NCBI RefSeq assembly: GCF_013393385.1
Contig: NZ_AP023239.1
Location: 558,001 to 622,000 of the forward strand
DNA: 64,000 bases
From: Paenibacillus sp. URB8-2
Lineage (GTDB): Bacteria > Bacillota > Bacilli > Paenibacillales > Paenibacillaceae
Reading direction: 5' to 3'
Positions within the stretch are counted from its first letter, which is position 1. Each line of letters starts with the position of its first letter. The notes beneath the pieces are model-generated. The model had not been told where the DNA came from and made no database searches. It worked only from the letters and a program-made list of their open reading frames with translations. The position numbers were made by a program, and so were the translations under genes. Of this stretch, positions 1-64,000 are shown in pieces.

Positions 1-1
1 G

Positions 2-1192
2 TTTGCTAAAGAACAGCCGGATTTGAACTGGGAGAATCCCAAGGTTCGTGAAACGATTTATGATATGATGAGGTTCTGGTTTGAGACGGGAATTGACGGT
101 TTCCGGATGGATGTCATCAGTTTGATCAGCAAACGTCAGGATTGGCCGGATGCGCCGGATGACGCGATCTATACCAAATCCTATTATATCGGCGCCTCCA
201 ATGGGCCGCGCGTTCACGAATTTCTCCATGAAATGAATCAAGAGGTATTGAGTAAATATAACATTTTGACCGTGGGCGAGACAGCCAATACCAATAGTGA
301 CCAAGCGATTTTATATACAGACCCGGATCGGGAAGAATTAAATATGGTCTTCCATTTCGATCACATGCACCTGGACTACGGACCCTACGGAAAGTTCTCG
401 GACATTCGTTTCAAGCTGAGCGATTTACGGGACGTCATGACGGAGTGGCAGGACAAACTGGAAGGCAGGGGGTGGAACTCCCTTTATTGGAGCAATCATG
501 ATCAGCCGCGAGCGGTTACCCGCTTTGGAAATGACACAACCTATCGGGTAGAGTCTGCAAAAATGCTGGGAACACTCCTTCATATGATGAAAGGCACGCC
601 TTATATTTATCAGGGAGAAGAGCTGGGAATGCGCAATGTCCGCTTTGATTCTTTTGATCAATATAAGGATATTGAAACCTATTGTATGAAGGAAGAATTT
701 GGGGAAAAAGGACTTCCGGAAGCGTACATCAAAGAGTCCATCTTCTTGAAGTCGCGTGATAATGCGCGCACACCGATGCCATGGAATGGATCGGATAATT
801 ATGGATTTACAAGCGGAACACCGTGGATTGATTTCAGCCCGGATAACGACTGGATCAACGTGGAGGATTGCATGGCCGATCCAAACTCGGTGTATTACCA
901 TTACAAGGAACTGATTCGTCTTCGGAAAGAGCTGCCGGTCGTGGTTGACGGAATCTATGAGCTGATTCATCCGTACGATTCCGCTGTCTACGGGTATACG
1001 CGTACCCTGGATCAGCAGAAGCTAGTCGTCATCTGCTCCTTCTCCGAGAGCAAAGTCAATTATAAATTGCCTGAGGAGCTGAAGCACTCATCCGGCAGAC
1101 TGTTACTATCCAATTATCCGGATACCCGGAAAGAGCTGGGTAATCTGGAGCTTCGCCCATATGAAGCGGTAATTTATTATATTCAAGCATAA
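2..1192 (+). CDS. Oligo-1,6-glucosidase-type GH13 alpha-glucosidase, 3' part
   Basis: The reading frame is already open at the left edge, so only the C-terminal ~396 residues are present. They contain three hallmarks of the GH13 catalytic barrel: GIDGFRMDV with the nucleophile Asp, TVGETAN with the acid/base Glu, and SNHDQPR with the transition-state Asp. The family cleaves terminal alpha-1,4 or alpha-1,6 glucosyl bonds of short oligosaccharides (isomaltose, sucrose, trehalose-6-phosphate types) in the cytoplasm. The C-terminal all-beta domain ends in a typical way. A strong terminator follows, then an RpiR-type regulator, which suggests a local sugar-utilisation unit. Exact substrate (malL, treC or similar) cannot be decided without the N-terminus. 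Confidence 0.9.
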   Translation, partial: FAKEQPDLNWENPKVRETIYDMMRFWFETGIDGFRMDVISLISKRQDWPDAPDDAIYTKSYYIGASNGPRVHEFLHEMNQEVLSKYNILTVGETANTNSDQAILYTDPDREELNMVFHFDHMHLDYGPYGKFSDIRFKLSDLRDVMTEWQDKLEGRGWNSLYWSNHDQPRAVTRFGNDTTYRVESAKMLGTLLHMMKGTPYIYQGEELGMRNVRFDSFDQYKDIETYCMKEEFGEKGLPEAYIKESIFLKSRDNARTPMPWNGSDNYGFTSGTPWIDFSPDNDWINVEDCMADPNSVYYHYKELIRLRKELPVVVDGIYELIHPYDSAVYGYTRTLDQQKLVVICSFSESKVNYKLPEELKHSSGRLLLSNYPDTRKELGNLELRPYEAVIYYIQA

Positions 1193-1211
1193 AGAACTGA
1201 TAATAGGACTA

Positions 1212-1246
1212 GACTAGTAGAGAATCTCCTCTTACTAGTCTTTTTT
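1212..1246 (+). terminator. Rho-independent terminator after GH13 gene
   Basis: GACTAGTA pairs with TACTAGTC, extended by GAG/CTC, followed by a run of six T. It separates the GH13 gene from the RpiR gene. Confidence 0.8.
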
Positions 1247-1308
1247 ACGGTATACTGTTTTTCATAGATGATGATACTTAGTAATACTACATAACGAGGA
1301 GCAGCTAT

Positions 1309-2064
1309 ATGGATTTTGACTTGCGAGTAAAGATAAATTATGACGATTTGACCGATTCTGAAAAAGAAATGGTAAGATTCATAACCAATCGGCCCCAAGA
1401 TGTCCTTAACATGAATATTGTCGAATTAGGCGAGGCCATGCTGAGTTCAAAAAGCTCGGTGCTTCGCTTGGCAAAAAAGCTGGGGTATCATGGATTTTCA
1501 GAATTAAAGTATGCCCTCAGGTCGGACATGACCCTAGCCTCACTTGAGCCCAGTGATTTGACTCTATTATTAAAACAGGATTTAGACCGGATTTTCCGAT
1601 ACATAGAGCAAACAAATTTCCAGCCTTTCCTGGTGAAGTTGAAAAATGCACGCATGGTCTTTTTATACGCCACCGGTTTCTCACAGAATAATTTCACTAA
1701 AGAATTTTCCAAGGATTTAATGATTGCGACACGACAAAATATATTGATTTCAGGCGAGACAAACTTGGCGATTAACAGCTCTATTATTACGGAAGACGAT
1801 TTGGTTATATTTACATCGTTCAGCGGCGAGACCGAAATGATAAAGGATGTCGTCCGGGAGTTAAAAATAAAAAACGTAACGATTGCAGCCATTACGAAAT
1901 TTGGCAGTAACTTTTTGAGCGGGCATGCCGACTATTCGTTCTTTTATGAGGCAACCCCATTGCCGAGTTATCAGAAGCAAGGGGTTCATTCGTTGATTGG
2001 GTTAGAAGTGATACTGGATGTCATTGCGCGAAAATATCGTGAGTTCATACTCTTTGATGAATAA
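1309..2064 (+). CDS. RpiR/MurR-family transcriptional regulator with SIS domain
   Basis: A 251-residue protein. The N-terminal helix-turn-helix covers roughly residues 1-75 (LTDSEKEMVRFI, then SKSSVLRLAKKLGYHGFSELK, the family recognition-helix signature). A sugar-isomerase (SIS) fold follows at about residues 105-235 (VIFTSFSGET is the phosphosugar-binding loop). Members sense phosphorylated sugars and repress or activate sugar genes. The ATG has a GAGGAG Shine-Dalgarno sequence 13 bases upstream. It lies just after the GH13 gene on the same strand and probably controls that gene or its operon; the target is inferred from position only. Confidence 0.88.
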   Translation: MDFDLRVKINYDDLTDSEKEMVRFITNRPQDVLNMNIVELGEAMLSSKSSVLRLAKKLGYHGFSELKYALRSDMTLASLEPSDLTLLLKQDLDRIFRYIEQTNFQPFLVKLKNARMVFLYATGFSQNNFTKEFSKDLMIATRQNILISGETNLAINSSIITEDDLVIFTSFSGETEMIKDVVRELKIKNVTIAAITKFGSNFLSGHADYSFFYEATPLPSYQKQGVHSLIGLEVILDVIARKYREFILFDE

Positions 2065-2098
2065 GCTTTTTGCAGTACATGCTTGGCACAAAAGGGGG

Positions 2099-2138
2099 CC
2101 CTTGATTCACCGGAATGAGTGACGAATCAAGGGTTTTT
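2099..2138 (+). terminator. Terminator after RpiR gene
   Basis: CCCTTGATTC and GAATCAAGGG form a perfect 10-bp stem followed by five T. It lies between convergent genes, the RpiR regulator and the radical SAM maturase; the U-tract favours the plus strand. Confidence 0.8.
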
Positions 2139-2143
2139 AGATT

Positions 2144-3574
2144 TTACGCCAAACGGCTGCCCACAGGCGCCCGGGGACAACGGGGATCTGGAGCATAGTG
2201 CTGATCCAATCCATAAGCTTTAAGAGCTTCCCTGACGCATCTTCCGAGACCTTCATGACACTGCTGGAAATCAGAGCAATCCTGGCAAGGTCCGTTGGAA
2301 ACGGCAGCCTGATCCGGGTAAGCAAGTTCCAGGGCTTTTGGCGAATTCCACACTTCCAGCAACGTCTGTTTCGTTAAATCGCCGATAATAAAATGCTCAT
2401 GATTGTACAGCTCTTCGCAGATGGTTACCTTACCGTCGGGCAGCACAACAACCCCGCGCCGGTTAGCCGTACAATACGCTCTTTCCCAAAAGTTTTTCTT
2501 CCTTAACGATTCCTCTCCGGCATAGGGATTATCACTGGCGCCGCTGAAATTTACTCTATCCGGAAATTCCTCTTTAATCTTGCTGAATTTTTTCTCGAAA
2601 ATCTTGATATCCTCCGGCGAACAGAACAGGCTGTCGTCATGGCGATATAAGGAACGTCCGTAGCAAGTAAAGTTGCTCCTCAGCACATAAGGCTTGCCCA
2701 TCAAATATCGCGCCAGAGACACGGCATCCTTGATGTTAACCGGGGTTAGCACCGTGTTGGTGCGGACCTTGATTCCCGCTTCACCCAAGTAATCGAGGGT
2801 TTGCAGTATTTTCTCCCCATAGCCGGTAAGACCCATGAGATGGTCAATGATTTCCGGGTTAAGCGCGTCGATACTAACCTGGATGGTGGATAGTCCGGTT
2901 GCCGCGAGCCGCTGGGCCATACTTCTGGATAAAGGATACTTCGTGGGGATATTGAGATACAGACCTGCAGACAGAGTGCTCTCAATGAAATCAAAGGCAT
3001 CCTCCCGGCAAAAAAAATCGCCCCCCGAGAACTCGACGGTTTCTATACCGCACTCACGGGCCTCTTGCAACAGGCGGCGGTACAGATTTAAATCCAATTC
3101 CTGTTTTCCTCTAAAACCCTCACGATCCGCATAGCAATACCTGCAACTGGTCACACAGCGCATCGTAGGGAGTACCAGCAGGGTGTAGGGCATTTTGCAC
3201 CGGGTATCATCCATGTCAATCTTCTCTTCCGGAACGATAAAAGTCTTGGGGTCGTAAATCCGTGCCTGATCCGGGTTGATACCGGAAGCTTCGATGATCA
3301 AGGATTCCATGGTCTGTTCTTCATTTACCCGCACAGCCAGCAGGGCATCCACTTGCCGAGACGCTGCTTCCCTATCCAGATCGAAGATATAGGCCACGGC
3401 TTCACGAACGGCAGTCAGGTCCCGTTTCCCGTCAAACAAGGAGAGGATGACAGCCTGTTGCGGGAATAGAAATTTAAACACATCCTGCCGGCTATCCCCC
3501 GGATTGGCGGTAAACAGGATTGATCTTCCCCCGTCAGGCCGCAGCTTCACCTCTGGGCTTAGCAGAAGTCCCAT
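2144..3574 (-). CDS. Radical SAM/SPASM peptide maturase with N-terminal RRE-like domain
   Basis: A 476-residue protein. Residues ~35-82 (QQAVILSLFDGKRDLTAV...) resemble the PqqD-like RiPP recognition element that binds leader peptides. The radical SAM cluster motif CxxxCxxC is at C140, C144 and C147 (CVTSCRYCYA), with the glycine-rich SGGDFF segment after it. The C-terminal ~110 residues carry many cysteines (YCTANRR, VTICEEL, CQDCSDFQQC, DPRCPRA), as expected of a SPASM domain with auxiliary Fe-S clusters. Such enzymes install thioether or other radical crosslinks in ribosomal peptides. It starts at an ATG preceded by GGGAGG and lies 16 bp downstream of two Cys-rich precursor genes on the same strand, which are the likely substrates. 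No transporter or protease follows. The crosslink chemistry cannot be read from the sequence. Confidence 0.85.
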   Translation of the reverse strand: MGLLLSPEVKLRPDGGRSILFTANPGDSRQDVFKFLFPQQAVILSLFDGKRDLTAVREAVAYIFDLDREAASRQVDALLAVRVNEEQTMESLIIEASGINPDQARIYDPKTFIVPEEKIDMDDTRCKMPYTLLVLPTMRCVTSCRYCYADREGFRGKQELDLNLYRRLLQEARECGIETVEFSGGDFFCREDAFDFIESTLSAGLYLNIPTKYPLSRSMAQRLAATGLSTIQVSIDALNPEIIDHLMGLTGYGEKILQTLDYLGEAGIKVRTNTVLTPVNIKDAVSLARYLMGKPYVLRSNFTCYGRSLYRHDDSLFCSPEDIKIFEKKFSKIKEEFPDRVNFSGASDNPYAGEESLRKKNFWERAYCTANRRGVVVLPDGKVTICEELYNHEHFIIGDLTKQTLLEVWNSPKALELAYPDQAAVSNGPCQDCSDFQQCHEGLGRCVREALKAYGLDQHYAPDPRCPRAPVGSRLA

Positions 3575-3590
3575 TATTATAACCTCCCTA

Positions 3591-3776
3591 TCATTTAACT
3601 GTTCCTCCGTTAGAGCATCCTGGAGAACATGATGTGCAGCGCATTGAACATCCCACTGTGCATCTTAATACATCCTCATCCTCCGTTACCGTATCCATAA
3701 TGAGTTCTCTTAAAAGCTCACGCTTCGAGAGACCTGTTCCGGAAAGAAGAGCCCGGATTTCCTTTAACCCACTCAT
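3591..3776 (-). CDS. Cys-rich RiPP precursor peptide (copy B)
   Basis: A 61-residue peptide. The charged amphipathic leader (residues 1-35; LKEIRALL, GLSKRELLRELI) is followed by a short core with Cys at 39, 43, 47, 50 and 54 and a G-G-T-V-K tail. An ATG behind an AGGTGAC Shine-Dalgarno sequence was chosen over an upstream GTG that overlaps that site. It lies between its paralogue and the radical SAM maturase. The leader and the C-x3-C-x2-C-x3-C core spacing are shared with the paralogue, while most core residues between the cysteines differ, the usual pattern of precursors processed by one enzyme. It could be a sactipeptide- or ranthipeptide-like product; the bioactivity is unknown. Confidence 0.8.
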   Translation of the reverse strand: MSGLKEIRALLSGTGLSKRELLRELIMDTVTEDEDVLRCTVGCSMRCTSCSPGCSNGGTVK

Positions 3777-3822
3777 TAATGTCACCTCATCCTCTATGAT
3801 TTAAAGTCCTTAATCCAGCGCA

Positions 3823-3996
3823 TCACTTTGCCGTAGGTCCGGTATTGCAGCCGATTTGACAATTGATACACCCGGATTCACACTGCCCGCATATTCCCCT
3901 ACTGTCCGTGACAGCATCAATCAGCTCTTTTAGAAGCTGGTGCTTGGAGAGACCGCATTCGCACAGAAGAGCCTTGATTTCCTGTAATTCACTCAT
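3823..3996 (-). CDS. Cys-rich RiPP precursor peptide (copy A)
   Basis: A 57-residue peptide and first gene of the three-gene minus-strand unit. The leader (LQEIKALL, GLSKHQLLKELI) is nearly the same as in copy B. The core has Cys at 36, 39, 43, 46 and 50 and ends G-P-T-A-K. Two extra cysteines, 12 and 14, sit in the leader. An ATG spaced correctly from a GAGGTGAT Shine-Dalgarno sequence was preferred to an in-frame start 11 codons upstream. The gap to copy B is 46 bp. Function is inferred from the paralogy and the neighbouring maturase. Confidence 0.8.
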   Translation of the reverse strand: MSELQEIKALLCECGLSKHQLLKELIDAVTDSRGICGQCESGCINCQIGCNTGPTAK

Positions 3997-4161
3997 CACT
4001 ATCACCTCGTCTTTAGCTATATTGTACATTTTTTCACATAAGCCGGATTTTCATACCCTTTTTCTGGAAAAAAAGAAAACTCAATTGTTCCGCTGCCCTC
4101 TGAAGTAGTCCTTGGCAAACCTCTGGCGGCAACAAAAAAAGGGCCAACCCATGAAGCGGGA
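3997..4161. other. Upstream region of RiPP unit, abutting IS1182 copy 1
   Basis: About 165 bp between precursor A and the IS end. It should hold the RiPP promoter. A TACAAT -10-like box reads leftwards at 4021-4026, but no good -35 is present at the right distance. No further gene is visible, so the IS insertion may have removed an upstream part of the cluster. Confidence 0.4.
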
Positions 4162-4283
4162 AGAGCACTGAAAAACGAATCCAAATTCAGGTAAAAGGGT
4201 TGGCGAATCTTCGTCAGCCTTTTTGATACTTTGGCACAGCAGAAAAGGTACTTCTCCGTTAAACTGGAGTTGAGGTGAATGAC

Positions 4284-5778
4284 ATGCTGGAACTTCACAA
4301 ACAACAAACGTTGTCCTTTCATAGTGAACTTTATCGGCTGATCCCCCCGGATCATCAGCTTATCCGTATCCACTAACTGATTGATTTTTCATTTATCCTG
4401 TCTTTTGTTCAAGAACAGTATGACTTGTACTAGGGCCGCCGGGCCAAAGATCCGGAAATGCTGTTTCGTTCACTGTTTATTCAAAATTGTACAACCTATT
4501 ATCAGACGAGCGTGTCATTGAGGAAGCCAAAGTCAATCTGGCATACAAGTGGTTTATTGGACTAAATCCCGAAGACCCATTGCCCGACCCGTCGCTGCTC
4601 TGTCTGTTTCGCATTCACAAGATTGGTGCTGGTGAAGTGGAGACGCTACTGGCCGAGGTTGTGAAACAGTGCGTGGCTCAAGGATTAGTGAAATCCCCGG
4701 CTCTGCTCATCGACGCCACGCATACTCACTCGAAGCATGTAGCCTCCAAACCGCTGCAAGTCTTGAAACAGGCCGCTCACCGCTTGCAGCGGGCGGTGAA
4801 AAAGCATACAGCAAACTGCTCAAAAACCTCCCGTCCATGCCGGTATTCGAGGGAGAATTCCGGGTGCAAGAGAAGCAGGCGCTCCGTTATCTGGATGAAC
4901 TGGGCCAAGCGGTGGAAAGGCTGGTGCCGGATGCAGAAGGGAAACTTGGGCAGCGCCTGGAAGAAAGCCGCAAGATTGTGGAGGATGAACGGCTACTGGC
5001 CTGGAAAGGGGTGCAGTCAGCGATTGACCCGGACGCACGATTGGGCTGGAAGAGCGCGAAGGAATCCTTTTTCGGCTACAAGGAAAGTGTGGCGATGACC
5101 GAAGACGACTTGGTTACGTCGATGAAAGTGGAGCCAGGGAACGCAAGTGATTGTCCCGCGTTTGAAGGGCTGCTAGAGCAAACCTTACAGGACGGAGTGA
5201 AGGTGGCTGAAGTGCTGGCGGATAAAGCCTACGGCAGCTTTGAAAACCTGGAAAAATTGGAGAAAGAACATATAACGTCGACCATTAAGCTGAACAGCAT
5301 GATGCTGTACGGCCAGCAGTCCAGTGAGCAGCGGGAGCGGTTTGTGTACCACAAAGACAGCGAAAGTGTGGAATGCCCGGCAGGACACCACAGCGTGCGC
5401 AAGACCCGCAAGGGAGAGAAGGACGGCAAAGAATGCCAACGGCTAACCTTTTATTTTGACGTGGAGAAGTGTAAAACGTGTCCGCTGCAGGCCGGCTGCT
5501 ACGAACCGGGCAGGGATTTCCGAACCTATTCGGTTCCAGTGGTGCCGGAATTTAAGCGAAAAGCGGTCGAGTACCACGAGAGTGAGAGGTTTCGGACACG
5601 CTACCGGAAGCGAAACAAGATTGAGCAAAAGAACAATGAACTGAAAACGCACCATGGCCTGGGAAAAATGCAGTACAGCGGAGGTCTGCTTTTCATGCGA
5701 ATCCAGGCCATCTTGACGACCATTGCTGTAAATGCGAAGCGGATGGTGAAGCTGGCGAGTGTGCAAACCACGGGATAA
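4284..5778 (+). pseudogene. IS1182-family transposase, disrupted
   Basis: Family identity is clear from the stretch YNLLSDERVIEEAK, NLAYKWFIGLNPEDPLPDPS, LIDATHTHSK and the C-terminal zinc-binding-like and DDE segments (CKTCPLQAGCY, KRNKIEQKNNELK). From the ATG the frame has stops at 4374 (TAA) and 4431 (TAG), a frameshift near 4487 and a second (-1) shift near 4802 within GTGAAAAAGC. The rest reads open to 5778. It should be inactive unless frameshifting is programmed; the TAG makes this unlikely. The TAG and both shifts recur in copy 2. Confidence 0.85.
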
Positions 5779-5825
5779 GGGGAGGATTCTCCCTAATCCG
5801 GGGTGAAAAAAGAAGCGAAAAGCCC

Positions 5826-5871
5826 AAAAAAGTCGCGGTTGGTTGCTGTTCGCAACCAACCGCGACTTTTT
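5826..5871 (+). terminator. Hairpin/terminator at right end of IS1182 copy 1
   Basis: A perfect 20-bp inverted repeat (AAAAAGTCGCGG... / ...CCGCGACTTTTT) with a five-base loop TGTTC. The A/T flanks would make it work as a terminator on both strands. Confidence 0.7.
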
Positions 5872-5917
5872 CAGTGCTCTCCCTTTTTGGGGACTTTGCC
5901 TGGGGAGTAACTGACCC

Positions 5918-6061
5918 GTCTGTTTTCCACACCCAAACTTCTTGCACTTTTCGGCTCTTAACGTCTTTCAGCAAGTTTTGAAGCGCTGGACGCTTCTTGA
6001 TGGATTTTCCAGAAACTCCGGCGTCTGCGTATTCGTTAAAAACAAGCTTATGTTCCATCAT
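5918..6061 (-). pseudogene. Serine recombinase (resolvase/invertase) fragment
   Basis: About 48 codons read FNEYADAGVSGKS, KKRPALQNLL and EVWVWKTD, the conserved centre of the catalytic domain of large serine recombinases (usually Y-x-D-x-G-x-S-G ... RPALQ-x-LL ... VWK-x-D-R-L-S-R). The N-terminal Ser region and everything after WKTD are missing. It is a remnant of another mobile element next to the IS1182 end. Confidence 0.7.
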
Positions 6062-6354
6062 GCAACGAGTTCGAAGTATGGTTATGTAAAATAATATAAT
6101 AATTTTGAAAAATATTGAATATAAGGTAGATTAATAGGAACTTATAGGGTACAATACCTCTAAATTATTCTAATTTCGATCATAAATGCTTGAAAATGGT
6201 AGTTACATATGAAAACCACGGAATCACGATAGATTTAAATCGTGTTCCAAGTTCTTCTGATGTTATCTATAAATAAACTGGGAAAGGTGTGATTTCAATT
6301 TCTAATTAGATCAGTATAAACAAATGTATTTAAATCTATAAAGGTGGTGCGAGC
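6062..6354. other. AT-rich intergenic region upstream of metalloprotease
   Basis: No gene found. The base composition is clearly more AT-rich than the neighbouring housekeeping DNA. The last 20 bases hold the AAAGGTGG ribosome site of the interrupted metalloprotease gene; the promoter should lie here but no single box stands out. Confidence 0.4.
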
Positions 6355-6421
6355 TTGAAAAAATCATTAATCTCTACGAAAAAGTTGTTTATTATTGGTA
6401 TGATATTATCTAGTGTATATA

Positions 6422-7601
6422 CCCGGCGAAAAATAAATTGAGTTGAGCGATCATGCACAACCCACAAAGAAATAAATTCCAGTATAATAGTCTTCAATAC
6501 GATGATTATTGGAGACGATACAAATGAGTGTACGAGTTGGTGTGGCAGAAGAACACAAAGCAGCAGCCATTCTGGAAATCAAAGCCGCGATGAAAATAAA
6601 CAAAGATTTACGGATGCACGAAAGGTATCAGACGATCCTCCTGCTGTTACTTGGCGAATCCTACGAACGAATTTCCGAAGTGACAGGACGAACGGTTGCG
6701 ACCTTATATAACTACAGCAAAGCTTACCGAGAGCAAGGGATGCAGGGGCTACAAATCGGACGTCCTCCAGGACGACATCGCTTGTTAACTGCTGAACAAG
6801 AGCAACAAGTGTATGAAGTGATAACGAATCAAACGCCCGAGGATCAAGGATTTCCTTCCCAGATGAACTGGACTTCTCCACTCGTTCGGAAATGGATCGA
6901 ACAAAAGTGGAATATTCGGTATTCGGATCGAGGGACACGAGACCTTTTGTACCGTTTGAAGCTTAGCTTTACGAAGCCGACCTACACACTGGCTAAAGCA
7001 GACCCACAGAAACAAGAAGAATTCAAAGAACACTTTCAGGAGTTAAAAAAAACTCCTCGCTGGGCGCATCGACCGGATTCTGTTTGAAGATGAGTCCATG
7101 ATCCGGGATTACCAAGCGCTTTCTCGTACCTGGTTTCCCAAGGGGCAGCAAAAAATCATTCCCACCTACGGCAAGCATTGGGGAGCGAAGCTGATCGGGA
7201 CGCTGGATTATGAATCCGGCGAAGTGTTTTGCGTACAAGAAGAACAGTATACCGCCAAAGAATTCTTGTCCTTTCTGGAACGCGTCTTGGAAAAGTATGA
7301 AGGCGACCGAATCGTGATGATTTTGGACAATGCACGAATTCATCACGCAGACCTCATCCAGCCTTTTTTAAAAGAACATCAAGCCAAACTCACCTTGGTT
7401 TATTTGCCTCCGTATAGTCCGAATTTGAACATGATTGAAGAATTGTGGGGCTGGTTAAAATCATCCGTAATTCATAATGTCTTCTTCGACTCGGTACAAA
7501 AAATTCGCAAAGTTGTTCAAGGATTTATCCGTTTGATTAATGAAACGCCCGCTGCCACAGTTGAACGCTTATGTCTTCAATTCTAAATATTAAATGCCGA
7601 A
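6422..7601 (+). mobile_element. IS630-type insertion sequence
   Basis: About 1180 bp with short imperfect terminal inverted repeats (CCCGGC left; TTCGGC as complement of the right end) flanked by TATA on both sides, in line with the TA target preference of IS630/Tc1 elements. It holds a transposase in two overlapping frames. It interrupts the metalloprotease gene just after its signal sequence. Confidence 0.75.
6509..7586 (+). CDS. IS630-family transposase, frameshift in A8 run
   Basis: The first frame (6509-7087; a likely start is the ATG at 6524) encodes the helix-turn-helix part (YERISEVTGRTVATLYNYSKAYREQG, winged-helix RYSDRGTRDLLYRLKLSFTKP). The second frame, open from near 7050 to 7586, carries the DDE catalytic core: FEDESMIRD, MILDNARIHH and LPPYSPNLNMIEELWGWLK. 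The frames meet at a run of eight A near 7050 (GAGTTA then A8). A +1 shift, or loss of one A in the transcript, would fuse them into a normal-length transposase. Slippage at A runs is known for some IS630 members, so the gene may still be functional; a plain mutation is the alternative. Confidence 0.75.
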
Positions 7602-8146
7602 TATATAGTTGCTTTTAGTACAGCTTCTTTTGCAACTATCTGGTATGGAGGAAGAAGTTCAGCATTTTTTAATGCATACTATGATTCTTCTGTTGCTTCT
7701 TATGGCTATACGGGCGCATATGATACAGCCCGATCTCGTTGGAATGGTGCTTCATCATCGGTTGATATTGGTAAAACAACCTCGACCAGTGGAAATCCAG
7801 ACAAATATTTTGTTGGCACTACCAATAATTTCGGCGTATTGGGACAACAGACTGCTTATAATTCCTCTGGTCAGATAGTCGGAGTATCTGATAGTTGGGC
7901 ATATAGTACGGTAGCAATTTATCATAACCAGATGGAATTTCAAGGTATGACTTCATCGGAAATATCATCCAATGCCACTCATGAAGTCGGTCATACACTA
8001 TCCCAGGCGCATCCTGTAACTTCCGAAGCTTCTGTCATGAAACAAGGTATACAATCTATTGGTGTTCAATCTTATGATGTAATGTCCTTAATCTCTAAGT
8101 GGGGAGATTAAATATAACAAAAGGTTCGGGAAGGGGTACATTATCT

Positions 8147-8755
8147 ATGGCTATCAGCAAGCCTAAGTTAGGCTTAATCACAATAGCAGTTATTATAATT
8201 GCTTCGGTAAGTTTCTTTACATTGACCTACGGTTCTCCAAAGACATCTGCAAGTATTCCTAAAATTTCAATAAATGCTTCTTATGTGAAGTTTGAAACGG
8301 TCAGTGAATTGGATTCCAGCGCGGAACTAATTATAGTGGGAACGCCTACGCAAGATTTTGATGAACGTAAACATGTTGTTACAACTTTTGATGATGGCAC
8401 TTTACAAGACTTTTATACAATAACTGATGTAAAAGTCGATCAAGTAATTAAAGCGCCAAAAGATTCTTCATTGGCTAATGGTGACTCCTTAAGCATCATT
8501 GAACCGATCTCCTATATTGAAGATGGAGCTGGCAAGAAAAAGATAAGCTTCGAGGATTACACTGAATTGAAGCAAAGTGAAAAAAATATCATTTTCCTAA
8601 AAAAGAATACCCAAGGTCAATATAGTATTATTAATATGGATCTCGGGAAGTTTAGCCTTAATTCTTCAGCTAAATCATTCAGCGCTTCGTCAGAAGAACA
8701 AATTGTTAAAGACGGTTTCCGGAAACAAGTGTTAGAAAAATACAAAGTGAATTAA
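8147..8755 (+). CDS. Membrane-anchored hypothetical protein
   Basis: About 202 residues. The ATG at 8147 follows GGGAAGGGG. An N-terminal hydrophobic segment (LGLITIAVIIIASVSFFTLTY) gives a membrane anchor or signal; the rest is a polar extracytoplasmic domain containing a VGTPTQDF/ITDVKVDQVIK region. I do not recognise the family. It starts 35 bp after the metalloprotease stop and probably formed an operon with it, so it could be an accessory or inhibitor protein of that protease; this is inferred from position. A strong bidirectional terminator follows. Confidence 0.65.
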   Translation: MAISKPKLGLITIAVIIIASVSFFTLTYGSPKTSASIPKISINASYVKFETVSELDSSAELIIVGTPTQDFDERKHVVTTFDDGTLQDFYTITDVKVDQVIKAPKDSSLANGDSLSIIEPISYIEDGAGKKKISFEDYTELKQSEKNIIFLKKNTQGQYSIINMDLGKFSLNSSAKSFSASSEEQIVKDGFRKQVLEKYKVN

Positions 8756-8762
8756 ACATAAT

Positions 8763-8800
8763 AAAACCGTGTTCTTGATTTTTCAGAAGAACACGGTTTT
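8763..8800. terminator. Bidirectional terminator
   Basis: AAAACCGTGTTCTT and AAGAACACGGTTTT form a perfect 14-bp stem between the convergent genes at 8147 and 8804; both sides carry A/T tracts. Confidence 0.85.
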
Positions 8801-8803
8801 ATT

Positions 8804-9271
8804 TTATTTTGAAGTTTCTGCATCTACTAACATTTTGTTGATAGAATCTGTAAGCTCAACTGGTATACTGTAACCCGTTTCAGTATCTCCTTTATTCATA
8901 TACATAGCATTAGATGTCTTAGCAGTAGTATCTATCCATAAATAATACGAACTTTCAACACCATCCTTTTGAAATGTAACTTCATAAGTAGGAGATCCTA
9001 CATTAAGTGTACCTGGTATCTTTTTTGACTCCTTAATTGCCTGAGTAAAGGTTTCAATGTTGGAAGAATCCTCAATAGTAGCCGCTATGTCTCTTTCTGT
9101 TGAAGGCTCGTATTCCTGTAGCGTCTTGCCTTCCTGTTTTTTAACATATGAGAATATGACTTTTTCCTGTAAGGATTCAGTTTGAAAAGAAGTACTTGCT
9201 TGGTCAGTATTTGAACTACAGGCAGTTAATAATAAAGCAGCACTTAACAGTGCAATAACTTTTTTCCACAT
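8804..9271 (-). CDS. Putative lipoprotein of unknown function
   Basis: A 155-residue protein with a typical lipoprotein signal: MWKKVIALLSAALLLTAC, lipobox LTAC with Cys18. The mature part has no motif I recognise; an SSYYLWID segment and a C-terminal helix are visible. It stands alone between two terminator/AT-rich regions. About 160 bp upstream (9272-9432) hold no further gene. Confidence 0.65.
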   Translation of the reverse strand: MWKKVIALLSAALLLTACSSNTDQASTSFQTESLQEKVIFSYVKKQEGKTLQEYEPSTERDIAATIEDSSNIETFTQAIKESKKIPGTLNVGSPTYEVTFQKDGVESSYYLWIDTTAKTSNAMYMNKGDTETGYSIPVELTDSINKMLVDAETSK

Positions 9272-9432
9272 TATTTGAAATCACTCCCTTTTTAAACGAT
9301 AATCTTCAGTATAATTACTAAACGAAATTATTATGGAAAAGTTTCGATGATTTAGAAAAAATAAAGCATATATACAAAATGAATTAAAAAATTACACATA
9401 ATACACAGTCGATTGATGACTTCCATTGGGTT

Positions 9433-9825
9433 CTAGTTCACGCGATTTATAAATCGGGGCAACCTCCCCGCCCTCCTCTGCCTTCCGATTTCCGCAATCG
9501 CGTCGACAACCTTTCCGATCACCAAACTAAGCAGCCCGATGCCGAAAATGTATAGAAAAATCGTAAATATTTTGCCGATGACGGTCTTTGCAAAAAAGTC
9601 CCCGTATCCGACCGTTGCCATAGTCGTTATCACCCAGTTGAACGAATTGAACCAGCTGCCGAACGTATCGGGTTCCAGCAGGAAGGCGACCGTTGCGCAG
9701 AACGCGACAAACAAGAGAATACTGAGAAAGTCCGTTCTTTTCCTGACGTTGGTTATCATAGTAGACAGCCTTAACAAAAAGTGAATGGCAGTCACCCTCC
9801 CCGGACGTTTCGAAAAGGTCCGCAA
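9433..9825 (-). CDS. Two-TM potassium channel (pore domain only)
   Basis: About 130 residues with two membrane helices (LSILLFVAFCATVAFLL and IFTIFLYIFGIGLLSLVIG) around a pore loop carrying the K+ selectivity filter TVGYGDF. It lacks the cytoplasmic RCK domain of full-size KtrA/YugO-type channels, ending in a short basic tail. The start is uncertain: the longest frame begins with TTG at 9825, a GTG at about 9795 abuts GGGGAGG, and an ATG lies at about 9759. A DUF350 fragment lies just upstream on the same strand. DUF350 and ion-channel genes are frequent neighbours in Bacillales, so this is probably the tail of a broken cluster. Confidence 0.75.
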   Translation of the reverse strand: MRTFSKRPGRVTAIHFLLRLSTMITNVRKRTDFLSILLFVAFCATVAFLLEPDTFGSWFNSFNWVITTMATVGYGDFFAKTVIGKIFTIFLYIFGIGLLSLVIGKVVDAIAEIGRQRRAGRLPRFINRVN

Positions 9826-9877
9826 AGCCGCCCGCCGATTGACGGCTTTAAGGACAGCCCTGCGGGCCTTCTATTGG

Positions 9878-10179
9878 CTAAATAATCAGACTGCTGACCG
9901 TAAACGCGGTTCCGATAAAAACAAAGCACAGCAGCGTTTCCACCGCGACATTGCCCTGCTTCAGTTGGTTGGAGATTTTAAAGCTGATCGTGACCAGCTC
10001 GAAAATCCAGTACGTCGCCACCAGACAGACATAGCCGACAGCGAACCAGAGCACCATAAATCAGATCGAGGAATTCGTATAGGCCGCCACACCGAGAATA
10101 ATCGCGGTCGCCAGAAATTTCCCGTCAAGCGCCAGACCTACGGCAACATTGCCGTTCTTCAGCTCCTCCCCCAAAAGGG
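9878..10179 (-). pseudogene. DUF350 (YjfL-like) membrane protein, truncated and frameshifted
   Basis: Minus-strand translation gives ELKNGNVAVGLALDGKF, then ATAIILGVAAYTNSSI followed by a TGA, and after a 1-nt shift MVLWFAVGYVCLVATYW, KISNQLKQGNVAVETLL and a last membrane helix ending at TAG (9878). The duplicated LKxGNVAV motif is typical of DUF350. The 5' end is cut off by the left end of IS1182 copy 2. Non-functional. Confidence 0.75.
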
Positions 10180-10301
10180 AGAGCACTGAAAAACGAATCC
10201 AAATTTAGGTAAAAGGGTTGGCGAATCTTCGTCAGCCTTTTTGATGCTTTGGCACAGCGGAAAAGGTACTTCTCCGTTAAACTGGAGATGAGGTGAATGA
10301 C

Positions 10302-11268
10302 ATGCTGGAACTTCACAAACAACAAACGTTGTCCTTTCATAGTGAACTTTATCGGCTGATCCCCCCGGATCATCAGCTTATCCGTATCCACCAACTGATT
10401 GATTTTTCATTTATCCTGCCTTTTGTTCAAGAACAGTATGACTTGTACTAGGGCCGCCGGGCCAAAGATCCGGAAATGCTGTTTCGTTCACTATTTTTCC
10501 AAAATTGTACAACCTGTCAGACGAGCGAGTCATTGAGGAAGCCAAAGTCAATCTGGCATACAAGTGGTTTATTGGACTAAATCCCGAAGACCCATTGCCC
10601 GACCCGTCTCTGCTCTGTCTGTTTCGCATTCACAAGATTGGTGCTGGTGAAGTGGAGACGCTACTGGCCGAGGTTGTGAAACAGTGTGTGGCTCAAGGAT
10701 TAGTGAAATCCTCGGCTCTGCTCATCGACGCCACGCATACCCACTCGAAGCATGTAGCCTCCAAACCGCTGCAAGTCTTGAAACAGGCCGCTCACCGCTT
10801 GCAGCGGGCGGTGAAAAAGCATACAGCAAACTGCTCAAAAACCTCCCGTCCATGCCGGTATTCGAGGGAGAATTCCGGGTGCAAGAGAAGCAGGCGCTCC
10901 GTTATCTGGATGAACTGGGCCAAGCGGTGGAAAGGCTGGTGCCGGATGCAGAAGGGAAACTTGGGCAGCGCCTGGAAGAAAGCCGCAAGATTGTGGAGGA
11001 TGAACGGCTACTGGCCTGGAAAGGGGTGCAGTCAGCGATTGACCCGGACGCACGATTGGGCTGGAAGAGCGCGAAGGAATCCTTTTTCGGCTACAAGGAA
11101 AGTGTGGTGATGACCGAAGACGACTTGGTTACGTCGATGAAAGTGGAGCCAGGGAACGCAAGTGATTGTCCCGCGTTTGAAGGGCTGCGAATCCAGGCCA
11201 TCTTGACGACCATTGCTGTAAATGCGAAGCGGATGGTGAAGCTGGCGAGTGTGCAAACCACGGGATGA
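10302..11268 (+). pseudogene. IS1182-family transposase, disrupted and internally deleted
   Basis: It reads like copy 1 from MLELHKQQ, with the shared TAG stop at 10449, a frameshift near 10505 and another near 10818. The joined end CPAFEGL-RIQAILTTIAVNAK shows an in-frame loss of 175 codons that removes part of the catalytic core and the Cys-rich segment. It cannot encode an active transposase. Confidence 0.85.
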
Positions 11269-11314
11269 GGGGGGGTTCTCCCTCATCCAGAGTGAAAAAA
11301 GAAGCGAAAAGCCC

Positions 11315-11362
11315 AAAAAAGTCGCGGTTGGTTGCTGTTCGCAACCAAAACCGCGACTTTTT
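11315..11362 (+). terminator. Hairpin/terminator at right end of IS1182 copy 2
   Basis: Same GTCGCGGTTGGTTGC hairpin as in copy 1 but with two extra A in the right arm. It separates the IS from the convergent alcohol dehydrogenase gene. Confidence 0.6.
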
Positions 11363-11405
11363 CAGTGCTCTACCATTAAGCGGGCTAACCCTCCTTATTT
11401 ACGAA

Positions 11406-12446
11406 TTACAATGTGGTTACGTCAATAACGAACCGGTAACGCACATCGCTGCGGAGGACACGCTGATACGCTTCGTCTACCTGGTCCGCGCGGATTACCT
11501 CGATTTTGGGGGCAATGCCGTGCTCCGCGGAGAAATCGAGCATTTCTTGCGTTTCCCGGATTCCGCCAACGAGTGAACCTGCGATGCTGCGGCGGCCCAT
11601 GATCAGGGAAAATACCTGGTACTTATCCGGTTCGGCCGGCGCACCGACATTGACAAGCGTTCCATCGATGCGAAGCAGCGATAAATAGGCATCAACGTCA
11701 AGATTGGCTGACACGGTATTTAGGATGAGGTCGAATTGACTGGCCAATGTTTTGAATGTAGCGGGATCGCTGGTTGCAAAATAATGATCGGCGCCAAAGC
11801 TCAGGGCTTCCTCTTTTTTACCGATAGATCGGCTCAAGACGGTGACTTCAGCACCCATCGCATGCGCATATTGAATGGCGAGGTGACCAAGACCCCCCAC
11901 GCCCACAATGGCAACCTTCTTACCCGGGCCGGCGTTCCAGTGCTTCAAAGGAGAGTATGTCGTAATGCCCGCGCACAGCAGAGGGCTTGCCACATTCAGC
12001 TCCAGACTGTCCGGGATACGGACAACGAATCTTTCGGTTACCACTATTTGTTGGCTGTATCCGCCGTATGTCGGATTGCCGTCATAGTCCAGGGAGTTAT
12101 AGGTGGCGACAAAGCCTTTCGTACAATATTGCTCCTCACCCTTAAGGCAGTATTCGCATTCCCCGCAGGAGTCAACAAAGCAGCCAACGCCAACGCGATC
12201 GCCAACCGCAAATTTGGTAACTTCTGTTCCTACGGCCGCCACAACACCGGCGATTTCGTGACCGGGAACCATGGGGAAAATTCCGCCGCCCCATTCATCG
12301 AATGCGCTGTGGATGTCGGAGTGGCAAATCCCGCTAAACTGAATATCGATCAGGACGTCATGAGGCCGTAAGGCTCTCCGCTCAATCGTGGTTTTTTCGA
12401 ATGGCGCTTTGGCGCTGGAAACACTTAAAACTCGAGTTTGGCACAT
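11406..12446 (-). CDS. Zinc-dependent NAD(P) alcohol dehydrogenase (YahK/CAD-like)
   Basis: A 346-residue medium-chain dehydrogenase. The catalytic-zinc motif is GICHSDIH and [12 protein letters not shown]; the structural zinc cysteines are [15 protein letters not shown]; the Rossmann motif is [12 protein letters not shown]. It reduces aldehydes or oxidises alcohols in the cytoplasm, most like the NADPH-dependent cinnamyl-alcohol-type reductases. On the minus strand a promoter TTGCAT-16-TATAAT (12541-12514) precedes it, and the TetR palindrome lies 20 bp upstream of the -35. It is thus probably part of the TetR regulon, a detoxification role shared with the neighbouring reductases. Confidence 0.9.
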
Positions 12447-12513
12447 GTTTGTTCTCTACTCCTTTTCTTGTGAAGATATAAAACATTGATGCTTTAATGC
12501 ACATCTGTCTAGT

Positions 12514-12541
12514 ATTATAAACTGATTCATACGGCATGCAA
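12514..12541 (-). promoter_or_regulatory. SigA-type promoter of alcohol dehydrogenase
   Basis: On the minus strand TTGCAT (12541-12536), a 16-bp spacer and TATAAT (12519-12514), 68 bp from the ATG. Confidence 0.5.
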
Positions 12542-12560
12542 TTGTTAAATCAGCCGTATT

Positions 12561-12576
12561 TGTTCATTAATGAACA
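12561..12576. promoter_or_regulatory. TetR operator 1
   Basis: Perfect palindrome TGTTCATTAATGAACA, directly after the tetR stop codon and upstream of the alcohol dehydrogenase promoter. It matches a second site on the other side of tetR. Confidence 0.7.
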
Positions 12577-12578
12577 GA

Positions 12579-13124
12579 TCATACATTTCTTTCTAATAAA
12601 GCCCCCAGTTGTCTGGCCAAAACATCCTGCGGGAACGGCTTTTCATTCATGAACCACCATTCCACCACCCCCACGTAAGCAGACGCAACAAACCTGACGA
12701 TAAGCTCTTCATTTATTCCGTGATTTTTTCCTCCGGTCACGTCCACTTCTTTCCGGAATTCTTCGATTAGAAAGTTAAGGAACCGATTGCGGAAATAAGG
12801 AGCCCCTTTACTCGCCAGCATCAGCGAAAAGAAGGAATAATGGCTTTCGAAGTATTCGCAGAAGATTAGCGTCGCCTCGATAAAATCCAATTGACATGCC
12901 GATTCGCACAGCTTCCGCAGCTCGTCGATATGTTCTTCAATCAGCTTATCCAGCAGATCGAATTTATCCAGGTAATGAAGATAGATGGTTCCGCGGCTCA
13001 CGTTTGCTCTGTCGGAGAGATCCTGTATCGTAATGTCATCAAAATTCTTTTCCGACATCAATTCAATTACAGCTTTTTTTAACGCTTCCTGCGTTTTGAG
13101 TATTCTTCGATCCACTTTGGACAT
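12579..13124 (-). CDS. TetR/AcrR-family transcriptional repressor
   Basis: A 181-residue protein with the N-terminal TetR helix-turn-helix (residues ~8-55: ALKKAVIELMSEKNFDDITIQDLSDRANVSRGTIYLHYLDKFDLLD) and a C-terminal ligand domain with a conserved AYVGVVEWWF helix. It is divergent from the carboxymuconolactone-decarboxylase-like gene. The same TGTTCA-N4-TGAACA palindrome occurs before its start and after its stop, which implies autoregulation and control of both flanking genes. The inducer is unknown; an aldehyde or quinone would suit the target genes. Confidence 0.88.
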   Translation of the reverse strand: MSKVDRRILKTQEALKKAVIELMSEKNFDDITIQDLSDRANVSRGTIYLHYLDKFDLLDKLIEEHIDELRKLCESACQLDFIEATLIFCEYFESHYSFFSLMLASKGAPYFRNRFLNFLIEEFRKEVDVTGGKNHGINEELIVRFVASAYVGVVEWWFMNEKPFPQDVLARQLGALLERNV

Positions 13125-13173
13125 TGAGGGTCACCATGCTTTCTTAAAAAATAATTTACACCTATAGAGTATC

Positions 13174-13189
13174 TGTTCAGTAATGAACA
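13174..13189. promoter_or_regulatory. TetR operator 2
   Basis: TGTTCAGTAATGAACA, same half-sites as operator 1 with a different central base. It lies in the divergent tetR / 13307 promoter region, 20 bp upstream of the plus-strand -35 box. Confidence 0.7.
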
Positions 13190-13208
13190 AATTGCGCTCA
13201 ATTAACAA

Positions 13209-13236
13209 TTGAAGTTGTTCTATATCCTCTTATAAT
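13209..13236 (+). promoter_or_regulatory. SigA-type promoter for the 13307 operon
   Basis: TTGAAG (13209-13214), a 16-bp spacer and a perfect TATAAT (13231-13236), 70 bp before the start codon. Confidence 0.6.
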
Positions 13237-13306
13237 TATAGACGGATGTATATTAATGTATCAATAATCAATATTTCCTGACAACGAATGAAAGAGGGAA
13301 TCTTAC

Positions 13307-13636
13307 ATGTCCAATGAAAAAGAGCTTACAGGTGCACAAAAAGTGATTGGAGATTTTGCCCCGAAACTCGTGGAGCTTACCGACAATATTCTGTTTGGCG
13401 ATGTATGGGAACGCAAGGAGCTTGCTCCGCGCGACCGCAGCTTGATTACCGTAGCCAGCCTGATTGCTGGCGGGAACACGGAACAACTGGGATTTCATTT
13501 GAACAAAGCGAAAGAGAACGGACTGTCGGAAGAAGAGCTTAAAGAAGTTATCATTCATCTTGCTTTTTACGCGGGTTGGCCGAAAGCGATGTCTGCCATT
13601 ATGGTAGCCAAAGAATTGTTCTCAAAAGTGAAGTAG
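13307..13636 (+). CDS. Carboxymuconolactone decarboxylase (CMD/AhpD-like) family protein
   Basis: A 109-residue single-domain protein with the family signature (FGDVWERKELAPRDRSLITVASLIA ... EQLGFHLNKAKENGLSEEELKEVIIHLAFYAGWPKA). It lacks the CxxC of AhpD-type peroxidases. Such small proteins accompany aldo/keto reductases and act in quinone or aromatic detoxification, but the exact reaction is unknown. An aldo/keto reductase gene follows after 12 bp, so they form an operon; the start has GAAAGAGGG upstream. Confidence 0.85.
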   Translation: MSNEKELTGAQKVIGDFAPKLVELTDNILFGDVWERKELAPRDRSLITVASLIAGGNTEQLGFHLNKAKENGLSEEELKEVIIHLAFYAGWPKAMSAIMVAKELFSKVK

Positions 13637-13648
13637 GGAGGTTCATTC

Positions 13649-14632
13649 ATGAAATACCGCACAGTAGGAAAAACAGGGATTCAGGTCTCGAATTTATGCT
13701 TCGGTACGATGTCTTTTGGCGGCAACGCGGATGAAAAAACGTCCAAAGCCATGTTCAAGCGCTGCCGTGAAGCGGGGATCAACTTTTTTGATACAGCAAA
13801 TGTTTATAGCGGGGGGCGTTCTGAAGAAATCCTGGGAAAGTGTATTGCGGATTGCCGGGACGAAATTGTACTGAGCACCAAAGTGTTCTATCCCATGGGA
13901 AAAGATATTAATGCAGGGGGGCTCTCCCGCCGCCACATCATGCTCGAAGTTGAAAATAGCCTGCGGCGTTTGAAAACGGATCGCATCGATTTTTACTTTG
14001 TGCATATGTTCGATGAGAAAACTCCGATGGAAGAAACGCTCCGTGCGCTTGACGACCTTCAGGCTCAGGGCAAAATTCTCTATCCGGCAGTAAGCAACTG
14101 GGCGGCTTGGCAGATTGCCAAGGCACTGGGGATTTCCGCAAAAGAGCAGCTTGCCCGTTTTGAATTAATCCAGCCGATGTTTAACCTGGTTAAGCGCCAG
14201 GCCGAGGTTGAAATTTTGCCGCTCGCTGCTTCCGAACAAATTGGAGTCATTTCCTATAGCCCGCTCGGAGCCGGGCTTCTTACGGGCAAATATGGAGTGA
14301 ACAAACGGCCGGAGCAGGGGCGGCTCGTTGAAGAGAAGAGATATACGGATCGATACGCGGATGAAATGAATTTTGCCGTAGCCGACCGGTTTAATGCCTA
14401 TGCCACAGATCGTGGCGTGAAGCCCTCGACGCTGGCCGTCGCCTGGGCAATGTCGCATCCTGTGATAACGGCGCCGATTATCGGGGCAAGAAACCTGGAG
14501 CAGCTTGAGGATTCGCTCGCCGCGGCCGCTGTGGACATGACTCCGGAGTGGCGGGACGAAATCTCGTCGCTTTCGGTTACTCCTGCACCCGCGACGGACC
14601 GCGGCGAAACGCTGCTGCCGATATGGACATAA
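13649..14632 (+). CDS. Aldo/keto reductase
   Basis: A 327-residue (alpha/beta)8 NADPH-dependent reductase. The catalytic tetrad is visible: Asp and Tyr in FFDTANVYSGG, Lys in VLSTKVFY and His in FYFVHMFDE; the cofactor loop is PIIGARNLEQLEDSL. Ribosome site GGGAGG. It belongs to the TetR-flanked detoxification cluster and runs into the MFS gene. The substrate is probably an aldehyde or ketone. Confidence 0.9.
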   Translation: MKYRTVGKTGIQVSNLCFGTMSFGGNADEKTSKAMFKRCREAGINFFDTANVYSGGRSEEILGKCIADCRDEIVLSTKVFYPMGKDINAGGLSRRHIMLEVENSLRRLKTDRIDFYFVHMFDEKTPMEETLRALDDLQAQGKILYPAVSNWAAWQIAKALGISAKEQLARFELIQPMFNLVKRQAEVEILPLAASEQIGVISYSPLGAGLLTGKYGVNKRPEQGRLVEEKRYTDRYADEMNFAVADRFNAYATDRGVKPSTLAVAWAMSHPVITAPIIGARNLEQLEDSLAAAAVDMTPEWRDEISSLSVTPAPATDRGETLLPIWT

Positions 14633-14655
14633 CTCCAACAGCGGGCGAACACAAT

Positions 14656-15828
14656 ATGAACAACACCTGGAAAATTTACTTGCTGGCCTTCATTACCTTC
14701 ATGACTGCTACATCGGAGTTTATCATTGCAGGCATTTTGGATAAAGTAGCGGCCTCTGCCCATATTTCGGTATCGTCGGCAGGACAGCTAATCACGGTAT
14801 TCGCGATTGCCAATGCAATCGGCACGCCTGTTGTAATGATGGCGATGGCGAAAATGGATCGGCGTAAGCTACTAATGCTTTCTCTGGGTGTCATTGTGCT
14901 CGGCAGCGTGTTGACAGTCGTCCTTCCCGGCTTCGGATTTCTCATCTTCTCTCGCGTTCTGCTTGCTATAGGAAGCGGGGTTTTTGCCACCATCGCCAAG
15001 ACGCTCGCGTCAAAGCTGGCGCCGCCCGAACGCCGGGCCGGGGCGATTGCCACCGTTATAACGGGGGCCAGTGCAGCCCTCATTGCCGGCGTCCCCATTG
15101 GCCGTGTTGTGGCCGCAGCTTACGATTGGAGGGTCATCTTCTGGGGGATCGGTATTCTCAGCCTTCTGGCCATCTTCACTGTGGCTCGAATGATTCCGGC
15201 CACAAATGGCGAGGAAGCCGTCCCTCTGGGCAAGCAGCTCGCTCTTTTGAAGAATCCAAAAATCTTAATTGGCCTTGGTGTAATATTCTTCTGGCAATTA
15301 GGGTATGCGGTACTCTTTTCATATATCGCTCCCTTCCTGCTAACCGTCCCACGGATGAGCGAACGGGAAGTGAGCGCTGCTCTATTTGCCTTCGGCATCG
15401 CTACGTTGATAGGCTCCAAGTTCGGCGGATTTCTGACGGACCGGATCGGTATCCCCCGGACGCTTGTGGGTGGCATGGTTGTCCATGTCATCGCTCTTGT
15501 GCTGCTGTCCACAATCGCCGGATCAGCCACTGTTGCCATTCCACTATTGATGCTGTGGGCTTTCTCGGCATGGTCGTCCGGCCCGGGTATGCAGTATAAC
15601 CTGGTCTTGCTCGCTCCGGAAGCCTCAGGAATCATGCTCAGCCTGTACGGTTCCATCTTACAGCTCAGCATAGCCGCAGCCGCCGGAATCGGGGGAATTG
15701 CCGTGAGAAGCGCATCGATGCCGGCGGTCAGCTGGACCGGGGCTGCATCCGTTGCGGTTGCTCTATGTATTGCGGCCGTCTCATTTGGCCTTGCCCGTTC
15801 GTCCCACAATAGTATAGCGATGAAGTGA
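14656..15828 (+). CDS. MFS transporter (drug/metabolite exporter, 12 TM)
   Basis: About 390 residues with 12 predicted membrane helices. The start WKIYLLAFITFMTATSEFIIAGILDKVA is typical of the AraJ/YdhP-like DHA1 group, and the motif-A-like loop reads AMAKMDRRKLL. The ATG at 14656 was chosen because it aligns with the usual N-terminus; an ATG at 14623 overlapping the aldo/keto reductase end is possible. Both starts have weak ribosome sites, so translation may be coupled to the upstream gene. Probably exports the toxic compound or its product. Confidence 0.85.
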   Translation: MNNTWKIYLLAFITFMTATSEFIIAGILDKVAASAHISVSSAGQLITVFAIANAIGTPVVMMAMAKMDRRKLLMLSLGVIVLGSVLTVVLPGFGFLIFSRVLLAIGSGVFATIAKTLASKLAPPERRAGAIATVITGASAALIAGVPIGRVVAAAYDWRVIFWGIGILSLLAIFTVARMIPATNGEEAVPLGKQLALLKNPKILIGLGVIFFWQLGYAVLFSYIAPFLLTVPRMSEREVSAALFAFGIATLIGSKFGGFLTDRIGIPRTLVGGMVVHVIALVLLSTIAGSATVAIPLLMLWAFSAWSSGPGMQYNLVLLAPEASGIMLSLYGSILQLSIAAAAGIGGIAVRSASMPAVSWTGAASVAVALCIAAVSFGLARSSHNSIAMK

Positions 15829-15936
15829 CGGGGGATTCTCCCGTGCTGTAAAAAATGCTGGAAGAAGCAGCCGAACGCAGAGTGCTGCCGTACTGAATCA
15901 TCAATAATAAGATAGCTTTTCACCTGCCGGTATATG

Positions 15937-15979
15937 AAACTGCCCTCAATTCATCATCTTATGAGGCAGTTTTTTTATT
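15937..15979 (+). terminator. Terminator after MFS gene
   Basis: AAACTGCCCTC pairs with GAGGCAGTTT, followed by a run of T. It ends the 13307-15828 unit. Confidence 0.75.
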
Positions 15980-16169
15980 TTTCCTTCAAGTGCTTGATGT
16001 CCGCTCTGATGCCGGACCATACTACGATCGGCAGTGTAGTAGGAGTGAGAGGATTAGGCAAAAATTTGAGACGAATGGGATAGCGGCCCTTTTTCAATTA
16101 TTGGATAATAAGGGTATGCCCTGCCTTGGCGGAATGAGGCCTATACCAAACAAAGGAGTTGTGCCACTT

Positions 16170-17153
16170 ATGGATTATGTCAAACTTGGCCGTACCGGTC
16201 TGGAAGTCTCCCGATTATGTCTTGGCTGCATGAGTTATGGGGTGCCCGAACGCGGAATGGCTCCCTGGTCGCTGAATGAAGAGGAGAGCAGACCCTTCAT
16301 TAAAAGAGCGCTGGAGCTCGGGATTAACTTTTTCGATACGGCAAATGTGTACTCCGACGGAACAAGCGAAGAAATTGTCGGACGCGCCCTGAAGGAATAT
16401 ACCCGCCGGGATGAGGTGGTCATCGCGACAAAGGTATTTTTCCGTATGAGTCCGGGCCCAAATGGTGCGGGACTTTCCCGCAAGGCAATCCTGAGCGAAG
16501 TTGATAACAGCCTGAAACGGCTGGGTACGGATTACATTGACTTGTACCAGATCCACCGTTGGGATAATACGACGCCGATTGAAGAGACGATGGAGGCGCT
16601 CCATGATGTCGTGAAGGCAGGCAAGGCCAGATATATCGGAGCGTCTTCCATGTATGCTTGGCAGTTCCTAAAGGCGCAGCATATTGCCGAACGCAACGGC
16701 TGGACCAAGTTTGTCTCCATGCAGAATTTCTACAATTTACTGTACAGGGAAGAAGAGAGGGAGATGCTGCCGCTTTGCCTTGAAGAGGGAATCGGCGTCA
16801 TTCCGTGGAGTCCGCTTGCCAGAGGCAAGCTAACCCGGGATTGGGAGGAACAGACCGCCCGTTCGGAGAAAGACGCAGCCGGACAAGCATTTTATTCGAA
16901 AATGGCCGACGCCGACCGCAAGGTGGTGGAGAAAGTGGCCGAGATTGCCGCCAAACGGGACATTCCGCGCGCGCAGGTTGCCCTTGCGTGGGTGCTGCAA
17001 AAGGAGGCGGTAACCGCCCCGATCATCGGCGCAACAAAGCCCCATCACCTGGAGGATGCCGTAGCCGCGCTGTCGGTTAAGCTGGATGCTGACGAAATGG
17101 CGAGCCTTGAGGAGCCTTATGTACCGCACCCGGTTCTGGGTAATCTTAGCTAG
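16170..17153 (+). CDS. Aldo/keto reductase (second)
   Basis: A 327-residue reductase. The tetrad is in FFDTANVYSDG (Asp, Tyr), VIATKVFF (Lys) and DLYQIHRWD (His), with PIIGATKPHHLEDAV near the C-terminus. It resembles the YajO/IolS-type group more than its neighbour at 13649. The ATG at 16170 follows AAAGGAG at the right distance; the longer open frame from 15990 has no such site. It has its own transcription unit: a terminator precedes and another follows. Confidence 0.9.
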   Translation: MDYVKLGRTGLEVSRLCLGCMSYGVPERGMAPWSLNEEESRPFIKRALELGINFFDTANVYSDGTSEEIVGRALKEYTRRDEVVIATKVFFRMSPGPNGAGLSRKAILSEVDNSLKRLGTDYIDLYQIHRWDNTTPIEETMEALHDVVKAGKARYIGASSMYAWQFLKAQHIAERNGWTKFVSMQNFYNLLYREEEREMLPLCLEEGIGVIPWSPLARGKLTRDWEEQTARSEKDAAGQAFYSKMADADRKVVEKVAEIAAKRDIPRAQVALAWVLQKEAVTAPIIGATKPHHLEDAVAALSVKLDADEMASLEEPYVPHPVLGNLS

Positions 17154-17205
17154 GGCGGGCCATTATTCACTTTATTTAGTTAAGTTCGGTTCAGAGAGAC
17201 TTACC

Positions 17206-17241
17206 GCCCCAAGGTCATTATTGATCTTGGGGCATTTTTTT
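17206..17241 (+). terminator. Terminator after second aldo/keto reductase
   Basis: GCCCCAAG...CTTGGGGC stem, extended by a GATC-type inner helix, followed by seven T. Confidence 0.85.
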
Positions 17242-17283
17242 GCGGAACCCAAAAATATTGAACATCTGACAAAGAACTTAGAA

Positions 17284-17300
17284 TTTAAAGCGCTTTCACA
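17284..17300 (+). promoter_or_regulatory. cre-like / LacI-type operator
   Basis: TTTAAAGCGCTTTCAC contains the AAAGCGCTTT core of catabolite-responsive elements (CcpA) and related LacI-family operators. It lies 45 bp before the GH32-like gene of the sugar operon, in the expected promoter position. Confidence 0.6.
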
Positions 17301-17344
17301 TCCCCTTATAATCAAGTCAGGACACAAGAAAGGGGCCGCATACC

Positions 17345-18820
17345 ATGTCGAACCTGTTTTACAAGCCAGAGGGGGCTTGGGTGGGAGATCTCATTCCCTT
17401 TTACAAAGACGGTACATTCCGGTTGTTCTATCTCCATGATTGGAGGGAGAATAAGAGTATTCACGGAGAAGGAACCTCCTGGTTCGAGCTCCGCACAAGC
17501 GATTTCGTGCACTACGAGGAAAAAGGCGAAATGTTGAAGCATGGAAGCGTGAGCGAGCAAGACTTGAATTGTTATACCGGCTCCATCATTGAAGCCGAAG
17601 GCGAATTTCATCTGTTCTATACGGGCCTGAATCCGTACCCGGACTTCACTGAGGACGGCGAGCCGCTCCAATGCGTCATGCACGCCGTGAGCAAGGATAT
17701 GGAGTCGTGGCGGAAAATTCCCGAGGACACCTTCTACTCTGACGGGATTCAATATGAAAGGCATGACTGGCGCGATCCCTTCGTGTTCTGGAACGAGGAG
17801 GAGAGGGAATACTGGATGCTGCTCGCCGCTAGGAATAAGGAAGGCCCGTCCCGGCGCCGGGGGTGCATTGCATTGTGCGCTTCCGAGGATCTGAGGAAAT
17901 GGGAAATCCGCAAGCCGTTTTGGGACCCGAAAATGTACATTACCCACGAGTGTCCGGACTTGTTCCGGATCGGGGAATGGTGGTATCTGGTATACTCCAC
18001 ATTCTCGGACCGGTTCGTCACCCATTACCGCATGAGCAAATCGTTAAGCGGGCCTTGGACGGCGCCGAGGAACGACGCGTTTGACGCCAGAGCGTTCTAT
18101 GCCGCGAAGACATGGAGCGACGGAAACCGGCGGTACGCGTTCGGTTGGGACCCCAGCAGGGAGAACGAGGATGATTACGGGGATTGGCAGTGGGCCGGCA
18201 ATTTAGTCGTGCACGAGGTCGTTCAAGAACCGGACGGAACGTTGACGGTGCGCATACCGGAGACCGTGTCTCGGCATTTTGCAAACAGGCAGGCTGCGGA
18301 GTGGGGCTTACGGCTCGGGGAGTGGAAGGTATCCGAAGAACGTATCTCTGCGGCGGCTGACGAAACCTTCTCCTGCATTGCGGCCGGCTCCATGCCCGAA
18401 ACGTGCATGATTTCAGCCCGGCTATCCTTCTCCGAAGGGATGAGAAGCTGCGGCATCATGCTGCGGGCTAGCGAAGATCTGGATGAAGCCTACTATGTTC
18501 GCCTTGAACCAATTCATAACCGGCTCGTGTTCGACATGTGGCCCCGGAGGGTGAAGGGCGAGGCGCAGTGGCATATCAATGGCGACCGCCCTCATGCGGT
18601 TGAGCTTGAAGTGCCGATTGAATTGCAAGCGGATACGGTATATGATATCCGGATCGTGGTGGAGAATTCCGTATGCGTCGTGTACTTGGCAGACCGGGTC
18701 GCGATGACGACACGCCTTTATAATCTGAAAACCGGAAGCTGGGGCTGCTTTGTCCAGGAAGGTAGGGCGCAATTTGAGCAGGCAACTTTATCCGTTCCAA
18801 GCGAACAGGAGGTAGTATAG
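17345..18820 (+). CDS. GH32-like glycoside hydrolase (fructosidase type)
   Basis: A 491-residue cytoplasmic protein (no signal peptide). A five-blade-propeller hydrolase of clan GH-J is indicated by WRDPFVFW (RDP at residues 143-145, transition-state Asp) and THECPDLF (EC at 202-203, acid/base Glu). The canonical WMNDPNG start is replaced by AWVGDLIPFY, where Asp15 could be the nucleophile, so this is a divergent subgroup. A C-terminal beta-sandwich (~residues 330-485) follows. First gene of an operon with a sugar ABC transporter; the next start codon lies directly after its stop. Likely splits an imported fructoside; substrate not certain. Confidence 0.8.
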   Translation: MSNLFYKPEGAWVGDLIPFYKDGTFRLFYLHDWRENKSIHGEGTSWFELRTSDFVHYEEKGEMLKHGSVSEQDLNCYTGSIIEAEGEFHLFYTGLNPYPDFTEDGEPLQCVMHAVSKDMESWRKIPEDTFYSDGIQYERHDWRDPFVFWNEEEREYWMLLAARNKEGPSRRRGCIALCASEDLRKWEIRKPFWDPKMYITHECPDLFRIGEWWYLVYSTFSDRFVTHYRMSKSLSGPWTAPRNDAFDARAFYAAKTWSDGNRRYAFGWDPSRENEDDYGDWQWAGNLVVHEVVQEPDGTLTVRIPETVSRHFANRQAAEWGLRLGEWKVSEERISAAADETFSCIAAGSMPETCMISARLSFSEGMRSCGIMLRASEDLDEAYYVRLEPIHNRLVFDMWPRRVKGEAQWHINGDRPHAVELEVPIELQADTVYDIRIVVENSVCVVYLADRVAMTTRLYNLKTGSWGCFVQEGRAQFEQATLSVPSEQEVV

Positions 18821-20182
18821 ATGAAACGTTACGTCAAATGGCTGGTTCTCGCGTTATCGCTTGTAGTGCTGACGGCAATAGTAAGCGCTTGCGGAGGCGG
18901 CAGCAATACAGGCAGCGCTGCGGAAAATGGTTCGGGAGCTCCTGCGAACGAGGGGAAGAAAGCGGACAAGAAAACCTACAAATGGTTCGTGGCCCGCGGC
19001 GTAGACAGTCCTCCGGCCGTTACCGTTAAGGAAATCGCTGATGAATTCTCGAAGACGCATCCGGAATTCGAGCTGGTTCTGGAAGGTACGGGCGACCGCC
19101 CATCCTATTTGCAGAAGCTGCGGACATTGATCGCGAGCAACGAGATGCCCGCCATGTTCGACACCGATCCCGACGCCTATGCTTCCAAGCTGGTGGAGAA
19201 GGGCAAGCTGGTCGATATGAAGAAACTGCTGCAGGACCTTGGGAAATACGACGCGTTCCGACCGGTTGCCCTGCAATATCAGCAGTTCGCAGACGGCAGC
19301 ATGTACACTCTCCCGATCGAATACGGGATCGAGGTATTCTGGTACAACATCAAGATGTTTAAGGATCTTGGCCTGGAACCGCCAAAGACGTTCGATGAGT
19401 TCATGAAGGTATCCGAGACGCTCAAGCAGAACGGGATTACGCCGATTGCCGTCGACGGCAAGGACAAATGGCCGGTTCTCCGGTACCTGGCGTTCGAGCC
19501 TTTCCGCATGACCGGCAATGATTTTATCGAGAACGTAAAGCAAGGCAAGGCCTCCTTCAAGGACCCGGCGGGCATGGCAGGCATTAAACTCGTTCACGAA
19601 CTGGGCACCAAAGGGTACTTCCAGCAAGGGTTTTCTTCAACGGATTATACAGCTGCGCGCGATTTGTTCCTGGCCGGCAAGACCGGTATCTACTACATGG
19701 GTTCGTGGGAAACGATGAATTTCGCCAACGACAAAGTGAGCGAGGACATGAAGGACAACATCGGATTCTTCAGGCTTCCCATGATGGAAGGCGCCAAGAC
19801 GGCGGAGAATGATTATTTCATTAATTCGGGCATCGGCGTTGCATTCAATCAGGAGACCTTCGACGATACGATGAAGGAATTCGTCAAATTCCTCCTGGAG
19901 AAATACCCGGAAGCTTATACGAAAAAAGGCCAATTCTCGCCTTTCAATTATTCGCTGGATCAGGCGCAAGGGATGCCGGAGGTTTTCTATAAAATTCAGG
20001 ACGAAATTGCAAAGTCCGGAAGCGTCTTCGCGGTGCCGTGGGATACGCGCCTCGACCCGGCCACAAATGAGCTGCTTGGCAACGAGCTGAACGCCTTGGC
20101 TCTCGGAGCCCATACCCCGGATGATTTTGCGGAATTAATGGATCAGGCGATTAAAGAAAACGCGCCGAAATATTTCAAATAA
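18821..20182 (+). CDS. Sugar ABC transporter substrate-binding lipoprotein
   Basis: A 453-residue family-1 extracellular solute-binding protein. The lipoprotein signal ends in VSAC with Cys24 as the lipidated residue, followed by a Gly/Ser/Asn-rich linker. The mature part shows YKWFVARGVDSPPAVTVKEI and GKTGIYYMGSWE, typical of oligosaccharide-binding proteins. The ribosome site GGAGG lies inside the end of the upstream gene, so the two are translationally linked. Delivers a sugar to the following permeases; no ATPase gene is present, so a shared MsmK/MsmX-type ATPase is probably used. Confidence 0.92.
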   Translation: MKRYVKWLVLALSLVVLTAIVSACGGGSNTGSAAENGSGAPANEGKKADKKTYKWFVARGVDSPPAVTVKEIADEFSKTHPEFELVLEGTGDRPSYLQKLRTLIASNEMPAMFDTDPDAYASKLVEKGKLVDMKKLLQDLGKYDAFRPVALQYQQFADGSMYTLPIEYGIEVFWYNIKMFKDLGLEPPKTFDEFMKVSETLKQNGITPIAVDGKDKWPVLRYLAFEPFRMTGNDFIENVKQGKASFKDPAGMAGIKLVHELGTKGYFQQGFSSTDYTAARDLFLAGKTGIYYMGSWETMNFANDKVSEDMKDNIGFFRLPMMEGAKTAENDYFINSGIGVAFNQETFDDTMKEFVKFLLEKYPEAYTKKGQFSPFNYSLDQAQGMPEVFYKIQDEIAKSGSVFAVPWDTRLDPATNELLGNELNALALGAHTPDDFAELMDQAIKENAPKYFK

Positions 20183-20236
20183 CCACGCTGATAAGCATGC
20201 TGAACAACCGGCCAGCCGGATTTTCGGTTGGCCGGA

Positions 20237-21157
20237 ATGAAGCACAAAATTTATAAGTGGGGAATGAGCAAAGGTATGGATAAAATCCTCCGCAACCGCA
20301 AAGCCGTTCTCGTCTTCCTGCTGCCGGCATTGCTCGTGTATTTGTTCACCGTTCTGGCGCCCATCCTCTGGTCGATGTATTTCAGCTTCTTCTCCTGGGA
20401 CGGGGTTTCCGATATGGTCTATATCGGCTTTGACAATTATGCCAAGATGTTCGGCGGCGACAAGACGTTCTGGAAGGCATTCAGCAACAACCTGATCTAT
20501 GTTTTCATTATTGTGGCCATGCAGGTGTTTCTCGGATTGTTAGTTGCCATCTTGCTGACCAGCATCACCAAAGGCAGAGAACTATTTAAAACGCTGTATT
20601 TCGCTCCCGCAATTATCACATCGGTAGCCATAGCGCAGCTGTTCACAAGCGTATACTCGTTCGAACCGGTCGGAATATTGAATTTTATTCTGCAGCAACT
20701 CGGTCTTGGAGAGTGGAGCAAGCCTTGGCTGTCCGACCTGAAGTGGGCGCTTGGCGCCGTATCGGTGCCCGAAGGCTGGCGCTACATCGGTCTTTATATG
20801 ATCATCTTGTATACTGCGCTCATTTCCATTCCTTCCGATCTCGAGGAAGCCGCGAGAATTGACGGAGCTTCTTCCTGGAACCTGTTTTGTTCGATCAAAA
20901 TGCCGCTGATTAAGCCGGTACTGATGGTTTCAATTATTATGGCTACTACGGGAGCTTTAAAAGGGCTCGACATCCCGTATCTCATGACGAACGGGGGACC
21001 GGGCCGCGTGACGGAACTGCTGCCGACTTATATGTACAAAACCGCATTTTCCAGTCTGAACTTCGGCTATGGCAGCGCGATGGCTGTATTTATCGTCATT
21101 GAGAGCCTCATTGCCGTCGCCTTTATCAGACGGATGATGGACAGTAAGGAGACCTGA
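20237..21157 (+). CDS. Sugar ABC transporter permease (MsmF/UgpA type)
   Basis: About 306 residues with six membrane helices and the inner-membrane EAA loop (DLEEAARIDGASSWNLFCSIKMPLIKPVL) that contacts the ATPase. The start is uncertain: the ATG at 20237 was chosen, but an ATG at 20264 or 20276 is possible. The 54-bp gap after the binding-protein gene contains a short GGCCGG-type hairpin (CAACCGGCCAGCCGG...CCGGC) that could lower downstream expression relative to the binding protein. Confidence 0.9.
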   Translation: MKHKIYKWGMSKGMDKILRNRKAVLVFLLPALLVYLFTVLAPILWSMYFSFFSWDGVSDMVYIGFDNYAKMFGGDKTFWKAFSNNLIYVFIIVAMQVFLGLLVAILLTSITKGRELFKTLYFAPAIITSVAIAQLFTSVYSFEPVGILNFILQQLGLGEWSKPWLSDLKWALGAVSVPEGWRYIGLYMIILYTALISIPSDLEEAARIDGASSWNLFCSIKMPLIKPVLMVSIIMATTGALKGLDIPYLMTNGGPGRVTELLPTYMYKTAFSSLNFGYGSAMAVFIVIESLIAVAFIRRMMDSKET

Positions 21158-21159
21158 AA

Positions 21160-21993
21160 ATGAAATATTCTCGCTATTCCAAGGCGGTTCTTGCGGTTAT
21201 TTCCTTGGTTTTGCTCGTCATTCAAGTGTATCCGCTCATATGGGTGTTCATCTCCAGTTTTAAGGCGCCCACCGATTTTTCCGGCGATAACCCGCTTAGC
21301 CTGCCCAGCCAATTTACATTGGATAATTATCTGAACGTTTGGCGCAAAGGGAATTTGGGCACTTATTTTTCCAACAGTATCATCGTCGCCGTAACGACCA
21401 TCGTTCTGGTGATTCTGTTCAGCGCCATGGCCGCTTTCGTGATTGAGAAGATGCGTTTTAAATGGAGCCAAAGCGTGCTGTTCCTGTTCCTGTGCGGCAT
21501 CATGATCCCGATTCAGGTCGTGCTCATCCCGCTGTTCATTCTGTATAACAAAACGGGGATTATCAATACGCTGACTTCTCTAATTTTGCCCCAAGTAGGT
21601 TTTGCTCTGCCGATCTCGATCTACCTTTTTGTCTGCTTCTACAAATACATCTCGAATGAGATTATGGAGGCCGCTGTCATGGACGGCTGCGGAATTTACC
21701 AGGTGTTCTGGCGGATGATTTTCCCCCTTTCCCGCAATACGATCGTCACGGTTGTCGTCATGAATCTGATTTTCATCTGGAATGAGTTTATCTTCGCCAA
21801 TACGTTCATTCACGACCTGAGCTCGCGGACCCTTCCGGTTGGTCTGATGGATTACATCGGCCAGTACGGCCTGACGGATTGGGGAGCGACCTATGCGGCA
21901 ATCAGCATTACGACAATCCCGACCATGCTGGTGTACTTCATTTTTAACAAGAGCGTGATTTCCGGCATGACTGCTGGAGCGACGAAAGGTTGA
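21160..21993 (+). CDS. Sugar ABC transporter permease (MsmG/UgpE type)
   Basis: A 277-residue partner permease with six membrane helices; the EAA loop is EIMEAAVMDGCGIYQVFWRMIFPLSRN. It starts 2 bp after the stop of the first permease. Forms the heterodimeric channel for the sugar bound by the upstream lipoprotein. Confidence 0.92.
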   Translation: MKYSRYSKAVLAVISLVLLVIQVYPLIWVFISSFKAPTDFSGDNPLSLPSQFTLDNYLNVWRKGNLGTYFSNSIIVAVTTIVLVILFSAMAAFVIEKMRFKWSQSVLFLFLCGIMIPIQVVLIPLFILYNKTGIINTLTSLILPQVGFALPISIYLFVCFYKYISNEIMEAAVMDGCGIYQVFWRMIFPLSRNTIVTVVVMNLIFIWNEFIFANTFIHDLSSRTLPVGLMDYIGQYGLTDWGATYAAISITTIPTMLVYFIFNKSVISGMTAGATKG

Positions 21994-22067
21994 TCTACCA
22001 TCTGCCTTGGGCTGAAGGTATACTGAAGGTACAGGCTTTATACTATTCTTAAGGGCAGAGGGATTTC

Positions 22068-23807
22068 ATGAAAATAACCCGGCCGTTCCTGTCGATCAGC
22101 ATCCGGAGCAAGATTATCATTTTATCCATCGCCTGCTCCCTGCTACCGCTTGTCCTGATCGCTTCCTTAACCTTTGTTTATTTGAGCAAGGTGGTCGAGA
22201 ACAAGGTGTCCGATACTACCTCCAATCTGCTCGGCTCCATCAACTGGAATATCCAGACTTTCGTGAACGACGTCGAAACGATTTCGAAACTGATGCTGTC
22301 TTCCCGCGACGTTCAAAGCTTCCTTTCTTATGACAAGAATGATTTCAAGAAAATCTATGACCTTCAGAATGCCACCCGCAACCTGATCGTCAATATTTCC
22401 AACAACAAATCGTATATACGTTACGTTTATGTTGGCAGTGAGCAAAGGGAACTGATCATCACGAACCAGTGGGACCGATTAACTTATGATCATATCTATC
22501 AGGAGGTCTCCCGGTCGAAATGGTATCGGCAGGTGGGCGACATGGGCGGCAGAGGATTGTGGCTGAGCAGCAATGAAGTCCGTCTCGTCAAAAATAGTCC
22601 GGATTTGCTGCTGTACGGCAAACGATTAAACAACCTGGATACGCTCGAACCGATCGGCATGCTGATCATTTCCATTGATAGACGGGTCTTCGACGAAATG
22701 TTCAAAGACATTACCAATGCGGAAAACGGGCATCTTATGATTCTGGATCAAAATCAGGTCATCTTTTACAACTCCCGAACCGCCGATTTGAAGCAGATTC
22801 CGCAAAAGGAATTGAACCTGCTCTATGATCTGCCTGAACGGGGCACCCGTATTGATACGGTGGGCGGAGAACGTTATGTCGTCACCTTCGATACGAATCC
22901 GGGAACCCGGTGGAAAGTGGTCAGCATGATCCCCTATTCCAACATCAATTCGGAAATCGTCTTGATTCGCAATGTTACGCTTTCCTTGACGCTGGTGGCT
23001 TTCCTGCTCGCCGCCTATGGTTCGTACCTGATCTCTAAACGGATCACCAAGCAGTTGACCTTGCTCTCTTCCGTCGCCCGAAAAGCGGCCAAACGGGAGG
23101 AAATAGACGGCATCCTCTTTGAGGAGAAGGACGAAATCGGAAAGATCGGCAATCAATTCCTTCGGACCTTCCGCACCAACAGCGAACTGTCGGATAAGCT
23201 GATGGAAGCCAAGCTGAAGGAGAAGGAAGCGGAGCTGCATGCGCTGCAGAGTCAGATCAACCCTCATTTCCTATACAATACGCTGAATTCCATCTATCTG
23301 ATGGCGGAACGAATCGGCGCCAAAAATATTTCCAAAATGGTCATGTCTCTTTCCAACTTTTTTAAATTAAGCTTGAACAACGGAGACTATATTACGACTG
23401 TCGGCAATGAAATCGACCAGGTGAAAAATTATCTGGAGATTCAAAACATCCGCTATAACGGAAAATTTGAGGTGGCCATCGACCTGGAGCCGGGAATCGA
23501 GCAGATCCCGATGTTGAAGCTCCTGATCCAGCCGCTGGTGGAGAATGCGATCTTTCATGGAATTGAGCTAAAAGAGGACAAAGGGAACATTGCCATTCGG
23601 GCCCGAAGAGAAGGGGAGACGCTTGTATTTGAAGTAGAGGATGACGGAGTAGGTTTTGATTCGGCGGTTACGCGGCCAAGGGGATATGCGTTGAGGAATA
23701 TACAGGAGAGAATCCAATTGCATTACGGCCATGACCGCGGGATTCGCATAGACAGCGTTCCGGGCGCCGGAACCAAAGTTACCCTTGAGATCGGCATCAT
23801 CGATTAA
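22068..23807 (+). CDS. Sensor histidine kinase, YesM family
   Basis: A 579-residue kinase. Membrane helix 1 (~residues 17-40), an extracytoplasmic sensor domain of ~250 residues, helix 2 (~300-322), HAMP, then the LytS/YesM-type kinase core with LQSQINPHFLYNTLNSI (phospho-acceptor His) and the ATPase motifs LVENAIFHGI, VEDDGVGFD. Pairs with the AraC-type response regulator 28 bp downstream. By analogy with YesMN systems it probably senses the sugar, or the loaded binding protein, and induces the transporter operon. Confidence 0.92.
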   Translation: MKITRPFLSISIRSKIIILSIACSLLPLVLIASLTFVYLSKVVENKVSDTTSNLLGSINWNIQTFVNDVETISKLMLSSRDVQSFLSYDKNDFKKIYDLQNATRNLIVNISNNKSYIRYVYVGSEQRELIITNQWDRLTYDHIYQEVSRSKWYRQVGDMGGRGLWLSSNEVRLVKNSPDLLLYGKRLNNLDTLEPIGMLIISIDRRVFDEMFKDITNAENGHLMILDQNQVIFYNSRTADLKQIPQKELNLLYDLPERGTRIDTVGGERYVVTFDTNPGTRWKVVSMIPYSNINSEIVLIRNVTLSLTLVAFLLAAYGSYLISKRITKQLTLLSSVARKAAKREEIDGILFEEKDEIGKIGNQFLRTFRTNSELSDKLMEAKLKEKEAELHALQSQINPHFLYNTLNSIYLMAERIGAKNISKMVMSLSNFFKLSLNNGDYITTVGNEIDQVKNYLEIQNIRYNGKFEVAIDLEPGIEQIPMLKLLIQPLVENAIFHGIELKEDKGNIAIRARREGETLVFEVEDDGVGFDSAVTRPRGYALRNIQERIQLHYGHDRGIRIDSVPGAGTKVTLEIGIID

Positions 23808-23835
23808 CATCTGGCTATGAAAGGGGGAACAGGTC

Positions 23836-25419
23836 ATGCATAAACTTTTTATAGCAGATGATGAACAGCTTGTTGTGGAAACGCTGTCATCCGTGATCGA
23901 TTGGAACGCGTCCGGGGTACGGATTGCGGGGACGGCCAACAACGGCAAGCAGGCGCTGGAACGGATTCTGCAGTGCGATCCGGACGTTGTCCTGACCGAT
24001 ATCCGAATGCCCGGGATGAGCGGGCTTGAGCTAATTCGCGCCTTGAAGGAGAGAGGCTGCAAAGCGGAATGTATCATCGTGAGCGGGTATTCCGAGTTTG
24101 AATACGCCAAGGAAGCCATTGAGCTGGAGGCGGTGGATTATCTGATCAAGCCGGCCGAGCTTGAGGAAGTGGCCAAGACCGTCACGAAGGCGATCGAGCG
24201 TATGAAGCGTAAAGCGGACCCGGCAGGGAATCGCCCTGAGCTGCGGATCGCCAATGCGCTGGATCGGGCGGTGTTTACCGATCTCATCGTCCATGCCAAA
24301 CGTCCGTCGTTTGATCAGAAGCCGTACGAACGCTATGACCAGTTTGCGGCCATCGTGATCGGAAGCCCGGAGGCGCTCTGGCTCGAACGGATGAAGAGCA
24401 GCGGCGTTACGGATGCTCTCCTCGGTTTTTTGGCAAGTCGCGGGATCGCTGTGGATCTGCTCTACGAGCAGCAGAAAGTCATCTTGTTATGCATGGCGGC
24501 TTTGGAGGAATCCGAGTCATTATCGGAGATTCTGATGGCTGCGGGAGCACTGTTTTCGGCTGACGGTTCCCCGGACTCGGACGATCTTGCCTTGTCGTTT
24601 GGAATCGGTCCAGTTGTAAGCGGAATCATGAAGGCTCATCTTTCTTTTCTGGCGGCGGATCAGGCTTGTCAGATGGGGCTGTTCTTCGGCGTTCCGGTAA
24701 CGGATGGGAACGCTTGGCCGGAGATCACCCGCATTTCTGAGAGATTGCTCTCCGATTGGTTTGACCAAATACAATCCTTTGTCCGTTACGAACAGAAAGA
24801 GTTCGAAGAGATGCTCGAGCGTTGGACGGAATGGGGGACGGGGCGATTGATCGCTCCCGTTACCCTGAAGAAGGCCGGCATCCAATGGGTGAACCGCTTG
24901 CTCGATCTGATCGAGCAGGACTATGGAATTAAGATCGAGAGCGTGATCGGAGACAGGACACGGCTGATTGACGGGATACTGGAAGCGCCGGATTGGGCGT
25001 CTTTGCAGAAACAGTGCCAGGATTGCGCGCAGGCTGTGCAATTTTATTTGAACGTTACGAAAACCACACTGAAAGAAAAGGTGGTTCAAGAAATCAAAGC
25101 TTATCTGGAATCCCATTACCATGAAAATATCCAGCTCGACCAATTGGCGGAGCGGTTCGACCTTAACGCTTCCTATGTCAGCCACTTATATTCCAAATCG
25201 ACCGGGCAGACGATTCTTGAATATGTCACGCTGCTGCGCATTCAACAGGCAAAACGGATGCTAAGGGAGAGCAGCTTCAAAATCTCCAAAATCTCGCAGA
25301 ACATCGGGTATGATAACCAGCGGTATTTCTGCCAGGTGTTCAAAAAGCGTGTGGGCGTAAGCCCCGGCCAGTACAGAGAGGATCATATGATCACAATCGA
25401 AGAAAGCCGTTCGTCATGA
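23836..25419 (+). CDS. Response regulator, YesN family (REC + AraC HTH)
   Basis: A 527-residue regulator. The receiver domain is at residues 1-120, with D8/D9, phospho-acceptor Asp55 in LTDIRMPG and Lys in DYLIKPAE. The middle region is a variable linker. The C-terminal double helix-turn-helix (residues ~425-520) ends with the AraC signature IGYDNQRYFCQVFKKRVGVSPGQYR. Ribosome site AAGGGGG. Last gene of the sugar operon. Confidence 0.92.
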   Translation: MHKLFIADDEQLVVETLSSVIDWNASGVRIAGTANNGKQALERILQCDPDVVLTDIRMPGMSGLELIRALKERGCKAECIIVSGYSEFEYAKEAIELEAVDYLIKPAELEEVAKTVTKAIERMKRKADPAGNRPELRIANALDRAVFTDLIVHAKRPSFDQKPYERYDQFAAIVIGSPEALWLERMKSSGVTDALLGFLASRGIAVDLLYEQQKVILLCMAALEESESLSEILMAAGALFSADGSPDSDDLALSFGIGPVVSGIMKAHLSFLAADQACQMGLFFGVPVTDGNAWPEITRISERLLSDWFDQIQSFVRYEQKEFEEMLERWTEWGTGRLIAPVTLKKAGIQWVNRLLDLIEQDYGIKIESVIGDRTRLIDGILEAPDWASLQKQCQDCAQAVQFYLNVTKTTLKEKVVQEIKAYLESHYHENIQLDQLAERFDLNASYVSHLYSKSTGQTILEYVTLLRIQQAKRMLRESSFKISKISQNIGYDNQRYFCQVFKKRVGVSPGQYREDHMITIEESRSS

Positions 25420-25457
25420 GTTTATCTCAGCCCCCAAGGAAAGTTTCCGGAGCGGCA

Positions 25458-25509
25458 AAAAGGCCTGCGGCCTTCGTTCGCTAGTCAAGCGGACGCGGAC
25501 TGCAGGCTG
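25458..25509 (-). terminator. Terminator of the MFS gene (minus strand)
   Basis: Read leftwards, GCCTGC...GCAGGC pairs and is followed by CTTTTTG. It may also limit read-through from the convergent yesN-type gene. Confidence 0.55.
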
Positions 25510-25527
25510 TTTCGATTCATCTCCTCT

Positions 25528-26724
25528 TTAGGAACTGACTGCATTCAGACGTTCTTTATCCGCCGAAGGCTTGGCGCTCCACGCCGTAACGGCCGCCGCC
25601 GCAAGCATAATGACGGACAGCGTCCCGCATAAAGCGGCGAATCCGAAGGGCATGAGCGTAGCGGCCAGGACTGGGCCCAGGCTCGCTCCGACGAAAACGA
25701 AAAATCCGTAAAGCGCCAGAGCCATGCCGCGTGCGGCCGAGCCCAATAGGGCGATCCGGGAAATGATCGACGGAACGGCCGCGGCGATTCCCGCTACAAA
25801 GACAACCGTCGCGGCGATGAACAACGACATATGAACGTTGGACAGTACCGCTTCCCCCGCTAATCCGGCCGCAGCGATGAGAAAGCCCGCTACGAGGACT
25901 CGAACAGGCCCGAAGCGGCGGATCCAAGAGCCGCAGAATAGTGCGCACACCATTCCGAGCATACTGATGAGTCTAAGCCAAAGAATACGCTCGGGAGACA
26001 GATGAAGCTGCTGCACCGCGAACTCGCTCAGCCCAAAGAACATAGCGACAAAGCTCATTAATATCGTTACCGCCGCCCCGTAAGCGACAAGCAGCGAGGG
26101 AATCCGGACCAGAGTGCGGAAGACTTCGAACACGCCGGGGCCGGCCGCGGGGCGTTCGGCATTCGGCCGGTCTTTCGGCAGCCGCAAGGAGATGACGATC
26201 AAAATGACGTAGATGAGGCTTAAACTGGAGAACACAGCTTTCATTCCCCAGTTGGCCGCCACTTCGGCGGAGAAGATCTGTCCGGCCACTCCGGCAAGCA
26301 AAAATCCGCAGCTCAGGTAAGAAATGACGTTCGGCCGCTGGGCCGGGGGAATCACATCGCTGACATAAGCAAGAGCGACCGGAGGAAATGAAGCGGCAAG
26401 AAAGCCTTGCGCCGCCCGCAGCCAGAGGAACGGGGTAAAGGTTGAGACCAGTTCCACGGATAAGGTGCATATGACAAGCAGAATGAGTCCCGCGAGCATC
26501 AAACACTTCTTAGGCACTCTATCGGACAACGTGCCGAAGAACAAATTCCCCAGGGCAAAAGCCATGCTGAAGATGCTGCTCGCCCAGACGGCCCGAATGG
26601 GGCTTACGGAAAATTCCGCGATCACGTAAGGCGTTAGCGGAATCATCACATACAGCAGCGACACGACAGCAATCCCCGACACGGTTAGCAGCAGCGCTGT
26701 ATAAGCGAGATGAGATTTACTCAT
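25528..26724 (-). CDS. MFS transporter (YfmO/ProP-like multidrug efflux)
   Basis: A 398-residue 12-helix transporter; the motif-A loop reads GTLSDRVPKKCLM. The ATG at 26724 was chosen because it matches the usual N-terminus (MSKSHLAYTALLLTVSGIAVV); AGGAGG lies 13 bp upstream, a slightly long spacing. It lies 83 bp downstream of the merR gene on the same strand, with a perfect ATTACGT-AA-ACGTAAT palindrome in between, so it is most likely controlled by that MerR protein. Confidence 0.85.
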   Translation of the reverse strand: MSKSHLAYTALLLTVSGIAVVSLLYVMIPLTPYVIAEFSVSPIRAVWASSIFSMAFALGNLFFGTLSDRVPKKCLMLAGLILLVICTLSVELVSTFTPFLWLRAAQGFLAASFPPVALAYVSDVIPPAQRPNVISYLSCGFLLAGVAGQIFSAEVAANWGMKAVFSSLSLIYVILIVISLRLPKDRPNAERPAAGPGVFEVFRTLVRIPSLLVAYGAAVTILMSFVAMFFGLSEFAVQQLHLSPERILWLRLISMLGMVCALFCGSWIRRFGPVRVLVAGFLIAAAGLAGEAVLSNVHMSLFIAATVVFVAGIAAAVPSIISRIALLGSAARGMALALYGFFVFVGASLGPVLAATLMPFGFAALCGTLSVIMLAAAAVTAWSAKPSADKERLNAVSS

Positions 26725-26758
26725 TTCAATAAATGAACCTCCTTTTCCATCGATGACG

Positions 26759-26774
26759 ATTACGTAAACGTAAT
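26759..26774. promoter_or_regulatory. MerR operator before MFS gene
   Basis: Perfect palindrome ATTACGTAAACGTAAT between merR and the MFS gene; a near copy precedes merR. Confidence 0.65.
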
Positions 26775-26807
26775 GGTTTGGGGATAAAAACACGGATTGG
26801 ACTCCGC

Positions 26808-27194
26808 TTAGTTTGATATTTCATCAATCATCAGCTGGATCCGGGCCATGTTGCTCAGAATCTCCTGCCTGAATTGATCCAGAGCCTCCATCTTTTTGTC
26901 GGTCTGTTCCAGGTGCTTCGACAAGATTTCGAGAACCTTCCGCTTGCCTTTAATCATGGACGGCTCTTCAAAGTACAAATCGATGACGGATTGAATTTCA
27001 TCCAGGCTGAGACCCAATTTTTTCAAAACGTTGACTTTGTACAGCCGCTGCAGCGTTTCATCCGAGTAATAGTGATATCCGTTACTTTCCTGCTCGACAT
27101 TCCCCAGCAATCCTAGCTCTTGATAGTGGCGAATGGTCCGGGGCGTCACCCCGGCTCTGCGAGCCAGTTCTCCGATTAACATTTTTAATTCCAT
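26808..27194 (-). CDS. MerR-family transcriptional regulator
   Basis: A 128-residue protein. The N-terminal winged helix-turn-helix reads MLIGELARRAGVTPRTIRHYQELGLL, then the dimerisation helix (KHLEQTDKKMEALDQFRQEIL). The ligand domain is very short, with no Cys for metal binding. The ATG at 27194 has GGAGG 6 bp upstream and was preferred to an ATG two codons earlier. A copy of its putative operator lies just upstream. Confidence 0.88.
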   Translation of the reverse strand: MELKMLIGELARRAGVTPRTIRHYQELGLLGNVEQESNGYHYYSDETLQRLYKVNVLKKLGLSLDEIQSVIDLYFEEPSMIKGKRKVLEILSKHLEQTDKKMEALDQFRQEILSNMARIQLMIDEISN

Positions 27195-27209
27195 TTGCAT
27201 CCTCCAACC

Positions 27210-27225
27210 ATTACGTTAACGTCAC
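27210..27225. promoter_or_regulatory. MerR operator before merR
   Basis: ATTACGTTAACGTCAC, the same ATTACGT...ACGT half-sites as at 26759 with a degenerate right end. It lies between a TATACT -10-like box (minus strand) and the merR ribosome site, suggesting autoregulation. Confidence 0.55.
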
Positions 27226-27329
27226 AGTAAGTATAATGAACAGGGGGGCCGATGTCAAACGTTGCTGCCGTGACTCCCAAATCAGAAAGAACACCCTTAC
27301 AAGCCAAGTGATAAAATAAGGTGGCAGCC

Positions 27330-27495
27330 TTACTGACCTTCACTTCCTCGATGCTGATTCTGCTTGTAAATTAAGTGGAAGGCGAAGCTTGCCCTTTGGC
27401 CCTCGGCCCGGATTATCCCGATGACTGCCGGAGCCGTCGATGCTTGATCGAGTTGCGAATTACCGGCAGGGGAAAGAAGGGCAGTGAAGGGTTTG
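27330..27495 (+). ncRNA. Candidate structured RNA of unknown class
   Basis: No convincing gene lies between merR and the NlpC gene, yet this stretch folds well on the plus strand. CTGCCGG (27425) pairs with CCGGCAG (27463) around a TCGAT/ATCGA hairpin. TGCCCTT (27390) pairs with AAGGGCA (27477). CCTTCACT (27337) can pair either with AGTGAAGG (27483) or locally with AAGTGGAAGG (27373). A U-tract terminator follows within 12 bp. This could be a small RNA or an orphan riboswitch-like element; it fits no class I can name. Confidence 0.4.
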
Positions 27496-27501
27496 TAACT
27501 T

Positions 27502-27550
27502 AACAGGCTCAAGCCGCAGTGAATGCGCCTCGGCTTGAGCCTGTTTTCTT
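27502..27550 (+). terminator. Plus-strand terminator after the RNA candidate
   Basis: AACAGGCTCAAGCCG and CGGCTTGAGCCTGTT form a perfect 15-bp stem followed by TTCTTTT. The T-tract is on the plus strand only, although no plus-strand protein gene precedes it. Confidence 0.8.
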
Positions 27551-27599
27551 TTATCTGCGATTTAGCTAAATATATGGAGTTAAAAGTGACTAGCTTGTC

Positions 27600-28826
27600 C
27601 TAAAACACCCGCCGCGCCGTCACGAACCGTTTCTTCCAGTAGTCGCTAAAGGCTTCGGTTCGGACGCCGTATTTCTCCGAATAGGTATGCAGCAGCTGGT
27701 TATCCCCCGAATAGATAGCGACATGCCCGATATTCAAATCGCGGGCGCCGAAGAACAGCAGGTCGCCTTTGCGCAGTTCGTCCAGCCCGACCTCCGTGCC
27801 GACCTTGGCCTGATCGTAGGACACGCGGGGAAGGTCTATCGCGAGCATATCCTGAAAGACGCGCTTCACAAAAGAAGAGCAGTCGAAGCTGCTTGTCTGA
27901 TCGGGCGAAGCTCCGAATACATACGGAGCGCCAAGAAAGGTCTCGCCGTAGGTGACCAGCTCGTCCGTCTGCTTGTCTGTCAGGGACGGGCTGGTATAAT
28001 CGGTGTACTTCGGTTTCGCCGATATGTATCCCGTTTGGTTATCCTGGGTTCGCACCTCCAGCCAAAAGGCGTCCACTTCGCGGACGACGTGAATCTTCGC
28101 GCCCGTTGGCAGCAGTTCCAGAATGTTTGAGCCGCCGCGGGCATCCGTTGAACTGCCGCCAACAACCGGCGAACGGCCAACCTTTGTCAGCGAAGGGGCT
28201 GCCGCATCCGGCGAGCTACTGCCTGAATCCGGCGAGCTGCGCAGATTGACGCCCCACCGGATGGACGTCTCGAAGGTCATCGTAGAGATTTGGACGGAGT
28301 GGGCCGCCTGGTCCCAGGTAACGGTGCTGCCCAGGGCTTCGCTGACGAAGCGCAGCGGAACCATGGTATATCCCCCGGATATTTGTCCGGGAGCATTAAG
28401 CTGCACCGTCCGATCGTTCACCATGGCTGTAAGATCGCCTATGCGGTAGGTCAGGGTAGTGCTGTCCTTCGTTGCCGTGACCGTCTTGTCCGTATTGTTC
28501 CAGGAAAGCTTGGCCCCCTGCCCCTCAAACAGGCGGCGCATCGGAACGAGCAGCGTACCGTTCACATTCACCGGCTCCGCCCCGGGCTGAAGCTGCGAGC
28601 CGTCCAGATAGATGGATATCGGCGCGGGAACCGTTTGGGACGGCTGAGTAGTCTGAGCATCCGGAGCCATCTGAACGGTCCCGGCGGCCTGAACGGTTCC
28701 GGCCGTTCGGGAATTCGTTTCAGCCGGTTGGGCGGGCGGCTTGGCCGCTTCCTCCGCCCGTGCTGAGGCTGAGAATAGCAGGGACAGGGCCAGTGCGGAA
28801 AGGAGCGCGTTTTTTCGTATCGTCAT
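27600..28826 (-). CDS. NlpC/P60 cell-wall endopeptidase with CuAO-N and SH3b domains
   Basis: A 408-residue exported protein. Signal peptide ending SARA-EEA; a Pro/Gln/Thr-rich linker; a copper-amine-oxidase-N-type stalk domain (residues ~72-185, paired PMRRLFEGQGAKLSW and PLRFVSEALGSTVTW motifs); an SH3b-like domain (VNLRSSPDSGS...GAKIHVVREVDAFWLEVRT); and the C-terminal NlpC/P60 domain with catalytic Cys in FDCSSFVK and His in IGHVAIY. It cleaves peptide stems of peptidoglycan (gamma-D-Glu-diaminopimelate bond in the family). It stands alone; no partner gene is evident. Confidence 0.9.
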   Translation of the reverse strand: MTIRKNALLSALALSLLFSASARAEEAAKPPAQPAETNSRTAGTVQAAGTVQMAPDAQTTQPSQTVPAPISIYLDGSQLQPGAEPVNVNGTLLVPMRRLFEGQGAKLSWNNTDKTVTATKDSTTLTYRIGDLTAMVNDRTVQLNAPGQISGGYTMVPLRFVSEALGSTVTWDQAAHSVQISTMTFETSIRWGVNLRSSPDSGSSSPDAAAPSLTKVGRSPVVGGSSTDARGGSNILELLPTGAKIHVVREVDAFWLEVRTQDNQTGYISAKPKYTDYTSPSLTDKQTDELVTYGETFLGAPYVFGASPDQTSSFDCSSFVKRVFQDMLAIDLPRVSYDQAKVGTEVGLDELRKGDLLFFGARDLNIGHVAIYSGDNQLLHTYSEKYGVRTEAFSDYWKKRFVTARRVF

Positions 28827-28954
28827 GAGTTCATCACCTTGTAGATTGATTTGTTATGTATAGTTAGACTAAGAAAACACGAAATGGTTTTGTTTGACGA
28901 TTGAGTTATCGCATTGACGATCACCCCAAAATGAATTAGAATCGACCTATCTAT

Positions 28955-29003
28955 TACAGGCGATGGAGTTCGCCGTAACCGCCGCGAGGCTGATGACTCC
29001 TAC
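28955..29003 (+). ncRNA. Fluoride riboswitch (crcB motif)
   Basis: The aptamer consensus is plainly present: GGCGATGGAGTTCGCC, then AACCGCC, and GGCTGATGACTCCTACC. The final ACTCCTACC also forms the left arm of the terminator hairpin, so fluoride binding should prevent termination. It sits directly upstream of a CLC-F-type fluoride exporter gene. Confidence 0.92.
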
Positions 29004-29042
29004 CAGAGGATCTTTACTTCCCTGGTAGGAGTCTGTTTTTTT
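28996..29042 (+). terminator. Riboswitch-controlled terminator
   Basis: ACTCCTACCAG and CTGGTAGGAGT form an 11-bp stem followed by a U-tract. The left arm overlaps the fluoride aptamer, making the two structures exclusive. Confidence 0.88.
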
Positions 29043-29075
29043 ATGAATATTTATATAACGAAGGGAAAGAAGAAG

Positions 29076-30419
29076 ATGAATGCAGTAAGACAGAAGTGGG
29101 CCCAGTGGGCTGAACAACGCGTGTTTGCGGCGCTTGTAGGCACGCTGCTCAAATGGATCGTTCTCGGGAGCGGTGTAGGCATACTATCCGGCACGGCCTC
29201 CGCCTTTTTTCTGAAAAGCCTGGACTATGTGACCGATGTGAGAATAGCCAACCCGTGGCTGCTGTTCCTTCTTCCGCTCGGGGGCGCGCTGGTCAGCTTC
29301 CTTTATATGAAGGTTGGCAAGAACAGCGGGAAGGGAAACAACCTGATTCTTGAACAAATCAGCAGCGGCAATGAGACGATTCCGCTTAGAATGGCGCCGC
29401 TCGTCTTGTTCGGAACGCTTGTCACTCATTTGTTCGGAGGGTCCGCAGGCCGGGAAGGGACAGCCGTTCAAATGGGCGGAAGCCTGGCCGAATGGTTCGG
29501 GAAAATCATCCGCGTCCGGCCCACCGACCGCAAAATCCTGCTGATCTGCGGCATAAGCGGCGGGTTTGGCTCGATTTTCGGCACGCCTTTGGCCGGTACG
29601 GTATTCGGCTTGGAGGTTCTGGCCATCGGGCTGATTCGGCATGAGGCGCTGATTCCGGCTTTTGTGGCCGCTTTTACGGGCAATCTGGTCACCACCTCGT
29701 TCTGGGGCGTTTCCCACATTCATTATCATATCGGCGCGGTGCCCGAGTTAACGTGGATCGTCGTTCTTAAGGTCGTATTCGCTGCGATTCTGTTCGGGTT
29801 GACCAGTATATTGTTCAGTGAAATGACCCATGCGCTGAAAAAAGGGTACGCCAAGCTGTTCAAGAACCCTGTGCTCAAAAGCGCCGTGGGGGGCGTTGTT
29901 ATTATCGGTCTGGTCTATTTGCTCGGAACGCGCGATTATTTGGGGCTGGGCATCCCGCTGATTCAGAGCTCTTTTACGGAGATCGTGTCTCCGTTTGCTT
30001 TCTTGGGCAAGCTTGTCTTTACTTCCCTTACCTTGGGAGCCGGATTCCAGGGAGGCGAGGTCACCCCGCTGTTCGCGATCGGGGCCACTCTGGGGAACGC
30101 GCTGTCCGGTTTTCTGCATCTGTACACTCCTTTTTTGGCGGGCCTGGGGTTTATCTCCGTCTTTTGCGGGGCGACCAACACGCCGATTGCCTGCTTTTTG
30201 ATGGGGATTGAATTATTTGGAGCGGACGCTGCCGTTTACATGTTCATGGCTTGTCTGGTCAGCTATCTGTTCTCGGGGCATACGGGCATTTATACCTCCC
30301 AGCAAATCGGAGTATCCAAAAGCTATCTCCTGCCGATTCCTCAGGGCACAACCCTGTCGGCGGTGAAAAGTATAGTAAAGAAGAAAGACGAGCCCGTTTC
30401 CGCGGCCGAGAAGCGATAG
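29076..30419 (+). CDS. CLC-F type fluoride/proton antiporter
   Basis: A 447-residue CLC-family membrane protein. Conserved ion-path motifs are GGSAGREGTAVQMGG (helix N-cap), GTPLAGTVFGLEV and the GFQGGEVTPLFAIGATLGNAL segment, the version found in fluoride-specific CLC proteins. It exports F- to protect enolase and pyrophosphatase. The ATG at 29076 was chosen because AAGGGA lies ~9 bp upstream; an ATG at 29043 falls in the terminator tail. Regulation by the fluoride riboswitch just upstream strongly supports the role. Confidence 0.93.
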   Translation: MNAVRQKWAQWAEQRVFAALVGTLLKWIVLGSGVGILSGTASAFFLKSLDYVTDVRIANPWLLFLLPLGGALVSFLYMKVGKNSGKGNNLILEQISSGNETIPLRMAPLVLFGTLVTHLFGGSAGREGTAVQMGGSLAEWFGKIIRVRPTDRKILLICGISGGFGSIFGTPLAGTVFGLEVLAIGLIRHEALIPAFVAAFTGNLVTTSFWGVSHIHYHIGAVPELTWIVVLKVVFAAILFGLTSILFSEMTHALKKGYAKLFKNPVLKSAVGGVVIIGLVYLLGTRDYLGLGIPLIQSSFTEIVSPFAFLGKLVFTSLTLGAGFQGGEVTPLFAIGATLGNALSGFLHLYTPFLAGLGFISVFCGATNTPIACFLMGIELFGADAAVYMFMACLVSYLFSGHTGIYTSQQIGVSKSYLLPIPQGTTLSAVKSIVKKKDEPVSAAEKR

Positions 30420-30496
30420 AGGCGAAACATCTGCCGTGTGAAAACAATGCGCGGATGATATAATAAAGAAAGTCTTAGACGAAAGGGAATTACGAT

Positions 30497-30943
30497 ATGG
30501 AAATTGCGGAATGTAACGGACTTGTGGCCGGTTGGCTGGCGCTGACCCATATTCAGAGCAATATGGCGGGCAAGCTCGAACAAGCGCTGCAAGAAAGGCA
30601 CCGGATGTCCCTGAAGGAATTCTATATGCTGCTGTTCCTGTCCGATGCCCCCGGGAAGAAGCTGCGACTGCAGCAGCTCGAATCCATGGTGGGTCTGAGC
30701 CAGAGCGCCATGTCGCGTCTGGTCAGCCGGTTCGAGGCCAAGGGCTGCGGAGCGATGAAAAGACATATTTGCGAGGAAGACCGCAGAAGCGTCTATACCT
30801 CCTTAACTCCGATCGGCCAGGAAAAGGTGGATAAGGCGTATGCTACTTTTCAGTCCGTCCTTTTGGACGCCCTGCCGGAGCGGGAGCTTAAAATTCTGCT
30901 GCAGCAGCTTATTGAAGCGAAGGGCCAGTCAGCGGATTCATGA
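30497..30943 (+). CDS. MarR-family transcriptional regulator
   Basis: A 148-residue protein with the MarR winged helix (LQQLESMVGLSQSAMSRLVSRFEAKGC) and the beta-wing DRRSVYTSLTPIGQEKV. It is 77 bp downstream of the fluoride exporter gene with its own ribosome site (GAAAGGG) and is followed by a terminator. The target genes are unknown; the usual divergent transporter is absent. Confidence 0.85.
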   Translation: MEIAECNGLVAGWLALTHIQSNMAGKLEQALQERHRMSLKEFYMLLFLSDAPGKKLRLQQLESMVGLSQSAMSRLVSRFEAKGCGAMKRHICEEDRRSVYTSLTPIGQEKVDKAYATFQSVLLDALPERELKILLQQLIEAKGQSADS

Positions 30944-30982
30944 AATGCGGCGCGGACAGACCGCTGTCAAGGTAAAGATAAG

Positions 30983-31022
30983 CCCTTGATTCATCAATCT
31001 CCTGATGGATTAAGGGTTTTAA
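30983..31022 (+). terminator. Terminator after MarR gene
   Basis: CCCTTGATTCATCA and TGATGGATTAAGGG form a 14-bp stem with two G-T pairs, followed by TTTT. Confidence 0.75.
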
Positions 31023-31071
31023 TAATTAAGGGGATGAAATGATCCTCTGAATGATCTTCTGGGAGGGAGAC

Positions 31072-31440
31072 ATGAAAGAGCAGGTTAGCGAATCGAAATA
31101 TACGCAGCAGCATCTGGCGAACGAACGGACATATCTGGCCTGGATTCGCACGGCGGTCGCGCTGGCGGGTCTCGGCTTTCTGGCCGCCGGCATCGTGTTC
31201 CGGGATTCCCGTTACAGCGGAATCGGCCACATTGTCGCGGCGGTCGCGGGCATTTCGGCGGTGCTGCTCGGCGGAGGCGTGGTAGCGGCAGCTACAGGCG
31301 ATTATATGCGAAAAAGAGAAGGAATCAACAACGAACAGTTCCGTTCGTCTTCTTCGCTCATCCGGCTGGTGTTTGTCTCGCTGACAATCATCGAAGTGCT
31401 GCTGATTGTGCTGGTCGTGTTGATGCTGTTGTCCTCTTAG
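31072..31440 (+). CDS. DUF202 (YidH-like) membrane protein
   Basis: A 122-residue protein. The N-terminal QQHLANERTYLAWIRTAVALAGLGFL is the DUF202 signature (NERTxLAWxRT); three membrane helices follow. The ATG at 31072 lies behind GGGAGG. Function unknown; related domains occur in the VTC polyphosphate complex. A small membrane protein gene follows after 65 bp, probably co-transcribed. Confidence 0.85.
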   Translation: MKEQVSESKYTQQHLANERTYLAWIRTAVALAGLGFLAAGIVFRDSRYSGIGHIVAAVAGISAVLLGGGVVAAATGDYMRKREGINNEQFRSSSSLIRLVFVSLTIIEVLLIVLVVLMLLSS

Positions 31441-31505
31441 AATCGTTGCGGCATAATAAAAGATTATGACCTTTTGCGTCAGAGGTCCATTTGAGGAGGA
31501 ACACG

Positions 31506-31688
31506 GTGAAGAACAGAACCGGCATCATGGTTGCCGTCTCGATTATCCTGATTATCATCAGCAGTCAGATTAACGCCTACGAATCCAGAATGCTGGGTGC
31601 GCTGCAGCAGCTTTTGCTCGGACTCGGCCTGGTCGGCTGCCTGCTCGCCATGTGGAAATTTATGAAGAGCGGCAAGACCAAGAAATGA
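31506..31688 (+). CDS. Small two-helix membrane protein, hypothetical
   Basis: About 60 residues from a GTG start 6 bp after GAGGAGG. Two hydrophobic stretches (GIMVAVSIILIIISSQI and LLLGLGLVGCLLAMWKF) flank a short polar loop; it ends MKSGKTKK. Family not recognised. It probably belongs with the DUF202 gene upstream. Confidence 0.6.
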   Translation: MKNRTGIMVAVSIILIIISSQINAYESRMLGALQQLLLGLGLVGCLLAMWKFMKSGKTKK

Positions 31689-31780
31689 TCGATGGATAAA
31701 AAGCCGCGGATTACAGCGGAGGCATTCTTAAGGGAGGCATTTTTGCGTCCGGGGGAAGAGAACTCTGAGGGGTTCGTCTA

Positions 31781-31897
31781 AGCATAAGCATCGCAAGCAT
31801 TGTAAGCTTCAGCATTGTAAACTTCGTAATCATTGTAAGCAACGTAAGCAACGTGAGCAATGTGAGCAACGTAAGCAACGTAAGCAACGTAAGCATT
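31781..31897. repeat. Degenerate 9-bp tandem repeat (AACGTAAGC)
   Basis: About 13 units of a 9-base repeat with consensus AACGTAAGC and variants (ATTGTAAGC, AACGTGAGC, ATCGCAAGC). On the minus strand it stays open as part of a 79-codon frame with an A-Y-V/N-A-Y-type tripeptide repeat; whether this is translated is unclear. Confidence 0.7.
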
Positions 31898-31982
31898 CGC
31901 CTCGTAGTCAGCCCAAACGGGCTGGATCGCTCTTGTGACTTCTATAAACCTTCCTTCGGGAAGGTTTTGTACATTACCTTTG

Positions 31983-32172
31983 GATGAACGGGAAAACCTC
32001 CGGTTTATTCCTCTCAAAAATCGATTTCTTGCCTACAAAAGGGAAAAACTCCTGCTTATTGGACAATTCTGCTTCATTTCAGGCAAAACCGGCAGATTAA
32101 ACAGGAGAAATTCCCGTTTAGTGCTGCCAGAGGGTTGTTTTCATGTGAATAAACAGGAGAAATTCCATTTCG
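31983..32172. repeat. Cluster of four short palindromic repeats
   Basis: Units at 31983-32009, 32037-32062, 32095-32121 and 32147-32172 share a core like AAACAGGAGAAATTCCCGTTT / GGGAAAACCTCCGGTTTATT, each an imperfect dyad. The last two share TAAACAGGAGAAATTCC exactly. The same family recurs at 34820-35012. No gene is found in 31689-32270 apart from these repeats and the 9-bp array. Confidence 0.6.
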
Positions 32173-32270
32173 TCTCCTCCCTGAATGCAGCAAGACGCTT
32201 CTTGAAATGAAGCGGCTTCCCCTGTATTTCCGCGGCTTTTTGGGTTCAGCACTCCCGCCGCTAGGGTCGG

Positions 32271-33512
32271 TTACGCCTGTTGGTCCGCGCCGTATATAGT
32301 CCGGACGCTTGGCGCCGGTTCGTCCGGCTGGAGCGTTTTCAGCTCTGTTTTCCGCGACCGGTGATGAAGGAAGTAATAGAGAATCAGCGCCAAAACCGAA
32401 ATCGTTCCGGCCCAGAGATACATCGTCCGGTAATCCGTATGGGCTGCGATGATGCCCAAAATATAAGAACCGAGGCCGAAGCCGAGATCGAACAGCACGA
32501 AATAGGTCCCGGTGGCAAGCGCCCGCCGGTGAATGGGAGCCGCCTGGATAGCCAGGGTCTGAAAGCTTGGAAGAATGGCGCCGTAGCCCAGTCCGATCAG
32601 CCCCGCCGTGGCCAGAAATTCCGGAACGGAGGATACCCGGCTGAGCCAGATCATGCCCGCAATGAACAAGAGGATGCCTGGATAGACGAGGACATGGGCT
32701 CCTCTGCGGTCGAACAGACGGCCGGTAAAGGGCCGGGAAATAAGCACCAGGGCCGCGAATACGATGAAAAAGTAACTTGCGACGGCGCCGAGGCCGATCG
32801 ACTTGGCATAGACGGAGATAAACGTCGACAGTGATCCGTACGAAAAAGCCAGAACAAATCCGGACAAGGACACCGGCACGGATTTGGGCTCGATATACCG
32901 CCTGATGTTCCAATTGCCGAGCGTATGCGGCCGGGGCGTATGGGAAGGAACGGGAGTCAAAATGCCGCAGAGACAGGCGAGCAGCGCAAATACGCTGATG
33001 GTAACGAACAGCAGGCGGAAGCCGGCGTGCGCAGTGATCGTGAGACCGATAAACGGGCCCATAACCATCGCGAGGCTCATGAACAGGCTGAAATAGCCGA
33101 TGCCTTCGCCCTTGCGGCGTTCCGGAATGACATCAAGCACGATGGCCGAGGTGGCGGTCGCCCCGATCCCGAAGGAGATGCCGTGGATAAAACGAAGCAG
33201 CAGCAGAGCGGCATAGCTGTGAATGAACAGGTACAGCAAGGAGCAGCCCGTAAACAGCAGGAGCGAGCCGACCACTAGCGCCTTGCGGTTGACCTCGTCG
33301 AGCCATCGACCAGCCAGCGGCCGGAATATAACGGAGGCGATGACGAACACGGTGGTCACCAGTCCAATATTTTGCTTGCTTCCGTGCAAATTTTCCAGAA
33401 CGAAAGCGGGCAGCGTCACCGTCAAAATATAAAAGGTCATAAAAATAAAAAAGCTGCTGAGGCATATGGTCAAAAAATGACGGTTCCACAGGCGGTCCTT
33501 TTCCAAAGGCAA
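32271..33512 (-). CDS. MFS transporter (YwoG/YfcJ-like)
   Basis: About 413 residues, 12 membrane helices; motif A reads GRWLDEVNRKALVVGS and GRLFDRRGAHVLVYPG in the second half. The TTG at 33512 (PLEKDRLWNRHFLTICLSSFF) follows GGAAAGAAGAGA and matches the usual N-terminus; the longer frame to 33656 has no ribosome site. Probably an efflux pump of unknown substrate. Divergent from the MerR-thioredoxin pair. Confidence 0.82.
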   Translation of the reverse strand: MPLEKDRLWNRHFLTICLSSFFIFMTFYILTVTLPAFVLENLHGSKQNIGLVTTVFVIASVIFRPLAGRWLDEVNRKALVVGSLLLFTGCSLLYLFIHSYAALLLLRFIHGISFGIGATATSAIVLDVIPERRKGEGIGYFSLFMSLAMVMGPFIGLTITAHAGFRLLFVTISVFALLACLCGILTPVPSHTPRPHTLGNWNIRRYIEPKSVPVSLSGFVLAFSYGSLSTFISVYAKSIGLGAVASYFFIVFAALVLISRPFTGRLFDRRGAHVLVYPGILLFIAGMIWLSRVSSVPEFLATAGLIGLGYGAILPSFQTLAIQAAPIHRRALATGTYFVLFDLGFGLGSYILGIIAAHTDYRTMYLWAGTISVLALILYYFLHHRSRKTELKTLQPDEPAPSVRTIYGADQQA

Positions 33513-33643
33513 TCTCTTCTTTCCATAATAGTTGTTATAACAAGTATATGAGGGGAGGGCGATTTTGTCAAATTGACAATATCCGTCGTTTGGATGGAAA
33601 CCCGTTATGTAACGACCCGAAGAGCCTTCAGGCGAAAAAGGAG

Positions 33644-33675
33644 TTGACCTTAACACTGGTGTCAGGGTCTATAAT
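33644..33675 (+). promoter_or_regulatory. MerR-type promoter with long spacer
   Basis: TTGACC (33644-33649) and TATAAT (33670-33675) are 20 bp apart (19 if CTATAA is used). The spacer holds the dyad ACCTTAACAC-TG-GTGTCAGGGT. An overlong spacer with a central dyad is diagnostic of promoters activated by DNA distortion through MerR proteins. Confidence 0.75.
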
Positions 33676-33710
33676 GAATGTAAACATTCTCAAATCCGGA
33701 GAGAAATGCT

Positions 33711-34103
33711 ATGAAAATAGGCGAGCTTGCCAAATTGACGGGCGTCAGCGTCCGGTCGCTTCGATACTACGAGTCACAAGGTTTGATTTCGCCGGTCCGT
33801 CTGGCCAACGGTTACCGCGAATACTCTCCGCTTGCCGCGGAGACGGTGGAAACGATCAAGCTGTATTTGAATTTGGGACTGACGACAGAGCAGATCGCGG
33901 GCTTTTTGCACTGCGTGCTGAAGAACAAAGAGGCGTTCTGCGCGGAGGTGATGCCGCTGTATGAATCCAAGCTGGAGGAGATTGAGCGCCAGCTGCACCA
34001 GTTGACGCAGATCAAGCTTAATTTGGAGGAAAGAATGGCTTCCATCCGCCGGGAGCGGGAATTGACCGGTGCGGACTTCCAAGCTAAATCAGGAGAGGAA
34101 TGA
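33711..34103 (+). CDS. MerR-family regulator
   Basis: A 130-residue protein. HTH: MKIGELAKLTGVSVRSLRYYESQGLI, with NGYREYS wing; coiled-coil C-terminus. Two cysteines (LHCVLKNKEAFCAEV) lie 10 residues apart near the dimer helix, a possible metal or redox sensor site. It follows a long-spacer MerR promoter and precedes a thioredoxin gene by 6 bp, so it probably activates its own thioredoxin operon in response to thiol stress. Confidence 0.87.
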   Translation: MKIGELAKLTGVSVRSLRYYESQGLISPVRLANGYREYSPLAAETVETIKLYLNLGLTTEQIAGFLHCVLKNKEAFCAEVMPLYESKLEEIERQLHQLTQIKLNLEERMASIRRERELTGADFQAKSGEE

Positions 34104-34109
34104 TTCAAA

Positions 34110-34433
34110 ATGGCGATTAAACATGCGGAAACACCCGAGGTTCTGCGGGAAGCGGTGGAGGGCGGCGGCATTGTGCTTGCAGACTACGGCGCAGCCTGGT
34201 GCCCGCCCTGCAGAAATCTGCTGCCCATACTGGAGGACCTGGACCGGGATTACGGAGACGCGGTGACCGTTGTAAAGATAGACTGCGACGAGCTGCCCGA
34301 GCTTGCCGAGGAAGCCGGCGTCATGAGCATGCCGACCGTAATTGTGTACAAGGGCGGTGAGCCGGTGGAGAAGCTGGTCGGACTAAGTCCGAAATCCGTC
34401 TATACCGGTGTGCTCAGCCGGCATCTTGCGTAA
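34110..34433 (+). CDS. Thioredoxin-like protein
   Basis: A 107-residue thioredoxin fold. The active site is WCPPC (AAWCPPCRNLLPIL) instead of the usual WCGPC; the cis-Pro is in MSMPTVIVYKGG. Ribosome site AGGAGAGG in the end of merR. A thiol-disulfide reductase under MerR control. Confidence 0.88.
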   Translation: MAIKHAETPEVLREAVEGGGIVLADYGAAWCPPCRNLLPILEDLDRDYGDAVTVVKIDCDELPELAEEAGVMSMPTVIVYKGGEPVEKLVGLSPKSVYTGVLSRHLA

Positions 34434-34528
34434 GCACTAATCCGTCGATAACACCTGATAGAGCGGCGCAGATCAAAGGGCCTGCTCAGGCAAGGGGGTC
34501 ACCCCTGTGAAATAGCGTCAATGCAAAC

Positions 34529-34572
34529 AAGCGACCTTTCACCGGTATTGGAACGGTGAAGGTCGCTTTGGC
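34529..34572 (+). terminator. Hairpin after thioredoxin gene
   Basis: AAGCGACCTTTCACCG and CGGTGAAGGTCGCTT form a perfect 15-16-bp stem; only a short T-tract follows (TTTGGCTTG). Confidence 0.55.
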
Positions 34573-34599
34573 TTGACCTGGCTTGGATAAGTGACTGTA

Positions 34600-34685
34600 A
34601 CGCCCCTCCTCGGAATTGAACCCTGTATCGATGCCAACAGAATCCCCCACTTCATGCGTAAGCTAAGTGGGGGAGAGTTCACGCG
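34600..34685 (+). repeat. Possible solo right end of an IS200/IS605-type element
   Basis: GAATTGAACCC... then CAGAATCCCCCACTTCA-N-TAAGTGGGGG-AGAGTTCAC. The subterminal CCCCCACTT/AAGTGGGGG hairpin followed by GTTCAC resembles the right ends of IS605-type elements next to tnpB genes. No tnpB or left end is seen. Confidence 0.4.
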
Positions 34686-34819
34686 GCGGCTTAAGTTTTC
34701 TATCCTTTCATTGACCAAGAGTGGCCTTTACGGTACCCAGATCCTGTGAGGGCTTGAACGAACGATTATGCTTGCTCAAGGCCGGAACTTGCGTAAACGA
34801 AGAACGATGAAGGATGAGC

Positions 34820-35012
34820 GATGAACGGGAAAACCTCCCTTGCATTTTCCTGAAAACCGGCATTTCAGCCAATAAGTAGGAAAACCTCCCGCTTATTGGC
34901 GGGTTTTTTAGCATTTCCGGCTGATGAGCCGGATTAAAAGGGAGTTTTTCCACCCTGTACTTGTTCCAGGCCTCATTATTAAAAAATAAGAGGGAATAAT
35001 TCCGCTTCGTCT
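34820..35012. repeat. Second cluster of four short palindromic repeats
   Basis: Units at 34820-34846, 34869-34899, 34932-34955 and 34985-35012, same family as at 31983-32172. The unit at 34869 has perfect CCAATAAG...CTTATTGG ends and is followed by CGGGTTTTTT. The 34440-35095 interval holds no gene. Confidence 0.6.
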
Positions 35013-35095
35013 GTCCGGCTGGAGCCGCAAGAGCCGGAGCTTTTTCTGCTTAAGATTATGAGGGGGGCATGGCCAATACCGGCGCTCATTCCTGC

Positions 35096-36004
35096 TCATT
35101 CCTGTACGGCGGCGGTTTGACTTTGGGCTTCCGGCACGTCGACGACGGTGTTCCGGCGAAGCGCGTCCGTCAGTTCGGCTTGAAGCTTATCTAAGAAGGA
35201 ATTCCACGTATTGCGGCTGGCGCCCAGTTCCTTGCGGCCGATGTTCTCCAGCTTCTCCAGCCACATGCGTTTGTCGGTGATTTCACCGAGTTCCGACTGG
35301 ATGTCTTTATATATCGTTTCATTCGCGTGAAACTTCCGGTCCAGCGAGAAGGACGCCGCGCTTGCGGTGTAACGGATACGCTTGGCCAGCAGCCTCAGCT
35401 TGTGCAGTTCGTCCAGCGCCTCCCGGGATGCCGGGTTCTCCTGTTTGAACAGTTCCTTGCACTGTTTCTTCTGCTGCTCGAAAGCGACTTCAAGCTCGCG
35501 CATCGCGACATTGACATCCTGATCGGAAACGAGGGCGGGCAGACGTTCTTTTACAAATTCATTCCATTTGCCGCCGGGCTCGCCTTCCAGCAGCCCGGGC
35601 AGCTCGTCGGCCAATTTCCCGCGCTGCCGTTTGCGCCTCTCTTTTTGATGCAGAATGACCGCTTCCAGCAGCTTGGCGGTCTTCTTATCGCCTTCGAGCC
35701 TCGCTTCCTTCCGCCGCTTCTTGAAGGACTGGATGAGCACGTCGGCATCCCTTACCTTGCCCAGACGCTTCTGGGAGCGCTTGAACACCGCGCGGAGACT
35801 TGAGGCATCCTCGGGATCGAGAATGGACAGCAGCGTGATCAGCTTGCGGCTGCTCACCCGCGCCTGATGAACAGCCTCGTCGTCAAAATCCTTCAGCGCC
35901 TCTTTTCCGTAATTCAGATAGCTTCTGTACAACTCCGACATGGCTTGCTCCCATTGCTGTGACCGGCTTGCCTCGGAATTTTGGACTCTCGTGCCTGTTG
36001 ACAT
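35096..36004 (-). CDS. CHAD domain protein
   Basis: A 302-residue protein, all-helical. The CHAD domain spans roughly residues 18-285, with the conserved histidine and basic residues of the phosphate-binding groove (DFDDEAVHQARVSSRKLITLL ... LHKLRLLAKRIRYT). CHAD proteins bind inorganic polyphosphate. Stand-alone gene, no CYTH/VTC partner nearby. The role of this one is inferred from the family. Confidence 0.85.
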   Translation of the reverse strand: MSTGTRVQNSEASRSQQWEQAMSELYRSYLNYGKEALKDFDDEAVHQARVSSRKLITLLSILDPEDASSLRAVFKRSQKRLGKVRDADVLIQSFKKRRKEARLEGDKKTAKLLEAVILHQKERRKRQRGKLADELPGLLEGEPGGKWNEFVKERLPALVSDQDVNVAMRELEVAFEQQKKQCKELFKQENPASREALDELHKLRLLAKRIRYTASAASFSLDRKFHANETIYKDIQSELGEITDKRMWLEKLENIGRKELGASRNTWNSFLDKLQAELTDALRRNTVVDVPEAQSQTAAVQE

Positions 36005-36169
36005 TAGTTATCACTCCCAACTCATAGTCACCTGCGGGACCGTGTTTTAGAAGATGTAGCATAGCGGTAATAAATGGTGTGTAACCTTTTGTGTATTCAG
36101 AGCGTCTTAATTTTAGAATAGCGTGATTATAGTCACATTACAAATATATCCGGTGAAAGGGTGAGACAG

Positions 36170-37138
36170 ATGTTTAAAAAAATAGCGGCGGTCTGGATCG
36201 GCCTCGGTCTAACCGCTACGATTACGGGATTGGGTTCTGGCGGCACGCACTCCGCACAGGCTGCTGTCCCGGCCAGAACGGTGTCCGTGACAATCAATGG
36301 GGCAACTCTGAAGCTTCAGTCTCAGGCTTATGTCAAGCAAGGAAGAGTGATGGTCCCCCTTCGAGAAATGGCGGCAGGGATGGGAGCGCAGCTGTCCTGG
36401 GATGCGGCGACCCGCACGGCGACGATCCGGAAAGCTCCGTACCTGGCCAAAATCACGGCCGGCAGCAGCCGGGCGGTGAGGGACGGAGGAACCGTCCTTC
36501 TGGATGCTCCGGCCGAAATCCGCAGCGGCCGGGTGTATATTCCGCTGCGCTTCTCGGCAGAGAGCTTGGGCGGGACGGTAACCTGGAACGTGCGGACGGG
36601 CACGGCCAAAATTGTCCTGCCGCTTGACCCGGTGAGCGCGAAGGCGGCCATTTCGGACCGCGCCGAAGAGGCGGTGCTGGCGCTGAAGAAGAAAGACTGG
36701 ACCACTCTTTCTTCCATGATCCATTCCAAGGGTGTTCGCTTCTCGCCGTACGGGCATGTAGACACCGCGAAGGACATTGTATTGAGCTGGAGCGAAATCG
36801 CGGCGGTCGGCGCGGATCAAACCGTCCGGACCTGGGGCGCCTATGACGGTACAGGTGATCCGATAAAGCTGACCTTTGCGCAGTATTACAATAAATTCAT
36901 ATACAGCGCCGACTTTGCGGACGCGCCGGAAATGGGCTACAATCAGACCATCGGCACCGGCAATTCGCTGAATAATGCGCGGAATGCGTACCCGGATGCT
37001 ATCTTGGTCGAATACCATTACGACGGGTTCGATCCGCAGTATGCCGGCATGGATTGGCAGAGCCTGCGGCTTGCATTCGTCAAGGAAGGCGGGCAGTGGA
37101 TGCTGGTAGGCATCATACATGATCAATGGACCATTTAA
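36170..37138 (+). CDS. Exported protein with copper-amine-oxidase-N (stalk) domain
   Basis: About 322 residues: signal peptide (IAAVWIGLGLTATITGLGSGGTHSAQA), then a CuAO-N1-type domain (residues ~38-150, with VPLREMAAGMGAQLSWDAATRTATIRK and IPLRFSAESLGGTVTWNVRTGTAKIVL). The C-terminal ~160-residue domain (DRAEEAVLALKKKDWTTLSSMIHSKGVRFSPYGHV) is found behind such stalks in Paenibacillus surface proteins. No catalytic motif. The ATG at 36170 follows AAGGGTGA; an upstream GTG overlaps that site. Confidence 0.8.
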   Translation: MFKKIAAVWIGLGLTATITGLGSGGTHSAQAAVPARTVSVTINGATLKLQSQAYVKQGRVMVPLREMAAGMGAQLSWDAATRTATIRKAPYLAKITAGSSRAVRDGGTVLLDAPAEIRSGRVYIPLRFSAESLGGTVTWNVRTGTAKIVLPLDPVSAKAAISDRAEEAVLALKKKDWTTLSSMIHSKGVRFSPYGHVDTAKDIVLSWSEIAAVGADQTVRTWGAYDGTGDPIKLTFAQYYNKFIYSADFADAPEMGYNQTIGTGNSLNNARNAYPDAILVEYHYDGFDPQYAGMDWQSLRLAFVKEGGQWMLVGIIHDQWTI

Positions 37139-38043
37139 GCGAAATCAGCCCATCAAGTGGATTGAACGAGCATCATCCCAATCCGGCAGGAGCGCTTCCC
37201 GGACGCATGGCGATCTTTGAACATCTGTCCGGCAGCTCTGCGGAAAAAGAGGGGGACGGCGATATGCTGATCCCCTTTGCCTTTGAAGAAACGCTGTGCC
37301 GGGATGTCGGCGCGGGGCTTGCGCCTCCTTCGGTGCATCTGTGGAGCCATCCCGGCGGAGTGGCGCTCGGACTCAGGGACAGCCGGCTGCCCTGCGCAAG
37401 CCGGGCGATGATGAGCCTGGAAGCAAAGGGCGTCCGCACAGCGGTCAGACATTCCGGCGGCGCGGCGGTGCCTCTGGATGACGGAGTCGTCAACGTATCC
37501 CTGATTTTGCCCAAAAGCCGGGGAACACTCGACTTTCACCGCGATTTCCGCCTTCTGGCCTCCCTGATTGCTGAGGCGGCAGGCTTCTCCCACCCTTCCG
37601 CCGCCGCGCGAATCACGGCGGGAGAAGTCAAAGGCTCTTACTGCCCCGGCGATTACGACCTGTCCATCGGGGGCCGGAAATTTTGCGGCATCGCCCAGCG
37701 GCGGCAGAGCCATGCCTACTTTGTGCATGCTTTCGTCGTTGTGAGCGGCTCGGGACGGGAGCGCGGCGAATTGGTGCGCCGCTTCTACGAGGAAGCCGTC
37801 TGCGGCGCTTCGGGCCTGGACTATCCCGCGGTGCGGTCCGAGACCATCGGCGGACTGGGTGAGCTGGGCGGCCCGGATTCGGCGGCCGTGTTCGCGGAAG
37901 GAGTCCGGCAGGCGGTTGCCGCCCGGGGCACGGAGCTGGCCACGGCTGCCGATCTGGCGGCGGAGACCGGCTACAGTCTCGGATACGGCGATCCAAGGGT
38001 GCTGGAAGCAGCAAAGATGCTGCGCGAGCGGTACGCCCAGTGA
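37126..38043 (+). CDS. lipL: Octanoyl-[GcvH]:protein N-octanoyltransferase-like (LipL)
   Basis: A 305-residue member of the lipoyl transferase fold. Signature segments: VRHSGGAAVPLDDGVVNVSLILP, GEVKGSYCPGDYDLSIGGRKFCGIAQRR, with Cys173 as the probable acyl-thioester nucleophile. In Bacillus subtilis LipL moves octanoyl from GcvH to E2 subunits. It overlaps the end of the CuAO-N gene by 13 bp, so translation may be coupled. A terminator hairpin follows. Confidence 0.85.
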   Translation: MDHLSEISPSSGLNEHHPNPAGALPGRMAIFEHLSGSSAEKEGDGDMLIPFAFEETLCRDVGAGLAPPSVHLWSHPGGVALGLRDSRLPCASRAMMSLEAKGVRTAVRHSGGAAVPLDDGVVNVSLILPKSRGTLDFHRDFRLLASLIAEAAGFSHPSAAARITAGEVKGSYCPGDYDLSIGGRKFCGIAQRRQSHAYFVHAFVVVSGSGRERGELVRRFYEEAVCGASGLDYPAVRSETIGGLGELGGPDSAAVFAEGVRQAVAARGTELATAADLAAETGYSLGYGDPRVLEAAKMLRERYAQ

Positions 38044-38095
38044 GAGGTGTTTGAGCGGCGTTATAGATATGCGGCTGTCCTATATGCAAATGCTA

Positions 38096-38145
38096 AGAAG
38101 CCAGCAGGTCTTTCGGTTATCGAATGACTTGCCGGCTTCTGTTGT
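38096..38145 (+). terminator. Terminator after lipL
   Basis: AGAAGCCAGCAGGTC and GACTTGCCGGCTTCT form a 15-bp stem with two mismatches, followed by a weak T-tract (GTTGTTCT). Confidence 0.6.
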
Positions 38146-38317
38146 TCTATTCGACATTTCCTCCATCGGATCTGGTCAGGAATCGGACAATCGCTCCAAT
38201 ATCAATTGACGGGGTCAGGGTGATTGCAGTTGGTTGCAGTTTTGGTTCAGCGCCCTGCAAAACAGCCCAAGTACAGCCTTTTTTACCCAAAGTGTTTATT
38301 CATAAGGAATTCCTGCT

Positions 38318-38341
38318 ATCATGCAGGAATTTGAGGCTGTG
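38318..38341. repeat. CCTGC-type intergenic hairpin
   Basis: AATTCCTGC-TATCAT-GCAGGAATT, a perfect 9-bp stem. Similar hairpins occur at 48425-48440 and 48535-48551. The rest of 38146-38487 holds no gene. Confidence 0.55.
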
Positions 38342-38487
38342 CTGACTGAATTTGATGCTGAGCGAGGAAATACATGTATTTTCGTAGGCATGTAATACAA
38401 TAGCTGTTCGCAGGCGATCAAAAGATGCACAATTTCAGGTTTTTACATTATTTGCTTATCATGCCCTGAATTACATGTACACGGAGC

Positions 38488-39546
38488 TTAAGGCAGGATC
38501 ACGGTGAAACTGTCAAATTTGATTTTTCCCGATGCTTTCGGAGTAAACTCGATCGGTGTCTCTGTGCCGTCCCGGTCAATCGCAACCCCGCCGCCCATGC
38601 TTGGAAAAGACAGATGAGGAGTGAATGTTAAGATTTTTGTACCGGCTGGAAGCGGATCGAACAGTTGGGTGCCGGTAGAGTATTGTTTTCCGCCGCTGAT
38701 CCAGCTCTTGGCTCCACCAGAGTGATTGCCCAGTGCATGCCCTGTTTCATCGACAGCAATGAATGATATATAGTTGACTAAATCATCGGTTTCCGAGGAT
38801 ACCGCATTGTATGTGAGCCGTATTCCCGCTGGGCCTGTTGTTATTTCGGGTACCGCCAGGTCGATGCCGCCAGCCTGCTGCTTATGATCAATGGTTACCA
38901 GTTTGGTATCGGCTTGCGCAATTACGGGTATGGAGAACTCCCACTGCTTGCTGTCTTCGGCTTGGAAGGTTAGACCCAGCTTGAACTGATCCGGAAGATC
39001 CGTAGGGGGATCGATTTCCAAAATGCCGGTACGATAGGTCGGGGTGATTATCGTTTGTTTTTCGCTGCCGGAGAAACCCTTCACTTTTCCGTTGACAGTG
39101 AGACCTGGCCTTAAATTGGAATAAGCTTCTCCCATCGGCTTCTCCGTTTCCAGCGAGTACCCGATACTTAAACGTGTCCCGTCATAGAACACCTCGTTAA
39201 TGGTAAGCGAGACGCCGCCGGATATCTTGGTTACACCAACCGCGGCAGTTAATCCATTGTCGCTGACGCGCTTCAAACCGCTGTCCCCGTACTGGCTGAA
39301 TACCGACCCAAGAACCGGAATTTGCGAAACAAGGTTTGCCATTGCCGGAGACAAGGCCGCTGAACCAAGCAAAAGGCCAAAAGCTACCGCTACCGCCCCC
39401 GTTCTGTACAAGATCTTTTTTCGTCTGGATGGCTTTCCATTCGCGGCGGCTTCCTGAACCGTCTTTGTAATGATTGCGTCCAGCTTGTCATAGGGTACCG
39501 GAATGTTGTCGATTTCTTTTTTATAGGAATGAATCTCTTGGATCAT
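38488..39546 (-). CDS. DUF4179 anti-sigma-like membrane protein
   Basis: A 352-residue protein: a cytoplasmic N-terminal part (~50 residues), one membrane helix (GAVAVAFGLLLGSAALSPAMA) and the DUF4179 extracytoplasmic region (VLGSVFSQYGDSGLKRVSDNGLTAAVGVTK...GGVSLTINEVFYDGTRLSIGYSLE). The gene overlaps the upstream ECF sigma gene by 26 bp. In this arrangement the protein is expected to hold the sigma factor at the membrane until a cell-envelope signal releases it. Confidence 0.87.
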   Translation of the reverse strand: MIQEIHSYKKEIDNIPVPYDKLDAIITKTVQEAAANGKPSRRKKILYRTGAVAVAFGLLLGSAALSPAMANLVSQIPVLGSVFSQYGDSGLKRVSDNGLTAAVGVTKISGGVSLTINEVFYDGTRLSIGYSLETEKPMGEAYSNLRPGLTVNGKVKGFSGSEKQTIITPTYRTGILEIDPPTDLPDQFKLGLTFQAEDSKQWEFSIPVIAQADTKLVTIDHKQQAGGIDLAVPEITTGPAGIRLTYNAVSSETDDLVNYISFIAVDETGHALGNHSGGAKSWISGGKQYSTGTQLFDPLPAGTKILTFTPHLSFPSMGGGVAIDRDGTETPIEFTPKASGKIKFDSFTVILP

Positions 39547-40069
39547 CGCAGCTGGCTCCTTTCAGCTTTTTTCGTAGAATCGCTAGGCCCCGGTGAATAT
39601 TCGTCTTTACTGTTCCTTCCGGGTAGTCCACAATTTCAGAAATCTGTTTAACCGAGTAATCTTTGTAGTAGCGAAGCAGCAGCACCGTCTTGTATTTCTC
39701 TTCAAGCGTCTCCACAGCCTCAAGAAGATCGAGCTGATCCTCCAGCTGAAGTTGATACGAATCCTCGATATATTCAAGCGATTCCGGACTCATGGCGGTA
39801 ACCTTGCGGTTCTTTTTTAAGAAGGAAATGGCTGTATTAATCAGAATCCGCGTGAGCCAGGTGGAAAAATACCGGCTGTCCTGCAGCGAGGATATCGACT
39901 TGAACGCCTTATACACGGTCTCCTGAAAAACCTCCAGCGCATCCGACTCATTTCTCATGTACACATAGGCCATTCTGTAGAGCTTCTCTTTCTCTGCATG
40001 AATGAGCGCTTGAAAAGCGTCCGGATCGCCGCGCATGGCGCGAGGGACCAAATCTGCCGTAGTACTCAT
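39521..40069 (-). CDS. ECF RNA polymerase sigma factor (SigV-like)
   Basis: A 182-residue sigma factor with region 2 (EKEKLYRMAYVYMRNESDALEVFQETVYKAFKSI) and region 4 (LEEKYKTVLLLRYYKDYSVKQISEIVDYPEGTVKTNIHRGL). Co-transcribed with, and overlapping, its probable anti-sigma gene. A TTGAAAC box about 65 bp upstream resembles the -35 of ECF promoters, suggesting autoregulation; the -10 is unclear. Confidence 0.92.
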   Translation of the reverse strand: MSTTADLVPRAMRGDPDAFQALIHAEKEKLYRMAYVYMRNESDALEVFQETVYKAFKSISSLQDSRYFSTWLTRILINTAISFLKKNRKVTAMSPESLEYIEDSYQLQLEDQLDLLEAVETLEEKYKTVLLLRYYKDYSVKQISEIVDYPEGTVKTNIHRGLAILRKKLKGASCDDPRDSFL

Positions 40070-40115
40070 GAACCCGCCTCCTTTTCTCCTTAATTAGAGA
40101 TTTTCGGCCCAAGAA

Positions 40116-40134
40116 ACGTTTCAACTTCTTTCTT
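40116..40134 (-). promoter_or_regulatory. Possible ECF -35 element
   Basis: On the minus strand GAAGTTGAAACGTTTCTTG includes TGAAAC, the -35 of SigW/SigV-type promoters. No canonical CGTC -10 is seen 16 bp downstream. Confidence 0.35.
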
Positions 40135-40281
40135 TTTTACATCATCGCCCGCAGGCGAATGAACGGCTTGTAACATAAATCATATAAAAATTAATCTTTT
40201 ACAATTTATATAAGAGAAAGAGCTTCCGAGATTAAACGCACAGGAATTTGGATTTTTTTTATAAAAAGGAGAGAACTACTG

Positions 40282-40917
40282 ATGAACAAAACTCTTAACA
40301 ACGATTTTACCGAAATTATTACAAAACGCCGATCGATCAGGAAATACGACCCTGACGTAAAAATCAGTAAAGAGGAAATGACGCAAATTCTTACGGAGGC
40401 GACGCTGGCGCCTTCTTCGGTCAACATGCAGCCCTGGCGTTTTCTCGTGATCGAAAGTCCGGAGGGTAAGGCGGCCTTGGCCCCGCTCGCCATGTTCAAC
40501 AAGGTGCAGGTGGAGACTTCCGCGGCGGTGATTGCCATTTTCGCGGATTTGAACAGTTTCGACTACGCCGAAGAGATTTACGGCACCGCCGTAGAGCGCG
40601 GCTGGATGCCGGCTGAAGTGAAGGAAAGACAGATCGCCGGGCTGACCAAGTATTTCGCTACCCTGCCGCCGCAAGTCAACAAAGAGACCGTGCTGATTGA
40701 CGCCGGTCTGGCCACGATGCAGCTTATGCTGGTCGCCCGCGCCCACGGCTACGATACGAATGCGATCGGCGGCTATGAAAAGGACAAGGTCTCCGAAGTC
40801 TTCGGTATGGATAAAGAACGGTATGCGCCCGTAATGCTTCTCTCCATCGGCAAAGCGGCGGAGGAAGGCTTCAATTCGGTTCGACTGCCGATCGACAAAA
40901 TCGCCGAATGGAAATAA
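40282..40917 (+). CDS. Nitroreductase-family FMN oxidoreductase
   Basis: A 211-residue protein with the FMN-binding start ITKRRSIRKYDPDVKIS and SSVNMQPWRFLVIES, and the closing GGYEKDKVSEVFGMDKERYAPVMLLSIGKA. Similar to YodC/HBN1-like nitroreductases that reduce nitro compounds or quinones with NAD(P)H. Ribosome site AAAGGAGAG. An ABM-type monooxygenase gene follows 54 bp later, likely in the same operon. Confidence 0.88.
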   Translation: MNKTLNNDFTEIITKRRSIRKYDPDVKISKEEMTQILTEATLAPSSVNMQPWRFLVIESPEGKAALAPLAMFNKVQVETSAAVIAIFADLNSFDYAEEIYGTAVERGWMPAEVKERQIAGLTKYFATLPPQVNKETVLIDAGLATMQLMLVARAHGYDTNAIGGYEKDKVSEVFGMDKERYAPVMLLSIGKAAEEGFNSVRLPIDKIAEWK

Positions 40918-40971
40918 TTAGATTTGAAGCGTAAAATATAGAGGAACACGACAAGGAGGGAAATCGAAATT

Positions 40972-41268
40972 ATGATCATTATTCATGCCGTTTTTCATGT
41001 GAATCCGGAACGCAGAGAGACCTTTTTGGTCGAGACGGGGCCGCTGGTGGCCGCTAGCCAGGCGGAAGAGGGAAACCTGTCCTATGAATTGTACGAGCAT
41101 TCGGAGCAAAAGAATGTGTTCATCATGGTCGAAACCTGGCGTGATTCCGAGGCTGTGAAGTTCCATAACGCAACCAGCCATTTCACAGCATTTGCGGGCA
41201 AGGCGGGGGAATTCCTGTCCGCGCCGCTGGACGTGAAGGTATATAGCGCCGAACAGGCAAACGTGTAA
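40972..41268 (+). CDS. Antibiotic biosynthesis monooxygenase (YgiN-like quinol oxygenase)
   Basis: A 98-residue ferredoxin-like fold of the ABM family: IIHAVFHVNPERRETFLVETGPLVAASQAEEGNLSYELYEHSEQKNVFIMVETWRDSEAVKFHNATSHF. YgiN-like members act on quinols. Ribosome site AAGGAGGG. It follows the nitroreductase, suggesting a quinone-handling pair; a terminator follows. Confidence 0.87.
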   Translation: MIIIHAVFHVNPERRETFLVETGPLVAASQAEEGNLSYELYEHSEQKNVFIMVETWRDSEAVKFHNATSHFTAFAGKAGEFLSAPLDVKVYSAEQANV

Positions 41269-41341
41269 CGGCGGGCCTATCCCTTTAGCTCTCGGCAGCT
41301 GCCGACAAGAGCTTCCACGGAGGTTTAGCGACCTTAGGAGA

Positions 41342-41386
41342 AACGGCTGCACCGCACCCTTACAGGGCGGCGCAGCCGTTTTTTCA
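41342..41386 (+). terminator. Terminator after ABM gene
   Basis: AACGGCTGC-ACCGCACCC and GGGCGGCGCAGCCGTT pair closely and are followed by TTTTT. Confidence 0.8.
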
Positions 41387-41527
41387 TGTGAGAATTTATG
41401 GCTGAAACGGAATTGCCTTTGTAGGGGCGGCATGTGGTTGACCACCGTCATGTGACGCCAAACACCGCGCGCTTGGAGCTTTACGCGGTGCGGGAGAGGA
41501 TTTTTTTGGGGCCGGAGGGCCGCTCCA

Positions 41528-42307
41528 TCAGGTGTACAACTCGGGTCTCCGGTCGGCGAATACCGGAATTTGACGCCGGGCTTCCCGCACTTTGGCCAGA
41601 TCAAGCTCACCGGACACGATTTCTTCCCCTTCGCCCGCTTCGCAGACAATTTCTCCCCAAGGATCGATAATCATCGAGTGCCCGGCAAAAACATTGGCGG
41701 GATCGGAGCCCGCCCGGTTGCAGGCGACAACATAGCATTGATTCTCAATCGCCCGGCTGACAAGCAGAGCGCGCCAGTGGGCAAGGCGCGGCAGCGGCCA
41801 TTCGGCGGCGGCGAACAGCACCTCGGCACCGGCAACCATATGGGCGCGTATCCATTCCGGAAACCGGATATCGTAGCAGATAACGCCGGCGCAGGGAGTC
41901 CCGTCGAGATCGAACAGGCCTTTGGACGAGCCCGGCTGGAGATACAGGTGCTCATCCATTAGACGGAACAGATGCAGCTTGCTGTATTCCAAGACAGGCA
42001 GACCCTCGCGGTTCACGGCGAACATGGTGTTGGTTGCGCCGCCCCCGCGCTGCCAGGCGGTGGAGCCTGCGACAATGTTGATGCCGTATTCTTTGGCCAA
42101 GCCGCCGATAAACGCTAATGCCGCCGTTCCTTCGGGATCGGCCATTTCGCCAAGACGCGTCAGGTCGTAGCCGGTCGTCCACAGCTCGGGCAGCAGGAGA
42201 CAGTCCGGCTGCCTTTCAGCCGCAAGGCGGATGGCGCGCTCCGCTGAAGCGTAGTTGGCCACCGGATCGCCGAAGGCGATGTCGAGCTGAAGCAGGGAAA
42301 CTTTCAT
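41528..42307 (-). CDS. Carbon-nitrogen hydrolase (nitrilase superfamily amidase)
   Basis: A 259-residue protein with the Glu-Lys-Cys triad: LLLPELWTTGYD (Glu), LEYSKLHLF (Lys) and GVICYDIRFPE (Cys). Closest in pattern to omega-amidase/YafV/MtnU-like enzymes that hydrolyse alpha-ketoglutaramate-type amides. The ATG at 42307 has GGAGGTGG upstream and matches the family N-terminus (MKVSLLQLDIAFGDP), so the longer open frame is rejected. Confidence 0.87.
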   Translation of the reverse strand: MKVSLLQLDIAFGDPVANYASAERAIRLAAERQPDCLLLPELWTTGYDLTRLGEMADPEGTAALAFIGGLAKEYGINIVAGSTAWQRGGGATNTMFAVNREGLPVLEYSKLHLFRLMDEHLYLQPGSSKGLFDLDGTPCAGVICYDIRFPEWIRAHMVAGAEVLFAAAEWPLPRLAHWRALLVSRAIENQCYVVACNRAGSDPANVFAGHSMIIDPWGEIVCEAGEGEEIVSGELDLAKVREARRQIPVFADRRPELYT

Positions 42308-42466
42308 TTGGCGGTCCACCTCCTTATGTATAGCACTATACGTTTCCCTGTTGCTCAAAGCAACATGGAGCCCCGGCTTGTCTTCTCTGGGACAGCCCCG
42401 ACATTGACAAAACCGGCTGAGGGAAGTAAAAAAAGAGGAGATACCGGAAGAAAAGAGGTAGGGGAC

Positions 42467-42847
42467 ATGAAAATATCGATAACCCGCACCGCAGAGCGCC
42501 ATGGCGAAGTCTATTTCTCCTCGGCCTATGGCGAGGGCAAGGGGCAATGGCTTGGCGCTTCCCCATATGTTCTTGGAGAGGAATACGAGGCCGAATTTGA
42601 ACTTCCCGAGCTCTTCATCAAATGGGTTGACCTCGTCCCGGTGCCCGGGCAGCCGCTGGCGATCTCGATGGAAGCGGGCAAGAACGTTCTGACCGGTACG
42701 CTGGAGGATATCGAGGAGGACGGAACGGCCTATCTGCGGCTCGGAGAGTCGCTGATTATGTTCGAATGCCTCGGCGAGCCTATGGCGATTGGCGGCACTG
42801 TGGAGCTTACGGCCGGAATCCTCCGCATCTATCCGGCCGCTTACTAG
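42467..42847 (+). CDS. Hypothetical protein
   Basis: About 126 residues from the ATG behind GGTAGGGG. Acidic, mostly beta-predicted (MKISITRTAERHGEVYFSSAYGEG ... WVDLVPVPGQPLAISMEAGKNVLTGTLEDIEEDGTAYLRLG). No membrane segment or catalytic motif; family not recognised. Divergent from the amidase gene, 127 bp before the ArsR gene. Confidence 0.6.
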   Translation: MKISITRTAERHGEVYFSSAYGEGKGQWLGASPYVLGEEYEAEFELPELFIKWVDLVPVPGQPLAISMEAGKNVLTGTLEDIEEDGTAYLRLGESLIMFECLGEPMAIGGTVELTAGILRIYPAAY

Positions 42848-42974
42848 CGCCGGAAGGGCCCTCCATTTCGGCGTGCGGCGGTTCAGCGGCCGAAGAGGTG
42901 GGAGAAGCCGGGCTTGTGCGCGGTTACTTCCGCGGGTATGCTTAATTAAAGAAGCTGTAAGGAGCAGAAGCGAT

Positions 42975-43301
42975 ATGAACAGTGATATTCAGCAATTTAA
43001 AAGCGAGTTTTTCAAGGCGTTGGCTCATCCGATGCGCATCCGCATTTTGGAACTGCTAAGCGAAGGGGAGAAGAACGTTAACGAGATGCAGGCGATTCTG
43101 GGTTCGGAGGGCTCCGCCGTATCGCAGCAGCTCGCCGTTCTGCGGGCAAAGAACGTGGTGAACAGTGTGAAGGAGGGCACCTCGGTCATCTATTCGCTCC
43201 GTGATCCGCTGATCAAGGATCTGCTGGCTGTGGCCAAGCAAATCTTCGATAACCACCTGGTCAACGCCATCTCTCTGCTTGAGGAGATCCGCAGCGAATA
43301 A
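42975..43301 (+). CDS. ArsR/SmtB-family regulator
   Basis: A 108-residue winged-helix protein: FKALAHPMRIRILELLSEGEKNVNEMQAILGSEGSAVSQQLAVLRAKNVV. It has no Cys pair for metal binding. Ribosome site AAGGAG. The SulP transporter gene begins 155 bp downstream, with direct repeats between, so it probably regulates that transporter. The signal is unknown. Confidence 0.86.
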   Translation: MNSDIQQFKSEFFKALAHPMRIRILELLSEGEKNVNEMQAILGSEGSAVSQQLAVLRAKNVVNSVKEGTSVIYSLRDPLIKDLLAVAKQIFDNHLVNAISLLEEIRSE

Positions 43302-43414
43302 ATGCTGCGGCTCCCGCAAGGTTTAAATTGAAGGCGTTCTCAGGCGGTGCGGCTGCGGAGGATCGAGGCTTTTTAGGATTGACAACGAAAAAAGACAGGA
43401 GTAATGTGTCATAT

Positions 43415-43439
43415 ATATTCAAATAATCAGATATTCAAA
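43415..43439 (+). promoter_or_regulatory. Direct repeat upstream of SulP gene (candidate ArsR operator)
   Basis: ATATTCAAA occurs twice, 16 bp apart (43415-43423 and 43431-43439), just before the SulP gene. AT-rich ATTCAAAT-type sites are common ArsR-family targets. Confidence 0.4.
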
Positions 43440-43456
43440 GAAAAGAAGGTTATAAC

Positions 43457-45217
43457 ATGATCGGATGGAGCCGATTTCAGGACTACAGCATGAGTTCTCT
43501 GCGGAAGGACCTTGTTTCCGGCGTAATTGTCGGCGTTATTGCCATTCCTCTGGGAATGGCTTTTGCCATTGCATCGGGCGTCAAGCCGGAATACGGCATT
43601 TACACGACGATCGTCGCCGGCATTCTGATCTCTCTGTTTGGAGGATCGAGGTTTCAGATTGGAGGCCCGACTGGGGCTTTTATCCCGATTCTGTTCGCCA
43701 TTGGGGCGGAGTATGGCTACGAGAATCTGCTCATTGCGGGCATGATGGCCGGTATTATTCTTGTCTTAATGGGTGCGCTCCGGCTCGGCGTCCTGATCAA
43801 ATTCATCCCTAAACCCGTCACGATCGGATTTACGGCAGGCATCGCCGTCATCATCTTTACCGGACAGATCGCCAGCTTCCTTGGTCTCAAGGGCATAGAG
43901 CGGCATGAGAAGTTCGTGGACAACATGCGCGAGATCGGCCGTCATCTTTCGACGATTAATCTATACAGCATCCTGACCGCGGCAATCTGCCTGGCGGTGG
44001 TGCTGCTGGCGGTCCGGTTCGCCCCGAAGGTGCCGGGCTCGCTGATCGGCCTGATCGTTGCCACTGTAACGGCAGCTCTGTTCTTCAGCGGCAAGGTCAC
44101 GACGATCGGCTCGGCTTACGGAGACATCCCGAACACGCTGCCAAGCTTCCACTTCCCGGTTATTACCTGGGATCGGATCGGATCGCTGCTGCGGCCCGCG
44201 TTCCTGATTGCGATGCTGGGCGCGATTGAGTCGCTGCTGTCGGCCGTCGTGGCCGACGGGATGAGCTGCAGTCGGCATGACAGCAACCGCGAACTGATCG
44301 GACAAGGCATCGCCAACATCGCGGCGCCGCTGTTCGGCGGGATTCCGGCGACCGGCGCGATAGCCCGGACGGCGACCAATATCAAGAGCGGGGCCGCTTC
44401 CCCGCTGTCCGGCGTGATTCACGGTGTCGTGGTATTCCTGATTCTGCTGCTGTTCGCCCCGTATGCTTCCAGTATTCCTCTGGCGGCGATGTCGCCGATT
44501 CTGATGGTGGTCGCCTGGAATATGAGCGAACGGAAGGCGTTTCTTCATCTGCTCAAGACGAAGACGGGAGATTCGCTGGTGCTGCTGATTACCTTTCTGC
44601 TTACGGTCTTCGCCGATCTGACGGCGGCCGTGGAAGTGGGTCTGGTGCTGGCCGTTATCCTGTTCGTGAAACGGATGGGCGAGGTTCATCTGGTCTCCAA
44701 GGTGCTGCCCGATCCGGAGTCGGTTAAAGTGGGGCCGCATATGGTCTCCGAGGAGCATGACTGCCCGCAGATCGGCATTTACAACGTGGAAGGCCCGCTG
44801 TTCTTCGGGGCGGCGTACCGTTTTGAGAACACGATGCCCGGCGCCGGGCCGGATCAGCCGAGAGTAGTTCTCCTGCGGATGAGCAAAGTGCCGCTGATGG
44901 ATACGACCGGCGAGAGCAATCTGGCGGAGCTTGTTAGGCATTTGGAAAGTTCGGGCGGCAAGCTGCTCATCTCCTGTATACAGCCCCAGCCGCTTGAGCT
45001 GCTGCGGAAGACCGGACTCTACGAGCGGATCGGCGCTTCCCGGTTCTACGATCATACGGGGGAGGCCATCAATGAAGCGCTCCAGACCGTTTCCCGGGAG
45101 CAGTGCATCGGCTGCCGGCATGCCGCCTTCCGGGAATGCGCCGCCTTGTCCGGTTATGAAGAAGCGCAGAACCGGCTTGGCTTCAAGGCGCGCTCCAATC
45201 CGAAAGTCGCCCGCTGA
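43457..45217 (+). CDS. SulP-family anion transporter with STAS domain
   Basis: A 586-residue protein. The N-terminal membrane domain is a SulP core (IPLGMAFAIASGVKPEYGIYTTIVAG, PTGAFIPILFAIG). The cytoplasmic STAS domain covers about residues 430-540 (GIYNVEGPLFFGAAYRFENT...VPLMDTTGESNLAELV). A short tail carries C550-x2-C553-x7-C561, unusual for the family. It imports sulfate, bicarbonate or another anion; which one is not clear. The preceding ArsR gene may control it. Confidence 0.88.
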   Translation: MIGWSRFQDYSMSSLRKDLVSGVIVGVIAIPLGMAFAIASGVKPEYGIYTTIVAGILISLFGGSRFQIGGPTGAFIPILFAIGAEYGYENLLIAGMMAGIILVLMGALRLGVLIKFIPKPVTIGFTAGIAVIIFTGQIASFLGLKGIERHEKFVDNMREIGRHLSTINLYSILTAAICLAVVLLAVRFAPKVPGSLIGLIVATVTAALFFSGKVTTIGSAYGDIPNTLPSFHFPVITWDRIGSLLRPAFLIAMLGAIESLLSAVVADGMSCSRHDSNRELIGQGIANIAAPLFGGIPATGAIARTATNIKSGAASPLSGVIHGVVVFLILLLFAPYASSIPLAAMSPILMVVAWNMSERKAFLHLLKTKTGDSLVLLITFLLTVFADLTAAVEVGLVLAVILFVKRMGEVHLVSKVLPDPESVKVGPHMVSEEHDCPQIGIYNVEGPLFFGAAYRFENTMPGAGPDQPRVVLLRMSKVPLMDTTGESNLAELVRHLESSGGKLLISCIQPQPLELLRKTGLYERIGASRFYDHTGEAINEALQTVSREQCIGCRHAAFRECAALSGYEEAQNRLGFKARSNPKVAR

Positions 45218-45258
45218 CCGTTTGGCGGCGGAGCAAAGTGAAGATAAACCTTGAAAAC

Positions 45259-45297
45259 CGCCCGGGCGAACAGCGCCCGGGCCTTTTTGGGTGGACG
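45259..45297 (+). terminator. Terminator after SulP gene
   Basis: GCCCGGGCG-AACAG-CGCCCGGGC followed by CTTTTT. Confidence 0.85.
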
Positions 45298-45365
45298 GGG
45301 GCCTTTCTTCTTCTATACAATGGGGGAATATACATTATTATCGCTGATAAGGAGAATGCAAACCG

Positions 45366-46055
45366 ATGAAGGAGCTGAATTATCCGAAAGTATTTCTGCT
45401 GCTTGCCGGGCTTACTCTGGCAACGCTGGCCGTGTATGGCATAGTTTCGCTGCGGACCGATGATTACTACAAGTTTTTGATCTGGAATCTGTTTTTGGCC
45501 TGGCTGCCGTTTCTGTTCTCGCTGGCGGCGCATGCGTTGCACAAACGGAATTCCAGCAGTCTGCTGCTGTTTCCGCTCGGAGCGGCCTGGCTCGTCTTTT
45601 TCCCCAATGCCCCGTATATTATGACCGATCTGCTTCATTTGACGATTCGGAGCGGTATTTATATTGTTAACGGCGTCGTCCAGAGCCGGTTCTGGTATGA
45701 TCTCACCATGCTGCTGCTGTTCACTTGGACCGCGTGGCTGACCGGATTTTTCTCGCTGTACCAATTTCAGACGGTGATTTGGCGCAAGAGCGGTCTTGTG
45801 GTGTCCTGGCTGTTCGTGCTGGCCGCCTGCGCTCTCGGAGGGTACGGGGTACTGCTTGGCCGGGTATACCGTCTCAACAGCTGGGATGTGCTGACAGACA
45901 GGCACCGGCTGTATCAACTGATGCTGGACAGCGTGAACCGACAATCCATCTTTTTCAGCCTGTTCATCGCCTTTGTGCTGCTGGTCATCTATATGACTCT
46001 GTACAGTCTGCTGAATGCGCGCGGAAGCAGGGGCGGTGCGCGGTGGCCGCGCTAA
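45366..46055 (+). CDS. DUF1361 membrane protein
   Basis: A 229-residue protein with six or more hydrophobic helices. The family marker AAWLVFFPNAPYIMTDLLHL and the W-D-V-L motif (RLNSWDVLTD) are present. Function unknown. Its stop codon overlaps that of the convergent alkyltransferase-like gene by two bases (CTAA at 46052-46055). Confidence 0.85.
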   Translation: MKELNYPKVFLLLAGLTLATLAVYGIVSLRTDDYYKFLIWNLFLAWLPFLFSLAAHALHKRNSSSLLLFPLGAAWLVFFPNAPYIMTDLLHLTIRSGIYIVNGVVQSRFWYDLTMLLLFTWTAWLTGFFSLYQFQTVIWRKSGLVVSWLFVLAACALGGYGVLLGRVYRLNSWDVLTDRHRLYQLMLDSVNRQSIFFSLFIAFVLLVIYMTLYSLLNARGSRGGARWPR

Positions 46056-46390
46056 TCCTGCGGACCCGGATCGTAGCCGAACCGCTTGAGGTCGATAACT
46101 CCGAGGTCGTCGAACTCGATGCCCTCGCCCAGAAGATAGAGCCGCTGAAGCGCGCCCTCTTCCCCCTCCTCCAGGGAGATTCTTCCCTTGGCATTGATAA
46201 TCCGGTGCCAGGGAAGCTTGTGGCTGCGGCTCATGGAGTGCAGAATCCGAACAACCTGCCTCGCTCCCCGCGGGCTGCCCGCAGCGGCGGCGACTCCTCC
46301 GTAAGTCATCACCCTTCCTTCGGGGATCGATTGCATGATGCGAATGGCTCTTTCGGTAAATGGCGTCACTTTGAGCGTACTTCCTTCCAA
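46052..46390 (-). CDS. Alkyltransferase-like protein (ATL/MGMT family)
   Basis: A 112-residue protein with the MGMT DNA-binding domain: GRVMTYGGVAAAAGSPRGARQVVRIL and LPWHRIINAKGRIS. The usual PCHR active-site Cys is replaced by Trp61 (PWHR), which defines ATL proteins: they bind O6-alkylguanine and hand it to nucleotide excision repair without removing the alkyl group. Confidence 0.88.
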   Translation of the reverse strand: MEGSTLKVTPFTERAIRIMQSIPEGRVMTYGGVAAAAGSPRGARQVVRILHSMSRSHKLPWHRIINAKGRISLEEGEEGALQRLYLLGEGIEFDDLGVIDLKRFGYDPGPQD

Positions 46391-46587
46391 TAGTTTATGT
46401 CCTTCGATTATATCAATAAAAGCATATCATAATGATTACCGGCAACCCGTTGTTTGTTCGGCGGGCGCCGTTTTTTTGGCGTGAAGGCTTGTTAATTTCC
46501 AACGCCTATCCATTAAAGGTATAATGGGAAGCATCAGGGCGAAAGGCCCGACTAAACGATCATTCGTTTCGGGAGGCGGCCGGGAAA

Positions 46588-47223
46588 ATGGCGGATAAGG
46601 TAATGAAGTACATAACAATGCCCTCACATTGGGGCCGGGAAGTCAGACACAAATACTATTCGCAGGGATCGGACACGCTGGCTGTTGTGTTTCCGGGGAG
46701 GAATTATCCGGCGGAGCTCCCATTGTTGCATTATGCGGGCAAGACCGCGCTGGAGTACGGATGCGACCTGCTGCTGCTGGAATACGGTTATCAGAGCGCG
46801 CGGGTCGATCTGAAGCGTGAGGAAATGGGGATTATCGAGGAAGAATGCGGGCGGGCGCTGTCGTCGGTCCCCGGGTATGAACGGCTGCTGTTTATCGGCA
46901 AAAGCATCGGCACGGTCATCGGGGGCAGACTGGCGGTCAATTACGATCCCTCCGTGAAGTTGGACTGCCTGTTCCTGACGCCACTGCCGGAGACGGTTCC
47001 TTATATAAAACGCACGGGCGGCACCGTAATTTACGGCGGCGGCGATCCGCTGTTCAGCGAAGAGGATACAGCCGGAATCAGCGGGCTAACGGATGTATCT
47101 CTGTACAAAATCGACGAGGCCAATCATTCGCTTGAGGTCGGCAGCGTCAACGAGTCTTTGGCCGTTCTTATTGTCGTTAATAATTTAGTGCATGAATTTT
47201 TTCGGGGAGCGCTGGGTTCATAA
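46588..47223 (+). CDS. Alpha/beta hydrolase-fold protein
   Basis: A 211-residue protein: HWGREVRHKYYSQGSDTLAVVFPGRNY (oxyanion region), LLFIGKSIGTVIGG (nucleophile elbow G-x-S-x-G with Ser), VIYGGGDPLFSEED (Asp) and DEANHSLEVG (His). Cytoplasmic, substrate unknown. Ribosome site GGGAGG. A 197-bp gap upstream carries TATAAT-like TATAATGGG at 46520. Confidence 0.8.
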   Translation: MADKVMKYITMPSHWGREVRHKYYSQGSDTLAVVFPGRNYPAELPLLHYAGKTALEYGCDLLLLEYGYQSARVDLKREEMGIIEEECGRALSSVPGYERLLFIGKSIGTVIGGRLAVNYDPSVKLDCLFLTPLPETVPYIKRTGGTVIYGGGDPLFSEEDTAGISGLTDVSLYKIDEANHSLEVGSVNESLAVLIVVNNLVHEFFRGALGS

Positions 47224-47270
47224 GGAGTGTTAATCCTGGAAATTTAACGGGCGATCGGAGGCGGATGACA

Positions 47271-47567
47271 ATGATACTGGAAGCGGCAATGCTGCATATA
47301 AAGCCGGGAATGACGGAGGCGTTTGAAGTCAGCTTCAAGAAGGCTTCGCCTCTTATTTCGTCAATAGAAGGCTATTTGGGCCATGAGCTGCAAAAATGTC
47401 TGGAAGACGATCACAAATACCTGCTGCTCGTCCGCTGGCGGAGCCTTGAAGATCATACGGTCTTGTTCAGGGAATCCCCGGAGTATACGGAGTGGAAGGC
47501 GCTGCTTCATCACTATTACCACCCGTTTCCTGTAGTCGAACATTTTGCCCGCATCGAGCTGGAGTAA
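47271..47567 (+). CDS. Antibiotic biosynthesis monooxygenase family protein (second)
   Basis: About 98 residues: MILEAAMLHIKPGMTEAFEVSFKKASPLISSIEGYLGHELQKC...YLLLVRWRSLEDHTVLFRESPEYTEWKALLHHYYHPFPVVEHF. Typical ABM/DUF-type dimeric alpha/beta barrel with conserved His residues. The ATG at 47271 is 9 bp from GGAGG; an ATG two codons upstream is too close. Probably transcribed with the neighbours. Confidence 0.85.
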   Translation: MILEAAMLHIKPGMTEAFEVSFKKASPLISSIEGYLGHELQKCLEDDHKYLLLVRWRSLEDHTVLFRESPEYTEWKALLHHYYHPFPVVEHFARIELE

Positions 47568-47591
47568 GCGAAAGATGAAGGAGGCTGTCCT

Positions 47592-48137
47592 TTGGGAAAA
47601 TATATTGCCCTGATTCGCGGCATTAACGTCGGAGGAAATAAAATCGTCAAAATGCAGGATTTGAAGACGATGCTTCAGTCCCTCGGATTTCAGAACGTGA
47701 AGACCTATATCCAGAGCGGAAATGTGGTTTTCGACGGCGGGGAAACGGGGGAAGAGGCTCTTAAGGAATCCATTGAAAAAGGAATCAGGGATACCTTCGG
47801 CTTCGACGCCTCCGTGATCATCCGCACCGCGGAAGAGCTGGAGGCGGCGATCGCGAACAGTCCGTTCGAGCTAACCGAACCGGAGGAGTTCAAGCGCCTG
47901 TACGTTTCTTTTTTGGCCGGAGAGCTGACGGCTGAAGCGATGGAGCGGCTGCGCCCATATGATGACGGAGAGGACAAGCTGCGCGTCATCGGCAAGGAAA
48001 TGTACATTCTCTACAGTACGAAAGTGAGCGATTCGCCGCTGTTCAAGGTTCCCCTGGAAAAAATCATGGGCGTGGCCGCCACATCCCGCAACTGGAACAC
48101 GGTGAACAAGCTCGCCGCGATGGGGAGAGAAGAATAA
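47592..48137 (+). CDS. DUF1697 protein
   Basis: A 181-residue protein from a TTG start behind AAGGAGG. Signature: YIALIRGINVGGNKIVKMQDLKTMLQSLGFQNVKTYIQSGNVVF and SRNWNTVNKLAAM. Two-subdomain alpha/beta fold; function unknown in all members I know of. Confidence 0.88.
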   Translation: MGKYIALIRGINVGGNKIVKMQDLKTMLQSLGFQNVKTYIQSGNVVFDGGETGEEALKESIEKGIRDTFGFDASVIIRTAEELEAAIANSPFELTEPEEFKRLYVSFLAGELTAEAMERLRPYDDGEDKLRVIGKEMYILYSTKVSDSPLFKVPLEKIMGVAATSRNWNTVNKLAAMGREE

Positions 48138-48219
48138 TACGAAGGAAAATCCTGTTCGTGAGAAACGGGCATTCGGGAAATTGAAACGCTTCCCGGATGT
48201 TTCCGGCTTCAGGTAGGAT

Positions 48220-48264
48220 CATAAGCTGCTTCCGGTACTTTTCCGGCGGCAGCTTATTTGCTTT
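48220..48264 (+). terminator. Terminator after DUF1697 gene
   Basis: ATAAGCTGCTTCCGG and CCGGCGGCAGCTTAT pair with one mismatch, followed by TTGCTTTT. Confidence 0.7.
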
Positions 48265-48424
48265 TAATAGGGCTATGACGCGTATGACGCGGCTTTCGCC
48301 CTGAAGCGGCAACAGGGAGGGACAGTTGTTTTACCATTAAAGCGGCTGGCAGCGGCCGAAGGTAGTGAAAAATTGCTGCATTGGTGCATCTATTTTCTCG
48401 TGAAAATCTCTCCCCAATCCAATA

Positions 48425-48551
48425 CCTGCTAAAGCGCAGGCATTTCGGACCCAATCTCCCCATATCGGCGTTCAGGCGTCAAATAACTGCACAATAGCAT
48501 CCATTTCTTTTTTTCAGACGAAATTCATTAGAAAACCTGCAGATTTGCAGG
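48425..48551. repeat. Two CCTGC-type hairpins in a gene-free region
   Basis: CCTGC-N6-GCAGG at 48425-48440 and CCTGCA-N4-TGCAGG at 48536-48551, like the hairpin at 38318. The whole interval 48265-48824 shows no gene; ACCCAACAG is repeated about 48583-48605. Confidence 0.5.
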
Positions 48552-48824
48552 AAATGCTAGCTGCTGCTTACCACCTGAAGAGACCCAACAGACCCAACAG
48601 ACCGAGTTGACCGAATACAATGATTGGCTGTTCACTCTATCCCTTTGGCTGCGGAAAACGATTGGATGGTATGACTCTCCAGCAGCCGGCCTGTTCCTTC
48701 AGCAAACATTCAGCCCGAATTCATTACGAGTTAAGGTAGGGATGCCATAATACATTACGGAAGAGGAAGCGGCAAGCCTTGCGGCGGGCCGTAAGAAACA
48801 AAGAGCGGATGGAGAGTGATAAAG

Positions 48825-51135
48825 ATGAGATTAATTAGAAAAATGGGGTCCGATCTCGTTCTTTTGGCCATATTGCTGCTTGCGGCATTTTTGTACGGCT
48901 ACGGGATCTGGAATGACAAGTATGTGAATTTGTACTATACAAGCGCGGTAGGAGGCATGCTGCAAAGCTGGCATAATTTCTTCTACGCTTCGCTGGACTC
49001 GGCGGGGTCGGTAACGGTGGATAAGCCCCCGGTTGTGTTCTGGATCCAGACGCTGTTCGCCTGGATATTCGGAATTAAGGGCTGGAGCGTGATTCTTCCG
49101 CAAGCGCTGGCCGGAGTGGGATCGGTCCTGCTGGTCTATCTGCTGGTGAAGCCGACCTTCGGCAAAACGGCGGCCCGGCTCGGCGCGCTGGCGATGGCGC
49201 TTACGCCTGTGGCGGCGGCCGTCAGCCGAACGAACAATATCGATGCCATGCTCGTGTTCACACTGCTGCTGGCGACGTGGTTTTTGTTCAAGGGAACGAG
49301 GCGCGGCAGAATCGGCAGCCTGATCGCCGCGTTCGCGCTAATCGGCGTGGCGTTCAACGAGAAGATGCTGCAGGCGTATATGGTGGTTCCGGCGTTCTAT
49401 CTCTTTTATTGGCTGGCCTATAAGGTCAATTGGAAGAAAAAAACGGGCGTGCTGGCCGCATGTACCGCCGTTATGCTGGTCATCTCCGTCTCCTGGGCGG
49501 TTATCGTCGATTCGATTCCCGCCAGCGAGCGCCCTTTTATCGGCAGCAGCACGACCAACTCGGTCATGAAGCTGGCCTTTGGGTATAACGGCGTATCGCG
49601 TCTGACCGGGGACCGCGGCAATGGAGGCGGCGGAGGCTTCCCGCAGGGCATGAACGGAGAGGTGCCGTCATGGAACGGCGCAATGCCGGGAATGGACGGC
49701 GGCACGGGCGGTGGACAGGACGGCGTGGACGGAACATCGGGGGCCTCGGTGAATCCGAATGGGAACGCCGCGGGCACTCAAGGCGCAGCGTCCGGCACTC
49801 AGGACGGAGCCTCGGCGGACGATGGCCGGCAGGATGGAGGAATGCGCGGACAGTTCCCGGGAAACGGATCGGATGACGGCGGCAGACGGGAGTTCGGACA
49901 GATGGGAGGCAGCCGGGGCGGCATGGGCGGCGGCGGTATGTTCAATACCGGCACAGCCGGACCGTTAAGGCTGTTCCAGTCGGAGCTGTCGGGACAGGCC
50001 AGCTGGCTGCTTCCCTTCATCCTCTTTGGCTGCATCGGCATCTTCTCCAGTCTGCGCAGAAGACATTTTACGGATAAGCACAAGGAGGCCCTATTCTGGC
50101 TGGCCTGGCTGCTTCCGGTTGCGGGATTTTTCAGTATCGCGGGCTTCTTCCATCAATACTATCTCATTATGATGGCTCCGCCGATTGCGGCGCTGGCCGG
50201 AGCGGGCTTCGTCAAACTGTGGAGCCTTTACCGTGAACAGACGGGCTGGCTCTCCTGGCTGCTGCCGGCGGCGATTCTGGCTACGGCAGGGTTCCAGTGG
50301 TACATTCTGCATCCCTACCAAGCAACCATCGGGGCCGGCTGGTCCATCGGAGTACTGGCCGGAGGCATTGTTCTTGCCGTGCTGCTGGTGATGCTTAAGG
50401 TTAAGGGCGGCGGGAAGCCGATCACCAGGCTCGCGGCGACCGCCGGACTGCTCGTGCTTCTGATCAGCCCGCTGTACTGGTCGCTCACGCCGATCACCTA
50501 TGGCCTGAACAGCAGCGGGTCCGGACAGCAACAGCATGGGCGGCGGGATGAGAGGCGGCATGGCAATGAACGGATTCGCCCAGGACGGCGCGAATGCCCA
50601 GGGCGGAACAGGCGCTCAAGACGGTTCCGGCGCACCCGGCGGAACGGCACCGGACGGCGCGGCCCAGGACGGCGCTAACGCCCAGGACGGCACGGGCGCC
50701 CCAAGCGATGACGGCGCCGGAGACAGCCGCAGCGACGTCGTCGGCCAGTTCGCATTCGACAGAAACGGCGGCGAGAGCGTCAATGAATCGCTGGTGGCCT
50801 ATCTGAAAGAGCATAACACAGGTCAAAAATATCTGTTCGCCACGATGAATTACAGCACGGGCGGGCCTTACATCATCGAAGGCAACAAGGTTGTCATTCT
50901 TAACGGCTTCTCCGGTTCCGATGTGGTCTATACGACCGATACGCTTGCGGCGCTGGTGAAGAGCGGCCAGGTCAAATACTTCTATGTATCCGGCGGCGGC
51001 ATGGGCGGCGGACGCGAGGGCAACTCGAGTCTGACGGCTTGGATCACCGAGAACGGCACGGAAATTACAGCCTCGGAATGGCAGGGTACAAGCGGCACGG
51101 CAAGCGGCACACTGTACGAGGTTACACTGAACTGA
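48825..51135 (+). pseudogene. YkcB-like GT39 glycosyltransferase, frameshifted near the 3' end
   Basis: The frame from 48825 (ATG 8 bp after GGAGAG) encodes a polytopic PMT_2/ArnT-type glycosyltransferase: SAVGGMLQSWHNFFYASLDSAG, VDKPPVVFWIQTLFAWIFG, RTNNIDAML. A Gly/Asp/Asn-rich loop of ~110 residues (about 270-380) splits the membrane part. The frame shifts near 50516, in GCGGGTCC: removing one G joins it to the frame ending at 51135, which carries a second Gly/Ala-rich linker and the C-terminal domain usual in this family (FAFDRNGGESVNESLVAYL...YIIEGNKVVILNGFSGSDVVYTTDTLAAL). So either a mutation or a sequencing error in a G run. Works with the GT2 gene downstream. Confidence 0.78.
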
Positions 51136-51224
51136 CCGTCAAGGAACGACGGCTTAACAGGCGGCGCGCCGAAGATTAACACCGGTGCGCTTGCCCATCT
51201 TTTTTAACAAAGGAGGAACTGCTC

Positions 51225-52211
51225 ATGAATGCAAACGTGCGTTATTCCGTAATTATACCGATGTACAACGAGGAAGCGGTCATCCAGGAGACCTACCGGC
51301 GGATCAAAAAAGTGATGGACAGGGCGGAAGAGCCGTATGAGCTGATCTTTGTCAATGACGGCAGCGCCGACAACTGCGCGCAGATGATTGAGGAGTACGG
51401 CTGCTGGGACGAGAGCGTGAAGCTGATCGACCTCTCCCGAAACTTCGGCCACCAGATTGCGATTACGGCAGGGATGGATTATGCGCTCGGCGATGCGGTC
51501 ATCATTATCGACGCGGATTTGCAGGACCCGCCAGAAATGATTTTGCAAATGATCGAGGAGTGGAAGAGCGGCTATGAGGTGGTGTATGCCAAACGGGTGA
51601 AGCGGAACGGCGAGACGTTCTTCAAAAAATGGACGGCAAGCCTGTTCTACCGGGTGCTCGCCTATTCGACTGATATCAACATTCCGGTGGATACGGGGGA
51701 TTTTCGTCTGATCGACCGCAAGGTATGCGATGAGCTGAAGCGATTGCCGGAAAAAAACCGGTTCGTGCGGGGGCTGGTCAGCTGGGTGGGCTTCCGCCAG
51801 AAGGCGATCGAATATGAACGTGACGAGCGGCTGGCGGGCGAGACGAAATATCCACTGAAGCGGATGATCAAGCTGTCGCTGGACGGAATTACTTCTTTTT
51901 CATACAAGCCGCTCAAGCTGGCCGGGCTGCTTGGCGCTTTGCTGTCGGCGTCGGGGTTTCTGTACCTGCTGTACGTACTCTATCTGGCGATTTTTACCGA
52001 CTCGGTTGTCAAGGGCTGGGCTTCGGTCATCGGCATTACACTGACCTTCAACGGCTTCGTGCTGTTGATGCTCGGCATTCTGGGGGAGTACGTCGGCCGC
52101 ATCTATGACGAGTCCAAAGGGCGCCCGCTGTACATTGTGCAGGAGGTATACCAGGGGAAAAAGAAGCCGCAGCCGGTCGGTCTAAAAACGGCTCAGTATG
52201 AGTCGAAGTAA
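51225..52211 (+). CDS. GT2 glycosyltransferase, YkcC/GtrB-like polyprenyl-phosphate glycosyltransferase
   Basis: A 328-residue protein. The cytoplasmic GT-A domain (VIIPMYNEEAVIQETYRRIK, FVNDGSADN, DADLQDPPEMI with the DxD-like metal site) and two C-terminal membrane helices. Family members transfer a sugar to undecaprenyl phosphate, and the partner GT39 enzyme moves it to a surface polymer. Ribosome site AAAGGAGG; 89 bp after the GT39 gene. Confidence 0.9.
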   Translation: MNANVRYSVIIPMYNEEAVIQETYRRIKKVMDRAEEPYELIFVNDGSADNCAQMIEEYGCWDESVKLIDLSRNFGHQIAITAGMDYALGDAVIIIDADLQDPPEMILQMIEEWKSGYEVVYAKRVKRNGETFFKKWTASLFYRVLAYSTDINIPVDTGDFRLIDRKVCDELKRLPEKNRFVRGLVSWVGFRQKAIEYERDERLAGETKYPLKRMIKLSLDGITSFSYKPLKLAGLLGALLSASGFLYLLYVLYLAIFTDSVVKGWASVIGITLTFNGFVLLMLGILGEYVGRIYDESKGRPLYIVQEVYQGKKKPQPVGLKTAQYESK

Positions 52212-52566
52212 CGTTTTGGCCCGTTCGGGTGAATACTCCTTATAAGGGCTGAAGAGTTTACTCACTCGATATTGCGTACCCATTTCTATCCGAACTGAAA
52301 GATTAGATGCAGCATTCAGGAGTATCTGAAACGGCTGTCTCCATACGTACCGGCGTTTAAGATTCAGCATGGTGAACCGTATCATAAGTAGGGGCAAGTT
52401 TTTTAAAGAAAAACTCGCAGGAGCCTATTTACAGCATGATAGCTATAGGAGTGAGTTGGGTCACACTCCGGTCAGAAAGGTACGTAAATAGTCTTCTGCG
52501 AAGTTTTTACAAAGTATAACGATTGGGGAGGAGAATATATTCTGAGATAAACGCCAATTACAGTAG

Positions 52567-52893
52567 TTACAAGAACTACTGCGAAAGCCAGAGTGGTGGA
52601 CGACTGAATTTGGCCGCCCTTTCTTATCCTGGCCAAAACGTCTGGCGAAGCCGGCCAACGAAGCTTACAACGCTGCAGAAGCAGCCTTGGCCGAGGCGCG
52701 CAGCTTGGCCGATGCTGAGGCTGCTATCACCGCTTTTACCGTTCGCTTCAATATCCTCAAAGGAATTGAAACCACTGAAAGAGAAGACCTTGGCGAAGCC
52801 GTATGGCAGCTCAGCCAATCCAATCACCAAATTGGCCAGTCCATACCGGAGGAGATGGCCCAAGGCTGGTTCGATGCCGCACGCGATTATTAA
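52567..52893 (+). pseudogene. Fragment of an unknown protein
   Basis: The frame from 52567 to 52893 reads FLSWPKRLAKPANEAYNAAEAALAEARSLADAEAAI, FNILKGIETTEREDLGEAVWQLS, PEEMAQGWFDAARDY. It is helical and looks like a real C-terminus, but it has no start codon with a ribosome site and a stop just upstream, while a plausible ribosome site (GGGGAGGAG, 52525) serves another frame. Probably a decayed gene. The interval 52212-52560 shows nothing else. Confidence 0.4.
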
Positions 52894-52905
52894 TTGAAAT
52901 GCACC

Positions 52906-52937
52906 TAAAGTAAAGGCGGTTTCTTAGCTTAAACCGC
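52906..52937 (-). terminator. Terminator of the GH2 operon (minus strand)
   Basis: Read leftwards, GCGGTTT...AAACCGC pairs and is followed by CTTTACTTTAG, 28 bp after the GH2 stop. Confidence 0.5.
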
Positions 52938-52964
52938 GTTGTGAACCATGAGCCTTTCATAAGT

Positions 52965-54728
52965 TCAAGTTAAATTGATTTCCTTAATCTGCGCCAACGG
53001 GATTTTGGGTATGCGGTCTTCCGTCAGAAGGCCGTTAATTTCCTGCTGTACATCGGCAAGCTGCGTATAGCAGTATCCGCAAATATAATCGATGCTCTTG
53101 ATCGCCTGGACGAGACTCTCGAAACGTGTGAGGAATTCCTCGTCAGATGCGACTTGCTGGCCGTAGCCCCAGCCTTTGTCCGACCGGTAGGCGATTCCCC
53201 CGAATTCGCTGATAATGACCGGCTGCCCCCGGTAAGCGTATCCCTTGGCCAAGGCATATTTCCAGTGGTTACAAGCGGCAGTTCCGTTGACAATCGCCTC
53301 TTTGTTATTGGCATACCGCTGGAGGAAGCCGTATCCATTCTCTACATAATCATGCAGCGTCAAAATGTCCGAAACGGTATGCTCCCAGCCGTCGTTCGTA
53401 ATAACCGGACGGTATGGATCAATGGCTTTGGTGAGGTGGTAAATACCCTCGGTAAACTTTTGCTGCTTCAGGTCACGCTGAATGTTCGGAACCCCCCACG
53501 ATTCGTTAAACGGCACCCAGGTGATAATACTAGGATGGTTGTACTGCTGATGAACGATCTCTATCCATTCTTTCGTAAACACCTCAACTGCGCGGTCCTG
53601 AAACTCGAAGGTGGCAGCCATCTCCGACCAGACCAGCAGTCCCTTCACATCACACCAATAAAGAAAGCGGGCATCTTCGATCTTCATATGCTTGCGGACG
53701 CCGTTGTAACCCATCGCAAGTATATGATCGATGTCGGCAATGAGCGCCTCCTCACTCGGCGGCGTCAGATGGCTTTCTTTCCAATATCCCTGATCCAAAA
53801 TCAGCCTCTGGTAGATGGGGGAGTTATTCAGAAGTACTTGACCGTTCTCAATCGACACCTTTCTCATTCCAAAATAGGAAAATACGCGGTCGACGACCCG
53901 GTCTTCTGCATATAGCACAAATTCTACGTCGTACAAATTCGGATGCTGCGGCGACCAAAGGCGTTTTTTCCATGGCCCGTTCGTCTCATGTACTAAATCG
54001 AATTCCACCGACAGGTCTGGACGGTCAATCGTCAGGGCAATCCGCTTCACCGGATTACCCTTCAGCGTCACTGTCGCTTCCATCCTTAAATCCCGGCCCG
54101 CTGTCAATCCATGCACCCGATAGTCGAAACGGACTCTATTGCTGTCGATATCCGGCGTAATTTTGACTGCGTCCAAGCGGCTCTCCTCCACGAATTCCAG
54201 CCATACTGTCTGCCAGATGCCGGTCGTCTGGACATAGAAGCATTCGAAGCTGTCCTTGGTCCACCGCTGCTTACCCCGTGGCTGAGTACAATCGTTGCTG
54301 TCCTCCGCTTTCACCGTGATCCGGTTGTCGGCCCCGAACACCAAATAGGGGGTAATATCAAAGGAAAAGGCCGCATAGCCCCCTTGATGGCTCCCTGCCA
54401 TGATACCGTTTATCCATACCTTAGCGATATAATCGACCGCCTGAAAATGCAATATCACCTGCTTGCCTTCGGCCTCTTTTGGAATCGGAACCGATGTACT
54501 ATACCAGACCCGCGGATGGAATACTTCCTCTCCGATCCCGCTGCTTGGTGTCTCGTAAGTAAAAGGAACTGTGATCTTCCGGGTACCCGCGAACTGTTCC
54601 GGCCATTTCTGCAGCTCTCCCGTATTGTTGTCATCGAAGCGAAAGTCCCATTCGCCATTCAAATTCAGCCAGTGCTCCCGAACAAATTGGGGTCTGGGGT
54701 AATCTTTCCTATACGCTCTGGTTGTCAT
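52965..54728 (-). CDS. GH2 glycoside hydrolase (beta-galactosidase/related)
   Basis: A 587-residue intracellular enzyme: sugar-binding jelly roll (residues ~10-180; LNLNGEWDFRFDDNNTG), immunoglobulin-like domain (~182-290) and TIM barrel (~300-585). Acid/base Glu409 in WVPFNESW, nucleophile Glu508 in IISEFGG. Shorter than LacZ; it lacks the C-terminal small-chain domains. Its start overlaps the GH51 stop by 4 bp (ATGA), so they are translationally coupled. Specificity could be beta-galactose, alpha-arabinopyranose or beta-glucuronate; context favours an arabinose/galactose glycan. Confidence 0.88.
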   Translation of the reverse strand: MTTRAYRKDYPRPQFVREHWLNLNGEWDFRFDDNNTGELQKWPEQFAGTRKITVPFTYETPSSGIGEEVFHPRVWYSTSVPIPKEAEGKQVILHFQAVDYIAKVWINGIMAGSHQGGYAAFSFDITPYLVFGADNRITVKAEDSNDCTQPRGKQRWTKDSFECFYVQTTGIWQTVWLEFVEESRLDAVKITPDIDSNRVRFDYRVHGLTAGRDLRMEATVTLKGNPVKRIALTIDRPDLSVEFDLVHETNGPWKKRLWSPQHPNLYDVEFVLYAEDRVVDRVFSYFGMRKVSIENGQVLLNNSPIYQRLILDQGYWKESHLTPPSEEALIADIDHILAMGYNGVRKHMKIEDARFLYWCDVKGLLVWSEMAATFEFQDRAVEVFTKEWIEIVHQQYNHPSIITWVPFNESWGVPNIQRDLKQQKFTEGIYHLTKAIDPYRPVITNDGWEHTVSDILTLHDYVENGYGFLQRYANNKEAIVNGTAACNHWKYALAKGYAYRGQPVIISEFGGIAYRSDKGWGYGQQVASDEEFLTRFESLVQAIKSIDYICGYCYTQLADVQQEINGLLTEDRIPKIPLAQIKEINLT

Positions 54729-56773
54729 TCTTCTCCCCCTGCTAATTGTCCTTCTGTCTTCAGTGCAGCTTTGATCTCAATCGCATAGACTGAAGACGGG
54801 CGCAGCGGGTAACCGCTGAACAACGCACTAGTCGGAACCGGGCTGGCCTTGCAACTGATGCGATTTGGTGCAAAGACGTTATTAATCTCGTCGATGGAAT
54901 CGCCTGTAATCTCGTACAGCAGCGTCTCTTCGGAGGGCTCAAACCCACGCAGCTTCAGCTCGGTCTTTACTTCCCGGAGGCTGCGGTTAACGATGAACAC
55001 GGTGATGAGGCTTCCTGCCTCATTAATGCAAGCCGTTACGTCCAAATCCGGGAGGGCGTCCAGCCCAAAGGGAGCCGGCTTGTTCGAATGCACGGAGAAG
55101 GTACCGCAAACGGATTCGGCGGGAAGCATCCGCGCGATGTCACGGCCTGCATACAGCTTCAGCACTTCATAGCTCGGCGTTCCGTATACTGTGAGGGAGT
55201 GGCCGCTCCAGCCAGGCGTTTTTCCGCAATATTGGTCGGCATAATAGTCGCCCACACGAATGCAGCCCCCGAGCCAGCCGTTCACCAGGTCAGAGAAGCT
55301 GCCGATATGTACCATATCACTTAGGCGCAGCATTTCATTCAGATTGGCAGCATTGGCGACTGCGGCCCCCAGGGTGTGTTCATCCGGCAACCCCTTGCGC
55401 ACGGTATTCGGATAGTACATCGTGTTGTATTCGGTAATGGCCAGCTTTATATGGCGATGCTCCGCATTAGCAAAGATCTGCTCCACCGTCTGCCGGATGC
55501 TGTCACGAGTCCACTCCGGGAAGGTGGCCATCGCCTTGTAACGCTCTTCCGCCGGCGAATCCCGTTCCAAACCGAACCGTCCGTAGCCATGGTACAAATG
55601 CAGGGTCAAATAATCGATATGATTGCCCGCAATATCCAGCACTGTCCGGTTCCACGCCTGATCAGTGTGCCCGCAGGCAAGAATCACAAGGGAAGGATCC
55701 GCCGCTTTCATGGCTTCCGCAAAGGAAACGCACCGTTCCGCGAATCGGTCTGCAGAACAAGCGCCAACCTGCCAAGCACCCCATACTTCGTTGCCGATCT
55801 CCCAATACTTTACGTTGTACGGCTCCGGGAAACCATTGGCCGCCCGCCTTGCTCCCATCGGGGTGTCGGTGCTCCCGTTGCAGTATTCCACCCAGCGCGC
55901 GGCTTCCTCGGGTGTTCCCGACCCGTCGTTCACGCAGATGAGCGGCTCCACCTGCAACTCCCGGCAGAAGCTGATGAACTCGTCCGTACCGAAATATTTA
56001 CATGTCCATCCGCTCCACGCTTCGTTGTACATGACAGGCCGCTCCAGCACTGGACCGACACCATGCTCAAAGTGGTAAGCACTGATGTAATTCCCGGCAA
56101 GTCTCATCATGCCTGCGTTTAGCGCTTGCGTCATCTCGAGCACTTCGCGCTTCACCAGGCCAATGTTATCCGCAGGTATCAGGGATACGTGATCAAGCCA
56201 GAACATGCCGGTGGATACATGATCGGCCCACCTTGGGTGACTGGCTGGCACATACAACCGGACTTCAGCGTCGGCACAAGTGCGATAGACGAATAGCTCC
56301 GTCCTGTATTCCTGCCAGTTGTGGCTGACAAGTTCGATGCGCGCATGGCCAAGCCGCTCTTCTGTGCGCCGGTCCACTGCTTCAATGACCACGTGCTGAA
56401 GCCCGACCGATGCCCGTGCCACGAACTGAACCTTATATTCCATTGGGCCCTTCAGTGCGGCCGGCTGGGCAATCCCGACATATGCTTCGTCGTCACTCAG
56501 GATACGGATGCGCAATGCGCGGCCCGAATGCTTCGGGGCCGGTGCTTCCAGCGCATACCTCGTATTCCGTCCATTTGTGTAAGCATTCCAGCACCCGGAT
56601 ACGGAGCCCCTTCCTTCAGCCTCACTTTCAAAATCCATGTCCTTCAGCGGATAGGCGAGCATCGCTTCCATATGGTCGCGAATGTCCTCTACGAAATGTC
56701 CGAACAGATAAGGATTTACCTTGTGCCCGCTGGCTTGGCTGCCTTCGATGGTAATCGTCGCGTTTGTTTTCAA
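54725..56773 (-). CDS. GH51-type alpha-L-arabinofuranosidase
   Basis: A 682-residue cytoplasmic enzyme. N-terminal VNPYLFGHFVEDI, a carbohydrate-binding-like insert (~65-200), then the barrel with acid/base Glu329 in KYWEIGNEVWG and nucleophile Glu448 in LAITEYN; a C-terminal beta domain. It is longer than the ~500-residue core enzymes because of the insert. Removes arabinofuranosyl side groups from oligosaccharides imported by the adjacent ABC transporter. 19 bp after the permease gene. Confidence 0.88.
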   Translation of the reverse strand: MKTNATITIEGSQASGHKVNPYLFGHFVEDIRDHMEAMLAYPLKDMDFESEAEGRGSVSGCWNAYTNGRNTRYALEAPAPKHSGRALRIRILSDDEAYVGIAQPAALKGPMEYKVQFVARASVGLQHVVIEAVDRRTEERLGHARIELVSHNWQEYRTELFVYRTCADAEVRLYVPASHPRWADHVSTGMFWLDHVSLIPADNIGLVKREVLEMTQALNAGMMRLAGNYISAYHFEHGVGPVLERPVMYNEAWSGWTCKYFGTDEFISFCRELQVEPLICVNDGSGTPEEAARWVEYCNGSTDTPMGARRAANGFPEPYNVKYWEIGNEVWGAWQVGACSADRFAERCVSFAEAMKAADPSLVILACGHTDQAWNRTVLDIAGNHIDYLTLHLYHGYGRFGLERDSPAEERYKAMATFPEWTRDSIRQTVEQIFANAEHRHIKLAITEYNTMYYPNTVRKGLPDEHTLGAAVANAANLNEMLRLSDMVHIGSFSDLVNGWLGGCIRVGDYYADQYCGKTPGWSGHSLTVYGTPSYEVLKLYAGRDIARMLPAESVCGTFSVHSNKPAPFGLDALPDLDVTACINEAGSLITVFIVNRSLREVKTELKLRGFEPSEETLLYEITGDSIDEINNVFAPNRISCKASPVPTSALFSGYPLRPSSVYAIEIKAALKTEGQLAGGEE

Positions 56774-56792
56774 CCTAAAACCTCCTAGCGAT

Positions 56793-57720
56793 TTATCCTT
56801 TGATTGAACCGACCATGACGCCTTTCACAAAATGCTGCTGTACAAAGGGATACATAATGAGTACCGGCAGGGTGGATACGATAATGACCGCGTATTTGAT
56901 GCTCTCAGCGAGCAGAATCTTATCCTCCAGCCCAACGCCGCCGTCCACAGCGTCCGATTGGCTGATCAACAGAATTTCGCGCAGTACCAGTTGAAGAGGA
57001 TACAGCTCTTCACTCCGAATATAAATGAGCGCATTAAAAAATAAATTCCAGTGGCCCACCGCATAAAACAGTACCATCACCGCCAGGATCGGCTTCGATA
57101 ACGGTAAAATAATGCTGAGCAGCATCCGCCAGTTGGAGCATCCGTCCACATGGGCGGCTTCCTGCAGCTCCCAGGGAATGCTGGACTGGAAGTATGTTCG
57201 CATAACAATCAGATTGTACGTCGAGATTGCACCCGGAATAATTAAGGCCCACATCGTATCGACCATTCCCAGATCTTTAACGAGCAGGTATGTCGGAATC
57301 AGCCCCCCGCTAAAAAAACATTGTGAGCGTTACGATCAGCATCAGCCCTTTGCGTAAGGGGAGGTCCGGGCGTGACAGCGGATACGCAGCGAGTAGCGTC
57401 ATAACGATGTTGATGATCGTGCCGACCGTAGTGTATAGAATCGAATTGGCAAATCCGGTCCAGATTTTACCGTTGTGCAGAATATTGGTGTAGGCTTCAA
57501 CGGTGAAGCCTTTCGGCAGCAGCCACACTTCCCCGCCGAGCACCTTCGCCGGATCGCTGAATGAGGCGCTGACCACAAAAAGCAGCGGATAAAGTACGAG
57601 GATCATAATCACTGAGGCGATCAGGTACACGATCGTATCAAAACCCCGGTCGGCAGCCGGGCCGTTTGTCCCTCTTTTTAATACAGCTTGCTTAGACACG
57701 AGGCCCTCCTCCTTTACCAT
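56793..57720 (-). pseudogene. Sugar ABC permease (LplC/YtcP type), frameshifted in a T7 run
   Basis: The 5' part (57720-57310) reads to LMLIVTLTMFF then TAG; the 3' part continues in another frame as SGGLIPTYLLVKDLGMVDTMWALI to the end, with the EAA loop PWELQEAAHVDGCSNWRMLLSIILPLSKP. The break is in ATG-T7-AGC; with six T the conserved segment FFSGGLIPTYL is restored and the protein is ~308 residues. Either a true mutation, transcript slippage, or a sequencing error. Partner of the upstream LplB-like permease, which it overlaps by 7 bp. Confidence 0.85.
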
Positions 57721-58697
57721 AAACTAGTTTCTGATGTTTTGCGCGCAAGCCGGTTGACCAGCAGCAGCAGCGTCAGATTGATCACTGAATTGAACAGCCC
57801 GATTGCTGCAGTGTAGCTGTACTCTCCTTTAAGAATCCCGGTCGTATAGACGAAGGTGGAGATCACGTCGCTGGCTTCGAGATTTAAGTTGTTTTGCAGC
57901 AGCAGAATTTTCTCGAACCCTATGTTCATAAATTGCCCGACGTCCAGAATGAGCAATATAACAATGACGGGAACGATCCCCGGTAGGGAGACATGCCAAA
58001 TGCGGCGCAGCCGGGAAGCCCCGTCCATCTTGGCTGCTTCATACAACTGGGGATTGATTCCGCTAAGCGCTGCAATGTAGATAATCGACTGCCACCCCAT
58101 GTTCTGCCAAATATTCGAGCCGATAAAGATTGTCTTAAACCAACCGGCCTCTTCCAGAAAGCGGACCGGACTGCCGCCGAAAGCCTGAATCAGCATGTTT
58201 GGCGGTCCGGTAGGCGAGAGAAGCACCGTCAGCATACCCACGATGACGACGACCGAGATGAAGTGCGGAATATAGGTTATATTTTGAAGCCATTTGCTGA
58301 AGGCCTTGCTGCGGATTTCATTGATGAGGAGTGCCAGAAAGATAGGAATCGGAAAGGCAATCAGCAAGGAAAACAGATTGATGGACAGCGTATTCCACAG
58401 AAGCCTCCAGAAATAATACGAATCAAAAAATCGTGTGAAATGATCGAGGCCTATCCAGTCACTTCCAATGATTCCCTTTGCCGGATTGAAGTTTTTGAAG
58501 GCAATTTGGAGTCCGTACAGCGGACCATAGTGAAAGATCAGATACCACGCCATCGGCAGTAGCAGCATGAGATACAGGTCATAACGATTGATCATTCGTT
58601 TTAACAGCCGGACACTGCGTTTTGAATTGCTCCTGAAAGAAACGGAAGGAGGATCAGCTTGTTCCTTCTTTGTGAATTCTATTTGCGTCGTCTTCAT
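57714..58697 (-). CDS. Sugar ABC permease (LplB type)
   Basis: A 327-residue permease with six membrane helices; the family start NRYDLYLMLLLPMAWYLIFHYGPLYGLQIAFKNF and the EAA loop QLYEAAKMDGASRLRRIWHVSLPG. The ATG at 58697 has GGAGGAAGG upstream. Together with the next permease it imports the oligosaccharide bound by the LplA-type lipoprotein. Confidence 0.92.
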   Translation of the reverse strand: MKTTQIEFTKKEQADPPSVSFRSNSKRSVRLLKRMINRYDLYLMLLLPMAWYLIFHYGPLYGLQIAFKNFNPAKGIIGSDWIGLDHFTRFFDSYYFWRLLWNTLSINLFSLLIAFPIPIFLALLINEIRSKAFSKWLQNITYIPHFISVVVIVGMLTVLLSPTGPPNMLIQAFGGSPVRFLEEAGWFKTIFIGSNIWQNMGWQSIIYIAALSGINPQLYEAAKMDGASRLRRIWHVSLPGIVPVIVILLILDVGQFMNIGFEKILLLQNNLNLEASDVISTFVYTTGILKGEYSYTAAIGLFNSVINLTLLLLVNRLARKTSETSLW

Positions 58698-58730
58698 GAG
58701 TTTTCCTTCCTCCCGTGTCCGGAACCGCAA

Positions 58731-60320
58731 CTATTTCTCCATTTTGTCATAAGCTTCCTGATACAGCTGTTCCAGTTCATCAATCTTAAGCTTCTTCAGG
58801 GTTGCCTGAAATTCGTCCCATTTGTCAAAGCTAAGGGCTCCGGCAATGAATTTCGTGCTCTGTTCCTCATAGTATTTGTCGATATCGTTCCGCAGGATAT
58901 TGACCTGCTGCGCGGTTTGCTCATCAAACATTGGAGAAGCATATCGCACCTTTGGCATGAATGGGTCCAGCTTCTGCTGCGCCTCTTGCACCTGCAGCGG
59001 ATTGATGTAGGAAGCGACCTTGTCACTGATGAGATGCGGGGCTCCGCCTCCGGCGTACGGGGTGATTTTGGCTTGATTGCCCGATTTCAAGAAATCTTCC
59101 TTGTAATAAGGAATACGGTCCTTCAATTCGTAATGCTCGCCTTCTCTCCCGAATCTGAGCAGCGTCGAGCCTTCCTCACTGTAGAAATAATCGACCCAGC
59201 GCAGCGAAGCTTCCGGGTATTTGTTAACTGAAGTAATCGCAAAAGCCCCAAAGTCTCGTGCGATAGGCGCACCTTGACTTTGCAGCCGATCCCCGTGCGG
59301 ACCTTCGAGAGGTGCGATTCCCGTATATTGATCCGCGATCTCCAAGAACGGATTGTTCGTCTGATCAAAGAAGAACCCGGCGGTTCCTGATGCCTGTTTG
59401 GCGAGATACTCCGCTTCTTTATGCGAGAATACCGCGGGATCAAGCAGTTTTTCGGTATATAGCTTGTTCAAATACTGCAGCAGCTCTTTGTTCCGTTCGC
59501 TGCCCATCCAAATCTCCACTTTGTCATCAGCCAGGTTAATATTGTAGCCAAGCTGCTGATCCAAACCAAACGATCCGCTCATCATGGTTACAACCGGTAT
59601 GCCTTGGCCTGAGCCGCTGCTTGCACGGGCGGTCATAGGAATTTCATCGGCTTTCCCGTTGCCGTTCGGATCTTGATCCCGGAAAGCAACCAGCACGTTA
59701 TACAGATCTTCCGTCGTCTCCGGTTCTTCCAGATTCAGCTTCTTCAGCCACGCCTGATTGATCCATTTTTTATCTGTCCGTGCAGAGCCCAGGGTAACAA
59801 CGGCGGGAAGTGCGTAAATATGGCCTTCCGGAGTAGTGATCGCCGAGCGGATTTCAGGGTACTGATCCAAAAGTTTTTTAAAGTTCGGCGCATAATCGTC
59901 GATCAGCTGTTCCAGCGGAATCAACTGGCCAGCCGTTCCGTAACGGATGGTCTCCAGCGGAGTAAGACCGGAGCGGTACAATGCATCAGGCAGCTCATTG
60001 GAGGCGAACAATAAATTCTTCTTCTCCTGAAAGCCGTCTGTCGGAGCTTCGGTAAATTCAACCTGCACATTGCTTAATTCCCCGTAATCCTGAAATACCG
60101 GCATATCCTTAAACGGGCCGTTGACGGGAGCGATCCGGGTGAACATCGTGAGCGTAATCGGCTCCTGCACAATCGGATATCCGTTTTTACTCACTGTGGT
60201 CCCGGCCCCGCCTTCAGCTTGAGCCTCATTTTCCGTGCCGGCACCTGTACTGCACCCTGTAAGCCCCAGACTCAAAATGATCATCGCCGATATTGCATTT
60301 CTTCTCCAATGGTTACGCAT
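58731..60320 (-). CDS. Oligosaccharide-binding lipoprotein (LplA type)
   Basis: About 529 residues. The lipoprotein signal reads IILSLGLTGC, lipidated Cys23, then an acidic/Gly linker. Large family-1 binding protein as in LplABC/YtcQ systems (ITLMFTRIAPVNGPFKDMPVF; NGKADEIPMTA, a possible Ca-binding loop DPNGNGKADE). First transporter gene of the operon; no ATPase gene, so a shared ATPase is expected. Confidence 0.92.
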   Translation of the reverse strand: MRNHWRRNAISAMIILSLGLTGCSTGAGTENEAQAEGGAGTTVSKNGYPIVQEPITLTMFTRIAPVNGPFKDMPVFQDYGELSNVQVEFTEAPTDGFQEKKNLLFASNELPDALYRSGLTPLETIRYGTAGQLIPLEQLIDDYAPNFKKLLDQYPEIRSAITTPEGHIYALPAVVTLGSARTDKKWINQAWLKKLNLEEPETTEDLYNVLVAFRDQDPNGNGKADEIPMTARASSGSGQGIPVVTMMSGSFGLDQQLGYNINLADDKVEIWMGSERNKELLQYLNKLYTEKLLDPAVFSHKEAEYLAKQASGTAGFFFDQTNNPFLEIADQYTGIAPLEGPHGDRLQSQGAPIARDFGAFAITSVNKYPEASLRWVDYFYSEEGSTLLRFGREGEHYELKDRIPYYKEDFLKSGNQAKITPYAGGGAPHLISDKVASYINPLQVQEAQQKLDPFMPKVRYASPMFDEQTAQQVNILRNDIDKYYEEQSTKFIAGALSFDKWDEFQATLKKLKIDELEQLYQEAYDKMEK

Positions 60321-60427
60321 AATTTCTACAGCCCCTTCTAATTTGTAGTATTCCAAGCATTATAGTATGTTTTAAAGTTGTATTTAGCATAATGTAAGCC
60401 GCAGAAAATAGGAATAACATTTCGTTG

Positions 60428-61297
60428 TCATTCATTTGTCATTTCGTTGGAAGAAAGCAAGCTGCGGCGGTAACTTGAAGGTGATATTCCGTAATAAGTA
60501 CAAAAAGCCCTCGAGAACGTATACAGGTCCGTGTATCCGAGAGAAAGCGCAATTTCCGTAATCGATAACGTCCGGCTTTTTAGCAATTCTCCTGCACGCC
60601 CCATACGCAGCTTGATTAAAACCTCACGGGGACTCATACCGGTACTATGCTTAAACCTGCTGGAAAGATGTGAACGGTGCATTCCGGTAAAATGGGCAAT
60701 ATCAGAGACAGTAATGCCTTCGGCATAATGCGATTCTATGTACCGCAGACAGGTGCTCAACCAGTCATTGCCGTCTGAAACATCGGGAAGCGGACGCGAT
60801 AATAATTCAAATATCCGGAACAGTATGATCTGCAGCTGCAAATTCCCGTCCTTCTCCAGATTTTCGATTAATTTCATGCAGACCTTCAGCAATTTGGCCA
60901 ACTCGGCCGTAAGCTTGTTGTGCAAATACGGTTTTCGTTCCGTGATTCCGATCCTTCTCACCAATAGCTCCGCCTGCGGTCCATTAAATGCCAGCCAGTG
61001 CATCTGAAGCGGTACTTCAGAATCGTATTGAGAGATCCAATAGCTGTGTTTCACATCCGGGAAAAGGCAGAACATACTTTCTTTCTTCAGAACAACCGTA
61101 TTCCCCAAGCTGGACAAAGTGACCTCGCCGCTGAGCACAAAATGAAAAGAAAAACATTCAATAACTCTTGGCCCCACGCTGTAATTCTCTTTCGCTACAT
61201 TATGTCCGGTCCGCAGCGGCCAGAGTCCGCCAAGCTTCTCAAACTCATTCGGCGTGTAATAAAAGATGTCCGCATATTCATGACCGTAATCTTTCAT
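60428..61297 (-). CDS. AraC-family transcriptional regulator
   Basis: About 289 residues: N-terminal cupin-like ligand domain (VIECFSFHFVLSGEVTLSSLGNTVVLKKESMFCLFPDVKHSYW) and C-terminal double HTH (YIESHYAEGITVSDIAHFTGMHRSHLSSRFKHSTGMSPREVLI ... IALSLGYTDLYTFSRAFCTYYGISPSSYR). The ATG at 61297 follows GGAGGTAAAAG. Likely senses a sugar from the glycan and switches on the flanking operon. Confidence 0.9.
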   Translation of the reverse strand: MKDYGHEYADIFYYTPNEFEKLGGLWPLRTGHNVAKENYSVGPRVIECFSFHFVLSGEVTLSSLGNTVVLKKESMFCLFPDVKHSYWISQYDSEVPLQMHWLAFNGPQAELLVRRIGITERKPYLHNKLTAELAKLLKVCMKLIENLEKDGNLQLQIILFRIFELLSRPLPDVSDGNDWLSTCLRYIESHYAEGITVSDIAHFTGMHRSHLSSRFKHSTGMSPREVLIKLRMGRAGELLKSRTLSITEIALSLGYTDLYTFSRAFCTYYGISPSSYRRSLLSSNEMTNE

Positions 61298-61337
61298 AGC
61301 TTTTACCTCCGAACAAAACACAGCAAAATAATCGCTG

Positions 61338-62495
61338 CTATGTTTTTAGATTTCCTGAGCGGCGCAGGCGAAGACTAAGAGATTTTAACTCTTTGTCCGC
61401 ATATGCATAAATCTTTTTATAGGATGCGCAGAAATAATCAACCTCCGAGGAGGACAGATCTGAGGTCCATGCTCTATTGCGTGGACACCCGCCATGACAA
61501 AGAGATTTCCATTCGCAGGTTCGGCAAGGATCCGGAAGCTTTGACTTTAAAGATTTAAATGTATGATAAACAGGATGCGATATGATCTCTTCGAGAGAAT
61601 GAGTTCTTACATTCCCCAGCTTCCAGTTGGAGTTGATATAAAAATCGCACGGGTAGGCATCACCGTTCTGTTCCAGGATGATCGTATCCGGGCAAGTAGA
61701 ACGGTGCACGCACAGTTCGGCTTCTCCAAATACATATGTGCCAAGCAGGTTGTCAAAAAAGCGGATGGAGGTTTTCGGAGTCCCGTCATTGTACCAATGA
61801 TCAAAAACCTCGCATAAAAAACTGCCGTATTCTTCAGCTGTGATTTCATAGGAGCCGGGCTGATCGGCCTCCTGGGCGCTGAAGTCCATACATGGAATAA
61901 GCTGTACATGGCTAAAGCCTTCTCTTTCATAAAATGCCAGCAGCTCCGCCGCTTTGTTCACATTTCCTTTATGCACCACGGTCAAAATATTGAAATCAAC
62001 CTTGTGCTGTCTTAAATGCGCGATCCCCTTCATGACCCGGTCGTAGCTGCCTTGTCCGGCAGCGTCCCTTCTTCTTGCATCATGGATCTCCCTGGGCCCG
62101 TCCAGACTAACGCCTACCAGGAAACCGTAGGTTTTCAGGAAAATTGCCCATTTTTCGTTAAGCATAGTGCCATTGGTTTGTAAAGAATTGCTGATTATTG
62201 TACGGGGCGGCGCATACTTCGCCTGGAGGCTCACCACTTCCCTGAAAAAATCAAGACCTGCGAGCAGCGGTTCTCCTCCTTGCCAGGCGAAGGCTGCGCT
62301 TCCGTGGCTGTTCTTCATAAATTCTTGTATAAACTTATCAAGTATAGAGGAATCAATCCGATTAATTTTCGGTCCCGGAATACCTCCGCATGTACTATAG
62401 TAACAGTAATCGCAAGCTAAATTGCAGTCCTCGGATACCGTTTTCCACATGACACTTAAGTTTCGTCCTCCTGCTACAGCGCAAGCTCCATTCAT
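61338..62495 (-). CDS. Anaerobic sulfatase-maturating enzyme (radical SAM/SPASM)
   Basis: A 385-residue protein with the radical SAM motif C24-x3-C28-x2-C31 (CNLACDYCYY), AFAWQGGEPLLAG, LQTNGTML and GVSLDGPREIHD, and the SPASM cysteines (CPDTIILEQNGDAYPCDFY, CRTCEWKSLCHGGCPRNR). It oxidises the active-site Cys or Ser of sulfatases to formylglycine without oxygen. The gene next to it encodes a Cys-type sulfatase, its evident client. Confidence 0.93.
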   Translation of the reverse strand: MNGACAVAGGRNLSVMWKTVSEDCNLACDYCYYSTCGGIPGPKINRIDSSILDKFIQEFMKNSHGSAAFAWQGGEPLLAGLDFFREVVSLQAKYAPPRTIISNSLQTNGTMLNEKWAIFLKTYGFLVGVSLDGPREIHDARRRDAAGQGSYDRVMKGIAHLRQHKVDFNILTVVHKGNVNKAAELLAFYEREGFSHVQLIPCMDFSAQEADQPGSYEITAEEYGSFLCEVFDHWYNDGTPKTSIRFFDNLLGTYVFGEAELCVHRSTCPDTIILEQNGDAYPCDFYINSNWKLGNVRTHSLEEIISHPVYHTFKSLKSKLPDPCRTCEWKSLCHGGCPRNRAWTSDLSSSEVDYFCASYKKIYAYADKELKSLSLRLRRSGNLKT

Positions 62496-62538
62496 CGCAA
62501 GCCCTCCTTCAAGTTCCGGTTATTGGAAACCCGTGAAA

Positions 62539-64000
62539 TTATGCATGCCAAATACGAGGCATCGGCATGGCCTCCTTGCCAAGCTCTGCCCAGGCATATT
62601 TAAGCAGAAGATCCGTTTTGAGAGCAGCGTAACTGGGATCGTTCCACAGATTGCGAAGCTCGCCGGGATCCTCCTGCAGATCGAACAGTTCGCCGTACGT
62701 CTGGCGGTAATATACTGTCAGCTTATAGCGGTGGTCAATGTAGGTTTTCTGATGGATCGTTGTAGGTTCATGCCTGAATTCGCACAGCGCGTGATCGCGG
62801 ACCTGCGGAATCAGCCCCTGCCAAACCATACTCTGATCCATGCCGGTCATTCCGCTTGGAGGCCGTATGCCGCATAAAGACAAGAACGTAGGCGCAAGAT
62901 CAACCAGCGATTGAATGGCTGGATTGTGCACGCCTGCAGGTACTTTTCCTGGATAACGAACCAAAAACGGCAGCCTGAGCAAATCTTCATAATGAAAGCC
63001 GCCCTTATGCTGCAGTCCGTGCTGCCCGAAAAAATGCCCATGATCGGTCGTAAACACAACGATGGTGTTGTCGTAAAGTCCCAGCTCATCCAGCTTGTCA
63101 AGAATTTTTCCGATATATTTGTCCATCAAACTGATCATACCGTAATAGGTTGCGACCAGCCTTTTGCGCTCGTCCTCGGGGAGCAGATGGGAATGATAGC
63201 CGTGAATTTCGTGGCCGGTTTCTAATAAATGCGTAAAGTCCGGATTCTCTTCCTGGGTCAGCTGAAAATGCGGCGGGTTCTGATCATGCTCTCCGTCCAC
63301 AAGGGCAGGAATTGTCAGTGACTCCGGATCGTACAGCGTATCCCATGGCTCAGGAGCTAAATAATCGGGATGCGGATCAAAGAAGCTGGACCAAAGGAAA
63401 AAGGGCTGATCCTGGAACTGTTCAAGCAGTGCGTTTGTGCGCTCGGCGATCCAAGTGTCGTAATGGTATTCCTCCGGTATCGCCCATTTGTGTTTCTCAG
63501 AAGGGTCCATCGTTCCAGTTGGAGGGAGAAAATAATCGCGCCAATTGTTGCATCCTTTTTCTTCCATCCAATTGACATAATGTTGCCCGACATGCGCTTC
63601 GTTGGTATGATTCCGTGCTAATTCCACGTGATCGAAGCCATAAAAGGGTCCGTGAAATGAACTCCAGAAGTTCAAATCCTGCAGGATCGGGTAGGATTCA
63701 AGAGAAGGATATTCCTCAGTCCCCCGAAGCGGCTGAAAGTGTGCTTTTCCAACCAAGGCCGTCCGGTAGCCGTCCGCCTGAAAATCCTCACCGACAGTAT
63801 GGCGGTCTTCCAGCAATTTGGTTCCGAGCGTCCAGGCGCCATGTTGGCTCGGGTACATTCCCGTAATGATCGACGACCTGCTGGGCGTACAGACGGGGCT
63901 TGGGCAATAAGCCCGGCCGAACGTGGTCCCTTCACGTGCCAGGCGGTCAAGATTAGGCGTATGAATTTCGGAGTTGTACGCTCCTATTGTGTTCCAGTGC
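62539..64000 (-). CDS. Type I sulfatase, 5' part outside window
   Basis: The frame stays open to the right edge, so the true start is outside. The formylglycine motif PSPVCTPSRSSIITG (C-x-P-S-R, Cys type) is present in the first visible ~50 residues, followed by HGAWTLGTKL, KAHFQPL, FTTDHGHFFGQHG (metal-binding Asp/His) and a C-terminal subdomain. No signal peptide can be seen. It removes sulfate esters from carbohydrates. The maturase gene lies 43 bp downstream. Related in sequence style to the arylsulfatase/N-sulfoglucosamine sulfohydrolase group; the sugar is unknown. Confidence 0.9.
   Translation of the reverse strand, partial: HWNTIGAYNSEIHTPNLDRLAREGTTFGRAYCPSPVCTPSRSSIITGMYPSQHGAWTLGTKLLEDRHTVGEDFQADGYRTALVGKAHFQPLRGTEEYPSLESYPILQDLNFWSSFHGPFYGFDHVELARNHTNEAHVGQHYVNWMEEKGCNNWRDYFLPPTGTMDPSEKHKWAIPEEYHYDTWIAERTNALLEQFQDQPFFLWSSFFDPHPDYLAPEPWDTLYDPESLTIPALVDGEHDQNPPHFQLTQEENPDFTHLLETGHEIHGYHSHLLPEDERKRLVATYYGMISLMDKYIGKILDKLDELGLYDNTIVVFTTDHGHFFGQHGLQHKGGFHYEDLLRLPFLVRYPGKVPAGVHNPAIQSLVDLAPTFLSLCGIRPPSGMTGMDQSMVWQGLIPQVRDHALCEFRHEPTTIHQKTYIDHRYKLTVYYRQTYGELFDLQEDPGELRNLWNDPSYAALKTDLLLKYAWAELGKEAMPMPRIWHA

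What the first reader, a model, noticed from the sequence alone, without database searches (positions are those of the whole stretch)
2144..3996. Compact RiPP locus: two Cys-rich precursors plus an RRE/radical SAM/SPASM maturase
Seen: two adjacent small genes encode peptides with the same leader (L-x-E-I-[RK]-A-L-L ... G-L-S-K ... L-L-[RK]-E-L-I) and cores that share C-x3-C-x2-C-x3-C-x2-G-x-T-x-K while other core residues differ. A radical SAM protein with CxxxCxxC (C140/144/147), a PqqD-like N-terminus and many C-terminal Cys follows 16 bp later. Known: such enzymes make thioether-crosslinked sactipeptides or ranthipeptides. Inferred: both peptides are substrates of this enzyme. The alternating 3/2/3 Cys spacing and two extra leader Cys in copy A do not match subtilosin, thuricin or SCIFF patterns I know. 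No exporter or protease is present, so maturation or export must rely on other loci, or was lost at the IS1182 border.
Basis: partly seen in the sequence, partly recalled or inferred. Interest (0 to 1): 0.78.

Follow-up and report, generated by a model that had tools for sequence, protein, structure and literature searches.

The report
Two-peptide Cys-rich radical-SAM RiPP cassette
Three genes in a Paenibacillus chromosome encode two small cysteine-rich peptides and the iron-sulfur enzyme that probably cross-links them; they belong to an unnamed peptide family, with relatives in bacteria and archaea, whose members mostly keep one cysteine pattern.

Summary
On the minus strand lie two paralogous peptide genes (A 3823-3996, B 3591-3776) and a 476-aa maturase (2144-3574). 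Ten distinct Paenibacillus loci keep all three in that order; in one, a plasmid copy, the maturase is split. dN/dS is below 1 wherever computed. The enzyme's N-terminus alone folds like RiPP recognition elements; its ten radical-SAM/SPASM cysteines are invariant in 33 aligned relatives. Of 75 related loci, 51 have a Cys-rich small ORF just upstream, against 62 of 1120 control windows. Twelve of thirteen selected precursors from outside Bacteroidota share C-x(2,4)-C-x3-C-x2-C-x(2,3)-G-[CST]; the Methanothrix one does not. No Pfam or NCBIfam model claims the window's precursors, and no listed NCBIfam equivalog the maturase. The Paenibacillus enzymes nest among metagenomic, archaeal and syntrophic sequences, so the cassette was probably acquired horizontally. 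Relatives with the same flanks and no IS block show no protease or peptide exporter either, so loss at the IS border is not supported. Best reading: a new rSAM-RiPP subfamily, probably thioether cross-linked, relying on proteins encoded elsewhere for cleavage and any export. Chemistry and function are untested.

The parts
3823..3996 (-). precursor peptide A, 57 aa; leader about residues 1-35, core C36-K57 (nt 3826-3891)
   Evidence: ORF; present in ten Paenibacillus loci; dN/dS about 0.27-0.75
3591..3776 (-). precursor peptide B, 61 aa, paralogue of A; core C39-K61 (nt 3594-3662)
   Evidence: ORF; present in ten Paenibacillus loci; dN/dS about 0.22-0.53
2144..3574 (-). radical SAM/SPASM RiPP maturase, 476 aa
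   Evidence: Pfam Radical_SAM and SPASM above cut-off; AlphaFold2 pLDDT 93.3; best solved folds SkfB, SuiB, PqqE
3290..3574 (-). N-terminal RiPP recognition element of the maturase (about residues 1-95)
   Evidence: domain model pLDDT 88.2; leading matches are RRE structures
3134..3157 (-). CxxxCxxC [4Fe-4S]/SAM motif, C140/C144/C147
   Evidence: invariant in the 33 aligned proteins
2177..2473 (-). SPASM domain with seven invariant Cys (C368, C386, C430, C433, C439, C446, C466 counting Met1)
   Evidence: invariant columns; Pfam PF13186 and NCBIfam TIGR04085 above cut-off
3997..4072 (-). conserved upstream region of A (likely promoter and ribosome-binding site), intact below the IS border
   Evidence: alignment of ten loci; no consensus sigma-70 promoter was found in it
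4105..11376 (.). 7.3-kb block with IS1182- and IS630-type elements, absent from relatives G049 and G018; it lies upstream of A and does not reach the cassette
   Evidence: blastn against L110 and L113; Pfam transposases in two of its ORFs

Best explanation
This is a minimal RiPP biosynthesis cassette. The RRE of the maturase binds the shared leader (L-x-E-I-[KR]-A-L-L...GLSK...LL-[KR]-E-L-I) of either peptide and presents its core to the radical SAM centre. The 5'-deoxyadenosyl radical abstracts a hydrogen from an acceptor residue, and a Cys thiolate held at auxiliary cluster I, inferred to have only three protein Cys ligands, closes a thioether (sactionine or ranthionine type). The four-Cys motif C-x(2,4)-C-x3-C-x2-C supplies the donors. 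A and B arose by duplication and are both substrates. Leader removal and any export use proteins encoded elsewhere. Shown here: gene set, conservation, predicted RRE and SPASM folds, co-conserved core. Inferred: substrate binding, thioether chemistry, use of outside protease and exporter.
Against: No experiment, and I found no member of this family with known chemistry. The Methanothrix precursor, from the closest non-Paenibacillus locus read (60 percent), has C-x3-C-x3-C-x3-C and misses the motif. 24 of 75 loci gave no Cys-rich ORF by the criterion used. Eight further loci labelled non-Bacteroidota were outside the selected 13; none of them supplied the motif. Acceptor residues are not obvious. 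No protease, peptide exporter or immunity gene is kept nearby, unlike described sactipeptide clusters.
Confidence: 0.7

Rival explanations
1. It is a RiPP maturase, but the modification is not a thioether: it could be epimerisation, a C-C or C-O cross-link, or a change that leaves the thiols free.
For: The nearest curated families by profile are GeoRSP, PqqE, ScmE and mycofactocin maturases, not known sactisynthases; SuiB and PqqE, which make C-C bonds (recalled), are among the best folds.
Against: The invariant core columns of alignment A3 are Cys and the full seven-Cys SPASM set is present.
Confidence: 0.15
2. The mature peptide stays in the cell and binds metal or a [4Fe-4S] cluster through its CxxxCxxC, as a small electron carrier or metal buffer; the maturase rigidifies or trims it.
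For: CxxxCxxC in 12 of 13 selected precursors; no protease or peptide exporter kept beside the Paenibacillus cassettes in the flanks examined; named nearest relatives come from anaerobic groups (habit recalled); all 7 maturase genomes of 100 in the genus have nifH.
Against: Methanothrix lacks CxxxCxxC. The nifH link is phylogenetically confounded (Fisher p 0.016), and the P. terrae genome with the cassette has no nifH match. Many Bacteroidota relatives have GG leaders, which points to export. An MFS transporter lies beside the maturase in G054.
Confidence: 0.1
3. As to function (compatible with the best explanation on chemistry): the peptides are secreted antimicrobials or signals, for example a two-peptide bacteriocin like thuricin CD, exported by a transporter encoded elsewhere.
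For: Both paralogues kept in all ten Paenibacillus loci read; two-peptide sactibiotics exist (PMC12093266, start of abstract in the listings).
Against: No immunity gene or conserved transporter beside the cassette; no C39 peptidase domain (PF03412) match in the whole genome; the nine other loci of the motif set showed one Cys-rich precursor each.
Confidence: 0.25
4. The locus is a decaying remnant with no current function.
For: The P. peoriae plasmid copy has its maturase split into two frames; IS elements lie next to the cassette.
Against: Maturase dN/dS about 0.11 to 0.20; maturase intact here and in eight other distinct Paenibacillus loci; upstream region conserved.
Confidence: 0.04

Closest known systems
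Sactipeptides (subtilosin A, SKF, thurincin H, thuricin CD, ruminococcin C)
   Same: RRE plus radical SAM maturase beside a Cys-containing precursor; SkfB is the top structural match; thuricin CD also has two peptides
   Different: Cys spacing; no conserved transporter, protease or immunity genes beside it; no NCBIfam match of the window's precursors above cut-off; maturase outside the named sactisynthase models listed
Ranthipeptides (SCIFF/thermocellin, freyrasin of P. polymyxa, NxxcA)
   Same: Cys-containing precursors with SPASM maturases; C-x3 spacing recurs, and A has C-x3-[DE] at its first core Cys in 9 of the 10 Paenibacillus loci
   Different: window B has no C-x3-[DE]; freyrasin has six Cys-Asp links (PMC8326336 passages; PMC9413430 passages); no SCIFF model hit
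SacP23 / CLI_3235-family bacteriocin of P. polymyxa
   Same: Paenibacillus radical-SAM RiPP with Cys-rich core
   Different: eight-gene cluster with transporter and protease (PMC10731318 passages); a CLI_3235-family P. polymyxa precursor printed in PMC7343975 (passages) is unlike A and B
CXXX-repeat / AC3_0185 predicted rSAM targets (NCBIfam TIGR04117, TIGR04118)
   Same: CxxxC-rich cores; zanthoxyli B hits both weakly (E 6e-4 and 3e-4) and the Auribacterota precursor hits TIGR04117 (E 5e-4)
   Different: about 20 bits against cut-offs of 50 and 35
GeoRSP, PqqE, ScmE and mycofactocin radical SAM/SPASM proteins
   Same: best profile matches of the maturase (94 bits or less)
   Different: far below their equivalog cut-offs (265-400 bits); their partner genes (recalled) were not seen beside the cassette

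Membership tests
RiPP biosynthetic locus | maturase with an RRE domain | tested here: met
RiPP biosynthetic locus | conserved precursor with leader and variable core beside the maturase | tested here: met
radical SAM/SPASM | CxxxCxxC and full seven-Cys SPASM set | tested here: met
   ten Cys invariant in 33 proteins; Pfam and TIGR04085 above cut-off
sactipeptide | Cys S to alpha-carbon thioether in the product | not testable with these tools
   needs MS/MS or NMR
sactipeptide | maturase falls in a named sactisynthase model | tested here: not met
   StsB model 55 bits against cut-off 625; of the 25 families listed out of 58 only the SPASM domain model passed its cut-off
ranthipeptide | Cys S to non-alpha carbon thioether | not testable with these tools
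   needs MS/MS or NMR
ranthipeptide, SCIFF type | six Cys in about 45 residues; SCIFF precursor model | tested here: not met
   no SCIFF hit at E 1 for A or B; the cores have five Cys
ranthipeptide, PapA type | repeated C-x3-D/E | tested here: not met
   one C-x3-E in window A (C36-E40), none in B; read from the sequences
CXXX-repeat rSAM target (TIGR04117/TIGR04118) | precursor above curated cut-off | tested here: not met
   window B 12.4 bits against 35 (TIGR04118), window A no hit; zanthoxyli B 20.6 against 35 and 19.8 against 50
PqqE / GeoRSP / ScmE / mycofactocin maturase | equivalog cut-off | tested here: not met
   GeoRSP 93.8 of 400, PqqE 86.6 of 381, ScmE 77.1 of 400, mycofactocin 64.8 of 265 bits
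GG-leader peptide exported by a C39 transporter | GG cleavage site and C39 peptidase | tested here: not met
   no GG at a leader-core junction in A or B (B has GG only near its C-terminus); no PF03412 match in the genome, with 8 of 14 control genomes ringing

The most novel reading that the evidence does not exclude
The core of this cross-phylum peptide family is itself a CxxxCxxC iron-sulfur-type ligand set. A radical SAM enzyme shapes it into a small intracellular metal- or [4Fe-4S]-binding peptide, an electron carrier or cluster chaperone rather than an antibiotic. It passes between archaea and bacteria as a compact cassette and was acquired by Paenibacillus lineages of which 8 of the 9 carrier genomes examined have nifH.
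Probability: 0.1. Interest if true: 0.88.

Novelty: new variant of a known kind. Interest (0 to 1): 0.55.

Why it matters
If right, it adds an unnamed subfamily of radical-SAM RiPPs with a precise core signature, a compact three-gene unit that can be expressed directly, and a likely transfer from anaerobic prokaryotes, possibly archaea, into Paenibacillus. Few archaeal RiPP systems are characterised (recalled). The lack of a conserved protease, exporter or immunity gene makes its function an open question that one co-expression experiment could narrow.

Tried and rejected
Loss of exporter or protease at the IS border: not supported; G049 and G018 keep the flanks without the 7.3-kb block. Of 30 chosen flank ORFs from G049, G054, G019, P. 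rhizophilus (L114), P. zanthoxyli, G018, P. terrae, BJ-4 and the plasmid, none hit a protease family at E 1e-4. MFS transporters appeared three times: directly beside the maturase in G054 (L111:7811-8944), as a fragment about 1 kb from A in P. zanthoxyli, and about 4 kb away in G018. No transporter is kept at the cassette across loci, but not every flank ORF was scanned, so an exporter among unscanned or hypothetical genes is not excluded.

Viral origin: the scan of viral contigs with A1 gave no relative. Plasmid records: 257 of 72,556 had some match, 6 covered at least 80 percent of the query, one was above 60 percent identity. Spread: 7 of 100 genus genomes; 5 of 344 in the family sample, four of which are also among those seven; 3 of 294 in the phylum of the Methanothrix locus and 2 of 199 in that of the Aminicenantes locus, each counting the starting genome. 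Consensus promoters: no excess over shuffles (1 found, mean 2.8). Precursor homologues by sequence alone: 9 hits with the Paenibacillus profile and 19 with the mixed one. PADLOC hits to viperin I take to reflect the shared radical SAM barrel.

Nitrogen-fixation link: 7 of 7 maturase genomes of the genus have nifH against 48 of 93 others (Fisher p 0.016), but the carriers are related and one P. terrae carrier has no nifH match, so it is only a lead.

Core-motif count: 12 of 13 used a selected set in which window and zanthoxyli A and B count separately. Left out of it: L006-L008 (Paenibacillus; their B peptides fit a similar pattern) and eight loci labelled non-Bacteroidota. Of these, L029, L036, L053 and L081 have a Cys-rich upstream ORF without the motif, L019, L028 and L046 gave none by the criterion, and L023 has too little upstream sequence. 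Across all 51 upstream ORFs, 16 fit a similar four-Cys pattern.

The dN/dS script did not compute A and B for L089 or the maturase for L005, and it started B two residues late in L005, L006, L008 and L096. The NCBIfam table lists 25 of 58 families, so I did not see the cut-offs of the other 33, all of which rank lower. bioRxiv and closed journals were not searched; no paper describing these peptides was seen in the listings of searches.

Full report
What is there. The finding's coordinates hold a minus-strand cassette in the order precursor A (3823-3996), precursor B (3591-3776), maturase (2144-3574). Gaps are 46 bp (A to B) and 16 bp (B to maturase), and a purine-rich ribosome-binding site precedes each start in the sequence. 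The window lies in a 5.58-Mb single-contig genome that encodes this maturase once; the three other matches are at most 29 percent identical. A profile of A and B finds only these two copies at a significant level (E 7e-34 and 3e-29; the next is 0.25).

Conservation in Paenibacillus. Ten distinct Paenibacillus loci were read: the window, a P. peoriae plasmid (L005), P. terrae (L006), P. rhizophilus (L007), Paenibacillus sp. BJ-4 (L008), P. zanthoxyli (L009) and unnamed same-genus genomes G049, G054, G019 and G018 (L086-L089). All ten have A, B and maturase in the same order. In L089, B begins MNTL and was missed by my pattern, but it is intact. L090, L091 and L096 were not counted: their peptides match those of L007, L009 and L008. 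In the plasmid copy the maturase is annotated as two genes and reads in two frames. NG86 dN/dS against the window was about 0.11 to 0.20 for the maturase, 0.27 to 0.75 for A and 0.22 to 0.53 for B, over the pairs the script could compute. In the genus, 7 of 100 genomes carry the maturase at E 1e-60; in the family sample, 5 of 344.

Relatives. A scan of genome contigs with A1 returned 80 loci, the best of 116 relatives: Paenibacillus at 83-93 percent, Methanothrix at 60, then 35-38 percent in Auribacterota, Nitrospirota, Zixibacteria, Alphaproteobacteria and a Delta 3 symbiont, and about 27-37 percent in Aminicenantes, Bacteroidota and others. Among 75 loci with at least 450 bp upstream (5 of 80 dropped for lack of sequence), 51 have a 35-110-aa ORF with three Cys within 13 residues ending within 450 bp of the maturase, against 62 of 1120 control windows from the same loci. 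In a selected set of 13 precursors (window and zanthoxyli A and B, and nine from other phyla), 12 carry C-x(2,4)-C-x3-C-x2-C-x(2,3)-G-[CST]; the Methanothrix one does not. Shuffling each core reproduces its Cys part in 0.4 to 4.5 percent of trials. Eight more loci labelled non-Bacteroidota were outside the selection and supplied no motif; they are listed under Tried and rejected. Across all 51 upstream ORFs, 16 have a similar four-Cys pattern. The leader is shared at distance too: LQEIKALLCECGLS in A against LNEIKALLQENGYT in Auribacterota. A database search with this set added further members of the alphaproteobacterial and Nitrospirota types.

Origin. In a quick maximum-likelihood tree of 125 rows (106 of the 120 listed proteins, kept by length, plus the window and 18 loci; SH-aLRT only, no bootstrap), the window, three named Paenibacillus proteins and one unnamed close relative form one clade (100). 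It sits inside a 19-row set (96) and a 50-row clade (100) that includes Theionarchaea, Methanothrix and Syntrophobacteraceae sequences and many unnamed metagenome proteins. The simplest reading is one horizontal acquisition by Paenibacillus. The donor is uncertain: most rows are unnamed, and the archaeal ones come from metagenome bins. The Methanothrix contig does carry an mtrH gene next to the maturase, which supports its archaeal label without proving it.

Surroundings. Window 1-4104 and 11377-15849 are collinear with G049 at about 94 percent identity, with only about 445 bp between them there, so the 7.3-kb block 4105-11376 with IS1182- and IS630-type transposases is an insertion. The conserved region upstream of A, about 75 bp, is intact. 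Flanks here and in G049 are an alpha-glucosidase, an RpiR-type regulator and an alcohol dehydrogenase, with sorbose-type PTS genes, a TetR regulator and an aldo/keto reductase further out in G049. In P. terrae, BJ-4, P. rhizophilus, G054 and the plasmid the flanks differ. Thirty chosen flank ORFs gave no protease; MFS transporters lie beside the maturase in G054, as a fragment in P. zanthoxyli and 4 kb away in G018, so none is kept at the cassette. No C39 peptidase domain was found in the genome. In many Bacteroidota relatives the precursors have GG leaders and some loci show C39-like sequence nearby (read by eye), in line with the GG/PCAT association reported for Bacteroidales (PMC10352776, abstract and one section).

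Function. The evidence for a RiPP is strong; the chemistry is inferred. A thioether is most likely because the invariant core columns are Cys and the fold is that of RiPP maturases with SPASM clusters. Without a conserved exporter, protease or immunity gene, a classical bacteriocin is less certain, and an intracellular role such as metal or iron-sulfur binding through CxxxCxxC stays open. All seven maturase genomes in the genus have nifH, against 48 of 93 others; this is phylogenetically confounded, and one P. terrae carrier has no match.

Novelty. No Pfam or NCBIfam family claims A or B above its cut-off, none of eight relatives' precursors outside Bacteroidota reached an NCBIfam cut-off (which included zanthoxyli B), and the maturase falls far below every named equivalog listed. 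Known Paenibacillus examples differ: freyrasin has Cys-Asp links and SacP23 belongs to CLI_3235. A published network survey of radical SAM enzymes reports many uncharacterised two- or three-gene RiPP loci (PMC9062424 passages), so a group including this one may exist unnamed in such networks. I call it a new variant of a known kind.

Noticed in passing
L005:14998-16427: The P. peoriae plasmid copy of the maturase is split into two frames while both precursor genes beside it stay intact.
   Followed up: partly
window 4105-11376: Insertion block with two IS1182-type copies, one apparently with an internal deletion (10505-11268), and an IS630-type element.
   Followed up: partly
window 6356-8111: Pieces of a secreted protein with an HEVGHTLSQAH zinc-protease-like motif (recalled motif) seem to lie on both sides of the IS630-type transposase; the gene looks interrupted. 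The piece tested had no Pfam hit.
   Followed up: no
L031, L057, L061, L081 (upstream ORFs): GG-leader peptides ending in nearly the same C-terminus (CNKTQSCQTHT or CNKTQSCQTRT) precede distant relatives of the maturase: a separate, very conserved core.
   Followed up: no
L014, L016, P0137-P0145: A compact subfamily of 56-67-aa peptides with the core C-x3-C-x3-C-A-x-C-C-[SA]-S-G-[TS]-[AG]-N.
   Followed up: partly
L033, L055: Three tandem Cys-rich GG-leader peptides lie downstream of the maturase relative; L033 has little upstream sequence to compare.
   Followed up: no
G000, G018, G019, G045, G049, G054, G099: All seven maturase-bearing genomes of the genus carry nifH, five or six matches in six of them (some below the family cut-off) and two in G099.
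   Followed up: partly
L112:12163-13227: About 2 kb beyond the cassette in G019 lies a gene with ricin-B-lectin and Toxin_10 (insecticidal crystal toxin type) Pfam domains.
   Followed up: no
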